Shown here one piece after another: positions 1 to 64,000 of a DNA stretch of 64,000 nucleotides (positions are counted from its first letter, which is position 1; each line of letters starts with the position of its first letter). The notes beneath the pieces were generated by a model. It saw nothing but the letters and a program-made list of their open reading frames with translations, ran no database searches and had not been told where the DNA came from. A program made the translations under genes and the position numbers. Source of the stretch: Pocillopora verrucosa (Eukaryota > Cnidaria > Anthozoa > Scleractinia > Pocilloporidae). The stretch covers positions 18,943,670 to 19,007,669 of the forward strand of contig NC_089321.1 of assembly GCF_036669915.1 (NCBI RefSeq), read 5' to 3'.

Positions 1-84
1 TTACTGAAAATGCTAAGTAACTTTAATTTTCACAACTGCCTTCATTGTCTAATTGCCGTAGTAATTTCTTTGGTCGTTGCCTAG

Positions 85-405
85 GAAACTCCGCCATCAA
101 GTTCGTATCCATTTCATGGCTTTCCAGATATGTCATTGTACCCAGGTTCCCCTGCCTCCCCGCCCTCGCCCCAGTCTGTCGCCAGCTCTACCGTTCTGGA
201 TGGAACAGAACTCGGTTTAGGTAACCAGGAAATTGTCGGGGACTACGGACAGTTGGCGCCTGAGCTGGCATTGAGCAATGTGTTCCTGAGCGGCCTTCAG
301 ACTGGTGGACCTTCTAGTTATATGGCGGCCATGGCAGCCGCGATGGGTGAGGATTTTGCTGATCTCTCAATTTTCAATGACATTAATCCTGCGCAGCCGC
401 AGTAG
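85..405 (+). CDS. Last coding exon of an unidentified gene (partial)
   Basis: An open exon starts after an AG acceptor (83-84, in TTGCCTAG) and runs to TAG at 403-405, giving about 106 residues. The upstream part of the gene is outside the window. The tail is rich in Pro, Ser, Gly and Ala (YPGSPASPPSPQS, MAAMAAAM) and ends in an acidic stretch (DFADLSIFNDIN). Such compositions are common at the C-termini of transcription factors, but no domain is present to name the family. An internal ATG at 130 is in the same frame, but the open frame and acceptor upstream make an exon more likely than a start. Function unknown. Confidence 0.55.
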   Translation, partial: ETPPSSSYPFHGFPDMSLYPGSPASPPSPQSVASSTVLDGTELGLGNQEIVGDYGQLAPELALSNVFLSGLQTGGPSSYMAAMAAAMGEDFADLSIFNDINPAQPQ

Positions 406-3400
406 GGGCTAGTTACGAACCTTGGAGACAGTCGAGGGAAGGATTCGTGAAAAATTGACGTATGTTGAAATCGTACAGGATGGGTCCACTCTTGTAGTCC
501 AGGGGGATGGAATATAAAGGTTTTCGTATCCTTGCTCAGAAGACCCACCCTGAAACAAAATGAGAGAAGTGAACGTAATTCTCTTCAGAATCGAAGCTCT
601 TTTCCCAGGCTTAAGAGGGACCAAAAGTTTTGTCTTTCATTACGTCAATTTTCTGACAGTTCAGTTTTAATCGGGAGTTAGTCGGTGCAGGATTTAACCT
701 GTGTTGACAATTTAGCTAAATGTAGATGTGGTAAACAGTTTCAGTTTTTCAAAGCACTATGCTCTTGATCCATATGCATTGTCTTAGTTTGTCCCAGCAG
801 GTGGGGCACTATAAAGCATATGCTAAAACCTGGCACTCGCCGGAGTTAACCTCAGGGAATAGTTAAGAGGGCTGAACTGTCATCCATTTGGCCAAACTCG
901 AGAATCGTACTTAAGATACGTATTTTTTGTCGATGCCGATCAAACAAAACTGAAGTAGGTAAAAGGCATGGCACGCACGACTCACAAAATCTCTTTTCTT
1001 TGCGTAGAGTGTTGTATTGTATTATTCAAAGAAGCCGCTCACTGTGTGGTTTGTTCTTCGTACTGGAAAAATTGCCACAATGTGCTCTAAAAGTGTCCAT
1101 GGCCTTTGGGTATTTATTGAACGTTATTGCGGGCTTTATTTTACTCGCCGTTATTTGTTTTAATTTTTATATACCGCCTTGTTTTTTTAAAGGATTACAA
1201 CGAATGTGAGACAAAGCGGTCGTAATGTTTTCTGATTTTAAGACGGTTGTCCGGGCTGAAACTAAGGAATAGAAATACTTTTTATGACAAAAAGGTTTTA
1301 AATTATTTGCACTTTTAACCGTCAACTGTTTATTTGCATATTATGTGGTGTGCTGGATTTAATTCCTCTTGTAGCCAAAATAACTGTTTGTCACTGAACT
1401 GAAGTCCTTCGTAATCATAGGAGATTGACACGTTCATTTCGCCACAGAATATATTATAGGTATGCAATATTGAACAAATAATAAGGCATTTACATTAGCC
1501 ACCTTTATCTTTTCAAGATTAAGTGGTAAGGTAACTTAATATATTGGTAAGACGTAAAGGAATTATTAGTTATCGGAGTAGATAAATTTTAAGCCGATCC
1601 GCAGCAAAGTGCATTGCCGTTCTCCAAGGTTCGTAAACTATACCTTAACTCTTGCATAATATGTCAGTTTGGTGTGTGTAGATGTTAATTCCTATTTTGG
1701 GACTTTTACTACACGCAAGTTATATGGTTATTTTGATTTTATGGTTTTGTTATCTTCTATGTTTCACGATGGATTAACTTACGTTACTAAACTGGCGGAA
1801 TTCTTTAGGGTGTAGTACAGTAGTAGTTGAAATCTATGGTTTTACGACTTTTATTTTGTTTAGAGGGGAAAAACAGCTCTGAGTTTAAACTTTATTGAAC
1901 TGTTAGCATGAACGAGTGGTGCTGGCCATACTCATAATATGGCCAAGCCTGTAAAAAATTTTCCTCTTAAAGTGATTGACAGACGTTAAGCTGAAACTTT
2001 GCCTTGAAGAACAAAGGTTCAAACGTTTCTTCTGAAACGTTTTTTGTATTTAAGTGGTTGTCACTGCTAAGAGAATTCACAGTAATCTCCTTTTGTAATC
2101 TGTTTAAATGACCCATGGAGAATGCTCATTGCTTTAGGTGTTTAGAATTTATGTAATATTGAAAATTCTAGAGGATCGTAGTATTTGTAAACAAAGTCAG
2201 CAGTCAACTATTAAATATTAAAATTTGAATTTTAGTTGTAGTACTCTCTCGAGGGGAAAAAACAAATGCATGCAATTGGGAAAGGCTTAAACCAAAGGCA
2301 AAATTTGACAGCGAAAGTGATCTGCCTGAGTGAGTTTTTGCTGATGCATTAATGATGTTGTTTTTGCCTCTTTTACCTGCGGAACTTGATGTTCGTGCAA
2401 AACGTGTTTCCAAACTGACCTCTCAAGTACAGTTCCGCATTTGAAAGATTTTACAGGTACAATTTTAAGTCAATGCTTATTTTGTGGGAACTTTTGTGGG
2501 AAAAATTCTGCAAGAATGGGGAGTGGGAACAGGAAATTAAAATTATTACGTGTGGAATCTATTTATTTCCAGCGGTGATTATAGATTTTCAAGCTTTATG
2601 TAGTTTTCTGGGGCAAATTTAAAGGAAAGAGATAAATTGGTGATAATGGGAAAAGTTACCTTTCCTTGTTTCATCTCACTGCCTGAAGCTAACGTCTTAA
2701 GTTTCATTAAAATAGATTTTACGCTGGGGACAAGACCGAAACACCAAGAGTATCACAAGAAGTTGAAGGGGAAGAAACTCATGCGGCCGATTCACCAAAG
2801 CTCATGAAATAGCTACATCGGGGGCTACCAATATTTATACAGTTTATCACTTGAAATTATGATTTTTTTTTTCGGCACCTAAGAGTTATTGTCATTCGTA
2901 CATGACCACTACGGTGTAAAACTACAGCAAGTTCCCTAACAGGTGCGGTCATGTTTTATTGAAACCTATGTATAGCGCAAAAGACATCGTGATCTTCCTG
3001 AAAGAGGACAAGCAAGGAAAACCAGTTGAATTCATGCAACATGGCACTTAGTCAAAGACTAGCGTGATCTAACATATGCTACCGCTCTTACAGCATTATC
3101 CTCATGTACGTTATGCATACCTATTTATATCCTTTTCATAATATCCCTGATGTAAAACTCAGGACCCCCGGAAGGCACCCCAAACTTTGTTCCGTAATTT
3201 TCTTCCTCGTGGCTGCACTATTGCAACAGACAACTCATCGTTGTCTGTTGGAAATAGAAAAGGCGAATTTCGGGGTTAACTCCATGGGGAACATTATAAT
3301 TTGACATGTCTTCCAAAATAAATTCTTTGTTAGTATTGATAGTTTGCCTATCCGTGAACGAAGAAAACAATTGGGATATGATATCCCCACATGTTTTTCC

Positions 3401-4445
3401 ATGCTGGTATGCTCGAAATAATTGTTCGCGTTGTCGTGTGGTCGATATTTCGGACCACCTCCTGCTGTCTTTTTTATGATGACTAGTACATGAACTACTT
3501 TGTGGCAGTTGTTTGACTGTGCAATGTGAGTCATCACAGTGGTCTGCAGGGACATGGCTATCAGATAGTGTGCTCCTGAGGTCCCCTGAACTAATTCCAA
3601 GGGAGTGGATTGGGCCACAAAGCCGTAGCGTGGGTGTGTGTTTCTGTGGTTTTCCTGAGTAGCACTGGGTTATTTTTTTAACTTAGCTAAGTTTCTATTC
3701 GAATTTTACGCAGGTAGGAGTTTACTCTTTTTGGGAGCGCTTTTTGTTCTAACCATTGTAGCTTAATGTAAAGGATGTCAATTTAGTCCATTGTCTGTTT
3801 GGTCATTGTCAGCAGGAGGCCGCTGCTTACAACAGTCGGAGAGGTGAAGGAAGTTTTAGATTATTGTAACTATAGGAACCAAGTCCAACTATTCATACCG
3901 CTAATCTGACTCGCAGTTCTTAATTCATCCGCGTTAGGTGTGAGCAAGAGGAACAGCTTATCGGTTCGAACATTTACAGTAACAGAATCTACCATAGTTC
4001 CTTCCAGCAAACTCAGATTCTTTGCCCACATTTCGGTACCATTCTTTCATCGAAAAGATAACGATAGGAGATTACATGGTTTTTAAGACTTCTGGGGCGA
4101 GTAATAGTTAACACGCTGTACCCTGACTTGCGTTCTCGTGCTATTCTTGCGTTATTACATGTTTTCCGGTGTAGGATTACAATGTATTCAAAATGCAAAA
4201 CATGTCAACTAATCAATATCTATCAAAATGAAAGCTCTAAAACGATTATGGTCGTTTTGTTCGAGACTACACCAAGAGTAAAGCTTGTTCATGGAAAATT
4301 TTCAGTACAGTTTACTGCTTTCTATTACGCAATTCAATCTAAGCTTATTTCATTTTGGATCAGATGCTTTGTGATAATGTAGTAAATGATATTCATCTTG
4401 GTACAGTTGAACAAACTCAGCTCAGAGAACTGCAAAATAAAATGT
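406..4445. other. Gene-poor stretch between the left exon and the first transporter
   Basis: AT-rich sequence. The proximal part may be 3' UTR of the gene ending at 405. Short open frames here have no conserved pattern, coding-like composition or splice context, and I do not annotate them. No RNA gene or clear mobile element seen. Confidence 0.4.
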
Positions 4446-7101
4446 TCAGTAAAGATCGTCATAATCTGGTTCTAGTTTTTCATTTTTATAGGCTTCATCT
4501 TCTACTGGACTATACTCTGATTGTGTACCACTCCCTTTGGACCACTCAAAACAGTTGAAAAATTCCATGTTGTTCAAAAGTATGAATAAACTCAAGTCTA
4601 CTATGCTGATTACTCCAAATATGAGGAAAGAGGTGGTAGCACCAGCGTAAGTGATTAATAATCCACCGAGCACTCCTCCACCACCATTACCCAGACCCCA
4701 GTGCACACCACCAAGAATTCCCTGCATTGTTGCAGGCGCCCCGGGAATGAGTCCCACGAAGACGACGGCCGCTGACCATACGGCTGCTGTGGACAAGCCG
4801 TGAAGGATCTCAAAAGGTAGTACCACCCAGCTGTTTGTTATAAGGGCATAGCCAAAAAATCTGATTATATAGCATGAAAGTCCAACGTACAAAACCCGGT
4901 GATGCCCTAGCCATTTGATGAACGTACCAGAAAAACTGTAAACTGCCACCTCAGAAATACAGTGGATGGCAGTGATGGTACTGAACAAGAACTGTGTACC
5001 GCCTAAATCTTGCAAATGCCAAAACAAGAAAGTTTCTATAAAGCCCAGTGCACTTCCACAGAACAGAATTGTGAAGATGAAGTATATATATTGACAGTCA
5101 CACAACAAGGCAAGCCCTTGCCAGATGCTACTTTCGTGTAACTCTTTTTCGTCAAACTCAAACAAAGCACCAATCAAGACAGCCACGCCCATTAGACACG
5201 CAAAAGCGTAAAAGCATGGCAGGTAATCTATACTCAAAGGATTGTTACAGTTACTCAGTTCCTCAACTGTGCTTAGACTTGATCCAACAATAAAGGCTGC
5301 TAGTCCCCAGCCAAACGCTCCCCATAAACGCTGCTTGCCGTAGTCCTCTGGCCTGTTACCTTACGAAGGAAAACATACAATCATAATAACGGTCACGATC
5401 ACGATCAATCACGATCATTACTACTACTACTATGACTACTACTACTACCACTAGTACCACCACTATCACTTATACATGTTATCAGTAGTGTTGTGATATC
5501 AATAACGTATTTCATTGCTTTACCCAAAAAATCTACTTAGAAGTAAAACAAGGTATCACAACAAAGTTTACGAATGTTTCCAAAAGAAATAATCAAGAAA
5601 ATTTTTGAATATAGACAACTTCAATATACTCACCAAGCTTCTGCAGTGTGGCAGTGTCAGCTAAGGTAATAGCTGGTGCAGCAATCAGTGTACCAGTAGC
5701 TGTGATAACAAACAGGATGGTAAACAAGTCATGATCATGTGGATTTAGCCACTCATGTGCCTCCTGTGTCGACTCATAGTCCGCCACTGTGTCCAGAGGC
5801 CATGGATACTCCCCAGCCATGTTCAGGGAGTCGAAAACTCTTTCCGTCCATCCGCTGTAAAATTGAATGAAAACCCCGTCCTCGTTGATACTACTTGAAT
5901 TCATGAAAAGTGTTAAGATATCTGGTTTGGACATCAGTGCGCTTTTATCCAAGCTGGCTCGGCGTAACCTTTGTTCATCACTGCCGAATTTGAAGCACTG
6001 TCCTATTGTGATTAGACGTTTGTTATTGCTCCCTCTTTGATTATCGTTGAGTGACGCATGAAGAAATCTTCCTTTATAAACACTTCGCTTACGAACCATT
6101 GACTTGTTCACTATCGGGGGGCTACTTGTATGGAGTGTTGATCTGTCTAAAAATCGATGTATCTGTTTGATTCCTCTTTTAGAAACCAAAATACTGTCGG
6201 TTTTTTCCATCAAATCGTACAAAATGTTTACATGATAATTTACCTGAAGCACTTTGTTTACTTTGTTTTGAAGTGTATACTTCAATGGTTGACCTGCGTT
6301 TCGCTTCGAAGGATGTTTTGCCCTCTCTTTCCTGACTATCTCAAACCAATGATTACTAGAATTTCCAGAGTTTGCTGAAAGAGGTATGGAGGGTTTATGC
6401 GTGGAATGTTTATGATGAGTTGTGTTATTCTTCTGTGAGATCGTTCTGTTTTTCATTTCTTTCATAATTTCTTGGATGATTGTTAAGGTAGCGTTATCAT
6501 TGCAAACGCCCAAATGAAAAACAGGAGATACGAGAGACAAGGAATAGTTCGATACCAACCATGCAACTAGTGACACCACAAAGATCACTTTGCTTTTCTT
6601 GTATGTATCTGCGATGACTCCCCACATAGGCGTTCCGAAAAGCTGAATCAATGGTCTGATTCCGATCAGTATTCCTGTTTCATGGGCGGAAAGCCATAGC
6701 TGTTTATAAAACACTGCGAGATAAGGAAATAAAGAACCCACAGCCGAAAAGAAAAAGAAGTAAAAACTTTTGTAAATAATGAGGCTTCTGTTAATATTTT
6801 GACAACATCTTAAACAGGCTTTCTCTTTGTTTTCAGACGATCCATTTGTTTTCTCTCCTCTACTGCTTTCATGATCATCAGACCGCTCTTTATCTGGTAT
6901 CCCTGTCAAATCACGGCTCTTTTTGGCGGCGTCTTCTGTGTTACGGAGTATGAGAGCCAATCCGTACAACTCTTCCTCGCTCTCTATTTCAATTGCTGTA
7001 CTTTCCCTTTTAATTTTTTGATCTTCTGAAATCGTTTCTTCTGTACTCCTCTCCTCCTCTTGTTTAAACTGCTGCTCCAATCTTACTTTCCCGATCATCA
7101 T
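4446..7101 (-). CDS. MFSD6-like major facilitator protein, copy A (2 exons, 793 aa)
   Basis: Exons 7101..5634 and 5359..4446, joined by a phase-1 GT-AG intron (donor GTGAGTATAT, acceptor TTCGTAAG), give 793 residues. The ATG at 7101 is chosen because further upstream only a TTG is available. The N-terminal ~110 residues are charged and cytosolic-looking. TM1 (FYFFFFSAVGSLFPYLAVF), TM2 and TM3 follow, with the MFS loop signature as PMWGVIADTYKKSK. A ~260-residue Ser/Asn/Lys-rich loop with several N-glycosylation sequons (NAT, NRT, NNT, NSS) separates TM3 from TM4 (GTLIAAPAITLADTATLQ). Exon 2 carries the remaining helices, including GAPATMQGILGGVHWGLG. MFSD6-family proteins are multipass membrane proteins of the MFS_1_like group with poorly known substrates. 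It is the longest copy of the array, close to vertebrate MFSD6 length. The family call is strong; the substrate is unknown. Confidence 0.88.
5375..5480. repeat. Simple repeat in the intron of copy A
   Basis: Imperfect CACGATCA units followed by (ACT)n and CCACTA-type triplets inside the 5360-5633 intron. Ordinary microsatellite sequence. Confidence 0.7.
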
Positions 7102-8116
7102 TTTACAGCTGCTCAAAGACAAAGTCAAACAACCTGTTCATTTTTCTCACTTCACAGGTACCAGCTGAAAGCGTCACTTCACTTTGTTACGAAGAAACAC
7201 TCCGCTCTGCCCGTAATTGACATTTATTCAGCAATTGTTTGGAAACTTAAGCGTCAGTTGATTTCTTGTAAACAAACAAAAGAAAAATTCAACTGTAACG
7301 CTCCGAGTTTGTTCCCCTTTTATTTCCGTTTTTGTTTAGTTTTTATTTTATCGTTCCCTTTGGCTTATTTTTGAAATTTTCATTTGTTTCACGGTTACTA
7401 AGGGTCCACTGAAATGACATAAATTAAACCAAAACTAACCCTGTAAGAGCACAGGTGAATTTAAAAGACAGTGCTTCAGTTGCTCAATGATTATGCGAAA
7501 CAACGATGAACATTTCATCGACCTGAAGTATAGGTGTCATTTGGTTTTTAGCGTGTTCAAGCGACCTTAAAGCGAAAGCATAGTGAAACTATCCGCGAGA
7601 GAATGAGAGCGAACAATATTTTCCCCATTTCTGATGCGTAATTCACACTCCGGCGTAGAAGACCGAAGAAAAAATGATGACTTTCTCCCATGTTAAAAGT
7701 TTAATTGCTCTTTAACAAAGCATTACCATGTTAAAAGTAAATGTGCTGTTACTGTCTACTCTCCGAGTCATGTGATAGATAGAGCTGGACTGTTGCTTTA
7801 CAATAAGATTGGTGTCCTTTCGCAAATCACATTTCTTCCACTGCCAAACTTAGTTATTGATTACTAGGGAGACAGCTTTACTTGACTTTAAACCGTTTAC
7901 ATTTTGGCACTGGCTCACAAGAGGGAACTTGCTTTTTCAGATAGATTAGATATTTGTCGAGAGTGTCGTATAACTGGACAAATGTACTGCTCTAGTTGAT
8001 ATGGAATGATAAGAAAGGTAACTGATGTTGGTGTGATCAGAGCAGTCTAAAAAACTGACGCTTTTTCTAAGTCCATCTTTTCTTTAAAACAAACAATTTT
8101 CTTTTTTTGAGTTTCT
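7102..8116. other. Intergenic, upstream of copy A
   Basis: AT-rich. It presumably includes the promoter and 5' UTR of copy A (minus strand), but no TATA box or other element can be assigned with confidence. Confidence 0.3.
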
Positions 8117-8267
8117 TCAACTGAGTTTACGATGTAAACTGGCCACCGTAAAGAGTTTCTAGAGCTGACGTTTCGAGCATTGGCCGTTCCCCAGGGCGAA
8201 TGGTAAAGGGCGAATGTTCGAAATGTTAGCTTTTGCAGTGGCCAATTTACATTATCAACTCAGTTGA
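8117..8267. repeat. Inverted-repeat element (151 bp)
   Basis: The ends are perfect inverted repeats: TCAACTGAGTT at 8117 and AACTCAGTTGA ending at 8267. The arms continue imperfectly inward (GTAAACTGGCCACCG against CAGTGGCCAATTTAC, then GCTGACGTTTCGAGCATTGG against GCGAATGTTCGAAATGTTAGC). This is a foldback or MITE-like structure, or the terminal part of a larger retroelement. No protein is encoded. Confidence 0.65.
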
Positions 8268-9817
8268 TAGAACCAAACTATCTTGATATACCCCCACCAA
8301 TTTATAAACTCTTTGAATGGTAAAATGCCGCAAAAAAATAATTAATCTATTTATGATAAAGTTCCGATAAAAAGCGAGCTGAAATTTGTTGAAAGGGCGT
8401 ATTTTATCACAGTACAAAAAACGGAGCTGAGCTGAAGCTGTCACACCATTTGCCAATTTGTACCTTGTCCGTCCGTTTTCCGGACTTCTCTCTAACTTTT
8501 TTTCGTTAATTGAAAATGAAATTTCGCGAGCTGGCAAGTAGGAGCAGAGGAACCAAACAAAAGTTTTTAAACATGCTAGGCGCCGTAATTGACGTTATTA
8601 TAACGTGAGCAGAGACGAAAATCACCAAAGAGGAAACGAAATCGACAGTCCGAGTTTTAATGGTTTTGACGCTCAGTTTGATTGTAAGCTTGCGTACGGT
8701 AATGAAACTCAATCACAGCTAACATTCGTATGATATATATAGTCTAGTGTTCAAAAACAAAACAGAACAAAACACTCATGATGAAAAATATAACCAAACC
8801 GGCATAACTTAGAAATCATGATGGTGTCTGAGCGATTGCGATCATGCCTTCATCCATCGCGGCTCCGGTCATTGCAGCGAAACAAGCCTCAGAAATTACA
8901 CCGTCCGCCCTTCGAGTGAAAACTAAAAGCTTGCTCAGCTTGCTCTGATATCCTTCCCTATGCGTTGGGTGGAAGTCCACATCAGTCACAGCTAATGGTT
9001 GTATGTTAAGATCAATTATGGCATAAGCATGATAAAATGGCCTTTTTTATTCTTGAATTTTCATCCCTTTATCTGTGGAACTTATGTTAAGCGGTCAACC
9101 TGCATTTAGGGGTCACCTTGCCGTTTTTCGCTTTATATAGGTTTGACTGTATCGCAGATCGTGAACTTTGATGGTTTGACATTTTTGACAGCTTTGGTCC
9201 TATTCAAACAATCGCATTGTTGAACAATTTTGACGAGGAAGAACCTGGGAACCTGGTACTCAAGAAGTAGGGAGAAACACTCGACGACGTCCTATGTTTC
9301 CCTCTTCAAGCTCTATCCACTAGCTGTGTGCTCTGCAACAGGACAGAGCACAGTCACGGCTTCTTTATTTGTTGAATAAAAACGATCAACTCTCTTCAAA
9401 CTTCAAATGATAATAAGAGGTCTACTTACCAAACAAGGTTAAATCGCATGCAGTTCAATTATCAAAACAGATTTCCAATGCATCAGAAAAATCAATTACT
9501 GGATTGGTTGGTCATCATTGTTTTATGACGTCATGATAGCGATCGCTATGTGATTATGACGCGTAAATTGAACCACGCAGCCCCCGTAATTTTCCTTCAG
9601 ATAAAGTTTTCTCAGTCTATTCTTAAACAGATTACTGCTAAGAGGTATTGAGGTATGCATATGTAAGGTAAGAAGCGAGTTGCCAGTTAACGGATTCTTG
9701 CGTTTGCGCAAAAAAGAGGTTATTGAGTTATTTCCCAGCGATAAATGGCTAATTTTGTAATATTTAAAGATCATTACACGATCATGATTCTGCAATAAAC
9801 CTCACACAAGGACATAG
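8268..9817. other. Intergenic, no gene seen
   Basis: AT-rich sequence with scattered short open frames lacking any recognised motif or splice context. Confidence 0.35.
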
Positions 9818-9939
9818 CCCAGTTGTATAAAGGGCGTATAACGCTATGCAACGGATAAATCGCTATGCGGTTGATAAGTGATAGCTAAACGTTTAGCGTT
9901 ATCCAGTGGATAGCGTTATCCAATCTTCAAACAACCGGG
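9818..9939 (+). mobile_element. MITE-like element, copy 1
   Basis: A 122-bp non-coding element bounded by CCCAGTTG and CAACCGGG, which are imperfect terminal inverted repeats. The interior repeats GATAGCG/CGTTATCC motifs and is partly self-complementary. The same element lies in opposite orientation at 26433-26573, which confirms it as a dispersed repeat. Target-site duplication is not clear here. Confidence 0.75.
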
Positions 9940-10212
9940 CCACAAGTTTATCGGTATATTTTAAAACATATTTCGTAGTTATTTTAAACGAAAACTTATG
10001 GTTCCATCATATCAACATCGACTAAATCCATTTCTGACATGATTGGTTGATCTCTCTCCAAAATCGTGGATTTGGACGTCGAAATAAGCTTTCGCCATTA
10101 TTTTGGTTCTAGCGACTTGCAGAGTTTGACCCCCCGGCGATCCCACAAATCTTTGCGCCAAAAGAAGGGTCCGATTACTGAGAACTCATTTACTACTTTA
10201 AGGCTTGGTTAA
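9940..10212. other. Spacer between the MITE-like element and the GPCR-like fragment
   Basis: No feature seen. The reading frame of the following fragment is closed by a TAA at 10210-10212. Confidence 0.4.
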
Positions 10213-10596
10213 ACAGTTTGTTTGAGACGCTTATCTAAACTTTCTCGGGCGGCGCGGCGCAATGCGAACAAGGGCGAAAGTCAAAAGAGCAAACGTAAAA
10301 TTACGCTTCTCTGGCTCGTTTCTTTCTTAATCTGCGCTTTCCCAGTCGTACTTTTACACCTGTATATCTGTTACCATCGAGGGGGTCGTTATTTCACTTT
10401 TCCAGGCGGATTGATCTATTTTCAAAAAGTTCCTCAGGACGAAGCTTACACAGTTTTGCAGAGTGCGTCATCACATTTTTCCCATCATGAATTCTTACCG
10501 TTTTTAGTCCCCATACTGTCTTCATTATTGTTGTTTTACTACAGATATTTGATTCAATGTATTCATCCAATCATCTTGAAACGTTCTTTCCATTAA
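10213..10596 (+). pseudogene. GPCR-like fragment (TM6-TM7 region only)
   Basis: The open frame runs from just after a TAA at 10210-10212 to TAA at 10594-10596 and has no ATG near its start. The translation begins with a basic segment (LSKLSRAARRNANKG) like the end of a third cytoplasmic loop. A helix with a CAFP motif follows, where rhodopsin-like receptors have CWxP in TM6. A second helix (FLPFLVPILSSLLLFYYRYL) sits where TM7 would be, with VPILSSLLLFYY in place of NPxxY. No TM1-TM5 is present upstream. The likely reading is a truncated relic of a rhodopsin-like receptor. A final exon of a spliced gene is possible, but no acceptor fits well. The family call is tentative. Confidence 0.45.
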
Positions 10597-12039
10597 CTCA
10601 ACGTACCAACAAAACCCGTCAAACATAATTGTGTGTTATAATGGGTGGAGTTTTTTTTTATGAAATATGGCGTTTCCTTTGGCTTAGTGCATGACGTTAT
10701 TTAGTGATTACATTTAAAGAAAAAGCACTTTAGTCCTAGCCACGTATGTCTCGTTTGCAGTTCCGTGAGAGCCACTGTACTTCTACATATCAAAGTGGGA
10801 CTGACATACAATAAATTTTACGCAAAATGAATTTTATAACAAAGTTGAATTTACAGGAGATGTTTCAGATGCTCCATTTTTTAATTGTATCGATATACGT
10901 TCCTTTTGTTTAGTCTTCGCCATTTCGTAAATAGTCTCTGTGATTGTTATAGCTTGATTTTCAAAAAATACAAACAAGTAGAAAAGAAATCAAAAGAGAT
11001 TAGTGTAATAGAATCCTTACCATAAATTTATGAAGGAAAACATTAGGCTTAAAAGACGAATCTCAGAAACTCCCAAACGACGATATGACCTCATTTTTGA
11101 CAATTTTTGTCGCACATCATTTCCATTTTAGTATAGTAGTTTTTCTCTGAAAATCTTCTGCCGAAGCTCGTCCTCATGTGTCGCAGCAAGTTCTTCGTCT
11201 TGGTTTTAAAATACCAGTAAGATTCTTGGTTGAGATCCAGAGAAATCGGCGTCAGCGAGAAGCAAAGGCAATTTAATTTGCCTATTCAAGGAATAGCGTA
11301 AAATTTGACGGTTTATGAAGGTCAACAACTTATCATCTTAGCAGAACGGGTACGCCCAAAAGGCTTCTCTGAGTACGTTGGCTGGTTTAGAGTAAGTATA
11401 ATTTCTTTTCACCGAGGATCGTTCAAATTCCACGGCAAAGTTTCCTACCTTGTTTTGTGTTCCTTCGTCGCTTTGATCACAAATGTGCTCTGTCTTTGTC
11501 AGGTTATTGGTTCATGCCACTTGCTTGAACAAGCAGTCGTGTTAGTTTCACAATTTACACACCTGTTGCGGTCGAATGAATGTTTAACCAACTTGTTTGT
11601 CTATTAAAGCAAAGAGATCATACAAATGGACTTCTTGCTTCGCTCTAGTAGATCTGAAGTCAATAGCTGGGATGGCTGCTTTTGTCCTATGTAGTGCTTG
11701 AAAGAATTTCCACCCTTTAATTCCAACAATGCCTTTTGCAACCTCTCAGCTTAAAGACATTTCTGATAGCTATTTTCCAAAATACGAACCAGTGCATTAC
11801 TCAGAAATCGTACAGTTTATTCTGGATATGTTGTCTAATGTACCTCAAACACCTCCCACATTGGTTTCCAGCGAGTCGTGCAATTCGCAGTGTTATAGAC
11901 GGTTTCGTTTTATTATAACGCAAGCATTGTCACTAAACCTTCAAACAAACATCAGATAGATGCCTATTTGAGTTTGGCAATATTCATTATCTTAAACCTT
12001 TTCTCTTTCTGCCTCCCAGTGAATTCAATGTAGCTGTCA
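10597..12039. other. Upstream region of the SGNH gene
   Basis: Mostly AT-rich non-coding sequence. A polypyrimidine tract and AG (TTCTCTTTCTGCCTCCCAG, ending 12019) lie 20 bp before the ATG at 12040, so the first coding exon probably begins there and a 5' UTR exon may lie upstream. Open frames at 11305-11607 and 11729-11959 show no recognisable domain. Confidence 0.4.
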
Positions 12040-15000
12040 ATGGTTGGAGAGCAGGGAAATCGGACATCCGGGCCTAGAAACACTGCGTCCCGTTCAGTAC
12101 CAAACAGTTACTGGTGGAAACGAATTCACAATTTGAATGCGCGGTCAGGAGTGCAAGAAGTCAGTGATGGCCTTAACTGTGCAGAGAAATTTAGCTCGTT
12201 AGTGTCTTGTCACCGAGGATATGGATCTGTGGCATTTTATGCTGTTTTTTCTTTGTTTATTTTGACATTCTTGTACGCGATTTGGAAAATCGTTAGCGCT
12301 CACTCTCGCTCCACACGGAGGCCTGGTTCGAGTAACTCTACATCAACAACTAAGTTAGGTCCCACGCCGCATGCCCTCACGGGCTATCCCGCAGCTCATC
12401 CTTGGATGACAACAGAAAGCATAACGGAACATTTTCATCAAAATGTAAAGAAACTTCACCCCTCGCAAAACGAGGCTCCGCAACAGAGGCCTTCGTCTCC
12501 AATTTATTTTCCTTCACCAAATAATGAGCATGAAAAAATTACATCTGTTACCAACAATGACGATCCTTTAATTGGAGGGAATGTTGCGCTCAGGAACCTT
12601 TTACCAACTTTGCCTTCTCCAGCGAGGGCGACAAAACGCTTCAATAACTATTACCAAGGAGCATTCAATAGTATTCAGCCAGCGTTAAATTACCCATCAG
12701 AACAATACCCCGCTGTTTTTAATCCAATTCTACCTACAGTTCGTTATCCGAAAGCTTATTATCTTTATTCTCGGCCTCCAATACCGGCGGGTGTGATGGA
12801 AAATCAAAATTATCCAATTGAAACCAAGGTTTCCCGCCCACTTCCATATAGCAGCAATTCCGTCGGAATTTCAAATGATAAGCCAGCCGTGTCGTCATAT
12901 CCTGTGGAACCTAATGTCTCCTACATAACCCCCTATTACTTTCCTTCAAACAAGAATTCTATGACCAGAAGTTCCTTCAGCAACGGTTATTATGGAGAGA
13001 GCCCCTTCATGAGTAATTTCGTTGGAGCAGAAACTACTCCATCCCCTCTCATTTCCTTCCTTAAAGGAAGTTCTAGCAAAGTCAGTTTATCACCACGACA
13101 ATCAAGTCAAACCGGGGAAGGGAGGAAGAAGCCTCGAAGAAAAAACAGAAGACATAAGAAAAGGAAACAGAGTCGCCCTTTCAGAAAACACTCGGAATTC
13201 GAAGAAATTCAGGATATTGAAGAGGAAAGCAACAGAGCGTCGAGTAAAGCTTCCTCACCAAGACATCATAAAATTGAAGTTGAGAGGAAAGCGGGAAAGC
13301 AAACCAAGGAGCGTTATGGCACACGAAAATTGGGTAAGGGTCGTCATACTGGTTCGACAATTAGAGGAGTGCGTCATAGATCACATATCCTTGCATCAAG
13401 ACGAGTGCACACTTCATCGGAAATTGAGGTTTATCACACTTATCATGGATTGGAAAAGAAAGCACAACATAAGAGACGTCAAGACACATCAAACAAGTAT
13501 AGAAGGACAAATATTCCACATCCACAGATAACTGTGCAGACCGGTCACTCAAGGCATTCGCATTATCATTTCAGAAAGAAGGATCATGCAATTCATCGTC
13601 ATTCAAAAGGGTTAGGCGGACACCACGTCACACATGAGCGGCATGGGAAAATTTTGGATTTCAAGCAATACCATCGGTACAGAAAGCATCATTCTCTTAG
13701 TGACGAAATTCGAGGTAAATGGCATATTAGTAGGCATCGCGTTAAAACGTGTAATGTTATTGATACTTTTGCAACTCGCGGAACCGTGAAAATTACAAGG
13801 GCTGTGGGTCACAAAAAGCAGTATTTGCACACATTACTCGCATGTCGACCTGTAAGGTTGAGAGTAAGGCATAGAAACCATCAACGGACGTTTTCCGTCA
13901 AATATGCTCAGCTGTGCAGTAAAAGGTGGTACGTGACTAAAGGTGTTATCCACATTCAGAAAACAGTTTCCAATGAAATAGAAATTCCACGATATAACGT
14001 GCGTATTTGTGAGCCTTCTTATGCGCATGCCATGAACCTTCTGCCTACCAAAGAGAAAGAAACCAAGGTTTGGGGTTTATCCCAAGAATTTCTTCGTAAA
14101 GTGGAGAAAGAGGATGAGAGAAAATTCAAATTAAGCTCTTCATCTTCGAAGCGTGGTCACAAAAAAAAGAAAAAGAGAGTAAAGCCGTGGCAACACAGCA
14201 AAAAGAAAAGCTTCAGATCAAATAAGACTCGCAACTCCATCAAAAAGCCAAGAGAGTACCACAAAGTAGAGACAAAGTGGAAAATACATCATCATAGAGT
14301 GCACAAAAAAAGTCACCACCTGAAACGTAAATCAGAGAAAAGACATGGTGGAAAGAAGAAGAAACATAACAGGAAAGTGAAGGGTGGTTTGGAAACGAAA
14401 AAGAACAAGCTTTCATCCAAGAGAGGCGAAGAACACGTTCAAAATCCCGATAAACTATTCTATGGAAAGCTTTTACGAGTTCTTAAACTTGCTAGGACGT
14501 ATGAGAGGAAAAAGGAAAACAAAACAAATAGCGATGATGTTTTTGATTCTCTTGAAGCTGTTCTTACGCAAAATAGAAATGTAGACAACACCTCCATCAG
14601 AAGTGATAACTCGACATCAAAGATAAATCATGCAAAAGAAAATAATGTAACCAAACACAATGAGAGGGATGGAGACCCAGCAGGACAACCAAAAAGTCGC
14701 CAAAAGGATAGTAAGGTCAACATTCAAAGGCTGTTGGCCAAAGTACTTCCTGCAGTAGTAGCTAAAATCATCAACGCTGATCACGACGTCGGGGAATCAG
14801 AGGCCACTGAGGTAAAGACTAAACCAACACAGAGCACAACTACAGAAAAGACGACGACAAAAAAGCCTATACCAACGAATAAGATTACCACCCCAGCGAA
14901 GAATTCATTAGGGGAAAAAAGCATGCAAGACATCGTGAAACGCATTTTGCCACTCCTGCTTCAGAGGGCTGGCAAAAAAACAACAAAGCAGGCACAAGGA

Positions 15001-16155
15001 ATCAAATCGAAGAATAAGACAAAAGAGCCATCATTTCCACCAAAACGAACATCTCCTAAACCCAAGAAAATAATGGTCAGGACAAGTTTGACGAATATTT
15101 TATCAAAGTTAGGCATAGGCAACTTAGATTCAAATAGCCTGAGCAGCACAATTCTTGCAAAAACAACAAGTTTTATTCCGAAACCTCCATTGAAGTCCAA
15201 GCCGAAATCAACTGCTGTTCCGTTGAAGACTACTGTGATAACGACGATTCCACCCCAGTCACCATATACACCACTAACGCCTACTCTTACAACCCAACTA
15301 CCTCCAACCCTTAGAGAACCGGACATTGACCGATCATCATTTCGTCCAACGATGGAGCAGTTCTTTCCCCCACATGAAAATTCACAGATTTCCCCAGTAG
15401 GACCTCCATCTGTCTCTCAGTCAGAACCTTCATCTGTTCAGTCACCAGGGTCTTTACCAGCATCCTCTCCGATATCTTTTTCTCCTCGAAGGTCAGATCC
15501 TTACTCGCGAAACATTTTATGTTTTGGAGATAGTTTGACTAGTGGCTTTTTCAACCACGGGCGAAATTTCCACCCCTACAGTCAACGACTCAGTCAACTA
15601 CTGAATTCTGATGGTAGACTGAAGTATTACGTCAAAACGAGTGGAAAAGTGCGTGAAATGGCACATGGCAGCATGACCAAGCGCTTACCACAAGTATTGG
15701 GAAACAGCTCACGATTTGATTGGGTAATCATTCTGGGTGGAACTAATGACGTAGCACATGTTAAGAATTTTGGAGACGATGATTCATTTATGACTCAGCT
15801 AATTAACGTGTGGCAGCCACGAATTACACGTGATATTGAAATGCTCCATGAAACTGCACACCGGTACGGTGCGCGAACCCTCCTTTTAACCATTCCGGAA
15901 ACGGCTTACGAAGCTTGGCCTAGTTTTAAGACCTTGTGGGTTATGCGTAATAGACTAAACGAAGACTTGCGAAAGTATGCGCTTAGATCTCAAGGAAATG
16001 TAGTGCTGTGTGATTTGGCTGCTAAGTTTCCGAGACATTCGCTTCCGCCTCAAACCCAAGCTCTTTTGTGGAATGATCATCTTCATCCTACCGCTTATGG
16101 CTATGACAAGATGGCTGAGATAGTATACCAGTGCTTAAAACCGTACCTTCGTTGA
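12040..16155 (+). CDS. Membrane-anchored SGNH hydrolase with a giant H/K/R-rich region (1371 aa)
   Basis: A single uninterrupted 1371-codon frame. A hydrophobic segment near residues 62-85 (VAFYAVFSLFILTFLYAIW) predicts one membrane span without a cleavable signal. Residues ~90-340 are Pro/Ser/Tyr/Asn-rich, ~355-870 are strongly basic with many His, Lys, Arg and KKKKK-type runs, and ~900-1150 are Lys/Thr/Pro/Ser-rich. The last ~215 residues form an SGNH/GDSL hydrolase domain: block I FGDSLTSG (Ser1165), block III GGTND (Asn1236) and block V DHLH (Asp1346, His1349). All catalytic positions are intact, so esterase or acylhydrolase activity is plausible. Ordinary SGNH proteins are 200-350 residues, so the basic extension is exceptional. 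An acceptor-like tract just upstream suggests a non-coding first exon. Topology is ambiguous: basic residues flank the C-terminal side of the span. Substrate unknown. Confidence 0.85.
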   Translation: MVGEQGNRTSGPRNTASRSVPNSYWWKRIHNLNARSGVQEVSDGLNCAEKFSSLVSCHRGYGSVAFYAVFSLFILTFLYAIWKIVSAHSRSTRRPGSSNSTSTTKLGPTPHALTGYPAAHPWMTTESITEHFHQNVKKLHPSQNEAPQQRPSSPIYFPSPNNEHEKITSVTNNDDPLIGGNVALRNLLPTLPSPARATKRFNNYYQGAFNSIQPALNYPSEQYPAVFNPILPTVRYPKAYYLYSRPPIPAGVMENQNYPIETKVSRPLPYSSNSVGISNDKPAVSSYPVEPNVSYITPYYFPSNKNSMTRSSFSNGYYGESPFMSNFVGAETTPSPLISFLKGSSSKVSLSPRQSSQTGEGRKKPRRKNRRHKKRKQSRPFRKHSEFEEIQDIEEESNRASSKASSPRHHKIEVERKAGKQTKERYGTRKLGKGRHTGSTIRGVRHRSHILASRRVHTSSEIEVYHTYHGLEKKAQHKRRQDTSNKYRRTNIPHPQITVQTGHSRHSHYHFRKKDHAIHRHSKGLGGHHVTHERHGKILDFKQYHRYRKHHSLSDEIRGKWHISRHRVKTCNVIDTFATRGTVKITRAVGHKKQYLHTLLACRPVRLRVRHRNHQRTFSVKYAQLCSKRWYVTKGVIHIQKTVSNEIEIPRYNVRICEPSYAHAMNLLPTKEKETKVWGLSQEFLRKVEKEDERKFKLSSSSSKRGHKKKKKRVKPWQHSKKKSFRSNKTRNSIKKPREYHKVETKWKIHHHRVHKKSHHLKRKSEKRHGGKKKKHNRKVKGGLETKKNKLSSKRGEEHVQNPDKLFYGKLLRVLKLARTYERKKENKTNSDDVFDSLEAVLTQNRNVDNTSIRSDNSTSKINHAKENNVTKHNERDGDPAGQPKSRQKDSKVNIQRLLAKVLPAVVAKIINADHDVGESEATEVKTKPTQSTTTEKTTTKKPIPTNKITTPAKNSLGEKSMQDIVKRILPLLLQRAGKKTTKQAQGIKSKNKTKEPSFPPKRTSPKPKKIMVRTSLTNILSKLGIGNLDSNSLSSTILAKTTSFIPKPPLKSKPKSTAVPLKTTVITTIPPQSPYTPLTPTLTTQLPPTLREPDIDRSSFRPTMEQFFPPHENSQISPVGPPSVSQSEPSSVQSPGSLPASSPISFSPRRSDPYSRNILCFGDSLTSGFFNHGRNFHPYSQRLSQLLNSDGRLKYYVKTSGKVREMAHGSMTKRLPQVLGNSSRFDWVIILGGTNDVAHVKNFGDDDSFMTQLINVWQPRITRDIEMLHETAHRYGARTLLLTIPETAYEAWPSFKTLWVMRNRLNEDLRKYALRSQGNVVLCDLAAKFPRHSLPPQTQALLWNDHLHPTAYGYDKMAEIVYQCLKPYLR

Positions 16156-17335
16156 TATATATCTGACAAGAGGATGAGAAATGTTTTTCTAAGGCAATTT
16201 AGGCAACTCGTGGTGTTTGTTAATAACATAAACATAGGGCGAGAAAACATTTTGCCCTTGGTAGTATTTCCAGTGTTTTGTATTTTTACATTTTTTTAAC
16301 CTCAAAGTACATAAAACAATAATTTCCATTTTGATTTTTTAAAATTATTTTATTGATATATTCAGTGTTAGCTTGATAGCTCTCAATTAACGATAAATTA
16401 CTCGTACCATTCCTTTTATGGCCATATTAAGTACTTCAACGGTGAGTTACTTTACGACGTTAAGAATTAGATGTGTAAACACTTCATACGGACATTTAAT
16501 ACAATTAAACCTTTTTTCCTACTGAAAAGTGTGCCATCTGTCATTGTCCGTACATTATCAAAGTGTAATCTTATTTGTCCTCGAACGACAAATCAATGAA
16601 ACCTAAGTAGATTTATTTTTTGAGAACAAAGTTCATTTTTTAGGATGTTGTTTTTTCCCCACGTTATGATTCTGTAGTGAAATAACATCAAATATCACCT
16701 ATCCATTCTAGAGACATGTAAATTTGCGTAAGATTTCCTCCACTTTCTTAAAAACTCAGTTTACTGATAAAAACGAATCGATATGGCCATGATGTGGCGA
16801 TTCTGTTTAGGGATTCGTGAAGTAACCCTCCAGAATGGTCATAAATTAACGTACAGTGCGAAGATATGAAGCGAAATCATGTGTCGATGGAGATTTCTTT
16901 ACCGTTTTTAACATCACCAGGATTTTAGCAGCCATAATCCTTAAACACGATTTGTCAGGTACTTTGAACAATCTATGTCAGGTTCTCTCTAGTAATCAAA
17001 CTCTGTCATGCGTTACCAAGTACCAGTCGACAATTTAAAACAGTATTACACGCAATTGTTGGATGTCTCCGCAAAGGAATGAACTGTTCTCGTCAGTAAG
17101 CTGTGATTTTGGATGGATTCTCATCCGTAATCAGAAATGAAGGAAAGCTATAATCGAAGTTATATGTTAAAATAAGACACAGTAGGGTCTCTTCATCATC
17201 TGAACCAGTATCGAAGAGCGCTCTTGAGATTCAAGGCAAGGAAACCATTTACGACGTCCACAGATTCATTCAGTTCTAATTTGTTAGACTGAGCTCTCGA
17301 GATAAATAATACAATCTAGGAAACCTTTGAAATTC
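16156..17335. other. 3' flank of the SGNH gene and 5' flank of copy B
   Basis: AT-rich, no additional gene seen. No strong canonical polyadenylation signal close to the stop could be singled out. Confidence 0.35.
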
Positions 17336-17365
17336 ATGGCGGATGAGTGCAGCAAGAGTAAGTAG
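17336..17365 (+). promoter_or_regulatory. Short upstream ORF overlapping the start of copy B
   Basis: An ATG at 17336, 7 bases before the main ATG and in another frame, opens a 9-codon frame that ends in TAG at 17363-17365, inside the main coding region. Scanning ribosomes could be diverted. The segment also holds a donor-like AGTAAGTAG, so an alternative first exon cannot be excluded. Confidence 0.45.
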
Positions 17366-19022
17366 CAAGAAAAGTTTTCTTCCTGGCATGGATAAAGGAC
17401 TTTGGCTCTCAAAAGCATTTTACACGTCATTTTACGTGGCTATTGGGGCACTGTTTCCGTACCTACCAGTTTATTTCAAACAGCTGAGATTATCTTCCCA
17501 TCAAAACGGAATCCTTATTGGTATCCGTCCACTGATTCAGTTTTGCGTAACTCCTCTGTGGGGCGCATGCGCAGATAGGTTTTGCAAAAGCAAGGTTATA
17601 TTTCTGATGTCGGTATTAGGTTGGTTAGTGTCAAATTTCTTATTGTCATTAGTTCCAACTACTGATGAACCTCAGTGGTGTAAACTTTACAACAATAACA
17701 ACAGCAAGTACAATGATTATAACGATGGTGATGACAGAGAAATTTCATTGCCGAACAGTCGCACATTCTCACTTAAATTTACTGGGAACTTTTCCGATTC
17801 AAACACTGTTACTCGTCAGCAAACAAGAAAACACGATTTTTTTTCCAGAGTGTCGCCGGTTCTTGACACAACTGTACCGTTCTTACCTATAACATTTAAA
17901 GATCTGAAGACTGTTTATAACGTTACTTTACACAACCACGGCAAAGAAGTGGAAGCCCTGAGGATCAATGACGGCTGGAAAGATCAGCTGGAAGTGGCAT
18001 CATTAGAGCCTTCAGCTACAAAGCCTCCTCAAGATTTTTCAAACGCAATAGCAACAGAGAATGAGTACGTTGAATGTGACTCCAAGGAATTTCTATTCTT
18101 GTTACTTGTAACTGTAATTGGTACGGCGATTGCAGCTCCAGCCCAAGCATTTGCAGATACTGTAACGCTTCAAAATCTTAACGGTGAATCTCATAAGTAT
18201 GGTCGAGTAAGACTCTGGGGATCTCTGGGTTGGGGCATTGGAGGATTTTCTGTCGGAGCTGCTGTCAGCGCGAATTATCGCACGAATCGTTGTGGTGAGA
18301 CTGTCATCAACTACATGCCTTGTTTTTACGTTTATGCGGTGGCAATGAGTGTGGCGTTTGTATGCGCAACTCAATTTCAGTTTGATCAGCCTTTTATCAA
18401 AGATGAGCAAGAAGTAAATGTCACAGGTGGCTCAAAAACTCCAAAAATTCTCCAAGGGCTCAAGGTTTTTCGTAATCCTCAATTCTGTTTTGTCATGTTC
18501 ATCGCGTTTTTTTGCGGTTCAGCTACGGGATTTATAGAAACGTTTCTATTTTGGTATCTTCACGAATTAGGGGGAGGACAGTTATTATTCAGCGTGATGA
18601 ACGGGCTAAACTGTGCGGCAGAAGTGTGTGTGTTTTTTGTGACGGACAAGCTGCTCGGTTTTCTTGGACACATCAATGTTATCTATGTCGCGTTATTTTG
18701 CTACTCTATTCGCTTTATTTACTTCTACTTCGTGAAAAGTCCCTGGGCAGTTTTACCCGCGGAATTACTCCAAGGAATTACCACCGCAGCATTCTGGTCA
18801 TCGTGTGTTTCTTACGTTGGGTTGCATCCCGGAGCACCAAACACAGTTCAAGGAATTCTAAATGGAGTTTACATGGGACTTGGTTTCGCATCTGGTGGGT
18901 TTATAGGAGGATTTCTTGTACAATTCGCAGAAATGAAGACTTTGTTTCTTTTGTACGCTCTTATAAGCTTTTGTATCCTTATAATATTTGTTTTTTTAAA
19001 CAAGATCAAATCAAAAACATAA
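17343..19022 (+). CDS. MFSD6-like major facilitator protein, copy B (single exon, 559 aa)
   Basis: An intronless 559-codon frame with the whole MFSD6-like core. TM1-TM2 contain GALFPYLPVYFKQLRLSS and GILIGIRPLIQF, and the MFS signature appears as PLWGACADRFCKSK. A ~140-residue Asn/Asp/Ser-rich loop with NFS and NVT sequons follows TM3. Then come TM4 (GTAIAAPAQAFADTVTLQ), LWGSLGWGIGGFSVGAA, and the C-terminal half with FIETFLFWYLHELGG and GAPNTVQGILNGVYMG. It reads through both positions at which copies A, C and D carry introns. It lies on the plus strand, while neighbours A and C lie on minus. The ATG at 17343 is close to the TM1 block, giving a short cytosolic N-terminus. Probable plasma-membrane transporter or receptor-like protein; substrate unknown. 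Confidence 0.9.
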   Translation: MSAARVSSKKSFLPGMDKGLWLSKAFYTSFYVAIGALFPYLPVYFKQLRLSSHQNGILIGIRPLIQFCVTPLWGACADRFCKSKVIFLMSVLGWLVSNFLLSLVPTTDEPQWCKLYNNNNSKYNDYNDGDDREISLPNSRTFSLKFTGNFSDSNTVTRQQTRKHDFFSRVSPVLDTTVPFLPITFKDLKTVYNVTLHNHGKEVEALRINDGWKDQLEVASLEPSATKPPQDFSNAIATENEYVECDSKEFLFLLLVTVIGTAIAAPAQAFADTVTLQNLNGESHKYGRVRLWGSLGWGIGGFSVGAAVSANYRTNRCGETVINYMPCFYVYAVAMSVAFVCATQFQFDQPFIKDEQEVNVTGGSKTPKILQGLKVFRNPQFCFVMFIAFFCGSATGFIETFLFWYLHELGGGQLLFSVMNGLNCAAEVCVFFVTDKLLGFLGHINVIYVALFCYSIRFIYFYFVKSPWAVLPAELLQGITTAAFWSSCVSYVGLHPGAPNTVQGILNGVYMGLGFASGGFIGGFLVQFAEMKTLFLLYALISFCILIIFVFLNKIKSKT

Positions 19023-19412
19023 GATATATTCGTTTATATCGCTCCATTTTTATTTCTGGGATTCTTCCCGGTATACAATTATGGGTTATAATTTTAAAGT
19101 CGGTTTACTGTTGTACTTTCCAGAGTAAAATTGGTTGATCAAATATTTTCCAATAGTAACAGCAACAATAACAAAATATTTAACTGGTCATCCGGTTGCT
19201 GACTTTGGCGTAAGCAAAATTTTTCCTCGTTAGATAATCAGCTGGTTAAAACTAAAACTTCCAATGCGAGTATTTCTGCCTAAATTGTCTTTGTAAGACA
19301 ACATATTTGAGCTTTCTGCAAACTTGTGTATGTAAGTTGCGTAAAAACATTAAAAAAACGAAAGCGACCAAAATATACATAGTGAACGCACAGCATCCAC
19401 ATGATGTTTTAA
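19023..19412. other. Short convergent spacer between copies B and C
   Basis: About 390 bp between two converging genes, AT-rich. It probably holds both 3' UTRs. Confidence 0.4.
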
Positions 19413-21360
19413 TTAACTTTGATCATTTGGTTTATCTTCGAATATTTTGTTAACTGACCCAAACATCAATAGCATAATTAACCCGAGGCCACCAAATATA
19501 GAGAATGTTACTTGAGCTCCATAGCTACTGAAGAGAAAACCTCCTATTACTCGCCCTAGTCCATGACCTACTCCATGATACACACCGTGGAGCATACCTG
19601 TTGAGAAAAGCAACATGGCCTCCGTGAATTGAGGATAGAAAGCTTTCATAGGTCGTTTGTCTAAAGTCCTTGTTTTTTAAACAACAATTCAAATTTACTG
19701 AAGAATTAGAAATTTCCATCAACAGATGTAGTTTATGACTGGTTTAAAATGGAACAACAGACTTGTAAAGAAGAGAACGTCGCTTCACGTCAAAACCAAG
19801 TTAAACCATACTTTGCTTCATTTTGCATTTCCTCGCAGGTTTTATAAACGGACAACTATTTTGTTTATGCCCCTATTTACTGGTCTGACTGCCAGAGTCG
19901 CTCTTTATCAAGGCAGGCTACTTGTATATGTTTTTATCAAGACAGGTCACTGGTATATATTTTAGCTCTAAAAGTGTACGTACTTCTTAAAACACATAAC
20001 TCAGGAGTCAGAAATGCAAGTTTTCACCTTGTAAAGTGGCAGGGGCTCCTTCCACGGAGTTATATGCAATATACGTCACAAATCCTGCCCAGCCTCCTGC
20101 AGAAGTTAATCCTGACAAAACTTCAAGGGCAAGGTAACACCACGGATTGGTAATGAGTACATAACTTGTCAATCGCACCACATAAGACGCCAACACAAGG
20201 TATAGCAAATTATGCACACTTATTTTAGTTATAACGTGAGGGGACACTGAGTACACTATGACGTCTGCAATACATCTCACAACAGGTATTATGCTAAACA
20301 TTATCTGTGGGGAAGAACAGTCTTCCAAGTGCCAAAAAAGGAATCCCATGATCATGCCAAAAGTCATTCCACTGTAAAGAACAATTACAAAGAATGCCAA
20401 GTAACGAGGACGACTCACTGCTTCTAACGCTGCCATAACACCAATTTGCTTTTCCCTTACCGTGTCATCCCTACTGTCTGTACCGTTTAAACCGAAATCA
20501 AGCCGAAGCCCGGAAAAAAGAGCTAAAAGCTTCAATGAAATGGAGCCATAAAAACATAAACTGTAGTCAATAGTTCTTTTTTGTCCAGGTACCAACGGAC
20601 ACAAATATTTGTCACTCACCATTGCACCGAAACTAAACGCAGCCAAACCCCACCCTATTGAGGCCCATCTTTTCTGTTTTCCATACTGATGTATATCGTT
20701 GTTACTCCGCAAGAGGCATACAGCAGCAGAATCACCAAGAGCAAGGCCTGGGCACGAGAATAGTGTACCAAATAAACTGACTAACAGCAGGTATAAAAAT
20801 ACATCGAATTTTTTCTGGCGACCAGCTTGCTCGTGACTGAGTACAAGAAAATCATTCTGTTCTTCCCTTCCCATTGACCATCGATAAAGATTCTGCGATT
20901 CTGATATCAACTGATACATGTTTTTAATAAAAGACTGATTTCTCGCAGATGTTGATTCCCGATGAATGTCTCCTCTCATTTTGTGTTTGCATGTTGGCAT
21001 TGGAGTTAGCAGAAATGCTATTCCAACAGCTACTGAAGCAATGAACGAAATCACGAATACCAGTTTTCCCCTCTTGGTCTTGTCCGATAACGCTCCCCAC
21101 ATTGGAGTAAATACGAACGATATGAATGGTTGAATACCGGAGATGATTCCGGCCTGTTTGGCCGGGAGACCTAATTGTTTATAGAACAAGGGCAAAAATG
21201 GCAGTATGGCGCCAAGTCCAGCAAAGTAAAAGAAATAAAACATCTTTGGAACAATATATTTCTGGTTCAAGCAATTGTAGCGAAGGAATTTGTCGCTGTG
21301 TTGTTTAGATTCTTCATCTGGGTGACAAGAGCTGATACTCTCTTTATTTGGCATTCTCAT
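19413..21360 (-). CDS. MFSD6-like major facilitator protein, copy C (2 exons, 505 aa)
   Basis: Exons 21360..20028 and 19597..19413, joined by a phase-1 intron (donor CAAG|GTGAAAAC, acceptor CTCAACAG), give 505 residues. The splice rebuilds the conserved LQG-MLHGVYHG block of the family. The first ATG in frame is at 21360; upstream only a TTG extends the frame. TM1 region FYFFYFAGLGAILPFLPLF, signature PMWGALSDKTKRGK, loop after TM3 only ~85 residues, TM4 SCPGLALGDSAAV. Several family positions are altered (LGDSAAVCLL where others have LADTATLQLL; GFLFWHLEDCSS where others have LKDLGG), so this copy is among the most divergent, yet it remains open throughout. Converges with copy B. Confidence 0.85.
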
Positions 21361-21804
21361 GAAATAAACTGGGTGGCTCTGACTGGCAGCTTGCAGCCGA
21401 GCTAGGAAAACAACCAGCAATAGAGAAGAGTGTGATTATGGCTTATGGGAAATAAAAACTTACGTTACTTAAGAATTTTTGAACACAGAATCGTACTTGA
21501 TTTTACCGTTAATAACGATCTGAATCTGGCCTAGTGCGCATGTGGGATGCACATTAAACTCTATAGGGTTTGCTAGTCTCATATGGATTTATATCGGAAA
21601 ATTTAAGTTTCTACTATTTTGCAGCGACTTACTTCATACACGTTTGCAAACCTAACCACATCAGAGATAATTAAAAGTACTTTGTCCTAGATTAGAGATA
21701 TCCACCATTACTCTGTTCCAAACCTGGTCCTTATTTTAGGCTTCTCCTCGTTCGTGCTTAGTGAATCTGTTCCTTCCCTTCCCTGGGGCGTTCCACTAGA
21801 CGAA
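21361..21804. other. 5' flank of copy C
   Basis: Non-coding sequence upstream of copy C on minus. An acceptor-like TTTTCCTAG sits just upstream of the ATG in the direction of transcription, so a 5' UTR exon is possible. Confidence 0.3.
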
Positions 21805-21895
21805 GTGCAACTTACTTGTGCAACTTACTTGTGCAACTTACTTGTGCAACTTACTTGTGCAACTTACTTGTGCAACTTACTTGTGCAACTTACTC
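21805..21895. repeat. 13-bp tandem repeat, seven copies
   Basis: Seven adjacent copies of GTGCAACTTACTT. All units are identical except the last base of the final one. The near-perfect identity implies recent expansion. The unit carries the donor-like complement AAGTAAGTTG on the minus strand. Confidence 0.95.
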
Positions 21896-24800
21896 TCCGC
21901 CTCTCCCGCCGTCCTTCCTCTTTTAGTACGAGGAAGGAATTATCGCAGCATCTGGTCCAAACGCCACCACTGTCTAGCCGAACATTTATTGGATTCTCGT
22001 TCCATCGGGTACTTCTCAATTTGTAGGCAGTTGTGGAATTCAATTGTGTGGCTAAGTAGCCGAGAAGGAATGTTAAACCCTCGAGGGTGAGTTCTGCAAA
22101 GAAAGACATGAAATAACTCTCTGGAAGGTTTTTTTCGGGCAGGGCGCGAGGTCAGTATCTCAACATTGCATCAGCTCGCTGATTAATCGCAACGAACCGG
22201 ACTGATCATTACATTGTTAGTCGTTATCCTTAAGGGTACCCTCTTACTGTATGTGGAAATGGTAATGATTTCACAAATACAAAATGTGACGGAAATCAAA
22301 ACTGTTGAATCTGCTGTAACAAACTCAAATGATAGCCAAAAGTAGTATAAAAAGCGGCAAGGATTTATACGGATGGGTGGAGCATCCTCATAAAAGTTCG
22401 AAGGGTATTCCAGCAGCGAGTCAAATAAGCCTTCATATTGGCTAGCATATCACAGTTTAGCTCACGATCAGCCAAAGAAATGGCCAGAATACCAATTATG
22501 GAGCCTCAATTTTGTGTGTGTGCTACGGTCAAGAAAAATCATAATCGAACATATTACTTTGATTTCTGAGTTACAGGAAATATCATCACCTTCATTTAAC
22601 ATATTTTGGTTGTCTGTAAAAAGAAGGGCTCAAACCTTGCCAGTAAAGAGTGAAATATATGACATACAACTCAAGATCTTAATAACTTTATATCATTCAC
22701 ATACTTAGTCAGTTACTAATTACTGAGACTGAAACGGTACCTTCCAGTAACCTGTCCTGACACCAGCTTCACATAACGGAAACCCTTGAGCCCCAGCTTA
22801 TCAAACCTTCATTCCCAAACAACAGTATACGAAATTATATAATTGATATTTTGGTTATTAACTTTACTAAATGTTAAGAGTCTTATCCTAACCAAACGGA
22901 AGGTATCTCTCCAGTCCAAACTTTCTTACGTAAACTCATTGCTTTTTTATCTGAATTTCATTTAACAAGAGCTCGAGAGCCGTTGAGAATCCAACCGGTA
23001 AACTGGGTGAAAAAACAGAAATATACTTACTAAGCCAATTAATTCCTGGGCTGATTCCTAAGTTTTCTGATATTTAGACGAACATTTCTCGGTAATTGCT
23101 GGTCTCAATTCGAACAAGTGTTAGGACTGCAGGTGGCAGTTAACAGCTTCCGCGGGGTTGCACCTGTGTTTATCCTGTCAAGATTGATATTGAGTAAGAG
23201 TATTCACCACTGCGTCACTAAAAGTGCAGGTAGCAGCAAAAACGAGAAATACTCTGTCAATTGGAAGTGCTTCCCGCCAAAGTTTATCTCTTTGTCTCGT
23301 CAGAACTAAAACACACAAGAGACATGATGTTTTCTCACAATCCACTATCTTCAGTAACTTGACGATGTTCTCGTATTATTGTTGTCGAGTGTAAAGCTGA
23401 ACATCATGTGGACATTAAGGAATTTTGCCGAGTTGTATGTTATGTGTATGTAGTAAAACCCCGCTTACCCATAAGTTTAGTTAGAAGTGAGAAAGCCAAA
23501 AATACTTTCCCTGCATTCTCTTGAATATTACAGCTTGTAAAGCGATCTTTGGATAAATTGTCAGCGGAGGATGAGCTGAAAATCACAACGCGTGTTACAT
23601 ATTTGCTTGTGTATCCATAGAAACACCATACATAATTAAAAGTAGGGCACTTTCAAAAGTATTAAAAGTTGGAAACCAAATTTAAGGAGAAAATTATTTC
23701 TGAAGACCATCACCAAAACGTTTCAAAATAGCAGATACAACGGAACCTATTGGAACGTTACCCTACAACCTGATACTTCTTTAATAGCGAAAGTGGCCCG
23801 AAAGAATCTGATTCCCCACATTTATTGTGACCATGCAGCTTGGCGTAACAGTTCTATAAATTTCCTAAACAGAGTGGAAAGCTAGGCAAATTGAGAGATG
23901 TTTTTGGAAACTTGTAATTGCATAATTGAGCAGGGCTTTCACGCTGATCGGGTTAGCCAATCGGAGAACTAGAGAAGAAACATCTTAAGCTAAAAATGTA
24001 TTTACTTTAGGCATTCCTCTCGATGCGGTTTCATTTTCATTGCTACGTAGTCTCCATCCACCATATTTCCCAACATTTCTTTTAGAAATACGTGGCTTTT
24101 CGCGTAAGAATTTAAACTGGGACGTAGTCTACGCTGAAAACAGCCGTTAATCAATATGCAATTAGAGGCATAGAACCTTTTCTTTCATTACATGTAAGAA
24201 CATGTAAGTATGAGGAGGTAGACAAATAATGGAAAGGTTTTATAGAAAATTTGGATAGGATGTTTAAAAATGACCGGCAATTCCATGGTTCTATCTTTAC
24301 TAAAAATTGTAAATTTGGTCTAGATAAGTTACGTCATCTCAACCAATCAGACACAAAACTAAAATCTTTAGTTCCTGGCTTACACACGATTTCTTGCGTT
24401 TGAGACACTTTGCTTATTTTTACCTCGAGTTCTCACCAGCTCCTGATTTTCGGTTCTTCTCTCTGGTTGCTTGAACGATTTCTTTGGGTTTGGTTTTTCG
24501 ACACTAGATTGAAATGCACCTTATCAGTAATTCCTTTAAGAGTAATCCTAACAACCCTTTACTGCGTGTGCACATGTAAAGCATGCGTTATTTCCTGCCA
24601 TGAAACGAGATCAGCCGTACTCTTCAACATAGTGATGACTGTTCAAATAGGTGAGCAACAAGTCAATACCGTGAGTAAACGGAACTGGCAGGTCAAGAGG
24701 ATAACGATTTGATTTGAGTTAGGATTTGACTCAAGATTTCCACCAAATTCTTGCTTTATAAATACGTTTCAGCTATACTGAAAATGTAGAAAGATTTTGA

Positions 24801-26432
24801 GGTAGAACTAGGAATGAACCAGGGGAGGGGAGGGCGTGGAATGGAACGGTCATTTTCAAAATTATTAAGGCCATCAACCTTAAAACGATCATACAAACAA
24901 AAACAGAAAAACAAACAAACAGCAACATTTTCGAAAGAAACAACATTTAAGGTGTCTAAAAGAGCTTCCTGAAATTATGTGTCAACTTTGTTGTTTTATA
25001 AGTCAAGATTTAGTACAAATTACGATTTAAGCATTTCTATTTTATATCATTACAAAAATCTAATCATGCTTGGCCATCATTTAGCTGAAATCGTTTTAAC
25101 CAGTAATTAATTATATCGACACCAATTTGAAAAACTTTCCATAACCTACTTTCTTGAGTCCAGTCAGTGTAACAAATCGCTTTTAACTTTCTGATTCGTT
25201 TTTTGTGACAAAACCAACAACTGTGTTGAAATCGAGCATATGATCCTTGACTTCAATATCAGAGCGATTTTCACAGAATTTAAAGTCCTTTAATCACAGC
25301 TTTAGGAACTGTTTTGTCTCCGCAATCAGGTATGGTCGCAGAATCTTATGGACCGGTACATTAAGGTAGCCTTAGTTTATCAAAGTGCGCTCACACGTAT
25401 TTAGAGCTTCAGTTTTTAAAAACTTGAACCTGCAAGTTCAGGATTTCAGCCCTCCGGAGAAACTACCAATGTCTATTTCAGAGCGGAAAACTTGGGAATA
25501 GTTCTCGGAATTTGAATTGAACCTGTAGGTTTAGGACTAGGTTTTAGGACCGGAGAGACAAGTAGTCCATTTCTTAATAGCGACTTAACTTAACGAATTA
25601 AAATCACAAAAGTTTTTAAATTTCTCTTGATACTTTATCGTGACTACAATCTATTGTAACTTAACTTTCCGAGCGCCTTATAAGCATAGTTATCGAGACT
25701 TTATTTTCACGATTTGGCTGGAAAATTTTGATAAGAAAGGAAAGAACAAAATCTCGAAATCGAATTCAATTTAATAGCTACTATTCCTAATCTTTAAATA
25801 ATTTCAAATCAAGAAAACTTTTGTAAAGACGAAACTACAATGCCGTGATCATTTTTGGCCCAATGAAATGTTGTGACATAACTTTACATCCTGTGCAGCC
25901 AGAATACGTTTATGACTACCCCTGTATGGCTTTGTGAGGCAAGGAAACTAACATCATAATCGTCTATGACTTAATTAGAAAGTTTTTCGACTTAACGTGC
26001 TATTTACTCAGAATGTGCCTATCCCTAGGGTTTTACAACACTTCTACGACACCGTTTTGTTTTGCAATCGGGAGAGATAAGTGTTTCCGTTTCATAATTC
26101 TGCGTGTTTGCCTTTCTACCACGCTTTATTTTTGTCAGACCAGCCATAGAGACTGGTTAGGTGGTTGAAAAAGACCACAAAGCAAGTGATATGAACTGGC
26201 TTTAGGACGGGCAGAGAATAGCAGAGATGAATCCTAAACAATATGCCGCAGACAAAGTTCGTTCAAGTTCGTAAAAGGACTAACTTTCCTCTGTGATTTT
26301 TTTGGAAACAAGAATGTACGGAAGTACATTTTCGCTCTAAGAATATTCGATGATGCCTCTCAGTATCAAATAAACCAAAGCCTTGATTAACTGCAACAAG
26401 CCCCTTTTAGAGAAACGAATTAACAACCAGAC
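21896..26432. other. 4.5-kb gene-free region
   Basis: AT-rich with many stops on all frames. Open frames near 22514, 23118 and 24410 have no recognisable motif. No exon with splice context, RNA gene or coding transposon remnant was recognised. Confidence 0.35.
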
Positions 26433-26573
26433 CCCGGTTGTTCGAAGATTGGATAACGCTATCTACTGGATAAAACTCTACCAGGTGGATAACGCTATAC
26501 GTTTAGCTATCACTTATCCGCTGGATAGCGATTTATCCGTTACATAGCGTTATACGCCCTTTATACAACTGGG
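26433..26573 (-). mobile_element. MITE-like element, copy 2 (inverted relative to 9818-9939)
   Basis: A 141-bp element bounded by CCCGGTTG and CAACTGGG, matching the reverse complement of 9818-9939 along most of its length (GGATAACGCTAT, TAGCTATCACTTATC, GCGTTATACGCCC). ACCAGA occurs immediately outside both ends and is a plausible target-site duplication. Non-coding. Confidence 0.78.
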
Positions 26574-26739
26574 ACCAGAATTTATCAAATTTGATGCCAA
26601 TTTGTTGTCTATCAAGCCTGAAAATGTTGTGCAATGTTTAAAGTGGCTTACATCATGGTAATCTCATTTGGTGAGAATTTGTTAATAGTTTTCGAATATG
26701 TCCGGTTCATTTAAGGATGCTGTTTCAGTGAAGTACAAT

Positions 26740-28677
26740 TCATTCTAAGTTATTTGTCAGACGGTTAACTAAAATATAAACGCCCATTAAAATTAGGCAC
26801 AGCGATCCAAATATGGAAAATGCAGTGGGAGCACCAAAGCTGCTTATGAGCAGTCCGCCGATGAGTTCTCCTGATCCATGACCGAGACCCCAATGGACAC
26901 CATGCAAAATACCTAGCAAGGATATACAAGGAAACGAATGAACTGAATTGCACCGTGAGAGGAAAATTTGCTAATAATAATTTGATAAATGGAGAAGCTC
27001 TTCTATAACTTAACGATACTTACCTTGTAAAGTCACAGAGGCACCTTCTACAGAGTGAGTGCCCACGTAAGACATCATGGCAGCCCAAACAGCCGCGGTG
27101 GTAATGCCAGACAGCAGTTCAACTGGGAGGACAGTCCAAGGATTGGTAACAAATGCGTAGTAGAACAAACGTATGGCATAGCATGTCAACCCCAGGTAGA
27201 GCACCCTTACGGTGCCAAGAAAGGAAATTAACTTCGTAGAAAGAAAATAAAGTGTCACTTCAGCAACGCAGTTGATTGCCGTCATGATACTGAAGAGAAT
27301 CTGAGTGCCACCCAGGTCTTTCAGGTGCCAAAATAGAAATACCCGGATGAAACCCATGGTAATGCCGACATAGAACGCGGTAATTAAAAACATTGCATGT
27401 CTTGGTCGTGTCAATAGCATGAGTCCCGCTATTATGCCTCGGTTACCGCTTCCAGTCGTCTCTTTGCTTTGACGAGCATTATCTTCTGTTGTTTTCGGAT
27501 CCCCACCAGTTTCTTTGTTATTTGGTTTACCATTCTTACCAAATTCGAATCTCGATCCTACTACTAGAGCAATGATGTTAAACACCACATACATGGCAAA
27601 ACATGGATAGTAGTTGACATCCTTTTTTCTTGCGCTGCCAGGAGGACACAGGTGGGTTCTGCTGACCGCAGCACCAATTAGAAATGCCATGGATCCATAA
27701 CCAACGGAACCCCACATTCGCTGCTTACCATACTTGTGCGTGTCGCCATTCTGTTTCAATAGGTTCACAGTTGCTGTGTCCGCGAGTGTTAGACTAGGAC
27801 ACGACAATAGGGTGGTGAAAATTGTTGCTAATAACAGATAGAGGAAAATAAATTTATTTTTTCTGGATAGAGTTTTCTTGGATTTCTGGTCTTGCAAGGC
27901 TATCATATCTGACTGAGACCAAGGCGTTTCCTCGAGGGACTCGTCAGCCATTTCTGAAACGCTGTCCAAGGAGGTCGTAAAATTGTTCCGTTTTCGTCGC
28001 GCTGCTCTGCCGGTTAGCTGATTAAATTTTACCATTTGTTCGTTGAACCCTATCGGGGATACTTTTTGTATCAGATTAGGTATGTGGGAGTGCCTCCGTA
28101 GGAAAAGAGCCACTCGTTTTGATCTTGATTTTTTTGGTTCCACTATATCAACGACTCTTGACTGTGTATCTATGTTGGTTGTTGATTTGGTAACTGGGGA
28201 TTGTGATGATGCATACCAGGTGGAACGTCTGTGAAGTTTATATGAGTAGGTCGCTCTGTTGGACTCCTGTGAGAGGGCTCGCTTACTGTGAGCTTCTGTT
28301 GGCTCTGTTTCGCAGATATTGATGGGAACAAGAGCATAAGCGACCATGCCTGCTATGACAGCGATCATAGAGATAGCAAACATTATCTTTCCTATCTTGA
28401 ATCTATCAGCGACGCATCCCCAAAACGGAATGAAGAAGAAAGCGATGTAAGGTTTAATCCCTGTAATTGCTCCGATTTGACGTGCAGGCAGCTCGAGTTG
28501 TTTAAAGAATAAGGCCAAATAGGGTAACAATGATCCCTGGGCAGAGAAGAAGAAGAAATAGAATCCTTTGGAAACCAAGTAAACCTTATTGACAGCGCAA
28601 CAGCCTTCCTTCTTTTTCTCGCTTTCTTCAATGTCATGATGACCTTTTTGAGTTTCATCCGGAGCATTTTCTGCCAT
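26740..28677 (-). CDS. MFSD6-like major facilitator protein, copy D (2 exons, 608 aa)
   Basis: Exons 28677..27024 and 26912..26740, joined by a 111-bp phase-1 intron (CAAG|GTAAGTAT, acceptor TTGCTAG), give 608 residues. The intron sits at the same LQ|G codon as in copy C. Exon 2 encodes GILHGVHWGLGHGSGELIGG and the last membrane span. TM1 region FYFFFFSAQGSLLPYLALFF, signature PFWGCVADRFKIGK, then a ~165-residue Ser/Arg/Lys-rich loop before TM4 (LLSCPSLTLADTATVNLL). The cytosolic loop between the two halves is enlarged and charged. Intact and plausible as a functional gene. Confidence 0.88.
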
Positions 28678-29481
28678 AACTGTCTTTATACCGTGTACTG
28701 TACTCTAATATAGTCTATTCGGTAATGTAGAGTAGCTTTGAACAAGGATTTTGAACTTTTTGTCGTCAAACGTGATGAATAAATTATCGAATGCACGTGC
28801 AAGTTCAAGTGTGCATTAGATGAATAGTGATTGTTTGCAGGTGGATCACTGGTTACTGCGGGTTTGAGGGAAACAAATACCTCTTTTCGAGACGCCTGTG
28901 TTTTTGAGTAAACACACAAATCTTCGTTCAATAATTAGTGTATTCAATGCATAGGTTAAAGGGTCAGATGAGGTATCTCTTCTAAGTCAAATCACTTTTC
29001 AGGTTTTTGAAGGAAGCATGGCCTTCTGTCATCCGGAAAAAGCATTTGAGCGAAGCTTTAGTTACATAATAAAAGCTGTTGTAATTACTTACATACCCGT
29101 CTCGCCTGAATGAAAAATGTTTGCTGGTAGTAGTCTTAGTTGTTACTCAGCTAATCTAAGCAGAGCTAGAAAGAAATTTGAAATAAATGCTGCATAAAAT
29201 CTTGAAATTTTTGAGCTGGTTTGTTTCTCTTTTGGGCAACTCTTGTAAGTCTCCTCTAACATGCGACCAAACGGTGTTCGGGAATAAATTATGCGACGAA
29301 TCTTGGGAACTGGACTCTTTGGGTGCAAGTTCAGCTGGGACCGAGGGGGTCACAACTTCTTCTTTTGTCGAGCTGTATCATAAAAACGTTTATTTGATTG
29401 GTTGTCTTTTGAGTAATCAGAGTTGTAATTAAATGGTTAAGAATATATGAAAGTCATATATTTGAACTGCGGATAAAGACG
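28678..29481. other. Intergenic, upstream of copy D
   Basis: No gene supported. Short frames around 29143-29432 lack motifs. Confidence 0.35.
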
Positions 29482-29617
29482 TGAATGAAAGTGATCCTCG
29501 CAGTAATGTGCACTACTAAGGCAGTAGTGAAAATAAGGCCTGAAAAAAATTCAGGCCTGTACGGGATTTGAACCCATGACCTCTGCGATACCGGTGCACC
29601 GGTATCACTTTCATTCA
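29482..29617 (-). mobile_element. tRNA-like short element with perfect terminal inverted repeats
   Basis: The ends are 14-bp perfect inverted repeats: TGAATGAAAGTGAT at 29482 and ATCACTTTCATTCA ending at 29617. Read on minus, GGTTCAAATCC (29574-29564) matches a pol III B box or tRNA T-arm. It is followed by the hairpin AGGCCTGAA/TTCAGGCCT (29536-29558). A perfect 20-bp palindrome, GATACCGGTGCACCGGTATC, lies at 29587-29606. The region does not fold as an obvious complete tRNA, so a tRNA-derived repeat is more likely than a functional tRNA gene. Confidence 0.7.
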
Positions 29618-30222
29618 AGAGTTGTAATTGTTTGTCTTCATAACTTCCTACATCTCTAATACATTTTGCGATATATTTCCAAATATGAAAATTTGTCTGT
29701 AAAAAATATCTGTTAAAACAAGTTCAATGCTCAATGCTTCACGGTGTTATTTTGGGGTAGAATTAACGTTGCAAGCTTTGAAGAAAAACTATTAAGGCTG
29801 CTTGTAAACTCAAGTTTGGCGTTATTTAGTCTGATAAAATGTTTTTTTCCTATTGAAACATCAATTTTCCCTACCCGTATATTTAAGCAATTTTTCCCCA
29901 TTTCTAAGATACATGTTTAGTAACAATAAAAAGGATGTAAATGGATTTGGAGGGAGTTAAATACCACATAGTTTTCGATGTTTTCAGAGCGCAATGATTT
30001 ACAATACCAACTTAGCGCCAAGAACTCTTCTTGAGTTCAGTTTTATTGATAGGGCGTCTGACGTTGGTTGTACAAATCAGACATTTCCCTCAGTAAATTA
30101 CGCAAGCTTCTTCAATGTGGCTAGAAGCCATGCTGCTGAAATATTCCAAAAATGCAGATTATCAGGAAAGTTATAAACGTTCACAAAAAGCTCTCTTTGG
30201 AGTTCATTTTATTCCACTACAG
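29618..30222. other. Intergenic, 3' flank of copy E
   Basis: AT-rich; nothing beyond possible 3' UTR of copy E (minus). Confidence 0.35.
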
Positions 30223-31812
30223 CTATCTTTTACTGTCATCGTCACTTATTTCTGAGTATTCAGAGTCTGCACTGCAGCCTTGTTTTCCATCTCTGGACCC
30301 GCAGAAGTAGTTAATTAAAATATATGCGCCTAAGATAACTAGACATAAAACACCAAAAATGATAAATGTCGTCGGCGCACCGTAATGATGCACCATTATG
30401 CCTCCAATCACCTCTCCCGCACCGTAACCGAGGCCCCAGTGCACTCCATGCAAAATGCACTGCATTGTTGTGGCAGCGCCAGGTCCCGAGTTGATGCTGA
30501 CGTAGGAGAGGCAAGCAGCCCAGACTGCTGCTGTTGTTATACCAGGAAGTAACTCAACAGCCAGGACCATCCACGGGATTGGAATGGCTGAATAATAGAA
30601 CAATCTAATTGAGTAACAGATTAGTCCTAGGTATAAAACCTTCGCGTGACCAATTCGTTTGATTAGTTTGGCGGAAAGAAAATACATACTAACTTCCGCG
30701 AAACAGTTAACTGCGGAAATGATGCTAAAAAGTAGCTGACTTCCACCCAGATCCTTGAGATGCCAGAAAAGGAATGTTTTTATAAATGCCATCAAAAAGC
30801 CTAAATATAACGCTGTGAAGAGAAACATGAGATATGTTGGACTTTTCAAAGCTTGCAGCCCAACACTAAGACTTGCTCCCTTTGACTTCTTCGATTTCTC
30901 CTCAAATTTAAACTGCGTTGCCGTTATCAAGCCCAGAAACATTAAACCAGCGAAAGTATAAAAACAGGGAACGTAATCTACGATCTCGTAGTCTTTATCT
31001 TTACCACATTGGTGGGTCGTTTTAAGGGAGGCGCCGACGACGAAAGCACCGACACCCCAACCAATCGATCCCGTGAGTCTCTGCATGCCGTACTTGTAAG
31101 TTTCCGAGCCTAGAAGTTGTAGTGTGGCTGTGTCGACCAAAGCCAACGTCGGTGCAGAAATCAAAGTACCGAAAAAGGTTATCAAAAATAATGTCATAAA
31201 ACACTGTGTTGTATCCAATTCTACCCTAACAGTGGTCTTTTCGTCTAAGTTGATGAAAAGTTCAAGAGACCAAGGCTTGGGGCCTTTGTAAAAGAAAGGC
31301 ATATAGTGTTCTTGACCTTTCCCAATATCCACCATCTTGTCAATTCCTGGTTCGGGGAACTCCAAGTTTGGGCTATCAATAACGGGTCTGTGTATGTCAA
31401 TCAGGCTAGAATATCTTGGAGCAGTCATGTTACAAAACCGTTTAACCACTACTTTGTTCTTTTTTGGTCCAGGAACCAAACTTAGAGTGAAAGTGGATGT
31501 AATTAAGGCGATGATAGAAATAACCATAACCACTTTACTCTTTTGACATTTGTCCACTATGGCGCCCCATATTGGAATAACAAGAAAGTTCACAAACGGC
31601 TTCAGGCCCATAAGGATTCCTACTTCGCTCGGTGAAAGCATCAGCTGTTTAAAATACAAAGCTAAGTACGGCAAAAGTGATCCCCAGGCAGAAAAGAAAA
31701 AGAAGTAAAACGCTTTCGGAATTAAGAGTTTCCGATTCACATTCGGGCAACATTGCTTGTCTTCTTCGTTGCGTTCATTGGTAGCAATCGCTTTCTTGTC
31801 TTCACTGGACAT
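30223..31812 (-). CDS. MFSD6-like major facilitator protein, copy E (single exon, 529 aa)
   Basis: An intronless 529-codon frame beginning at ATG 31812. Short charged N-terminus with CCPNVNRKLLIPKAFYFFFF, then GSLLPYLALYFKQLMLS, signature PIWGAIVDKCQKSK, and a ~100-residue loop after TM3. TM4 is GTLISAPTLALVDTATLQLL, followed by YGMQRLTGSIGWG and the C-terminal half with FIKTFLFWHLKDLGG and GAATTMQCILHGVHWG. The Cys in MQC replaces the usual Gly at the codon where copies C and D are split by an intron. An acidic tail (SADSEYSEISDDDSKR) resembles the acidic C-terminus of copy A. Probable functional membrane transporter; substrate unknown. Confidence 0.9.
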   Translation of the reverse strand: MSSEDKKAIATNERNEEDKQCCPNVNRKLLIPKAFYFFFFSAWGSLLPYLALYFKQLMLSPSEVGILMGLKPFVNFLVIPIWGAIVDKCQKSKVVMVISIIALITSTFTLSLVPGPKKNKVVVKRFCNMTAPRYSSLIDIHRPVIDSPNLEFPEPGIDKMVDIGKGQEHYMPFFYKGPKPWSLELFINLDEKTTVRVELDTTQCFMTLFLITFFGTLISAPTLALVDTATLQLLGSETYKYGMQRLTGSIGWGVGAFVVGASLKTTHQCGKDKDYEIVDYVPCFYTFAGLMFLGLITATQFKFEEKSKKSKGASLSVGLQALKSPTYLMFLFTALYLGFLMAFIKTFLFWHLKDLGGSQLLFSIISAVNCFAEVSMYFLSAKLIKRIGHAKVLYLGLICYSIRLFYYSAIPIPWMVLAVELLPGITTAAVWAACLSYVSINSGPGAATTMQCILHGVHWGLGYGAGEVIGGIMVHHYGAPTTFIIFGVLCLVILGAYILINYFCGSRDGKQGCSADSEYSEISDDDSKR

Positions 31813-34280
31813 TTCTCCAAGTACTTAGCATCAGTGTATTATTCCCTAAATCATATGATATAAAATACTGTGTTTGAATCCGTAAATGTGGATCAAGGTT
31901 TCACGCACAGAAGGACAAAAATTAAATTCCTGTCTACGCACGTAACATTGTCAAACATGTGTTCGTTGAGTCAATTCGTCAGTTAATAGCCGTCCAGTGA
32001 CAACATCTGAATTTTTGATGTTCAAGGCCGTGCAGGTGCCGTGTTGTTGAGCAACACCAATCGTTGCTCAAACCGTATTAGCCTGTGCACCCTGAAGATA
32101 AACTCCCTTACGTTATTCAATATATTCCATAATGATGTTTAAGAATGTGTGAGGAGAACACCGATAGTGAGAGATCAACGCTGAACTTGGAAATGTCAGT
32201 GTTTCCTTTTATAACGGATGGTCACTCGAAGTGGTTGCTTTGATTTTATTGATCTTTCTTGGTCATAGTAGATCTAAAATTACCCGACGCGAGCACTAAA
32301 TAATTTTTATTGCCACCAAGGGGTTCATTTTTCCTTTAAAGAGTGCAGGGGTGAATTATTATTGACTTGCGTAGTTTTTTTTTCGTGATAAGTCATTTCC
32401 GACAATAACCACAGTTAAACTTGGAAAGCGAATTTTCTCGGACTATCGTGTTACCCTTCAGGTCAAAGACCTTTAAGTGGTGCCCGACGAGGAAAATTTT
32501 AACAAACTGTACTAGATTGTGGTGTAAGAAATAGGAGATTTGAGTGTTTACAACCCAACTGTCAGCTTTATAAAACTGGCTGCAGTGGTAAATTGACTGT
32601 TATGATCCTGGCGTCCTTTATATAATAGGTTGGTTCGATCCGATTTTGGACAACATGGCTCGCTTTTTAAGTGTTCTTTTTTACGCGGTTTTTGCATTTC
32701 TAGCTCCTTTATGAGTTCTGCGCCTCAACACAAACTTTCAGTTTCTCGATTTCTCTCGGCTATTAATTGCATCTACGACAAGGCCAAGACCACCTGAGTT
32801 TTCAACAGGTGGTCGCGGTCTCTTTTCCTTTTCGTCACGGTCTTAAAACCAGCGAATTTTTAATGATTGCAATACATTTTGATGAAACGTATTGCATTGG
32901 CTTATCAACTTCTTTGAATTTTAACTCAAGTTAACTCAAGTTAACTCAAGTTACAGCTTTTTTTTGTTTTCCCAATTCAGCCATAATTAGCAATGAAAGC
33001 ACTCAATCCGAACAGAATACCAGCACCTGTTATTGTGAAATTTATCACTTTAAACTGCGTAACTTGAAATTAGAGAGCTGACTACTTTGCCTAAGTACCC
33101 AGTAGAATACTTTTTTTATCATTTGATTTCTCAGAGTAAAGCACTCCTTCAGCACTCAAAGTAAATGGTTTATTGTCATGATCGATCACTTTTGGAACTT
33201 CTCGCTTTGATGAAGATGTCAAATAATGATTTAAGGCACTTGACCGTGAGAGCCTGGGAAAGGTCGAATAATAATAAAGAAAAGAGTCCGGTTTCATGCA
33301 TTTGAACGAGGAGCTAACTCTTAGGTACTTTCGGAGCAACTTATTTAGTACCTAAAATAAATCTCAATACAATTTCAGTGTTACATTAAGAATACACTCA
33401 AGTAAACGAGTGGATACTGACATCCATTTCAAATATGAAACAAGTTTTTACCAGATATCTTTTCTTGCATCTGGTTTCTCGGCGTATTAACCCGGGCAGG
33501 ATGGTGAGGTTATGAGTCTAAGGGTGCAACAAAAAGACAGAACTTGACCGATGAGAGCGAGGAGAATAGGTTAAGGGGCAGCACGTAAGAGTTAGCTGAA
33601 TAGGGGGTACCGCCAAATTTTCATAGCGGTGTAAGCTTTTCGGAAAAATTTCGTTTCATACCAAGTTGTGGTTTAGTTTGATTATTCGCTAAGTTAAATG
33701 TAAAATATCCTTTTTCGAATGGGATGCTATAACTCAGTTAATAACATTGTAATTAACTTATCAAATTAACTACAACATTTAACTTTAAGTAAAGACTTCG
33801 AAAGTTCTCGCTTTCCAAAAAAAGTGACAAATTTGCGATAAAAAAGCTCGTTAAACTGAACTCAGTAAGTGTCCACGAAAGTAAGTGTCCAGTAGGTGTC
33901 CATGTAATTCAATGCCAATATCAAAGTCTGTGGACATGATTGGCTACATTATAAAATCACGCTTTCCGCGCGTGAAAACGAAAGAATACGCTAAGGGGGA
34001 GGAGAAGATAAGACTGTGGTTTGAAATATTACCTATTTATGCAAAAGGTAAGGAAAATTTCAGCATTGAATCCACATATTACCCTTACGCTTAAGACTTT
34101 CCGTCAAATCTAGATGAAAAGAAAAGGCGAGTATTTCACCTAATAGAAGCAGGGGGAAGTATCGAATGTATATCCCGAGCTTACCCTTTAATAAGTGTGC
34201 TATTGCTGTTGTACTTTCTCCTTTTTGCCTCTCTTTGTTACGTTTGTGGAACCTGCTAAATCATTAAAAAACTGTAAATG
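31813..34280. other. Intergenic between copies E and F
   Basis: No gene supported. It contains three tandem TTAACTCAAG units near 32925-32952 and small hairpins (TTGAGCAAC/GTTGCTCAA near 32046-32070; GACCACCT/AGGTGGTC near 32788-32815). A frame at 33885-34094 is not recognisable. Confidence 0.4.
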
Positions 34281-35816
34281 TTATTCTTTGACTTTCATCA
34301 ATCGCTTGAACAGCATTTTTAAAACTGGCTTGACTTGAGATAATTCTTCCACAAAAACGTTAGCTAAGAACGTAAAAGCTGCGCCTATTGCAAAGACCTT
34401 AAAAGCATTTCCCGATCCTACGAAGTTGATCATCACACCTCCAAAAACTTCACCGCATCCATAGCCAAGTCCTCTGTAAAATCCACAAAGAATACCTTGA
34501 TGAGTTGTGGCATTATCATTTCTCGATATTTCATTTACATATGACTGCATAGCTACCCATGCTAAGGCATTTGTTATTCCAGGCATAAACTCTAACGGAA
34601 GGATTAGCCACGGGTTTGATAAAAACGAATAACAAGAACATCGAAAAGTAAATCCTGCGGCTGCAAGGTATATAACACGGGTATGTCCCATTCGAGTAAT
34701 GATTTTGTCTGATAGAAGATACAAACTTACTTCGGCGAAACAGTTTACTGCTGCAATGATGCTAAATAGCAGTTGCGTCCCCCCCAAATCTTTTAAGTGC
34801 CAGAATAAAAAGGTTTTCGTGAAGGCGTTAAGGATTCCAAAATAATATGCAGTAAATAAGAACACAATGTATTTGATATTGACGCTTTGCTTTAAATTGT
34901 TCATTAATCCTGTATCCTCGACCTTCTCATCCTCAGAGTCATATGCAAACTTAAATTTTGTGGATGTAGCGACTGCAAGAAGCATTAAAACTCCAAATGT
35001 ACCAAAGCAAGGCATGTAACTGATATCAGAAGGCTTTGTAAAGGGATTTGGACAGTGATGACTCACTGATACCAAAACACCAACTAAAAATGAGGCTATT
35101 CCCCATCCAACCGATCCCCATAGGCGCTGCCGTCCATACAGGTGCACATCTGGCCTTAATGTTTGCATCGTTACTGTGTCTGCGAGCGCAAGAGACGGAG
35201 ACGAGATAATGTTGCTGAACAGAATGATGATAAGTAGTATTGTAAATAGTTCCGCAGTGTTGGGTGTCTGTGGAGTTTCCATCTCTTTACTGGTATAAGT
35301 TAGAGGCCAAGGAAGGTCATCCAAAATGGAAGACACAAAAACAAAATTCCCCCAGTAACTAGAAGAGTTCCCATGCTTTGTGGCAATATAAGATGAATCG
35401 TTTCGACCCTTGATTGATCGCGATATCGTGTTTAAGGTACAGAGGCGTTCAGCTGGTGCTACTAAGGACAGCGAGAATTGAGACAAAGCAGCAACGAGCA
35501 AAGACATCAGAAGAACCAATTTCCCCATTTTAAATCGATCCACAACGGCTCCCCATAGCGGGGTACAAATAAACTCCACAAAAGGTTTCAAGCCCATTAA
35601 TATACCGACTTGAGTTGGTGTAAGCTTCAATTGCTTGAAGTACAGAGCTAAATATGGCAGCAGTGATCCCAAAGAAGAAAAATAGAAGAAATAAAACAAT
35701 TTGGCCGGGATGAGTTTTCTTTTGACGCTTGGACAACAATTTCCCTCGCTTTCGGCTGAACGTGGGCTTCTCTTTTTCTCTCCATTAAGCTCAGTATTTT
35801 CACCGGAGCTCAACAT
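34281..35816 (-). CDS. MFSD6-like major facilitator protein, copy F (single exon, 511 aa)
   Basis: An intronless frame; the first ATG is at 35816 (upstream extension uses only a TTG), giving 511 residues. N-terminus CCPSVKRKLIPAKLFYFFYF, GSLLPYLALYFKQLKLT, signature PLWGAVVDRFKMGK, a short ~85-residue loop after TM3, TM4 NIISSPSLALADTVTMQTL, YGRQRLWGSVGWGIASFLVG, FTKTFLFWHLKDLGG, and THQGILCGFYRGLGYGCGEVFGG. It is most like copies D and E in the first half. The final helix is followed by a short basic tail. Intact; no intron at either family position. Confidence 0.9.
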   Translation of the reverse strand: MLSSGENTELNGEKKRSPRSAESEGNCCPSVKRKLIPAKLFYFFYFSSLGSLLPYLALYFKQLKLTPTQVGILMGLKPFVEFICTPLWGAVVDRFKMGKLVLLMSLLVAALSQFSLSLVAPAERLCTLNTISRSIKGRNDSSYIATKHGNSSSYWGNFVFVSSILDDLPWPLTYTSKEMETPQTPNTAELFTILLIIILFSNIISSPSLALADTVTMQTLRPDVHLYGRQRLWGSVGWGIASFLVGVLVSVSHHCPNPFTKPSDISYMPCFGTFGVLMLLAVATSTKFKFAYDSEDEKVEDTGLMNNLKQSVNIKYIVFLFTAYYFGILNAFTKTFLFWHLKDLGGTQLLFSIIAAVNCFAEVSLYLLSDKIITRMGHTRVIYLAAAGFTFRCSCYSFLSNPWLILPLEFMPGITNALAWVAMQSYVNEISRNDNATTHQGILCGFYRGLGYGCGEVFGGVMINFVGSGNAFKVFAIGAAFTFLANVFVEELSQVKPVLKMLFKRLMKVKE

Positions 35817-38800
35817 TTGTTTACGTTTCCGCAAAACCGTTTTGTTTCTAAAGAAAAGTTAAAACTATACGACGCAGTTGGTCTCACAAAACAACACCTT
35901 CTCTTTTGAAAGTCGCATGCGCTATCTGCGGTTCAGGTTCACTCCCTCAAACATCCTTCTCACAGAGTTATAGTTGTGGACTCCGTTATTCAATGTCAGT
36001 ACTTCAGTAGCTTATGGTCATAATTTTATCTCCTCCACTACTAGTTATTGGCACATTACAGTTAGCTTGTCAATGAAATTTCTGGCATATTGCACGCCTG
36101 AAGTCGTTGACCACCAGCTATAACCAGCTGCCATGTCCCTCTTAGTATTTCGATTAACACGAGAAATTTTATTTTCACGCGGTTTTTGTCTTCCTGAAAA
36201 CATGATCACAATCATTTCGAACAATAGAACATCATTCTTTGTCACGTCTAATTCGTTTCTATAATCTGATTATTTTCTGTATTACACAATAATCGAAAGA
36301 TCAGAATACAGAGATTTAAGAGAAGTCTTTGGAGTTCAACATAAACCGTTGTGAGTAATGCACAGAGATAATAGTGATGAAAAACCACAGTGTACAGTTT
36401 GTCACAAAAGCATAACATGCTGTAGAAAAAATAAATTTCCTGAAAACGTCACATTGTTTGATCATTATTATTCCTCAAAACCTAAAAATATTTTTCAAGA
36501 TGATCAAGGGTTCACTTTCCCTCAATAGATGTTTTCAAGATAAGTACCGTCAAATCTTTTCACTAATATAGATAAAAAGGAATTAACATTTCATAATATC
36601 ATCTTTCCTTTAAGGTTTTCTTCGTTCAGTTCATCAGCGTCTGAAACAGGAAGAAAGCAATAATACAAGTGTAACCATCACCACGGAAAGGTTCGGTCGA
36701 AGATAAAAGGTGTCTTGCACATAGTGGCGAATACCAATCCTGCGATCAACCATAGTCACGTATATCCTGTGAATTTAGAGAATAGTTATATCATCTTTCG
36801 CGTATTTAGAATTTGGTTAGCAATATTTCGTAACTATTTCATGATTCAGGGAAATAAAGTCAAGAGAATTTTCTTAAGAATCCTGGCGTAGCTTATTTTA
36901 CTAGTTATGCAACTCAATTGTTTAATCACTTAAGATATTCTAAATAAGTTCTTCAACAGCTAAGTTCAAAAGTAAAAAAACGCCCCGCCTGCAAATGCAA
37001 TACCACCTGTACTAACCCTACAGTCGTGCGGCTCTTAAAGCCGTGAAACAAACCCAGACAATGATGTCTTGAAGAAATGGCCGCTGGATTATTGGTTGCT
37101 AGCCTATGTTTAGCTTTTACCTGCTGTCGGCATAAATCTGAATGACATCTGGGCCAATAGTTTGTATGGTAGAGCAACGAGAGAACAAACAGAAAAGTTT
37201 GGCGATACGAATGCGCGAAAAAAGAAGGAAGAGAGGAAAAGAAGAAATAATTCCTCTTACATTCGATAAAACTGAAAGAGTGTGTACAAGCTCTACTGAA
37301 TGTCTTCAAATATGATAACCATTGTTTCATCCCTACTTTTCGGAAGAGGGTTTCCTAAAAAATCTAAAAACTGTGTTGTGTAGCTTGTGCATTTTGGCGG
37401 GCTCAGTGATGTTGGAGACAATTAAACTGGAAAATTTTCGCATGAATGTGAGATTATTAAAATCTTGTAACAGTCCGGAATGTTTCATTCCTTTTATGCC
37501 AATTCTTAGGACTCTTTCACTCATTTTGGGTGCGGCTTCCCTCGGCTCTCAACGAATGTTACCGTACTTTGCATAACTAGGTCTCTCTCCACTCTCCTTC
37601 CAGTAATGAAGATGTTCCAAATCAAATAAAAACATGTTTAACTCAGTTGATAAATACAAAAGTAGAAAAAAAAATGAATAAACTTTTTGAGAAGAACAGT
37701 CTATAGATAATGCTGAAGGTTAAGTAACGTAGCTATCTCTGCTTGAACAAAATCGTCAAAGTATGGATTCAAGTTTGTAGGGGAACAGTCTATCAAATCA
37801 AATGGTCAGAAGTTCTTGTAAAAGGGGTGTTCATTTCCCCAAACTATAAATAAAAAAGTTATGATCGTTGTGCAAAAAAATGGCTTTTGTTTGATTAAAT
37901 AGTACTGCTATGGATGCCAAGTTGGTTATCCACACAAATGCTGTAAGATATAAAAAATGGAATAATAATAATTGACAGTTGTCAACATGTATGATTCCTA
38001 TGCAATCTTAGGTGATGTTAAAGACGATGCAAAAGTGATGACCTTAGGCATGGATTAATCATATCTTTCTTTAAAATATGTTTAAGATCTACTTTCGCTC
38101 GATGTACCAGACCTTAAAGTTGTTATCCTTGCGACTCTTCAAAAATGACCATAAGCGTATCCTTTCAAGTAGCTTATCGGGTGGCACGGTAGCATTTGTG
38201 TAAGTGCATCGTTGTCTTAATTTATGCCAAACTTTAACTAAATAATTGAAAGCCACTTCCTGAAACTCTTCACACAAACTATTACTCAAAAATATTCTTA
38301 AAAAATGCGTAGTCAATACTACCAGATGAATCTGGGAACACGTTTATTGCAATCACGAAAGCATTGACTAATTTTTAATCAAGAACCTGTTTGCTTATTT
38401 GAAGGGTTTCAAGGCATAAATAAGTTAGCTTAGTCGGTGCATGAAGTATATCAGTAAAAAATCCTAGACAACATGGTGCAACCCGTAGTTTAAGGATGAT
38501 GTGGTTACCTCTAGTAACATAGGAGGGGGAAAATTATTTATGCCACGACAATATACCTAACTAAATATAAACACCAAACAGTTAATTCACTGAATTGGCA
38601 AATTCCTCTTCCAAGAAATGCGGGAATATATCATTGTCAGCAAACGGTATGGTATGGTATTAAACCTGTTCAGAAAAGGTACAGACCATTATTTTCTTCT
38701 CCTTAGACGGCCTGACCGCAATTGAAATACAACTTTAAAAGCAACGATTCTCGAGGGCGATTATCTTCTCTTCATGACTTCAGTAACGCTGAAAATGCTA

Positions 38801-39144
38801 ACCCTAAAAATCTTGCGAGATGGCTTTTTCTTTGACCTATTATACTCATGGGAAATCGGTTTCCGAGATCAGGCCGGCTATCAAGTTTTTATTAGTGAAT
38901 AAATGATCATCAAATCAATCTCCTTATAAGGAGAAAGGAACAATCGAAGTACCTGCCTTGAAGCGTTAATTTTGCTTCAGGCATAAAAAATTAACTTGAC
39001 TGAACTAAACTGTTTCTGTTTCCCCAGATGATGTCACCTCATTGTAGGTAACTCAACATCCCGGTTTAAGGTATCAATGAAGGTTGTCAATCTGTTTTGC
39101 CCCGCGTGCATACTGGAAAATCCCAAAACAGTTCTGCTGAGTCA
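35817..39144. other. Intergenic between divergent copies F and G
   Basis: A 3.3-kb AT-rich region that must hold both promoters, since F is on minus and G on plus. No TATA or other site can be assigned. Frames at 36953-37330 and 37322-37576 lack recognisable domains. Confidence 0.35.
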
Positions 39145-40782
39145 ATGGAAAAATGCCCGAAGGATTCAAAAATGTCCTCTGAGAGACTTTGTGTCAATGA
39201 TGAAGAAGGAGATGAGAATTCAAAACATCGCTTCGATTGTAAAATTAACCGAAAGCGACTGGTGTCCAAACTATTTTACCTGTTCTACTTCTCGGCTTTT
39301 GGATCGCTGTGGCCTTATCTATCATTGTATTTTAAACAGTTGTTCCTATCACCGCGACAGCTTGGTATTCTTGTGGCAGTTCGGTCGCTTGTTCAATTTG
39401 TTTTTACGCCTGTTTGGGGAGCCCTTGCGGATCGCTTCAATAAAAGTAAATTTGTTTTATTATTAGGATTGTCAGCTTGGCTATTGTCAACATTTTCATT
39501 GGCAATAATACCGATAGGAGAACAACCGAAAGCCTGTTATGAGATGAACTCTTTGTCTTTGTCATTATTCCAAAATGGCTCTACTACACTGACTAACTTC
39601 ACCGAGGTAATATCGCGAAATCACCAATCTAACGACGAAATTGTTCATGACCACACTCGCTCTTATGAATCTATTTTTGGAACCAGCAAATATCTTCCGT
39701 GGGCCTTAAGCTTTTTCTCAAATGACTACGAGCCTGAGAAGTCGACTAAACTCAAAGAGGACACTTTTCCGAATCTACAATATTACCCATCACCTGAGAA
39801 AATATCCGACTCCTCTCGATTGTTCATTTTCATGGTTTGTGTTATAGTAATTGGACAGATTTTTGCATCACCGACGCAGTGTTTGGCAGATACAGCCACT
39901 CTGCAGATCCTCGCCGAAGATAGCCGTGAATACGGCAAGCAGGCTTTTTGGGGATCAGTTGGTTATGGTATGACAGCTTTCATCGTTGGTACATCGATAA
40001 GTGGACGGAGAACCCCTAATCCTTGTAGCAAGGAAATGGACATTAATTATATTCCGTGTTTTTATGTTTTTGGAGTTTTCATGGTGACTGCATTGATCGT
40101 AGCAAGTCGTTTTAAATTTAAGCCCGTTGATCACACACAATGCAAGGAAACAGCCATAGGAGGACTAAGAGTGCTGAAGAAATTTGATTACGCGTTTTTT
40201 CTATTCATTGTATTTTTTTGTGGCACAGCTTTTGGTTTTATACAGACGTTTCTATTTTGGCATCTTCGCGAGTTAGGGGCCCAACAAATACTGTTTGGAC
40301 TAATTATTCTATCCAACAGTACTGCAGAAGTAGTAGTATATCTACTGTCAGAGCGACTGTTACGAAACATTGGACATTTCCGGGTGATGTACCTCGGACT
40401 CCTATGCTACGCTCTGCGATTCTTCTACTATTCTTATTGTAGCAGACCGTGGCTTTTTTTGCCTATCGAATTTATTCAAGGTGTAACCACTGCAGCTGTT
40501 TGGTCCTCATTTGTGTCTCATGTTGGTGCGGAGCCTGGCGTGGCAACAACGCTTCAGGGTCTCGTTAATGGATTTTACACCGGTCTTGGTTACGCTAGTG
40601 GCGGCCTCTTGGGAGGTGTGATGGTTCATGAATTTGGTACCAGCACTGCCTTTCTAGTCTTTGGAGAATTAAGCTTGATAGTCCTTTTCGTTTTCATCAT
40701 AGTAAATAATGTTCGCCAAACAGAGAAGAGCAGTGATATAACTTTTAAAACCGTATCCAAAGCAGATGAATTTGAAGAGTAG
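39145..40782 (+). CDS. MFSD6-like major facilitator protein, copy G (single exon, 545 aa)
   Basis: An intronless frame; ATG 39145 is the first methionine (upstream only TTG), giving 545 residues. TM1 region LFYLFYFSAFGSLWPYLSLY, FKQLFLSPRQLGILVAVRSL, and signature PVWGALADRFNKSK, the most canonical of the array. A ~110-residue loop carries NGS and NFT sequons. TM4 is QIFASPTQCLADTATLQIL, then YGKQAFWGSVGYGMTAFIVG, FIQTFLFWHLRELGA and GVATTLQGLVNGFYTGLGYASGG. The last member of the array and the only other one on plus besides copy B. Substrate unknown. Confidence 0.9.
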   Translation: MEKCPKDSKMSSERLCVNDEEGDENSKHRFDCKINRKRLVSKLFYLFYFSAFGSLWPYLSLYFKQLFLSPRQLGILVAVRSLVQFVFTPVWGALADRFNKSKFVLLLGLSAWLLSTFSLAIIPIGEQPKACYEMNSLSLSLFQNGSTTLTNFTEVISRNHQSNDEIVHDHTRSYESIFGTSKYLPWALSFFSNDYEPEKSTKLKEDTFPNLQYYPSPEKISDSSRLFIFMVCVIVIGQIFASPTQCLADTATLQILAEDSREYGKQAFWGSVGYGMTAFIVGTSISGRRTPNPCSKEMDINYIPCFYVFGVFMVTALIVASRFKFKPVDHTQCKETAIGGLRVLKKFDYAFFLFIVFFCGTAFGFIQTFLFWHLRELGAQQILFGLIILSNSTAEVVVYLLSERLLRNIGHFRVMYLGLLCYALRFFYYSYCSRPWLFLPIEFIQGVTTAAVWSSFVSHVGAEPGVATTLQGLVNGFYTGLGYASGGLLGGVMVHEFGTSTAFLVFGELSLIVLFVFIIVNNVRQTEKSSDITFKTVSKADEFEE

Positions 40783-41728
40783 TTACCCTTGGTTAAATCA
40801 CAGAATAAATTTGTTATTACTAATAACTGGTGTTTCCATTGTTTGCACGCAGAAAATTTAATCTCCCGTGTGAATTTTCTTCGAACAACAATTCAAACAG
40901 ATTTTCAAATAAATTCGATTAAGGTGTGCTATTTGGAACACATACAACGAATCGTTTTAAACACCAATAGTACCCGGCTATCATTTGTACACATGTGAAG
41001 TAGAACAAATTCGACGTAAGCGCAGGAGCTGATTCGAAATTTATATAAAACAATCGATTTGTAACACTACGTTAACTTTCACCAGAGCAGACCTGATGTA
41101 GAATACATAATATTATAGTTACTTGATATTTAACGGCCTTTATTTTATTCCATCTATGTGGAAATTGATATTTGCAAAAGGACGATCGTCTTAATCATTT
41201 TATGATCCGACATTTTTAAAAAATGATCACATCGGAGATTGAAGCTCGGAAATACATCAAACAAATTTCATAACCCAGAGCAGTGACAAATTGATCCTCA
41301 TGCTGATTTTCCTACGGTAATACCGCACCAGCAATTGTTTTTAGTTTTCAAAAGAAGTTGTAGTGGTAAGAAAAGGAAAATGAATGGAAAAGAGTTAAGT
41401 TGTATTGGGAAAGTTCTCAAATACCTTTGACGAGACCTAAACAACTAGCTTTGCCTCTTTTATTTTGTAAATTTGAAAATCGTTCATCCCTTTATAATTT
41501 ATAGAAAAGTATATTTTCTCTTCGAAACAAGGTTTATCAATCAATTCCACTGCCGATATTGCACATAAGGATTTGAATATCAGAAGGCTAAATAAAGGGT
41601 AGATACATTTACCAATTATAGGCAATTTGTGGTATTTTTGAATTTGCCAAGTGTACAACTGTAGACATAACCAGATATGACTTTGAAATTCTGCAAATTA
41701 GAATAATTCTTATTTAATCTATTGTCCA
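40783..41728. other. Convergent spacer between copy G and the TSP1 exon
   Basis: AT-rich; presumably 3' UTRs of both genes. No other feature seen. Confidence 0.35.
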
Positions 41729-41734
41729 TTTATT
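41729..41734 (-). terminator. Polyadenylation signal overlapping the TSP1 stop codon
   Basis: AATAAA on minus begins inside the TAA stop of the TSP1 exon (TATAATAAATGG). The coding end and the signal overlap, which predicts a very short 3' UTR if this signal is used. Confidence 0.5.
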
Positions 41735-42001
41735 ATACTGATGGCCTGTAAATATGACTTCTGTCCTCTGCCATTTCACTTAACGTGCGCTCTAGGTTTA
41801 CTTTCTTTGTTTCAGTGGATTTACAGCTGTTAAGGTGACAGAGTCGAACCTTGATACTCTTGCCGGTACAGTTCTGTCCGTGACCTGAAGGAAGATGAAT
41901 CATGCACCTGCGTTTGGAATAAGTTAATCCTCCACCACAAGTTGTCGTACAATGTGACCACTTGGACCATTCTGACCATCGCTCACCATCCTCAGAGCTG
42001 T
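41733..42001 (-). CDS. Thrombospondin type-1 repeat terminal exon (partial gene)
   Basis: The exon starts after the acceptor CCTGCCTACAG in phase 1 and runs to TAA at 41735-41733. It translates to SSEDGERWSEWSKWSHC, TTTCGGGLTYSKRRC and a further four-cysteine-spaced segment. There are six cysteines in TSP1 order, the WxxWxxW motif (a C-mannosylation context) and CTTTC (the CxxTC O-fucosylation context), followed by a ~29-residue charged tail. TSP1 domains are extracellular and normally bounded by phase-1 introns, as here. No signal-peptide exon was found between this exon and 43737. It may be the last exon of a longer gene to the right or an alternative 3' exon. The domain call is strong; the gene structure is incomplete. 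Confidence 0.8.
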
Positions 42002-43736
42002 CTGTAGGCAGGATAAAAAACCACCATGATCATGGTCTCTCCTCGTAACACTTAATTCTGACTGCCATTTTAGTAATTTCAAAACGATTAAGGTTTAAGG
42101 TCTTTAGTACCGGAGGAACCGTGCTAAGAACCATTATGAATGTTTCCGAGAGCTACAGAATTACATGGATTGATAGATAACCGATGTTACGGATGAATCT
42201 GACTCGAGGAGAGTCAAACTGATTTCTCATCTATTTTTTCCAACTCGATAGGACCACAGGCTATCGTTTGTAGCCTCGATGGTCAGGCTATCCTATTACT
42301 CTCCATTTAAAATAACTAGCGGTTTAAAAGCTCAGCTGGACATTTTGTACGCACGGAAGCGATCAGACGAAACTGACAAACTGGTTGAATTTTTTCTACA
42401 TTAGTGGTATTACCATTTACCCTTACGCAGAGCACTTTTTTATGAAACTCGAAGTATCATTCTTGGGTTGATCAAAACACGTCCATGTCGTTGCCCCTTT
42501 GCTGCACAGGAATTCGGACGGTCAAAGAGCTCACTTCACACTTGTGAACTATTTAACAGAAGCAGCTAATAGTCAGAGTAGCTTCGAGTGAGCGGATCAC
42601 CAAAACACATTAAAGTCACGTTATTTTCAGAGTCACATCATTGATAATGCCACATTACCTCCGGCCTCGACCCGATTAACTTTTGATACGATTAGTTTTT
42701 TAGTAAAAGCAAGTTGGTCGGTAGAGGCTCAATATTTCCATAATATCTCGTAACAGTTAATGGTACTGTAACAATAGAACGAGAAATGGCGATCATTGTG
42801 CATAGTAAAGCAGATTGAAGTGGAGCAGCAGCTAATAGTCATTGATAAAAGATGAAGATAAAAAAATCTTTGGCTGCAAAGATAAAGTTAACAGTGGGTC
42901 TTAAGATTCGGTGGTCAGGTACTTGGACAGTGGGTTTGTAGAAGACCCACTGAGACCAAGTCAAGAACAAGTGCAATCTCGCTATTCTGTAGAGTTTCGA
43001 AGGAATTCTCTTTCGGATAGGTTCCTTAGTCGCACCACGTTGGTCTTTATGTTGAAAAAGTATTGCATTAACACTACATATAATGGCTTTGATCGTTATA
43101 CGTTTCGAAGTAACCTAAGTGTTTTATCCGGTCCATATATGAATGGGGATGGGGGGGGGGGGGGGGGGAGAAGGGAGTCAATTTCAGTCGTTTTCCGGTC
43201 TTTTACTTCTGTCATTTGTGACATATATTTGTCGTGTTTGTTTGTTTGATTTTGATGATCTCCAGCTTTCGTTCCAGCTGCAGCGTTCTCCGGCTTTGGC
43301 TGAGACCGCTATCTGATAATTAACTGATACATAACCGTTATCGGCAGAAGACATAATGGTCTCCTTCGCTCAATTTTAGAGCAGGGGTGAACATAAAAAT
43401 CAGTTACTGGTTCAGCTATGGAGTCGCCAAGTTACATCGTTTTTATTGAAACTGTGAAGCAAAATAACAAGGGGAGCGCCCATGAGACTAGCCCGTAAGA
43501 TTCTCCCGCGAACGATACTCCTTTAGTTACGCTGCATTGATAGTATTTTTACAGACTAGACGTAACCAACGCATTTGTATAGGTAATCACATGATTTCGA
43601 GTTTAATTTGGGATAAATCAGTTTCCACTCCATTTTAGGTTTACTCTAAAGCCAGTGCAGGTTCGAGAATGCTTGTGTTGCTAATAGATTTCTTTGAAAG
43701 TTACGACAGAGTTTACAGTTTAGTCTAATAAAATTA
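42002..43736. other. Spacer between the TSP1 exon and the next secreted-protein gene
   Basis: No coding exon recognised. It includes an 18-G homopolymer at 43151-43168. Confidence 0.35.
43151..43168 (+). repeat. Poly-G tract (18 G)
   Basis: An uninterrupted run of 18 G preceded by GGGGAT and followed by AGAAGGG. It could form G-quadruplex DNA and is prone to length error in sequencing. Confidence 0.9.
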
Positions 43737-45280
43737 TTACAAACCTCCGTTGTTATGGTTATGTTTCGTACGCTCCTCCTCTGGTTTTTTAGCGATCTTT
43801 GCATCTTGAGCTGTCAATTTCTTCACAAGCTTCGTCAGAGTCTTTGCGGCATCGGCTAGATTTGCTGCCATTTCAGCACTTTTTAGCATACTCTTGTATC
43901 TCAGTTCTTCCTTTTTAGTATCTTCTATTGTAATCTTAGTCTCGTCGGTGTCGCTGGACTGCTGATTATGGCTCTGAATTTGGGTTGCGTTATTCTTCTT
44001 AGTTGCCACACCTTCCGAAAGTAAGCTGGACAATTTTTCACCTCCTCGAACTCTAGTTTTAAGGATCTGTTTTACCAAAGGCGCATACTTTGACGGCGTA
44101 GATGTGTGCTGCGTTTTATCGAGTAAGTTTAATCTTTTTATTGCTCTTATTCGAGAGGAAATTAGGCCAGATAGCGTAGGAATGAGAGCACCTTGCATGG
44201 CAGCATAATTATTTTGGTAATTGTTGAATTCTGGTACCATGGTCCTCACCGGTGGATCCTGTTCTTCTCTAGTGTCATCGTTTAGGTATTCTTCGTTCGA
44301 TTGCTCATCATAAGTAGCTTGGCCATCATTGTCCTTACGGGCCACGTTGTTATCGTCATTATTGTCAACATCATTGTAATCTGCCATCTCATTCCCGAAC
44401 AAAGACGAGTAGGCTGTGTTGTAAGTGTTGTCTTCAGTGGGTAACCCTTGATACGGTTCATCGTTGGGATCCATTTGGTGACCATCATCTATTAGAGGGT
44501 AATTCTGGTCCTCTTGATTTTCACCATTTACGAAGACAGTATTTGGCGACTTTAAAGGACTGAGCTCATTTGTTCCGTCCAACTGCAGAATTTGTGACGG
44601 CATCATATTGTTGCGAACGTAGCTATCGGGCGGAAGGTTTGTCAGCGGAACAACAACTTGTTGCTTTTTTACTTTGTCAAAGGTTTGATAGGCTGCCGTA
44701 TGCTTTTTCTTTCCTACATTGAATTTAGAAGAAATGGTTAGGAATCTACCAGATTGACATGACAAGGCAGTTCAAAGCAATAGAGGACTTTCTAATATTT
44801 ACGGGTGAGACGTAATGACAGGGAAACTAGCTTAACTTAATGCTTCCGGTCAACCGAATCAATCTTTGCCGCGTAAGCCAAAACAAGAACTTTGGTGGGG
44901 TTGTGCAAGGCGAGGTCAGTAGACAAAGTAAGCACGTCCAATAATGGAAGTTAGGAAACTCATCGCGATCGCTGAAACCCTAATAACTTCGAACTTAAGC
45001 TTTGAATTCAAATAGTAAGGAAATACTTGAAATAAACAAATGACTAAATCAAATTTGACCAACTAACAAAATACTTCATAACAGTATCATTCTGTCAAAA
45101 AAAGTGAAAAGTTCTTCAGTGGGTGGAGGTTTCTCCTTTATAAACTTAAGTCATTCAAAGCATGTTCAGTACAAAGTGATGGAATGTATTGTATTAGATC
45201 GTACCTCTACTTACTAAACTTCCACACTTCAAAATGGAACACGTGAGTAAAAAGAGGAAAATTACTCTGGCATTCACCAT
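43737..45280 (-). CDS. Predicted secreted protein, 348 aa (signal exon + one body exon)
   Basis: Exon 1 at 45280..45211 encodes a signal peptide (MVNARVIFLFLLTCSILKCG). Exon 2 at 44713..43737 starts after TTCAATGTAG in phase 1. The donor A|GTAGAG is weak, but the adjacent stronger GTAAGT would break the frame; with A|GTAGAG the total is exactly 349 codons. The mature protein starts basic (RKKKHTAAYQTFDK). Its centre is very acidic and Asn/Asp/Tyr-rich (about residues 120-180, with runs such as DNDDNNVARKDNDG), and its C-terminus is Lys/Ala-rich and likely helical (AEMAANLADAAKTLTKL). No known domain. Acidic secreted proteins can bind calcium or mineral, but that is speculation here. Confidence 0.62.
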
Positions 45281-47187
45281 GACCACTGTGCTTTACTTCA
45301 CCTAAAAGTGTACAGAAAAAAAAGTACATTCCAGATTTAAAAAATTGCACACGGAATAACACGAAATGTGATGCCTCTATTTCAATCTCTCAAAAAGGGT
45401 ATCCTCTATATTATTAACTCATTTCCAATGGGCATCTTGTTTTCTTCTTTGAAGAAAAAATTATGATTAATGATCACAGTCAAAGCAAAGGCGATGGTTG
45501 ATTGAAGTATTTTTTATATTCCCAATCTGGAAAAAAGAGAAATTGCTGAATGGGACCAGCCCGCTTTAGTAAGGTTATTATTGACTGTTGTCAAAATCAC
45601 GGTGAAATTTCTTATCCATATCCTAAGCTTGACGTATGTTTCCTTCATAGAATAACAAGAGAAATTATCGCGGGATGTGCAAGCTATGACTTTGAAAGTC
45701 AAAAGCAAAGCATGTAAGAAAGTTTATTTTTAAATGTCACGGCCCTAACACAGGTGGACGGAGCTTTTAAACAACTTAACAGCTCATTATCCTAACTTAG
45801 GATTCGGAAAAAATTAACCATAGAAGATGATTAATTATGCTATTATACACAGTTTGGTTGAAAACTGAAAGTTGTCCCAAATCTGAAATTTCCATAACGA
45901 ACACACTTTTATATAACTTATAAACAAATTTAGCCAATTTATTAGATTGAAACTTAATCAAAACAGCGTGCCACAACCGTTACATAAGATCATAGTAAAG
46001 TTAGCATGGATCACATACTTACGCAAAAATGATATGTTTAGAAGTAGTCGTCCTTAACTAAGACGAGTGCTCGCAGCATAAGTCGATGATAGCGCTTGTT
46101 TGATCAACCCATTAGAAAGAGGCCAAATCGAACAAAGAAATTAATTATGCTTGAAGCAACCTGTTTTGTTTTTAATTGCGCAGCTTGTGTAACGGGTACC
46201 ATCTATAGCAAGCCTAGATTAGTTTTGGAGACTAATACCTTGAAATGTCTAATGAGTAAACAAACATTTGCCACTCGCTCTTGTAAAAAGAAAAGTCCTA
46301 TTTTACTCAGCAAAATCAGGGAATTTGGTTCGGGTTGGGAATGGGTCGTAGACACTCGTAGCTGTCCTTATGATGTCAAGCTTCCACCTTTTTATTCTAA
46401 TTTTTAATTTTGCCTTTCATGCCCCGAATTTATTTTTGCAAATGATCTACTAAACACCCGAACCCAGAGATTGGAAAGGACTCATGATGACTGGAAATGA
46501 ATTCCACCGAGACCAGTTCAAAACTGTTTGGCTGTGAATAAATTAACACTGCTCAGGGTCTGAATCTTAAAGGTGGCCTCATTTTGGTTTCAGACCTTTT
46601 TCTAAAAATCTCCTCAACTAGTAAACTCGTATATGTTACACTTCTGTATTTCCACTAACTTGACGTCCGTCGACGCAAGAGTGGTATTCTAAAACTTTAA
46701 TCCAACAATTCATCAATTTGATGCTAACATCTAATTGTGAAAGAAATTCTTGAAAGGGAATTCTAATCGCAAGTCAATGAACATTGAGAAATAGTTACGG
46801 CAGACTAAGTTTTGAAATTGAACTCTATTGTTCAGTTGTAGTTATCAAGAACGTCTTGATTGGGAGGGTTAAGTTGTACTCAAAACAAGTCTGTTAGAGC
46901 CACACTGATATGGATTTATTGATCTTTATTATTATCAATTTATTACAAGCGATACATCAAGAAACGACAATTAGAAAAAGGAACGAACAAATGGAAAAAA
47001 TATAGATGAAATGTTTCATTTCGCACAATCAACATAACGGCTAACGGTTTTTTTTTGGTTCTAAGATGTTTCCACAGTGTAATATTAAACGTAATCACAT
47101 GATTACTACGATTATCGACACAGGTTTGCCTGTGAGTATACTTAGCTTATTCTCGCCCAGTAACTTAAAAATGCACCCTGTTAACTA
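45281..47187. other. Spacer within the secreted-protein block
   Basis: No exon recognised on either strand. A plus-strand frame at 46096-46407 starts with TTG and has no motif. Confidence 0.3.
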
Positions 47188-47812
47188 TTATGTAACATTG
47201 TTATTGCTGTTAGTAGCTGTCCCAGTTTTCCCACGGGTGGATTTTCCTTTTTTGTTCTTATAACTTAATAGTTTGCTATACGCCTTGGATTGCTTCAGCA
47301 TTCTTTTCAGCGGAGTCAGGCTTATCTTGAAACGTTGAATACGAAGGCCCAATGGAATAACTTTGCGTTTCAACGGAGAGCGAAAAATTGACCGACTGAA
47401 AGGAAATACTATTGGTATTCGCTTTGTTAGTATTAATTTACGCCAAGTTTTAAGCAGCCGACGAACATCAACCTTTCTGCCCTGTCCAGGTCTCTTCGAT
47501 GCAGCTGTAGTTGAAAGAAAAATAAAACCTTCGTGAATGCTAGGCTGGCATGATGATCAACTAAATCTCTCAAGGGCCACCTCGACATAATTACAAACAC
47601 ATTAGAATGGCGTCGGTTTTTAGCATTTTTTAACCCCTATAATTTTTTCGTTTTGTTTCTTAAAGATTAAAAAGCTCAGTGTTTACTCTTATACTCACGT
47701 ATTGAACTTCTTTCGACAAACATGGTGGATGGGCCACTGTCACCACGCAAATCAACGCTGTGGTCAAATGAGTAAGGATACCAGCCCCTTAGTGGTTGAA
47801 AGCCCCGGTGTC
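47188..47812 (-). CDS. Two-exon basic protein, signal exon not located
   Basis: Exon 47812..47699 (after acceptor TTTTCTTTTGAG, donor ATAC|GTGAGTAT) and exon 47504..47188 (after TTTCTTTCAACTACAG) keep one frame and both enter in phase 1. They encode about 143 residues: a Gly/Tyr/Pro/Ser segment (HRGFQPLRGWYPYSFDHS), then a strongly Arg/Lys-rich, Cys-free C-terminus (SKRPGQGRKVDVRRLLKTW, SPLKRKVIPLGLRIQRF) ending in TNSNNNVT. A phase-1 donor must precede it. The nearest upstream one is the signal exon 49009..48934; joining it would give a 168-residue secreted protein that skips the 48532..48000 body. Alternatively a first exon was missed. No family recognised. Confidence 0.55.
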
Positions 47813-47999
47813 CTCAAAAGAAAAGAATAGATTATAGATTTTTCAATGTTGAATTCGTACAAATGGCAGACTGCAGACCACGATTAATTTTAAATTTTTA
47901 TGATAATTAAATTGAACGTTAGAAGGAGTTTCATTGCTTAAAAGGGTAGCACAGCTGTAAGTCACCCATCTTTACTCATTTCATGTAATGTGAATTTCA

Positions 48000-49009
48000 T
48001 TAACAATAACACTGATCTCTATACTCAACAAATGCATCAGTGACCCACTCACCAAAGCCGTTATATCCGTATCCATAACCAGCTGGAATATGTCCAAGAG
48101 GTGAACCATACCAGAGACCACGGCCAAAACGGGAATCATACCCATACCCCAAGGTATGCCTCAGAGGTTGGCGCAAAGGACTGTGCACAAACCGATGTGG
48201 GAAAGGAGGACCGTGTCTGTAGAAGAGACGGTGCCCAATGGGACCAATTGGTCCGTAATGTTGCGGTAGATGAACAGGGTAAATACCATGATATCCACGG
48301 TAAACAGGAATGTTCAGAGGATGGCGATGCATTAAGTGGTGGATGTATCCTCCAAATGCTGTGGGTACTCCGTTAGGCATCAAGGTCATATGGTGTGCTG
48401 AGGGGAGTAAGGCACCAACACTCGGTGGTGCTGCTAGAGTTACAATTTCATGTTTCTTGTTTCTAGAGGCTAGATTAGGCTTAACAGTTTTATGAGGGAT
48501 ATGAAGTCTCTTGGATTGATAACCATGCTTTCCTGCATACGAAAGAAACAATGAAGCATAAAAAAATACGTTTTGTACGAAGGTTTTGAGGTCACGAATT
48601 CTTTTTTACCATAGCATACTTAAATTGCAAGTAATTTGTGAAACCAAGTTATTGACAAAAACAATAATTGTAATCGATTTTGGCTTCATCTTGCCTTTTT
48701 CTTTCTGTTCTTAGTGTTTTACGAATTCTGTGAGTGTAGTATGCAATCGAAAATCCATATGTGATAGAACAAAAAAGTTTTTGTTCCCCGCATAATCCAA
48801 TTTTCCATGCGAGCATGAGAGCTGACTTAGAAATTGAAGGAATATTGAACATTTCAAAACCTTAAGCCATGGAAAATGTGTATGAACACTGACACAGAAA
48901 ATTAACGGACTGAAATTGTCGAAGAATACTTACTTGCTATATGCTTTGGCTCAATAGTCGTTGAAATCAGAATAATCAAAGCGAGGTAGAGTGGACTATT
49001 ATTCTTCAT
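48000..49009 (-). CDS. Predicted secreted His/Pro/Gly/Tyr-rich protein, 202 aa
   Basis: Exon 1 at 49009..48934 encodes a signal peptide (MKNNSPLYLALIILISTTIE) and ends in phase 1 at A|GTAAGTATTC. Exon 2 at 48532..48000 starts after TTTCGTATGCAG. The joined frame is exactly 203 codons including stop. The mature protein begins with a basic segment (RKHGYQSKRLHIPHKT) and is then dominated by His, Pro, Gly, Tyr and Leu (HGIYPVHLPQHYGPIGPIGH, YGYDSRFGRGLWYGSP), ending QCYC with its only two cysteines. Such compositions occur in structural or metal-binding matrix proteins, but no family match is recognised. It shares layout and style with the 206-aa protein at 52663-53727. Confidence 0.72.
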
Positions 49010-49540
49010 TTTTCCTGATAAACTTGTTTTCTGATCAAATTTATTCGGAGTTTGTCTTTATATCTGCCACGCAAAATGTCATAAAAAGGACTCTTTAATA
49101 GGATGACAATACCATGCTATTGTTTTCCTTTGAGGTCCAAAATAGTCATGGTTAAACCCCAAATTAACAATAACTATTACGGGTGACAGGTAAACTTAAA
49201 GATTCCGTAAGTCAAACATGAGGACTTTTGTTTAATATCATTTTGATGTTAATCGTCATTATGGCTGGACAGTTTGTCGCTAACATAGACCAGCTCGCCA
49301 TAATTTGTAACTATCATTATTAGTCGTGACCTTATTCAATTCGTGTAAGGATGAACATTTTTTTTTGTTTTGAGAAAAAGTCTTCTTGATGCAAATCAAA
49401 TTAAAAGTGCTTAAGGATTGCTTTCATGCAACGAAATATTTAAGGTTTCGTAATTATTTCACGGGTTACCTCTCTTTTAACGCTTATCATGCTTCAGTAT
49501 GTGCAAGCACCCTAGCACTAATATACGTAAGTTTCGATTT
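49010..49540. other. Spacer upstream of the 202-aa gene
   Basis: Non-coding; probably includes its promoter. No element assigned. Confidence 0.3.
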
Positions 49541-49805
49541 TTGCAAAACTTTGCTATAAGAATCATCTTAGGACTTAAGATATATGACCACATTAATTAG
49601 TAATAGTTTCGAATCACTTGGATGGCTCAATATCAACGACAAATCAGAGGTCAACGATGCTGTAATGGTCCATAAATGCCCTAACAAACTAGCTCCTAAC
49701 CACCTATGTGATCAGTTACAAACTGGTCATCAGTAAGCTCCAGAAAAACACCATCTATATATATGATTTAAAAATTTCACGTGGTCGCTTGGCAACCAGA
49801 CATCC
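49541..49805 (+). mobile_element. LINE reverse-transcriptase C-terminal remnant (plus strand)
   Basis: Broken frames give LQNFAIRIILGLKIYDHI, then LGWLNINDKSEVNDAVMVHK and CPNKLAPNHLCDQL, separated by stops and a frameshift. This is the typical C-terminus of non-LTR retrotransposon ORF2 (LQ..A.RI..., LGWL...R..., DA.M..KC.N.LAP.YL). Only the tail of the ORF remains and it is not functional. Confidence 0.7.
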
Positions 49806-50283
49806 CTTTTTCTGTTCACAAATGAGTAAGATACAGGAATACTTTACTGAGAAATAAGTTTATTACTTTGACCGGCTTATATTTTATTACGTCCTTGCTG
49901 CAAATGCTTAAAATTATGAAATTATAGCTACATGGAAATTTTGGTCGATTTCTGGGTCAACGGTCAAGCTTTGCTAATAAATTAGTAATGAGTTTTAATT
50001 TGTTAAACTCTTGGAAAGTTGAGGACATGAAAAATAGGGCTACCATAGCACATGCGTGTGGTCCGACATAAAGAATTTCCGACAATTATTGAAAGACATG
50101 GTCAGAATATCTATCGGAAAGCATCAGATTTCTATCCTCCTAATTGGCCAATTGCGTATCAAAATACATAAAAACCCAGCAGCGGCTAACGTCGCTGCAT
50201 CTATTCGAAACCTGTGAGATTTTTACAAGATTTTCAAGATTACAAAGTCGAAGTGCTCGATTAAGTTGGATCACAAAGAATGG

Positions 50284-50960
50284 TCATATAGAAGTATCCA
50301 ATAACTTTTTATTCTGAATGGGGCTAGGGTTCAGCTGCTGCAAATGTGTGCTACCAGTGGCATAATCATGGTTCCCAGATACAAAAGACAGTGCGAAATT
50401 AGATTGATTTTTTATTTGCGAAATGTTCATAAAATAATCGACACGTACGTAGCTTAATTATGGCAGGAAGGTTAATTAGCCCAAGGTTTACATAATGGGG
50501 AGTAATATGGTCACGAAATGGTGCATTGTTTATGATTCTTACAACTGGTCTTGTAGCTTTACCACTGAACTGAGACAATGGAGCTTCATAATTATTTCCT
50601 CATAACATGCAGCCATGTGTTGGATGAGGATATACAAGTACATTATAAACACTTACAAGAGACTGGCTTTTTACATTTCGTTTCAGTTTTTCAATTTTGT
50701 TTACACTTTTTCTGGCTAGGTTTAATTACCAATTTAATCAATATAGACGCATCATAACCACCTTCGTCAATGTAGCTTCAGTCATATCATCTGCTAATTC
50801 AACCAAGTGGTCGGTTGTAGTTTTTCCAGCTCTAAGGCCAAACTGGTTCGGTACTGGAATATTTCCAGTCGTGAAATGAAATAATAACTGATTAAGAATG
50901 CATATTTCTTAAAATTTTACTTAGAGCTGAAAGGACTGATATAGGGCTTTAGTTTTTACA
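50284..50960 (-). mobile_element. LINE reverse-transcriptase remnant (minus strand)
   Basis: On minus, pieces in shifting frames read SPISVLSALSKILRNMHS (the RPIS block), NQFGLRAGKTTTDHLVELAD (the QFGFR.G.ST.. block), and downstream RPVVRIINNAPFRDHITPHY, LINLPAIIKLRTCRLFYEHF and NFALSFVSGNHDYATGS, all typical of LINE ORF2. Stops and deletions, including loss of the catalytic region between the first and later blocks, show a dead copy. It belongs to a different fragment type and opposite strand from 49541-49805. Confidence 0.75.
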
Positions 50961-51552
50961 CAAGGAGCGAGAGCCTTGCTTGAAATAGAATTTCTAAATT
51001 GCCTAGAAATATGCTTTGCTTGTATGTATGTATCGCCACCGTGTATTCAAATGTTGCCTTTAGTTCATGTTGTGTGTGTATGCAGTTTCTATCTAAACAC
51101 AATTTTTCGGTACGATACCAAAACATTATATCGTAAACTTGTTTACATTTCTCTTTTGAAAGCAGTCGTGAATACTTGTTTCTGCATTTTATTAAAACAT
51201 AGCGGGAGAACATCCTGAGATTTCTCTTGTGATTCCTCTCGTCGATTTTCTGTGCAGGGAAGTGTTCTTCTAGGGACGCACTTTCTTTAGAGTTTTACTT
51301 AACAGCAGTAGAAGGCAGTAAAAAGTAATTAGAGGTCAGTGAGAAGTAGAAGGAGAAGGAGTAGCCGCTGGCCGCAGAAAGTAAGAATAAAGAAAAAAAC
51401 AAGAAGAATCTCGAAGCCTATCCATAACGAGAGTAGTTCTAAAGCTAGTTTCTCCCATCATTGTGAACCAGAATATTTGGTTGAGGACTCACTGACATAT
51501 AGTTTTCATGAACATGATATTTTATCTGAAGGCGCTTATTAATGTCCACGAG
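50961..51552. other. Spacer, no gene supported
   Basis: AT-rich; frames on both strands lack motifs. Confidence 0.3.
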
Positions 51553-51734
51553 CTACTGCTTTTGTACTTTCTTCTTCGCAGATTTTAGTTTTATTGCTTC
51601 CATTAGTTTCTGTCGTTCAAGTTCAGTTTCCTCTCTAATCTCTTCCATTTTATGAGCGACATCCTCAATTGGGGAGCTGTGTAAATTCGCTGAATTGTCT
51701 AAAATTTGATCTTCCACGTTGGTAACATCAACGG
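51553..51734 (-). CDS. Short terminal exon, charged and probably helical (signal exon not located)
   Basis: The exon begins after the acceptor CTTTATCTCCTGCAG in phase 1 and ends at TAG 51555-51553. It encodes ~60 residues: VDVTNVEDQILDNSANLHSS, then a Glu/Lys-rich stretch (HKMEEIREETELERQKLMEA) likely to be a helix or coiled coil, ending KKKVQKQ. Splice context, phase and composition support a real exon. Joining it to the signal exon 53727..53649 keeps the frame and would give 86 residues, which would make it an alternative 3' exon of that gene. A separate undetected first exon is equally possible. No family recognised. Confidence 0.5.
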
Positions 51735-52662
51735 CTGCAGGAGATAAAGAGAAAATCTGTCAAGACTCTGTCGCTTAAAATGTGCAAATCATTGAGTTTT
51801 GTTCGAGCGTTTGCTTTATCGCCTTGTATATTAGAACCAACGGGTGAAAATAGCGCGACATACAATTTAATGAATAATGGTGCACGAAACTGATTAAAGC
51901 TTGATGTAAAATATCTGAGAGACTACGAACTCCCTGATTGGTCAAAAGCCTATCATTTATTGCACTAGTAAACCCCTAGTTGTTTTACAAACGCTGTAGA
52001 CTCAATTCTCTACAGGTTTACTAGCGTAATAACTCACTTGGGATGTTGGGTGAACACTCAAAAAGTTTGTAAATCACTTCCCTCTTGCTCGTGATTTAAA
52101 AACTCTTATCACGTAAACTGTGGTGTTATACAGGGATTTCCGGCCCTGAGAAAAGCTGTAACAACACACGTGAAAAAATATCGTATAAATTTGTAATCAT
52201 GATTCAACGCATTTTTCCATCTTAAGAGTTAGCGCTAACACACTCTTCGGTTGTTATTCGGGAATAATCGATTCATTTATTTTCATTCATCAATGAAGTC
52301 GGCTTTCCTTCTCAGTAAAGGGCTTTTGTGTTTATCTAATAAACAAAATAATACATGGTTGCTCGTAGATATGGAATTTCTCTTCTCGTGTTCAACTCGA
52401 CATCTCACTCGTTCGTTGCGCTCACTCGTAAGCTATCAAAACACACGAAGAGAAATTCTATATCTACGCGCGCCCATGTATTATTCTCTATTTCTCGTGC
52501 TCTCCCAATATCCAGCGTGGATTATTATGGCGGTAAACCGATACAGTGTGCGGTCTATTACTTAGATACCCAACACATGATCGGTGGAAAAAAAAAAAAC
52601 TTTCCGCGTTTATGACTCAAAATTTCGAACAGATAAAGATGATAGCCATTGCAATAAATAAC
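51735..52662. other. Spacer containing an inverted repeat
   Basis: No coding exon found; searched on minus for a signal-peptide exon without success. It contains the inverted repeat 52347-52485. Confidence 0.35.
52347..52485. repeat. Inverted-repeat element (139 bp)
   Basis: The left arm AATAATACATGG...GTAGATATGGAATTTCTCTTC pairs with the right arm GAAGAGAAATTCTATATCTAC...CCATGTATTATT. The centre holds CTCACTCGTTCGTTGCGCTC. Non-coding foldback or MITE-like element. Confidence 0.75.
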
Positions 52663-53727
52663 TTAGTTTCTTATAGCATTCTTACGATACATTCTTGCCC
52701 CATGCCCTCCAAGAAACATTGGTCCAAGATGATTATGTCTGTACATTTCAACAGCGTGATTCATATAGAATCCTGGATACTGTGGAGGTATTATCGGTCG
52801 GGGAATCATAGTCCCAGTGACAGGCTCCTGATACATCCCGTCATTTGGATCTGCTAGGAAAACTGGTCCTGAAGCCTGCATATGAGGCCAGTGAGTATAA
52901 CCATGATGAAGTCCCCAGGGTATCATGGGATAGTAGCTCTGATGAGGGTAAAATCCACGAAATCTAGCGTAGGAGCCGTAGGGAAACAAATGTGAGATGT
53001 GAGGTCCAGGAAACGACGGATAGCCGCGATGCAGAGGACTTGGTACACCGGTAGGTCCAACAAGCAACTCATTTTCTGCATTTGCAGGAGGAAGGTAAGG
53101 TCCTTCAAGTATTGATGTCGCCACGGGCGGAACAGCGACGACTTCTTGTCGTCGGTATAAACTTGGATGAGACTTTAGAAGTTGCTTGGGTCTTTTTAGT
53201 TCTCCTTGAATTTAGGTGATAATCACAGTTGGAAACGCTGGCTCAAAATTTGATCAGTTATGAGTTGTGAGTTAAAACCCCGAAACTCACGTGGTTCAGA
53301 GAAATTCTTAGCTTTCAGCAAAGCAAGATTTCTTCCTAATCAGACCACGTTTCTTGATCATTTTCCCGATGCTTACGTCAAATTGTTTGCTTAATCGAAA
53401 GAATAATGAGCAAGCTTCCAAAAGGGACCCAGTTTAAGCCCTATTATCTCCACCATACCTGTTTTTCGGAACGTGGCATAGAAACAAGCTTTGATTGTTA
53501 TCGTCATTATTGAAACTGAATCTAAACTTACTCCGCAAAATACGAAGACTTATAACCGGCCATTTCTTCGGACCAGTGAAAAAATCACAATACACTGTGA
53601 CAACTTTTCAAATTTCTGCCTGTTATTTAGAAATGAATCTGAACTTACCTGTTGCCGGTCGAGCAAACACCTCTTGGCCAAGAACGATAACTAGAATAAG
53701 AAGTTCACGTGCAAAAGGTAAGTACAT
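52663..53727 (-). CDS. Predicted secreted Pro/Tyr/His/Gly-rich protein, 206 aa
   Basis: Exon 1 at 53727..53649 encodes a signal peptide (MYLPFARELLILVIVLGQEV, then FARPAT) and ends in phase 1 at CAG|GTAAGTTC. Exon 2 at 53204..52663 starts after AAATTCAAG. The joined length is exactly 207 codons with stop. The mature chain starts with a basic stretch (GELKRPKQLLKSHPSLYRRQ) and continues Pro/Tyr/His/Gly/Phe-rich (GYPSFPGPHISHLFPYGSYA, RFRGFYPHQSYYPMIPWG), without cysteines. Layout, basic mature N-terminus and aromatic/His/Pro body resemble the 202-aa protein at 48000-49009, suggesting divergent paralogues. Function unknown; a matrix or structural role is a guess. Confidence 0.72.
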
Positions 53728-54759
53728 AGCAAAACCGAAGTCAAAGATTTTGATTTTTTTTTTACTTTTCTTTCCTCGTAAAAATATTTCGACAACGGAA
53801 TGTAAATTAAAGACAAACGTAAAACCACATGGAGTTTTTCAAACTTAAAAAAATATTTAGTTTGTACCCGCCACCAGTAAAGTTTGTCAAAACAAACGTA
53901 AAAAATGTCAGGTTTGTACGAATAGGACCCTTTCTTTTCAAATACAACAGATAACTCAGCCACATCGTCAGATATTCGAAAGCCAGTTTGAACTCTCTTT
54001 TCTTAATACTTCTCAGATACGATGAATCTTTAAAAAAACTTCGACAAAAATTTTTTGCAGCAACAACGGCTATATTTTTTTTTCTATCCGTAAAACTATT
54101 CTATTCATAAAACTATTCTATCTACAAAACTATGCTTCGCCTTCTGAAATGACCTTTGAAATACCAAAGCCAATTTTCATCGCCCCGATTCGTTCAGATA
54201 AGTTCACAACTCTAAATCAAACGCAGTGCGTTTGCCCTCTGTGTCAGTTGTGACTACAATCTTCCCAGTTTTCTAAAGAATTGGTGATCAGTTTCAGAAA
54301 TATTTATAATGACGTATTTATTTTCTTTCATGTAGATAGATTTCTCAGAAAGGACAGCAACGGTTTTGCCTTCTTTTGTTTTCGTTCCTGAACTGAAATT
54401 CCTCTCCTTATCAGACTACACAGTGCCTTTTTGCAAGGTTTGGAAACGTACTTTCTTATCTCTTCTCGCTTGACTTGTTCAATCTTTTTATCACCCTTTC
54501 TTTGTTAAGGTTGTTATTACGAGGATGTTTGGTTACTTAAGAACAACTTATTAGATATGTCTTTATTGCACTGATACTGAGGCTACAAGTGAACAGGTGT
54601 AAATAGCTAAAATTCTGCTGTGGAAGGCGAAATTTAGGTAGAAGTTAATCGCAACTCTTCGTTTAAAGATTCATCTCACCGATTCTGTGGAGATATATTT
54701 TACGATTTTAGTATCACACAATTACTAGCAGATGTTCTGACGGTTTTAATCTTTGCAAC
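53728..54759. other. Spacer within the secreted-protein block
   Basis: AT-rich; a short AAAACTATTCTAT-type repeat near 54090-54130. No exon recognised. Confidence 0.35.
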
Positions 54760-55602
54760 TTATCCTCTTGGGTGTTCAACAGCAATCAGTGGAAAGAAAA
54801 TGAAAGGATCCTTAGAGTCAAAAGTATTGTCCTTGTTCAGGATCCTGTAAGCAGGGCCGGTCAAATAAGACTTTGCATTTTCCTGCGCAGTGGTTTCGTG
54901 TGGCACTCCGCGAGCATCCTTCATGATTGGAACTGTGATTAGGCCGGGCTTGACTTTCTCTGTTGAAGAGGAGGGACAAACGATGTCAAAACTTACCCTA
55001 TCGTTCATCACATGGAAGATAAAGATAATGCTCTTAATGGTTACGATGAAAACTGAACTTTTAAAATTAAAGCCAACTCATCATGATCGTCTTACAATCT
55101 AAGTTCTTTAATCACTTGTTTAGTTTAGTCGCTAATGAAGTTTGTTAGGTGTTACTGTCCCAATCAGCTGTGTTCTTAAACCATAACAGTGACAGGTTAC
55201 GCTACTTGACATAACACTTAACGATGTTTCATAGGATTCTCTTTGCCAAAACTGCCCATTACTGCTGCTTCATATTGGTATTGATATCTAACTGCGTGCA
55301 TTATCTCACTACATATATATTTGATAAAAGACAGTTCACAGTCTTATAGTCTTACAGCCTTACAGTTCTGTAAATCTTATCTTCATAGAAAATCGGCTGT
55401 AACGGTTATTTATCCGTGTTTAAGCGCAAATGAATTCGGTAAACCGAAACACAACTCGATGAAGGTCAAATTTAGAAACGAATAGTTGATCTTAAGTAAA
55501 CTTACCGGATCGTATCCTTTTTGTCGAAGGTCTTCCATTTGCAACTTTAGACGTAAGAATTATTGAAATAAGAATTACATTGCGAAATATTTGCCATCTC
55601 AT
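54760..55602 (-). CDS. Predicted small secreted protein, 98 aa
   Basis: Exon 1 at 55602..55506 encodes MRWQIFRNVILISIILTSKV plus ANGRPSTKRIRS and ends in phase 1 at CCG|GTAAGTTT. Exon 2 at 54959..54760 starts after a long pyrimidine tract (GTCCCTCCTCTTCAACAG). The join gives exactly 99 codons including stop. After the predicted signal peptide comes RPSTKRIRS, containing a dibasic KR, then a compact cysteine-free body (EKVKPGLITVPIMKDARGVP, DPFIFFPLIAVEHPRG). It could be a small matrix protein or a processed peptide precursor; neither is established. No family recognised. Confidence 0.68.
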
Positions 55603-56568
55603 TTCCTTCAAAGCTAAGTAGACTTCTGATAAAATTACCGAACTCAGCTCTGCAGAGTGAATATAGATTCACTTCGTAAATGGAGTTCAACTAATTCTTA
55701 AAAGTTTTGTAAGGTTGATCCTGCGATTGCGTGGTGTTGCTAAGTAACACTCTTACCGGTGGTTTTCACGGTTTTATTTCAACTTTTATCCATCTAGGGC
55801 TCATGTTGACATAACTGGTGAAAGCATGGTGTAATTACTCATCATGGTAAAGAAGAGTGGTAAAAAAATATATAAGTATTTCCGCCGTGGTAACTAGAGA
55901 GGCATCCAGGATAAAAAAAGATATCAACAGGAGGTTAGTGGATCGCTGTGCAAACACTTCACCAGGACATCAATTATCAAAATGCGTCAATAACAATTGT
56001 TAAACCCTCTGGTGCTCGTTATATTTTTCCTACGATACCGACAAGGAGAATTTGTTTAACAATCAAGAGCTTCTCTAATTGGCGATCTTTGTTTTCATGA
56101 ACATAATTGTTTATTCAGGGCTGATATTAGAGTCACTCTGGTGGTTAAGTGTGGAAACCAACCAATCACAGCGGAGTACAATCTTATGTTTAGGTGACAC
56201 GTACCTAGTCGACTTCTCAACTTTTGGAGTAGTCCTAGGGGTCTGCATTAGCGATCTACAGCAGAAGTGACTACAACGTGAGACACACAATAGTGTAGGC
56301 TATTATTGTTTTGGCCATCTTGATCATCTTTGACAAAAACATAAACCGAGACCTAAACGCTTTAGGTGGAACCCTTCGAACTAATTGAAACATTAAGATT
56401 TATCATTCCTAGAGCAGAGCAGATCTCAAGACTTCCACACATACTGGGGTTTTACAAAATTTGTTGTAACCGGACTAGCTTAAAACGAAATAACATTAAA
56501 ATGAAATAACAGAGTTGTGACATTATCTATATACAGAACGTCAATAGAAGCTGACAAAAACGAAAGTG
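55603..56568. other. Spacer within the secreted-protein block
   Basis: No exon recognised on either strand. Confidence 0.3.
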
Positions 56569-59062
56569 TTATCTTTCGTCAATGTCAGGGTATCTTTGTT
56601 CCCCTTCATCTTCGTCAGCATTGTAACTCTCTTCCTGCTCACGGTCCGAATGATGTGGTGGAGGCTCATCTCGTTCATCATTGTCATAGTCGGAATTATC
56701 ATCGTCATCTTCATTATCATCTTCTCCCTCATCATCCATTGGATATGGAGGTCTTGGATTCATTGATCGATAGAAAGGTAACCGCGTTTCGGTGGCGGGG
56801 AATGGTCGTGCAAAAGGTAGATATTGATTAACACGAGGAAGAAATGACGGCTTTTGAAACATAGCTGGTCCTCGATATGAAAGGGGTATAGGCCCAAGTG
56901 AAGGAGTTGTGATCACATTCTGAAGACGTTGCATAAAGTCTGTCATGTCATTGTTTTGAAAATTTTGTATTTGTGGAAATTCTTGTTGGGGCACAGGTAA
57001 TCGCGCTTTCGACTGAAGTTGAGCGATGCGATTTTCCAACTGGTCTTCAAGAAGCCACCTTTGTTTCGCAAGATTTAATTCCTGCATTTGCATTCCCTCT
57101 CCTGGCAAGACTCCCTTTTCTTCCTTTACTTGTTGCATATTTCCTGTGTTAGGAATTTGTGTCATTAGATCTCTTGAGTTCAGCATTTTATTCATGCCAC
57201 TGTTTTCCATCATACTCGAACTCCGCATACTATCAGTGTTATACAAATCAACATCTTTTCCAATGTCCGTGCTTTTCATTCGTGCGATGAAGTTAAGAAG
57301 ATCCAAATAGTTTGCGCGCTTTGCAGAGAGATCCTCTCCTTTAGTTATGGAAGATGGGCTTCTGCTGTGATCATAACTTTCTTCTATCTCTGTCTTTAAA
57401 GTCTGGCCGAACTTTTTTCTTCTAAAAGGGTGTCTCGATGATTCGTCTTGTTTATATCTTTGTTCAGCGTTGTGGGCTGATTTAGCCTTTTTTGCAACTT
57501 CGTTCAATAACCTCAGTATTGCAGCTCGGAGTTCGACGACTGTTTTATTTTTGGAAGCTTCTGATTTACCTTCGATGCTGTATATGTCGGCTTTATCGTC
57601 CTCGCCTTCCTCTTTTGATTCTAACAACTTGAGTTGTTCACTAGTTAGTTTTCTTTTGATAGCCTGAACATCTTTCGAATGATTTTGGTACAGTTTTTTT
57701 AAAAGTTTTCGGAACTGACTACCAACTACGACTTTCCTAGCGAAGTGGACATTTTGGGGATTTCTCACTAAAACATCTTTTCTAGTTGCTGGAAGAGAAA
57801 TGATCTTTGCTGCCCCGTTTAAGTCTTGTGAAGAACTTGTTGATCTTTTCTGTGTCAAAGGTTTACTGGGTGCTATTCTCCTGAAAACAAAATGATAATG
57901 GAGACTTTTGGTAATCATCATAATTGCCCTTAGCAGAGAGCTCTAACACTGAAATAAAAACCCTCAGGCTTAACTAGTGCCCCTCCCTTGGGCAAAAATG
58001 CAAAAAAAAGAAATGAAAAAATTGAAAAAAGCAGTAGATAAACTTGAGACTGATAACGGATGCTTACCCGGCCAATGTTTTTTCCATGTTTTTGCTTTCG
58101 ATTTCTGGTCTGGCTGTAACACTTCCTTTCGCTTGGAATTCCGTTTTCAAAATCATTTTCTTATTTTTCCACTCTGTTTTCATTTTTATATGTCGCCCTC
58201 CATGGATGTTCATGCATTCTGCAGAGGTGTTTATGATATGTGTTAGTCGACTTGCAGTATACCTCAATTACATGGGGCTAATCTCCTCGGTTCACGTCCT
58301 AAAGAAGATTACGAGCCGGATACAACCTAAGGTTCTACATGCATACACAAAAGATGATTACACAGTGACTTAAATTAGCAAAGCACCTGTTTTGACTTTT
58401 TAAATCAAAGGGTAAAGAAATATCTGCAGCGAGCGTGAATGAAAAGAATACTGGGCTTCAGGATACCGTTGGCTTCTCTAAAACATTTGTGTTTTAACTT
58501 CAAAACATTTCACAGCCCTCCATCTACATGAGCTTGGCTCCAAACTGCAATTGGCTCTAACACAAAGCATTTTGTCAACACCAGTGCATTCGACTCGGAG
58601 CGCTATTTAGCCAATAGGCTTTTACGCCTCCATTAAGGTAGTCCTTTTTTTTTAGGATTATTTTGTTAAGTCAGTCGAAATCCCAAATTACAAAGACTAA
58701 CGTACCTCTCAAGTCTAAAGTACGCACACACATCGGTGCGAACGTCGAGCATTAAGACACAGTCTGTTGTCAATGATATTGTAAAGAACTGGTCAGCCAA
58801 TGTTTAGTATTACCCCATATTGAGGTGAGAAGAGCAAAACAAGTGAAACAACGAGCTGAGTCAAACAATAAGCTGGCAATGACAACCCTTAGGTACTGTC
58901 ACTACTTTTTAGACAAAAGTAAGTTAAAAAGATTTAAGCAATGAAGTGTTTCGTTCTGATGCCACGACGAATATTCTTCATTTGGACAGGCTTGTACTGC
59001 TTACCTGAACCTTGGGGAAAGACACAACAGAGCATGATCCAACCAAATACGGCTGACTTCAT
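56569..59062 (-). CDS. Predicted secreted protein with acidic C-terminus, 506 aa (3 exons)
   Basis: Exons 59062..59005, 58218..58068 and 57880..56569 join in frame (phase 1, then phase 2) to exactly 507 codons with stop. Exon 1 is a signal peptide (MKSAVFGWIMLCCVFPQGS). Exon 2 adds a Lys/Met/Glu segment (CMNIHGGRHIKMKTEWKNKK). Exon 3 is Lys/Arg/Ser-rich with helical Leu/Lys/Gln stretches (QFRKLLKKLYQNHSKDVQAI; EVAKKAKSAHNAEQRYKQDE) and a Met/Gln/Asn-rich middle. It then has a Pro/Arg/Phe segment and an extreme Asp/Glu tail (GEDDNEDDDDNSDYDNDERD). All three donors and acceptors are canonical (CAG|GTAAGC, CTCTGCAG, CGG|GTAAGC, TTTTGTTTTCAG). No known domain. The acidic tail could bind calcium or basic partners; unproven. 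Confidence 0.75.
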
Positions 59063-60258
59063 TCTGTGAAAAGCTGACTTTTTCGTTTTAGAAATTTAAC
59101 TTACATTTTTAAAGCTTGGGTTCACGGCACGAGAAATCAAATATCATTTACAGCCTGCTTTTCTTCTTAAAAATTGCAACTTATTTATTATTAAAGGATA
59201 GACTGCGAAACTAAGAGACCCTGACCAGCACAGGTTAACTGCTGTTTTATTACAATTGAAGGCCCGTCCATAATGGTTGAGGCGGAGAGCACCTGCTACA
59301 CTTCTCGTTTAAATGTGACATTTAACTAAATTACCTGCTCAGCCTAAGTTTGGTGCAAGAAACTGTTTCGATGCCAAACTAATTAGCTTAGGAGTCAATA
59401 AGGTTTATGCAGAATGAACTTTAAGCGCTATTGCAAATGAATTACTAATTGTTTTTGTATAAAGTCGGCTACTAATCGTGTAAAATGTTACGAAAATGTC
59501 GTCGTGGATTGGATTTCTAAGAGATTTTTGTTTCCAGTAATTCTCTTTCCTTTCTGTAACGGAGTTTTAACACATCGGAAACTTTGTCAAAGTTTCTATT
59601 TACGCCAAGATTTACAGGTAAATGGGCGGAGATTAAGTTAGATTTATGATCGATGTATTCTCAAACCTTTATAAGTTTCCTCCCACCTATTGAAAATTTA
59701 CTTTTGTCATAGTACGCATGCCTGTCACATGTGTTGCTGAGTGAGTTCGCATCTTGTTTTCAGTTTTTTGTGGCTAAGATGGTGGCTTAAATGCTTGTTT
59801 TGTAAGAATTTGAATAAAAATGCATTACTGAACCACCCACGTCCACAATGGGAAGTAAGATCTATCTTACAGATGTATCTGCTGAGATACTGGATTGCTC
59901 GACCAGCAGAAATGCAGGTTGGTGAAGTTTCAATTTGCTAGGAATTTGGGTCGTCAAGAGTAGATCCCAACCTTTGCAACAACGGCAAAAACAGTTTCTC
60001 AATAATGCGCAGCCTTTCCTCTTGGTAACTTCATTAACGAATCAAGCTGTGTAGCAAAAGTCTGATAATCTGAAAAGCAAACAACGCCATCTTCAGACAA
60101 ATAACTTAGAACAACCGTCTGTCAGAATCTTTAACAAGGCATCACCTACGAAGAAGAAGGTACTCCGGCTTATATTTAACTTTGAAGATTGCCTATTTGG
60201 GTAATGATAAAGATCTTTCAATAGCTATGAACTTCCCTGTCTTATATCTATCATTGCA
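59063..60258. other. Flank of the 506-aa gene and 5' part of the Harbinger element
   Basis: The right part may be the start of the transposon, including an upstream transposase exon around 59741-59941, but no confident coding signal was read there. No clear terminal inverted repeat was identified. Confidence 0.3.
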
Positions 60259-61217
60259 GCATTTGGGATATTCTGTTGAACGTCTTGCGGCCGGCCGTAA
60301 CTCGTGAAAATACAAGATTGCGTGACTGCATTGTTCCAGAAAAAGTTCTCGCGCTTGGTTTGTACCGTCTAGCTCACGGCAACTCGTACGTAAGTATTGG
60401 GCCGGTTTTCAACGTAGAAAGGTCGACTGTTCTAGAAGCAATGCAAGATGTTTTGGAGGTCCTTTCCAACTTCAGGAATGATTACATAAATTTCCCATCA
60501 CACAGGCAGAAACACGGCATTGTATAGAGACATTTCAAGATGTTTCTGATCTCCCGAACATTGTTGATGCAATTGATGGATCTCATAAAGAATAGCTGCC
60601 CCCCCCCCCCCCCCCCCCCAGACAGTGCGGTGGACTATTTCAGTCGCTACCAACAACTCAATTTCATTGTTCAAGCTATTGTAAATGGCGGGAAACGCTT
60701 CCTTGACTTTGCATCTGGCTTCCAGGCAGTATGCATGATGCGAGAGTCCTACGAAATAGTACAATATTTGATCTTGCAGAGCACGATCAGATTCTGACGG
60801 GTCCTTCTGTGCAAATTGGGGGAAATGATATCAATTCTATCTAGTTGGAGACAGCGCATACCCATTAGCCTCCTGGCTTCAAAAACCATTTCCTGAAGCA
60901 ACGAGCGATCCAGAGGACATAGCTTTCAATAAAGCTTTGTCTGGTGCCAGGGTAGCAGTAGAGTGCGCTTTTGGAATGTTACAAATCGCTGGCGTATACT
61001 GGGGGAAACGGCTGGATAGTAAAAATTTCATTTGCCAACAAAATCGCTGTTGCTTGTGCAGTCCTTCACAACTTTTGTCTGCTGAATCAAGACGAATGGA
61101 ATGATGATGAAAATGATGACCCTCGAGATCAAGGACATGAAAGCAAAAAACAATGATGTGATAAGGGATGGGGACGACGTTCGAAGTGTGTCAAGAGAGT
61201 ACGTTTCAAATGCGTGA
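60259..61217 (+). pseudogene. Decayed PIF/Harbinger (HARBI1-like) DDE transposase
   Basis: After an acceptor (CTATCATTGCAG) the translation reads LRPAVTRENTRLRDCIVPEK, LALGLYRLAHGNSYVSIGPV and FNVERSTVLEAMQDVLEVLS. The first catalytic Asp lies in NIVDAIDGSH, the second in MHDARVL (another frame), and the Glu in VECAFGML. NKIAVACAVLHNFCLLNQDE and SVSREYVSNA close the C-terminus. At least four frameshifts or stops break the ORF, including a 21-C homopolymer at 60599-60619 between the first Asp block and DSAVDYFSRYQQ. Harbinger transposases cut and paste DNA together with a Myb-like partner protein, which is found on the other strand at 61739-62680. No longer translatable as one protein. Confidence 0.88.
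60599..60619 (+). repeat. Poly-C tract (21 C)
   Basis: Homopolymer inside the transposase pseudogene, replacing a proline-coding stretch. Likely microsatellite expansion and error-prone in sequencing. Confidence 0.9.
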
Positions 61218-61738
61218 CTGAACCACAACATTTAATCGATATTCTTCCTTTCCAATCACGCAAATGTAATTTATGAATCCAAAAAATTCATACACTATTG
61301 CAATTTCAATGAACTATATAGAAAAAAAACAAATCGAGAATTAAGTTATATTGCTCGCAATTGCTGTCGTGTTTAATTTTTTACTTTTACACTTTGACTT
61401 CTTGAATAATGATTGAGATTACAACAAATTGAATCAAATCATGTTACCCATGATCCGTCCTTCACTCGAAAATTATTTTAATAAATCAAGTCTGATCATT
61501 TGAATGAAACTCAAGTATGTTCCAACGGTTGTAAACAATCAAAAAGACGAAACTGTTCTATAATATTATAAACTGAATCAAACCATGTTACAGTAGTCAC
61601 TACAGTTTCTTTACCCGAAAATGATTTTAATAAAGTAAAAGCGAATCAAATATAGTTGCAGCTATAAACTCTACAAACTGTAACAATATGAATCATCAGA
61701 CTGAACAGTCCACTGATAATAGTTAAACTGCTAAGCAT
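61218..61738. other. Convergent spacer between the two Harbinger genes
   Basis: AT-rich with two partly similar segments (GAATCAAA..CATGTTAC...CGAAAAT.ATTTTAATAAA, near 61430-61490 and 61575-61640), each containing AATAAA. A local duplication, possibly providing polyadenylation signals. Confidence 0.5.
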
Positions 61739-62680
61739 CTATTTTTTATCCTTTATGGCTTCCAGAAGAGAGCCCATGAAAGATGATATCATTTCTAATT
61801 GTTTGCCGTGGTTCTGCTGCGTACCCTCCATAAACGCAGTGAGATTTTCGCATTGCTTTTCTATGGATTCGAGGCTTTTCTTGATGGAAACTGCCTCTTC
61901 CATTCCGGCGTCTTCGGTCGGCACTTTCCTCTTCGTTGTGCGCTTCCTTACTCTCCGGCACTGTTTGCTAGGACCGCTAGATTGACTTCGCCATCCGAGA
62001 TTTCATTGCTGGTCCCACTGGTGCCACTAGAAGCAATGCTACTTTATGGAGGACTTGGCGTTCCGCTCGTGCTTGGCTGTGAGCCATCATGATCACTTGG
62101 AGGGTTTTGCGCTCAGAGAAGACGTGCTTGTCCCTGCTTCGACCACGTGTTTCATGGTACTAATATCTCGTGTTCCAAGAACTCGGTCTATTTGTCGTAG
62201 AAAACACTTTTACGTATGTGACCTCGCGTCTGACTCTTGTTCCATGACTTTGCCTCTTTATATTTGTCATCAGATACTTGATCTTTCGCTGGCATTTTTC
62301 GTCTGTCTTTTTGGTGCCGAAGTTCATTTCAATCTCAAGCCAAACTTTCCTTGCGTCCTTACTTTGTAGACAGTCGTGTTTTTCAGCCCAGAGATCAACT
62401 AGAAACTTTGCTCCTCGTTTGTCCACTTGTAATAGCTTGCCTTTCTTTTCCTTTTTCTTTAGTGCCGCTTCCAGTCGTTTGAGCTTGTGGTTGTGTTTGT
62501 GACTCTTGTGCAATGACCTCGGCTTCTACTTCTACTTCGTCGGATGGAAACTGACGTGTTTGAACTTGCTCCATTCTCGGAAAATCTCCCTGCAACATGC
62601 GGATGGCTAAACTGGTCATCGTAAGTGGGGACGTTACAGCGCCTTACAGAATTCGGTTGTTCAGAAGGATAGCTTGCCAT
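61739..62680 (-). pseudogene. Harbinger Myb/SANT-like DNA-binding protein (broken)
   Basis: ATG at 62680 starts MASYPSEQPNSVRRCNVPTY, then the frame shifts to a Glu/Gln-rich stretch. It then reads a Myb/SANT-like trihelix domain (VDKRGAKFLVDLWAEKHDCL; ARKVWLEIEMNFGTKKTDEK; CQRKIKYLMTNIKRQ) and ends in a coiled C-terminus (KKSLESIEKQCENLTAFMEG; LEMISSFMGSLLEAIKDKK). PIF/Harbinger elements carry such a Myb-like protein beside the transposase, which it helps import and bind DNA. At least three frame changes break it. Its position, tail to tail with the transposase, fits an autonomous element now decayed. Confidence 0.78.
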
Positions 62681-64000
62681 TGGGTTTAAGTGCCACTCCC
62701 GCTAAGAGCGGTCCTCTCGACTTCCCGTGGGAAAAAAGTTTTCTTTTATTTTTTGCCCATGAAAAGGGTTTAGGACACATGTTTCAAAAATAGTCAAGTT
62801 GTTCTCCAATTCTCTTTTTTTGCTTCGCCACAAGCCAAAAGTCAATTTTGGCCAGACCACCCCTGTGAACAGCGATCGGAAGTGTCAATTTCAAAGATTT
62901 TGTCCAGCGCGCAGCGACTGCAGCAATGTAGCTCACGGAATTCTATCTTGCTACAAGTTACAAGGTGTATTCAGTTAGTTCACAGACAAAATATGGAAAC
63001 TTCAGCTGAAATATTTTTCATACCAGCGTGATCAGAGGAGACCCTTCTCTTCGACCTTAATTTGCATATCAAAAATTCACTACTTCGTACGAAAGAATTC
63101 TCAAAATGCAGGCGTTAATCGGACCGAAAAGGCATATCAGTGCATAGTTTATACACCAATGAGGTCACGGATTGCCTCAAACCCGCGGGTATATCTCTAG
63201 CTTCCATCCACCAACTTCTTAAAAACAACGCAAATCCATGTGTTTACTCAATTGCGCTCGTGTCAAAGATCATTTGCATGATTCTTGGAATTGACCAAGA
63301 TCTCCTTTTGACAGTTCAAACTTCGTTCGTTTATCTTCTACGTTGAGGATTTTAGGTTTACACAGCAACTGAATGGAGGTTAGATGCCGAGTTGCTCAAA
63401 AACGTTGCGTAAACGTGATCGGTCGTAACGCTTGCGCGCTTGCGTGACTTACAAAGTAGACAAAGTTGATCGGAAGGCGCATTTTTGATAATTTACGTTG
63501 AAATATCAGGTCATGAACTATGCACAGTGTGGAGAAGATCAAATTAAAGAATAAAATTGGGCACTCTGGTCATAACCGACATATCGCGTTGCTGAAAGGA
63601 CACAAAAACAAGTTAAAATAGGTTGCAGTGTTTATATTTACAAAACAACACGCATACACTCCGAAACACCTCTTGCAGTTTCTCCTGAGAGTTCGTATAA
63701 GGAAACCCGACGAACTAACCTCTTTCTGCAATTTGTTTCCGTCATTAATGATGTTACACTCTTATGGACCACAACGTTTGAGCGACAAACTCGACAGTCC
63801 CTGCTACCATCAAATCAACTGGACAACCCAGATTGATATATTGCGTGCCGTGATTGTGCAAACTTTTCTCTCTGTCCTACGACCTCTTTCGCAGGTTCTA
63901 CAAGTTGGAACCAATATTAGTGATATGTAACGAATTAGAATCGAAAGTTATTGAAATGGACTGAAGAATTTACATTTTAATAAAAATTTTATCGTTTAAA
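62681..64000. other. Right end of window, no gene supported
   Basis: It probably includes the end of the Harbinger element (promoter of the Myb-like gene) near 62690-62900; terminal repeats were not identified. Frames at 63140-63346 and 63628-63930 lack motifs. Confidence 0.3.

What the first reader, a model, noticed from the sequence alone, without database searches (positions are those of the whole stretch)
41733..59062. Block of secreted-protein genes built as signal exon plus new body, all in phase 1
Five minus-strand genes have a first exon that is essentially only a signal peptide, and every first intron is phase 1. The bodies are unrelated or very divergent low-complexity proteins (acidic, His/Pro/Tyr/Gly-rich, Met/Gln-rich). 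Every joined frame closes exactly. Uniform phase permits exchange of secretion exons and bodies, so this looks like a local generator of new secreted proteins. None is a family I recognise, apart from the TSP1 exon.
Basis: partly seen in the sequence, partly recalled or inferred. Interest (0 to 1): 0.8.

Follow-up and report, generated by a model that had tools for sequence, protein, structure and literature searches.

The report
Coral secreted disordered protein gene cluster
In a stony coral, a run of neighbouring genes for floppy secreted proteins, each led by its own export-signal exon, turns out to be old and shared among corals rather than a factory of new genes, and it may make part of the material outside the cells.

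Summary
Five minus-strand genes (G1-G5) have a signal-peptide first exon and a phase-1 first intron, and the spliced frames close. Corrections: G1 has an extra exon and a phase-2 second intron; G3-G5 have further phase-1 exons, and G5 ends in the TSP1 exon. G4 and G5 are confirmed by full-length matches on contigs shorter than their genomic spans; G1 and G3 match predicted Stylophora proteins; G2 (98 aa) has no outside support.
The 'generator of new proteins' reading is not supported. Phase-1 introns are known to be in excess beside signal peptides.
The block is larger than reported: six more predicted signal-exon/phase-1 genes follow past the window, about 117 kb in all.
Best reading: a conserved coral locus of secreted, probably disordered matrix proteins (G4 has a conserved RGD, G5 a TSP1), like vertebrate SCPP clusters in layout but not shown to be homologous. 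Skeletal use is unproven: the main text of one Stylophora skeletal-protein paper has none of the four orthologues under their LOC numbers.

The parts
59005..59062 (-). G1 exon 1, signal peptide, phase-1 donor
   Evidence: same N-terminus in predicted Stylophora protein P0022
58068..58218 (-).
   Evidence: present in P0022
56569..57880 (-). G1 exon 3: helical, Met/Gln-rich middle and acidic tail; includes stop
   Evidence: 19 family members
55506..55602 (-). G2 exon 1, signal peptide, phase 1
   Evidence: no outside support
54760..54959 (-). G2 exon 2, short body (98 aa in all); possibly a short relative of G3
   Evidence: weak colinear similarity to G3, E 0.32
53649..53727 (-). G3 exon 1, signal peptide, phase 1
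   Evidence: matching N-terminus in P0047
52686..53204 (-). G3 exon 2, His/Pro/Tyr-rich body with conserved VAVPPVATSILEGPYLPPANAEN and DPNDGMYQEPVTGT blocks, phase-1 donor
   Evidence: 14 of 14 read-through relatives (one near-identical) read on as expected for this donor and phase
51553..51734 (-). G3 exon 3, charged C-terminal helix, stop
   Evidence: sequence present in five relatives; helix in the model of Oculina orthologue P0046
48934..49009 (-). G4 exon 1, signal peptide, phase 1
   Evidence: P0001, P0002, P0004
48053..48532 (-). G4 exon 2, His/Gly/Tyr/Pro-rich body
47699..47812 (-). G4 exon 3 with conserved GWYPYSFDHSVDLRGD (RGD at residue 208)
   Evidence: RGD at this site in 4 of 4 database sequences covering the exon, one of them the near-identical P0001
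47188..47504 (-). G4 exon 4, strongly basic C-terminus, stop
   Evidence: P0001, P0002, P0004
45205..45280 (-). G5 exon 1, signal peptide, phase 1
   Evidence: P0019, P0023
43745..44713 (-). G5 exon 2, Asn/Asp-rich stretch and conserved charged C-terminal segment
   Evidence: 21 of 21 read-through relatives (one near-identical) read on as expected for this donor and phase
41733..42001 (-). G5 exon 3, TSP1 domain and conserved C-terminus, stop
   Evidence: Pfam TSP_1 36 bits vs cut-off 21.6; joined in P0019, P0023, P0033

Best explanation
This is a conserved coral locus of secreted, probably disordered proteins. Each gene has a signal-peptide exon cut by a phase-1 intron and a large body exon. 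The proteins are probably released together into an extracellular matrix, where charged chains (basic G4; the acidic tail of G1 and acidic stretch of G5, both proteins being about neutral overall) and His/Tyr/Pro/Gly-rich chains (G3, G4) assemble by weak multivalent contacts, while the G4 RGD and the G5 TSP1 link the matrix to cells. Shown: gene structures, with outside support for four of five; orthology of those four in other corals. Supported but not proven: linkage in other corals (from contig lengths), conserved splice phase (from protein frames), disorder, secretion, extension to about 117 kb (sequence only). Open: restriction to stony corals. Inferred: co-expression, matrix assembly, RGD/TSP1 adhesion, and the tissue (calicoblastic or basal ectoderm is my guess). 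Ancient tandem duplication plus divergence is a likelier origin than exon exchange.
For: Gene models; full-length support for G4 and G5. Orthologues; alignments 38-41. All 9 species-named hits among 80 proteins are Stylophora, Orbicella, Oculina or Desmophyllum. Shared contig lengths: Stylophora 699694 (G1, G3, G4, G5), Orbicella 2404511 (G3, G4), Oculina 33308145 (G3, G5), and three unnamed contigs, 1332663 (G1, G4, G5), 927228 (G1, G3, G5), 698923 (G4, G5). Splice phase: 14 of 14 (G3) and 21 of 21 (G5) read-through relatives. RGD at the exon-3 site in 4 of 4. AlphaFold of orthologues: mean pLDDT 48.7 for G3 (Oculina P0046; 165 of 236 residues under 50) and 45.1 for G1 (Stylophora P0022; 367 of 506). 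Extension past the window. RGD in four known coral skeletal proteins, read by the authors as a link to calicoblastic cells: PMC4043741, passages. Calicoblast-specific genes enriched for Hexacorallia-, Scleractinia- or species-specific genes: PMC8162421, passages.
Against: No expression or proteomic evidence places any of these proteins anywhere. The main text of a Stylophora skeletal-protein paper (PMC7115838) has no LOC number starting 1113283 or 1113284, the range of all four orthologues; it does list two 'hypothetical protein AWC38_SpisGene' entries that I could not map, and supplements could not be read. Common ancestry of the five genes is not shown: profile comparisons are null and the shared head motif is only suggestive. 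No signal-peptide predictor was run; secretion rests on hydrophobic cores. Low pLDDT with only 17 sequences agrees with disorder but does not prove it. Linkage is inferred from equal contig lengths. Conservation of the flank genes was not tested.
Confidence: 0.5

Rival explanations
1. One reading: a local generator that makes new secreted proteins by swapping signal exons and bodies through phase-1 introns.
For: All first introns phase 1; bodies show no overall homology; TSP1 exon is a classic 1-1 module (recalled).
Against: Four of five bodies are orthologous families with apparent linkage and conserved splice phase. No swapped pair seen. The TSP1 join is already present in Stylophora and Oculina. 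Phase 1 is favoured near signal peptides anyway.
Confidence: 0.06
2. A tandem-duplicated family that diverged beyond recognition except for architecture and a short head (dibasic site, then Q/H-E/Q-V/I-V...P), as in vertebrate SCPP genes. This concerns origin and can hold together with the best explanation.
Against: G3-G1 76, G4-G5 59 and G4-G1 37 of 100 shuffles as good, G4-G2 49 of 52; three of ten pairs were not reached. Whole-profile comparisons null. Among 91 pairs tested with local shuffles only R7-R9 is convincing; the next are R1-R5 3.6, G1-R7 3.5, G4-R5 3.4, and G3-G4 is not among the 14 best.
Confidence: 0.35
3. Secreted but not skeletal: mucus, mesoglea, gland-cell or settlement-adhesive proteins.
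For: No LOC number of the four orthologues in the main text of the Stylophora skeletal-protein paper. His/Tyr/Gly-rich basic chains recall adhesive and tanned secretions such as tubeworm cement or squid-beak proteins (recalled).
Against: All 9 species-named hits are stony corals, which would fit a skeleton-linked role, though 71 of 80 hits are unnamed.
Confidence: 0.35
4. Artefact: chance splice sites joining open frames.
For: G2 rests on sequence alone; donors of R1, R2 and R4 depart from consensus.
Against: Full-length G4 and G5 proteins on contigs shorter than the genomic spans; G1 and G3 in predicted Stylophora proteins.
Confidence: 0.02

Closest known systems
Vertebrate SCPP gene clusters (enamel and dentin/bone matrix genes)
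   Same: Neighbouring secreted matrix genes with a signal-peptide exon and a large variable exon, P-rich and acidic types, RGD in acidic members (PMC4373244, passages).
   Different: No homology known or tested. First introns here are phase 1; SCPP introns are phase 0 (recalled). The RGD here is in a basic protein. SxE phosphorylation motif not tested.
Coral skeletal organic matrix proteins (skeletal Asp-rich proteins, SAP, galaxin, USOMP, coadhesin and others)
   Same: Secreted, acidic to basic, low-complexity regions, some with RGD or TSP1 (PMC4043741 and PMC4890752, passages).
   Different: None of the four Stylophora orthologues appears by LOC number in the main text of PMC7115838; no sequence comparison with the known proteins was made.
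TSP1-domain secreted proteins
   Same: The last exon of G5 passes the Pfam gathering score for TSP_1.
   Different: Only one TSP1, fused to a body with no other Pfam domain.
Tandem skeletal-matrix genes in Acropora digitifera (two laminin G/EGF genes, two USOMP-1 genes)
   Same: Neighbouring secreted matrix genes, attributed to duplication (PMC4890752, passages).
   Different: Those pairs are highly similar in sequence; this block is larger and its members mostly do not resemble each other.

Membership tests
SCPP family | Descent from SPARC-like ancestor / sequence homology | not tested
   No direct comparison with SCPP proteins; Pfam found no family but TSP1 in G1-G5
SCPP family | Signal peptide encoded by an early exon, clustered genes | tested here: met
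   family feature from PMC4373244
SCPP family | Phase-0 introns (recalled) | tested here: not met
   First introns phase 1 in 11 of 11 models; the six flank models were paired with candidate phases in view
SCPP family | RGD in acidic members | tested here: not met
   RGD in G4, which is basic, and in none of G1, G2, G3, G5; among flank models and frames only in the R5 open frame
Coral skeletal organic matrix proteins | Peptides recovered from cleaned skeleton | tested here: inconclusive
   No LOC1113283xx/1113284xx in the main text of PMC7115838; two unmapped hypothetical proteins there; supplements not readable
Coral skeletal organic matrix proteins | Signal peptide / extracellular | tested here: inconclusive
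   Hydrophobic cores in all five first exons; no predictor available
TSP1 domain (G5 exon 3) | Pfam TSP_1 gathering score | tested here: met
   36 bits vs 21.6
One paralogous family G1-G5 | Detectable homology of bodies | tested here: not met
   hhalign probability 0.1-3.2% in the 5 of 6 profile pairs run, 0.3 and 0.7% for G2 against G3 and G5; head motif suggestive only

The most novel reading that the evidence does not exclude
A stony-coral counterpart of the vertebrate SCPP locus: a ~117-kb neighbourhood of at least 11 secreted disordered matrix genes, fixed early in Scleractinia, held together by shared regulation in the skeleton-forming epithelium, supplying a matrix layer that skeletal proteomics has missed.
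Probability: 0.18. Interest if true: 0.85.

Novelty: new variant of a known kind. Interest (0 to 1): 0.58.

Why it matters
A single conserved locus holding many of them, with one gene architecture, gives a defined set to test for shared expression and shared function. If it proves specific to stony corals (not tested here), it bears on how the skeleton arose. It would also be a clean comparison for the vertebrate SCPP clusters: two animal groups arriving at neighbouring genes for disordered matrix proteins, with different intron phases.

Tried and rejected
Exon-swap generator: rejected because bodies and, where readable, signal exons and splice phases are conserved by orthology. One family by overall homology: not shown. 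Shared promoter or signal-exon DNA among G1-G5: blastn gave only chance-level pieces, best E 0.056. Fold recognition: models too poor to search. Sequence search of solved structures with the G3 and G1 profiles: 0 hits, and 1 chance hit at E 0.93. Further copies of G1, G3, G4, G5 in the window plus 50 kb to the left and 80 kb to the right: no significant match but their own exons; the farther right flank was fetched later and not scanned with these profiles. Papers naming the orthologues: none by LOC number or by XP numbers that I guessed by interpolation. Papers on a coral cluster of secreted disordered genes: searches listed none that I recognised as describing this block; I read the listings, and passages only of PMC12419799 and PMC4043741 among them.

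Full report
What is there. I rebuilt the five genes from the DNA. All five first exons encode a short peptide with a hydrophobic core and end in a GT donor in phase 1. Bodies join in frame and close at a stop: G1 506 aa, G2 98 aa, G3 259 aa, G4 328 aa, G5 437 aa.

Are the models real? For G4, a database protein matches all 328 residues at 99%, longest contig 1313 bases, while the gene spans 1822 bases. For G5, a 437-aa match including TSP1 lies on a 1570-base contig against a 3548-base span. Contigs shorter than the gene imply spliced sequence. For G1 and G3, the signal exons and later exons appear in predicted Stylophora pistillata proteins (P0022, P0047); these are annotation models, and P0047 is an isoform that lacks the front of the G3 body. 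G2 has no such support and was not searched for.

Are they new? No. These counts include near-identical copies (such as P0001, P0019, P0020, P0021, P0045). Two searches used mixed alignments, and one search scored only the candidates sharing most words, so absence of a hit says little. Leaving out near-identical copies, identities run from about 36 to 87%. Only 9 of the 80 carry a species name, and all 9 are stony corals: Stylophora, Orbicella, Oculina, Desmophyllum (order checked for the last two; recalled for the others). Some blocks are nearly invariant: DPNDGMYQ in G3, NAEMAANLAEAAKTLTKLV in G5, SAKRANYLDLLNFI in G1. Sea anemones were not searched separately.

Do they stay together? Hits share contig lengths: Stylophora 699694 holds G1, G3, G4, G5; Orbicella 2404511 holds G3, G4; Oculina 33308145 holds G3, G5; three unnamed contigs hold three, three and two of the families. 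I could not read those contigs, so order and spacing are unknown. Many hits are exon-level frames that run past the splice donor. In 14 of 14 such G3 relatives the frame reads on into R-K or R-E, and in 21 of 21 G5 relatives into G-L (one near-identical copy in each set), as expected if the same donor sits in the same phase.

Phase 1. A shared phase would permit exon exchange, but phase-1 introns are known to be in excess near signal-peptide cleavage sites in human genes (PMC7259759, passages), so it is weak evidence for exchange. I saw no signal exon joined to a different body in the relatives whose N-terminus clearly shows one (P0001, P0002, P0004, P0019, P0022, P0023, P0047).

Are the five genes related to each other? 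Whole-profile comparisons say no: probabilities 1.1, 0.5, 0.2, 0.1 and 3.2% for five of the six pairs among four profiles; G1-G4 was not run. G2 against the G3 and G5 profiles gave 0.3 and 0.7%. Plain BLASTP without composition correction gave G3-G4 E 0.002 and G1-G5 E 0.007, which the strict local-shuffle test does not bear out. A short head after a dibasic site looks alike in G3, G4 and G5 (RRQEVVAV, KKHEIVTL, KKQQVVVP). Against column shuffles: G3-G4 1 of 100, G3-G2 4 of 100, G3-G5 8 of 100, but G3-G1 76, G4-G5 59, G4-G1 37 of 100 and G4-G2 49 of 52; three pairs were not reached. This is suggestive only, and I chose the region after seeing the likeness.

What does it do? G4 has 54 Lys+Arg and 8 Asp+Glu. 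G1 and G5 are about neutral overall (77 acidic to 78 basic, 58 to 57) but G1 has a long acidic tail and G5 an Asn/Asp-rich stretch. G3 and G4 are rich in Pro, Gly, His and Tyr. Cys is absent from G2-G4, 3 in G1, 8 in G5. AlphaFold gives low confidence for the G3 orthologue P0046 and the G1 orthologue P0022 (mean pLDDT 48.7 and 45.1), apart from a confident C-terminal helix in G3 and weakly predicted helices in G1; with 17 sequences each this agrees with disorder without proving it. The G4 RGD sits in the conserved block WYPYSFDHSVDLRGD in 4 of 4 database sequences that cover exon 3, one near-identical. Four known Acropora skeletal proteins also carry RGD, read by their authors as a link to calicoblastic cells (PMC4043741, passages). 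From this I infer a secreted matrix assembled by charge and aromatic contacts, tied to cells through RGD and TSP1. The tissue is a guess. Against a skeletal role: the main text of the Stylophora skeletal-protein paper PMC7115838 holds no LOC number in the range of the four orthologues, though two unmapped hypothetical proteins remain in its table and its supplements were not readable.

Compared with the known. In layout it resembles the vertebrate SCPP clusters: signal exon, large variable exon, neighbouring genes (PMC4373244, passages). It is not shown to be a member: no homology was tested or is known, first introns are phase 1 rather than 0 (phase 0 recalled), and the RGD is in a basic protein. 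I therefore call it a new variant of a known kind: a lineage-specific cluster of secreted disordered matrix genes.

Noticed in passing
Flank loci L004, L008-L010, L016, L017 (window-relative about 75-159 kb): The secreted low-complexity block continues past the window with six more predicted signal-exon/phase-1 models, including Met/Gly-rich R7 and its relative R9.
   Followed up: partly
window 4446-5360, 5593-7137, 17331-19022, 20008-21435, 27010-28704, 30223-31824, 34281-35858, 39070-40782; also L019:1404-3344 and L021:1337-3043: Array of MFS_1_like (MFSD6-like, name recalled) transporter frames on both sides of the block; Pfam was run on one window frame (34281-35858) and the two flank frames, the others are judged by eye.
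   Followed up: partly
window 12034-16155 (+): 1373-aa open frame: long Lys/His/Ser/Pro-rich stretch joined to a GDSL/SGNH hydrolase domain (Pfam PF13472, 65 bits).
   Followed up: partly
window about 60231-62525: Pieces resembling a PIF/Harbinger-type DNA transposon (recognised from memory, not tested) just upstream of G1.
   Followed up: no
L004 1808-4011 and L008 about 1292-3434: R1 and R3: near-identical inverted copies, the second split over two frames; recent duplication or two haplotypes assembled side by side.
   Followed up: no
Stylophora protein P0047 (G3 orthologue, isoform X2): Predicted isoform joins the signal exon to the DPNDGMYQEP part of exon 2, skipping the His/Pro-rich front: possible alternative splicing or a prediction error.
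   Followed up: no
window G3 residue 44, G4 residue 51, G5 residue 41: Dibasic pairs followed by Q/H-E/Q-V/I in three proteins: possible proprotein-convertase sites, which in G3 and G5 would expose an N-terminal Gln.
   Followed up: partly
L009 491-5173 (R5 open frame): 1561-aa frame with a His/Phe/Gly-rich end and an RGD; no signal exon found, and its end may run past a splice site.
   Followed up: no
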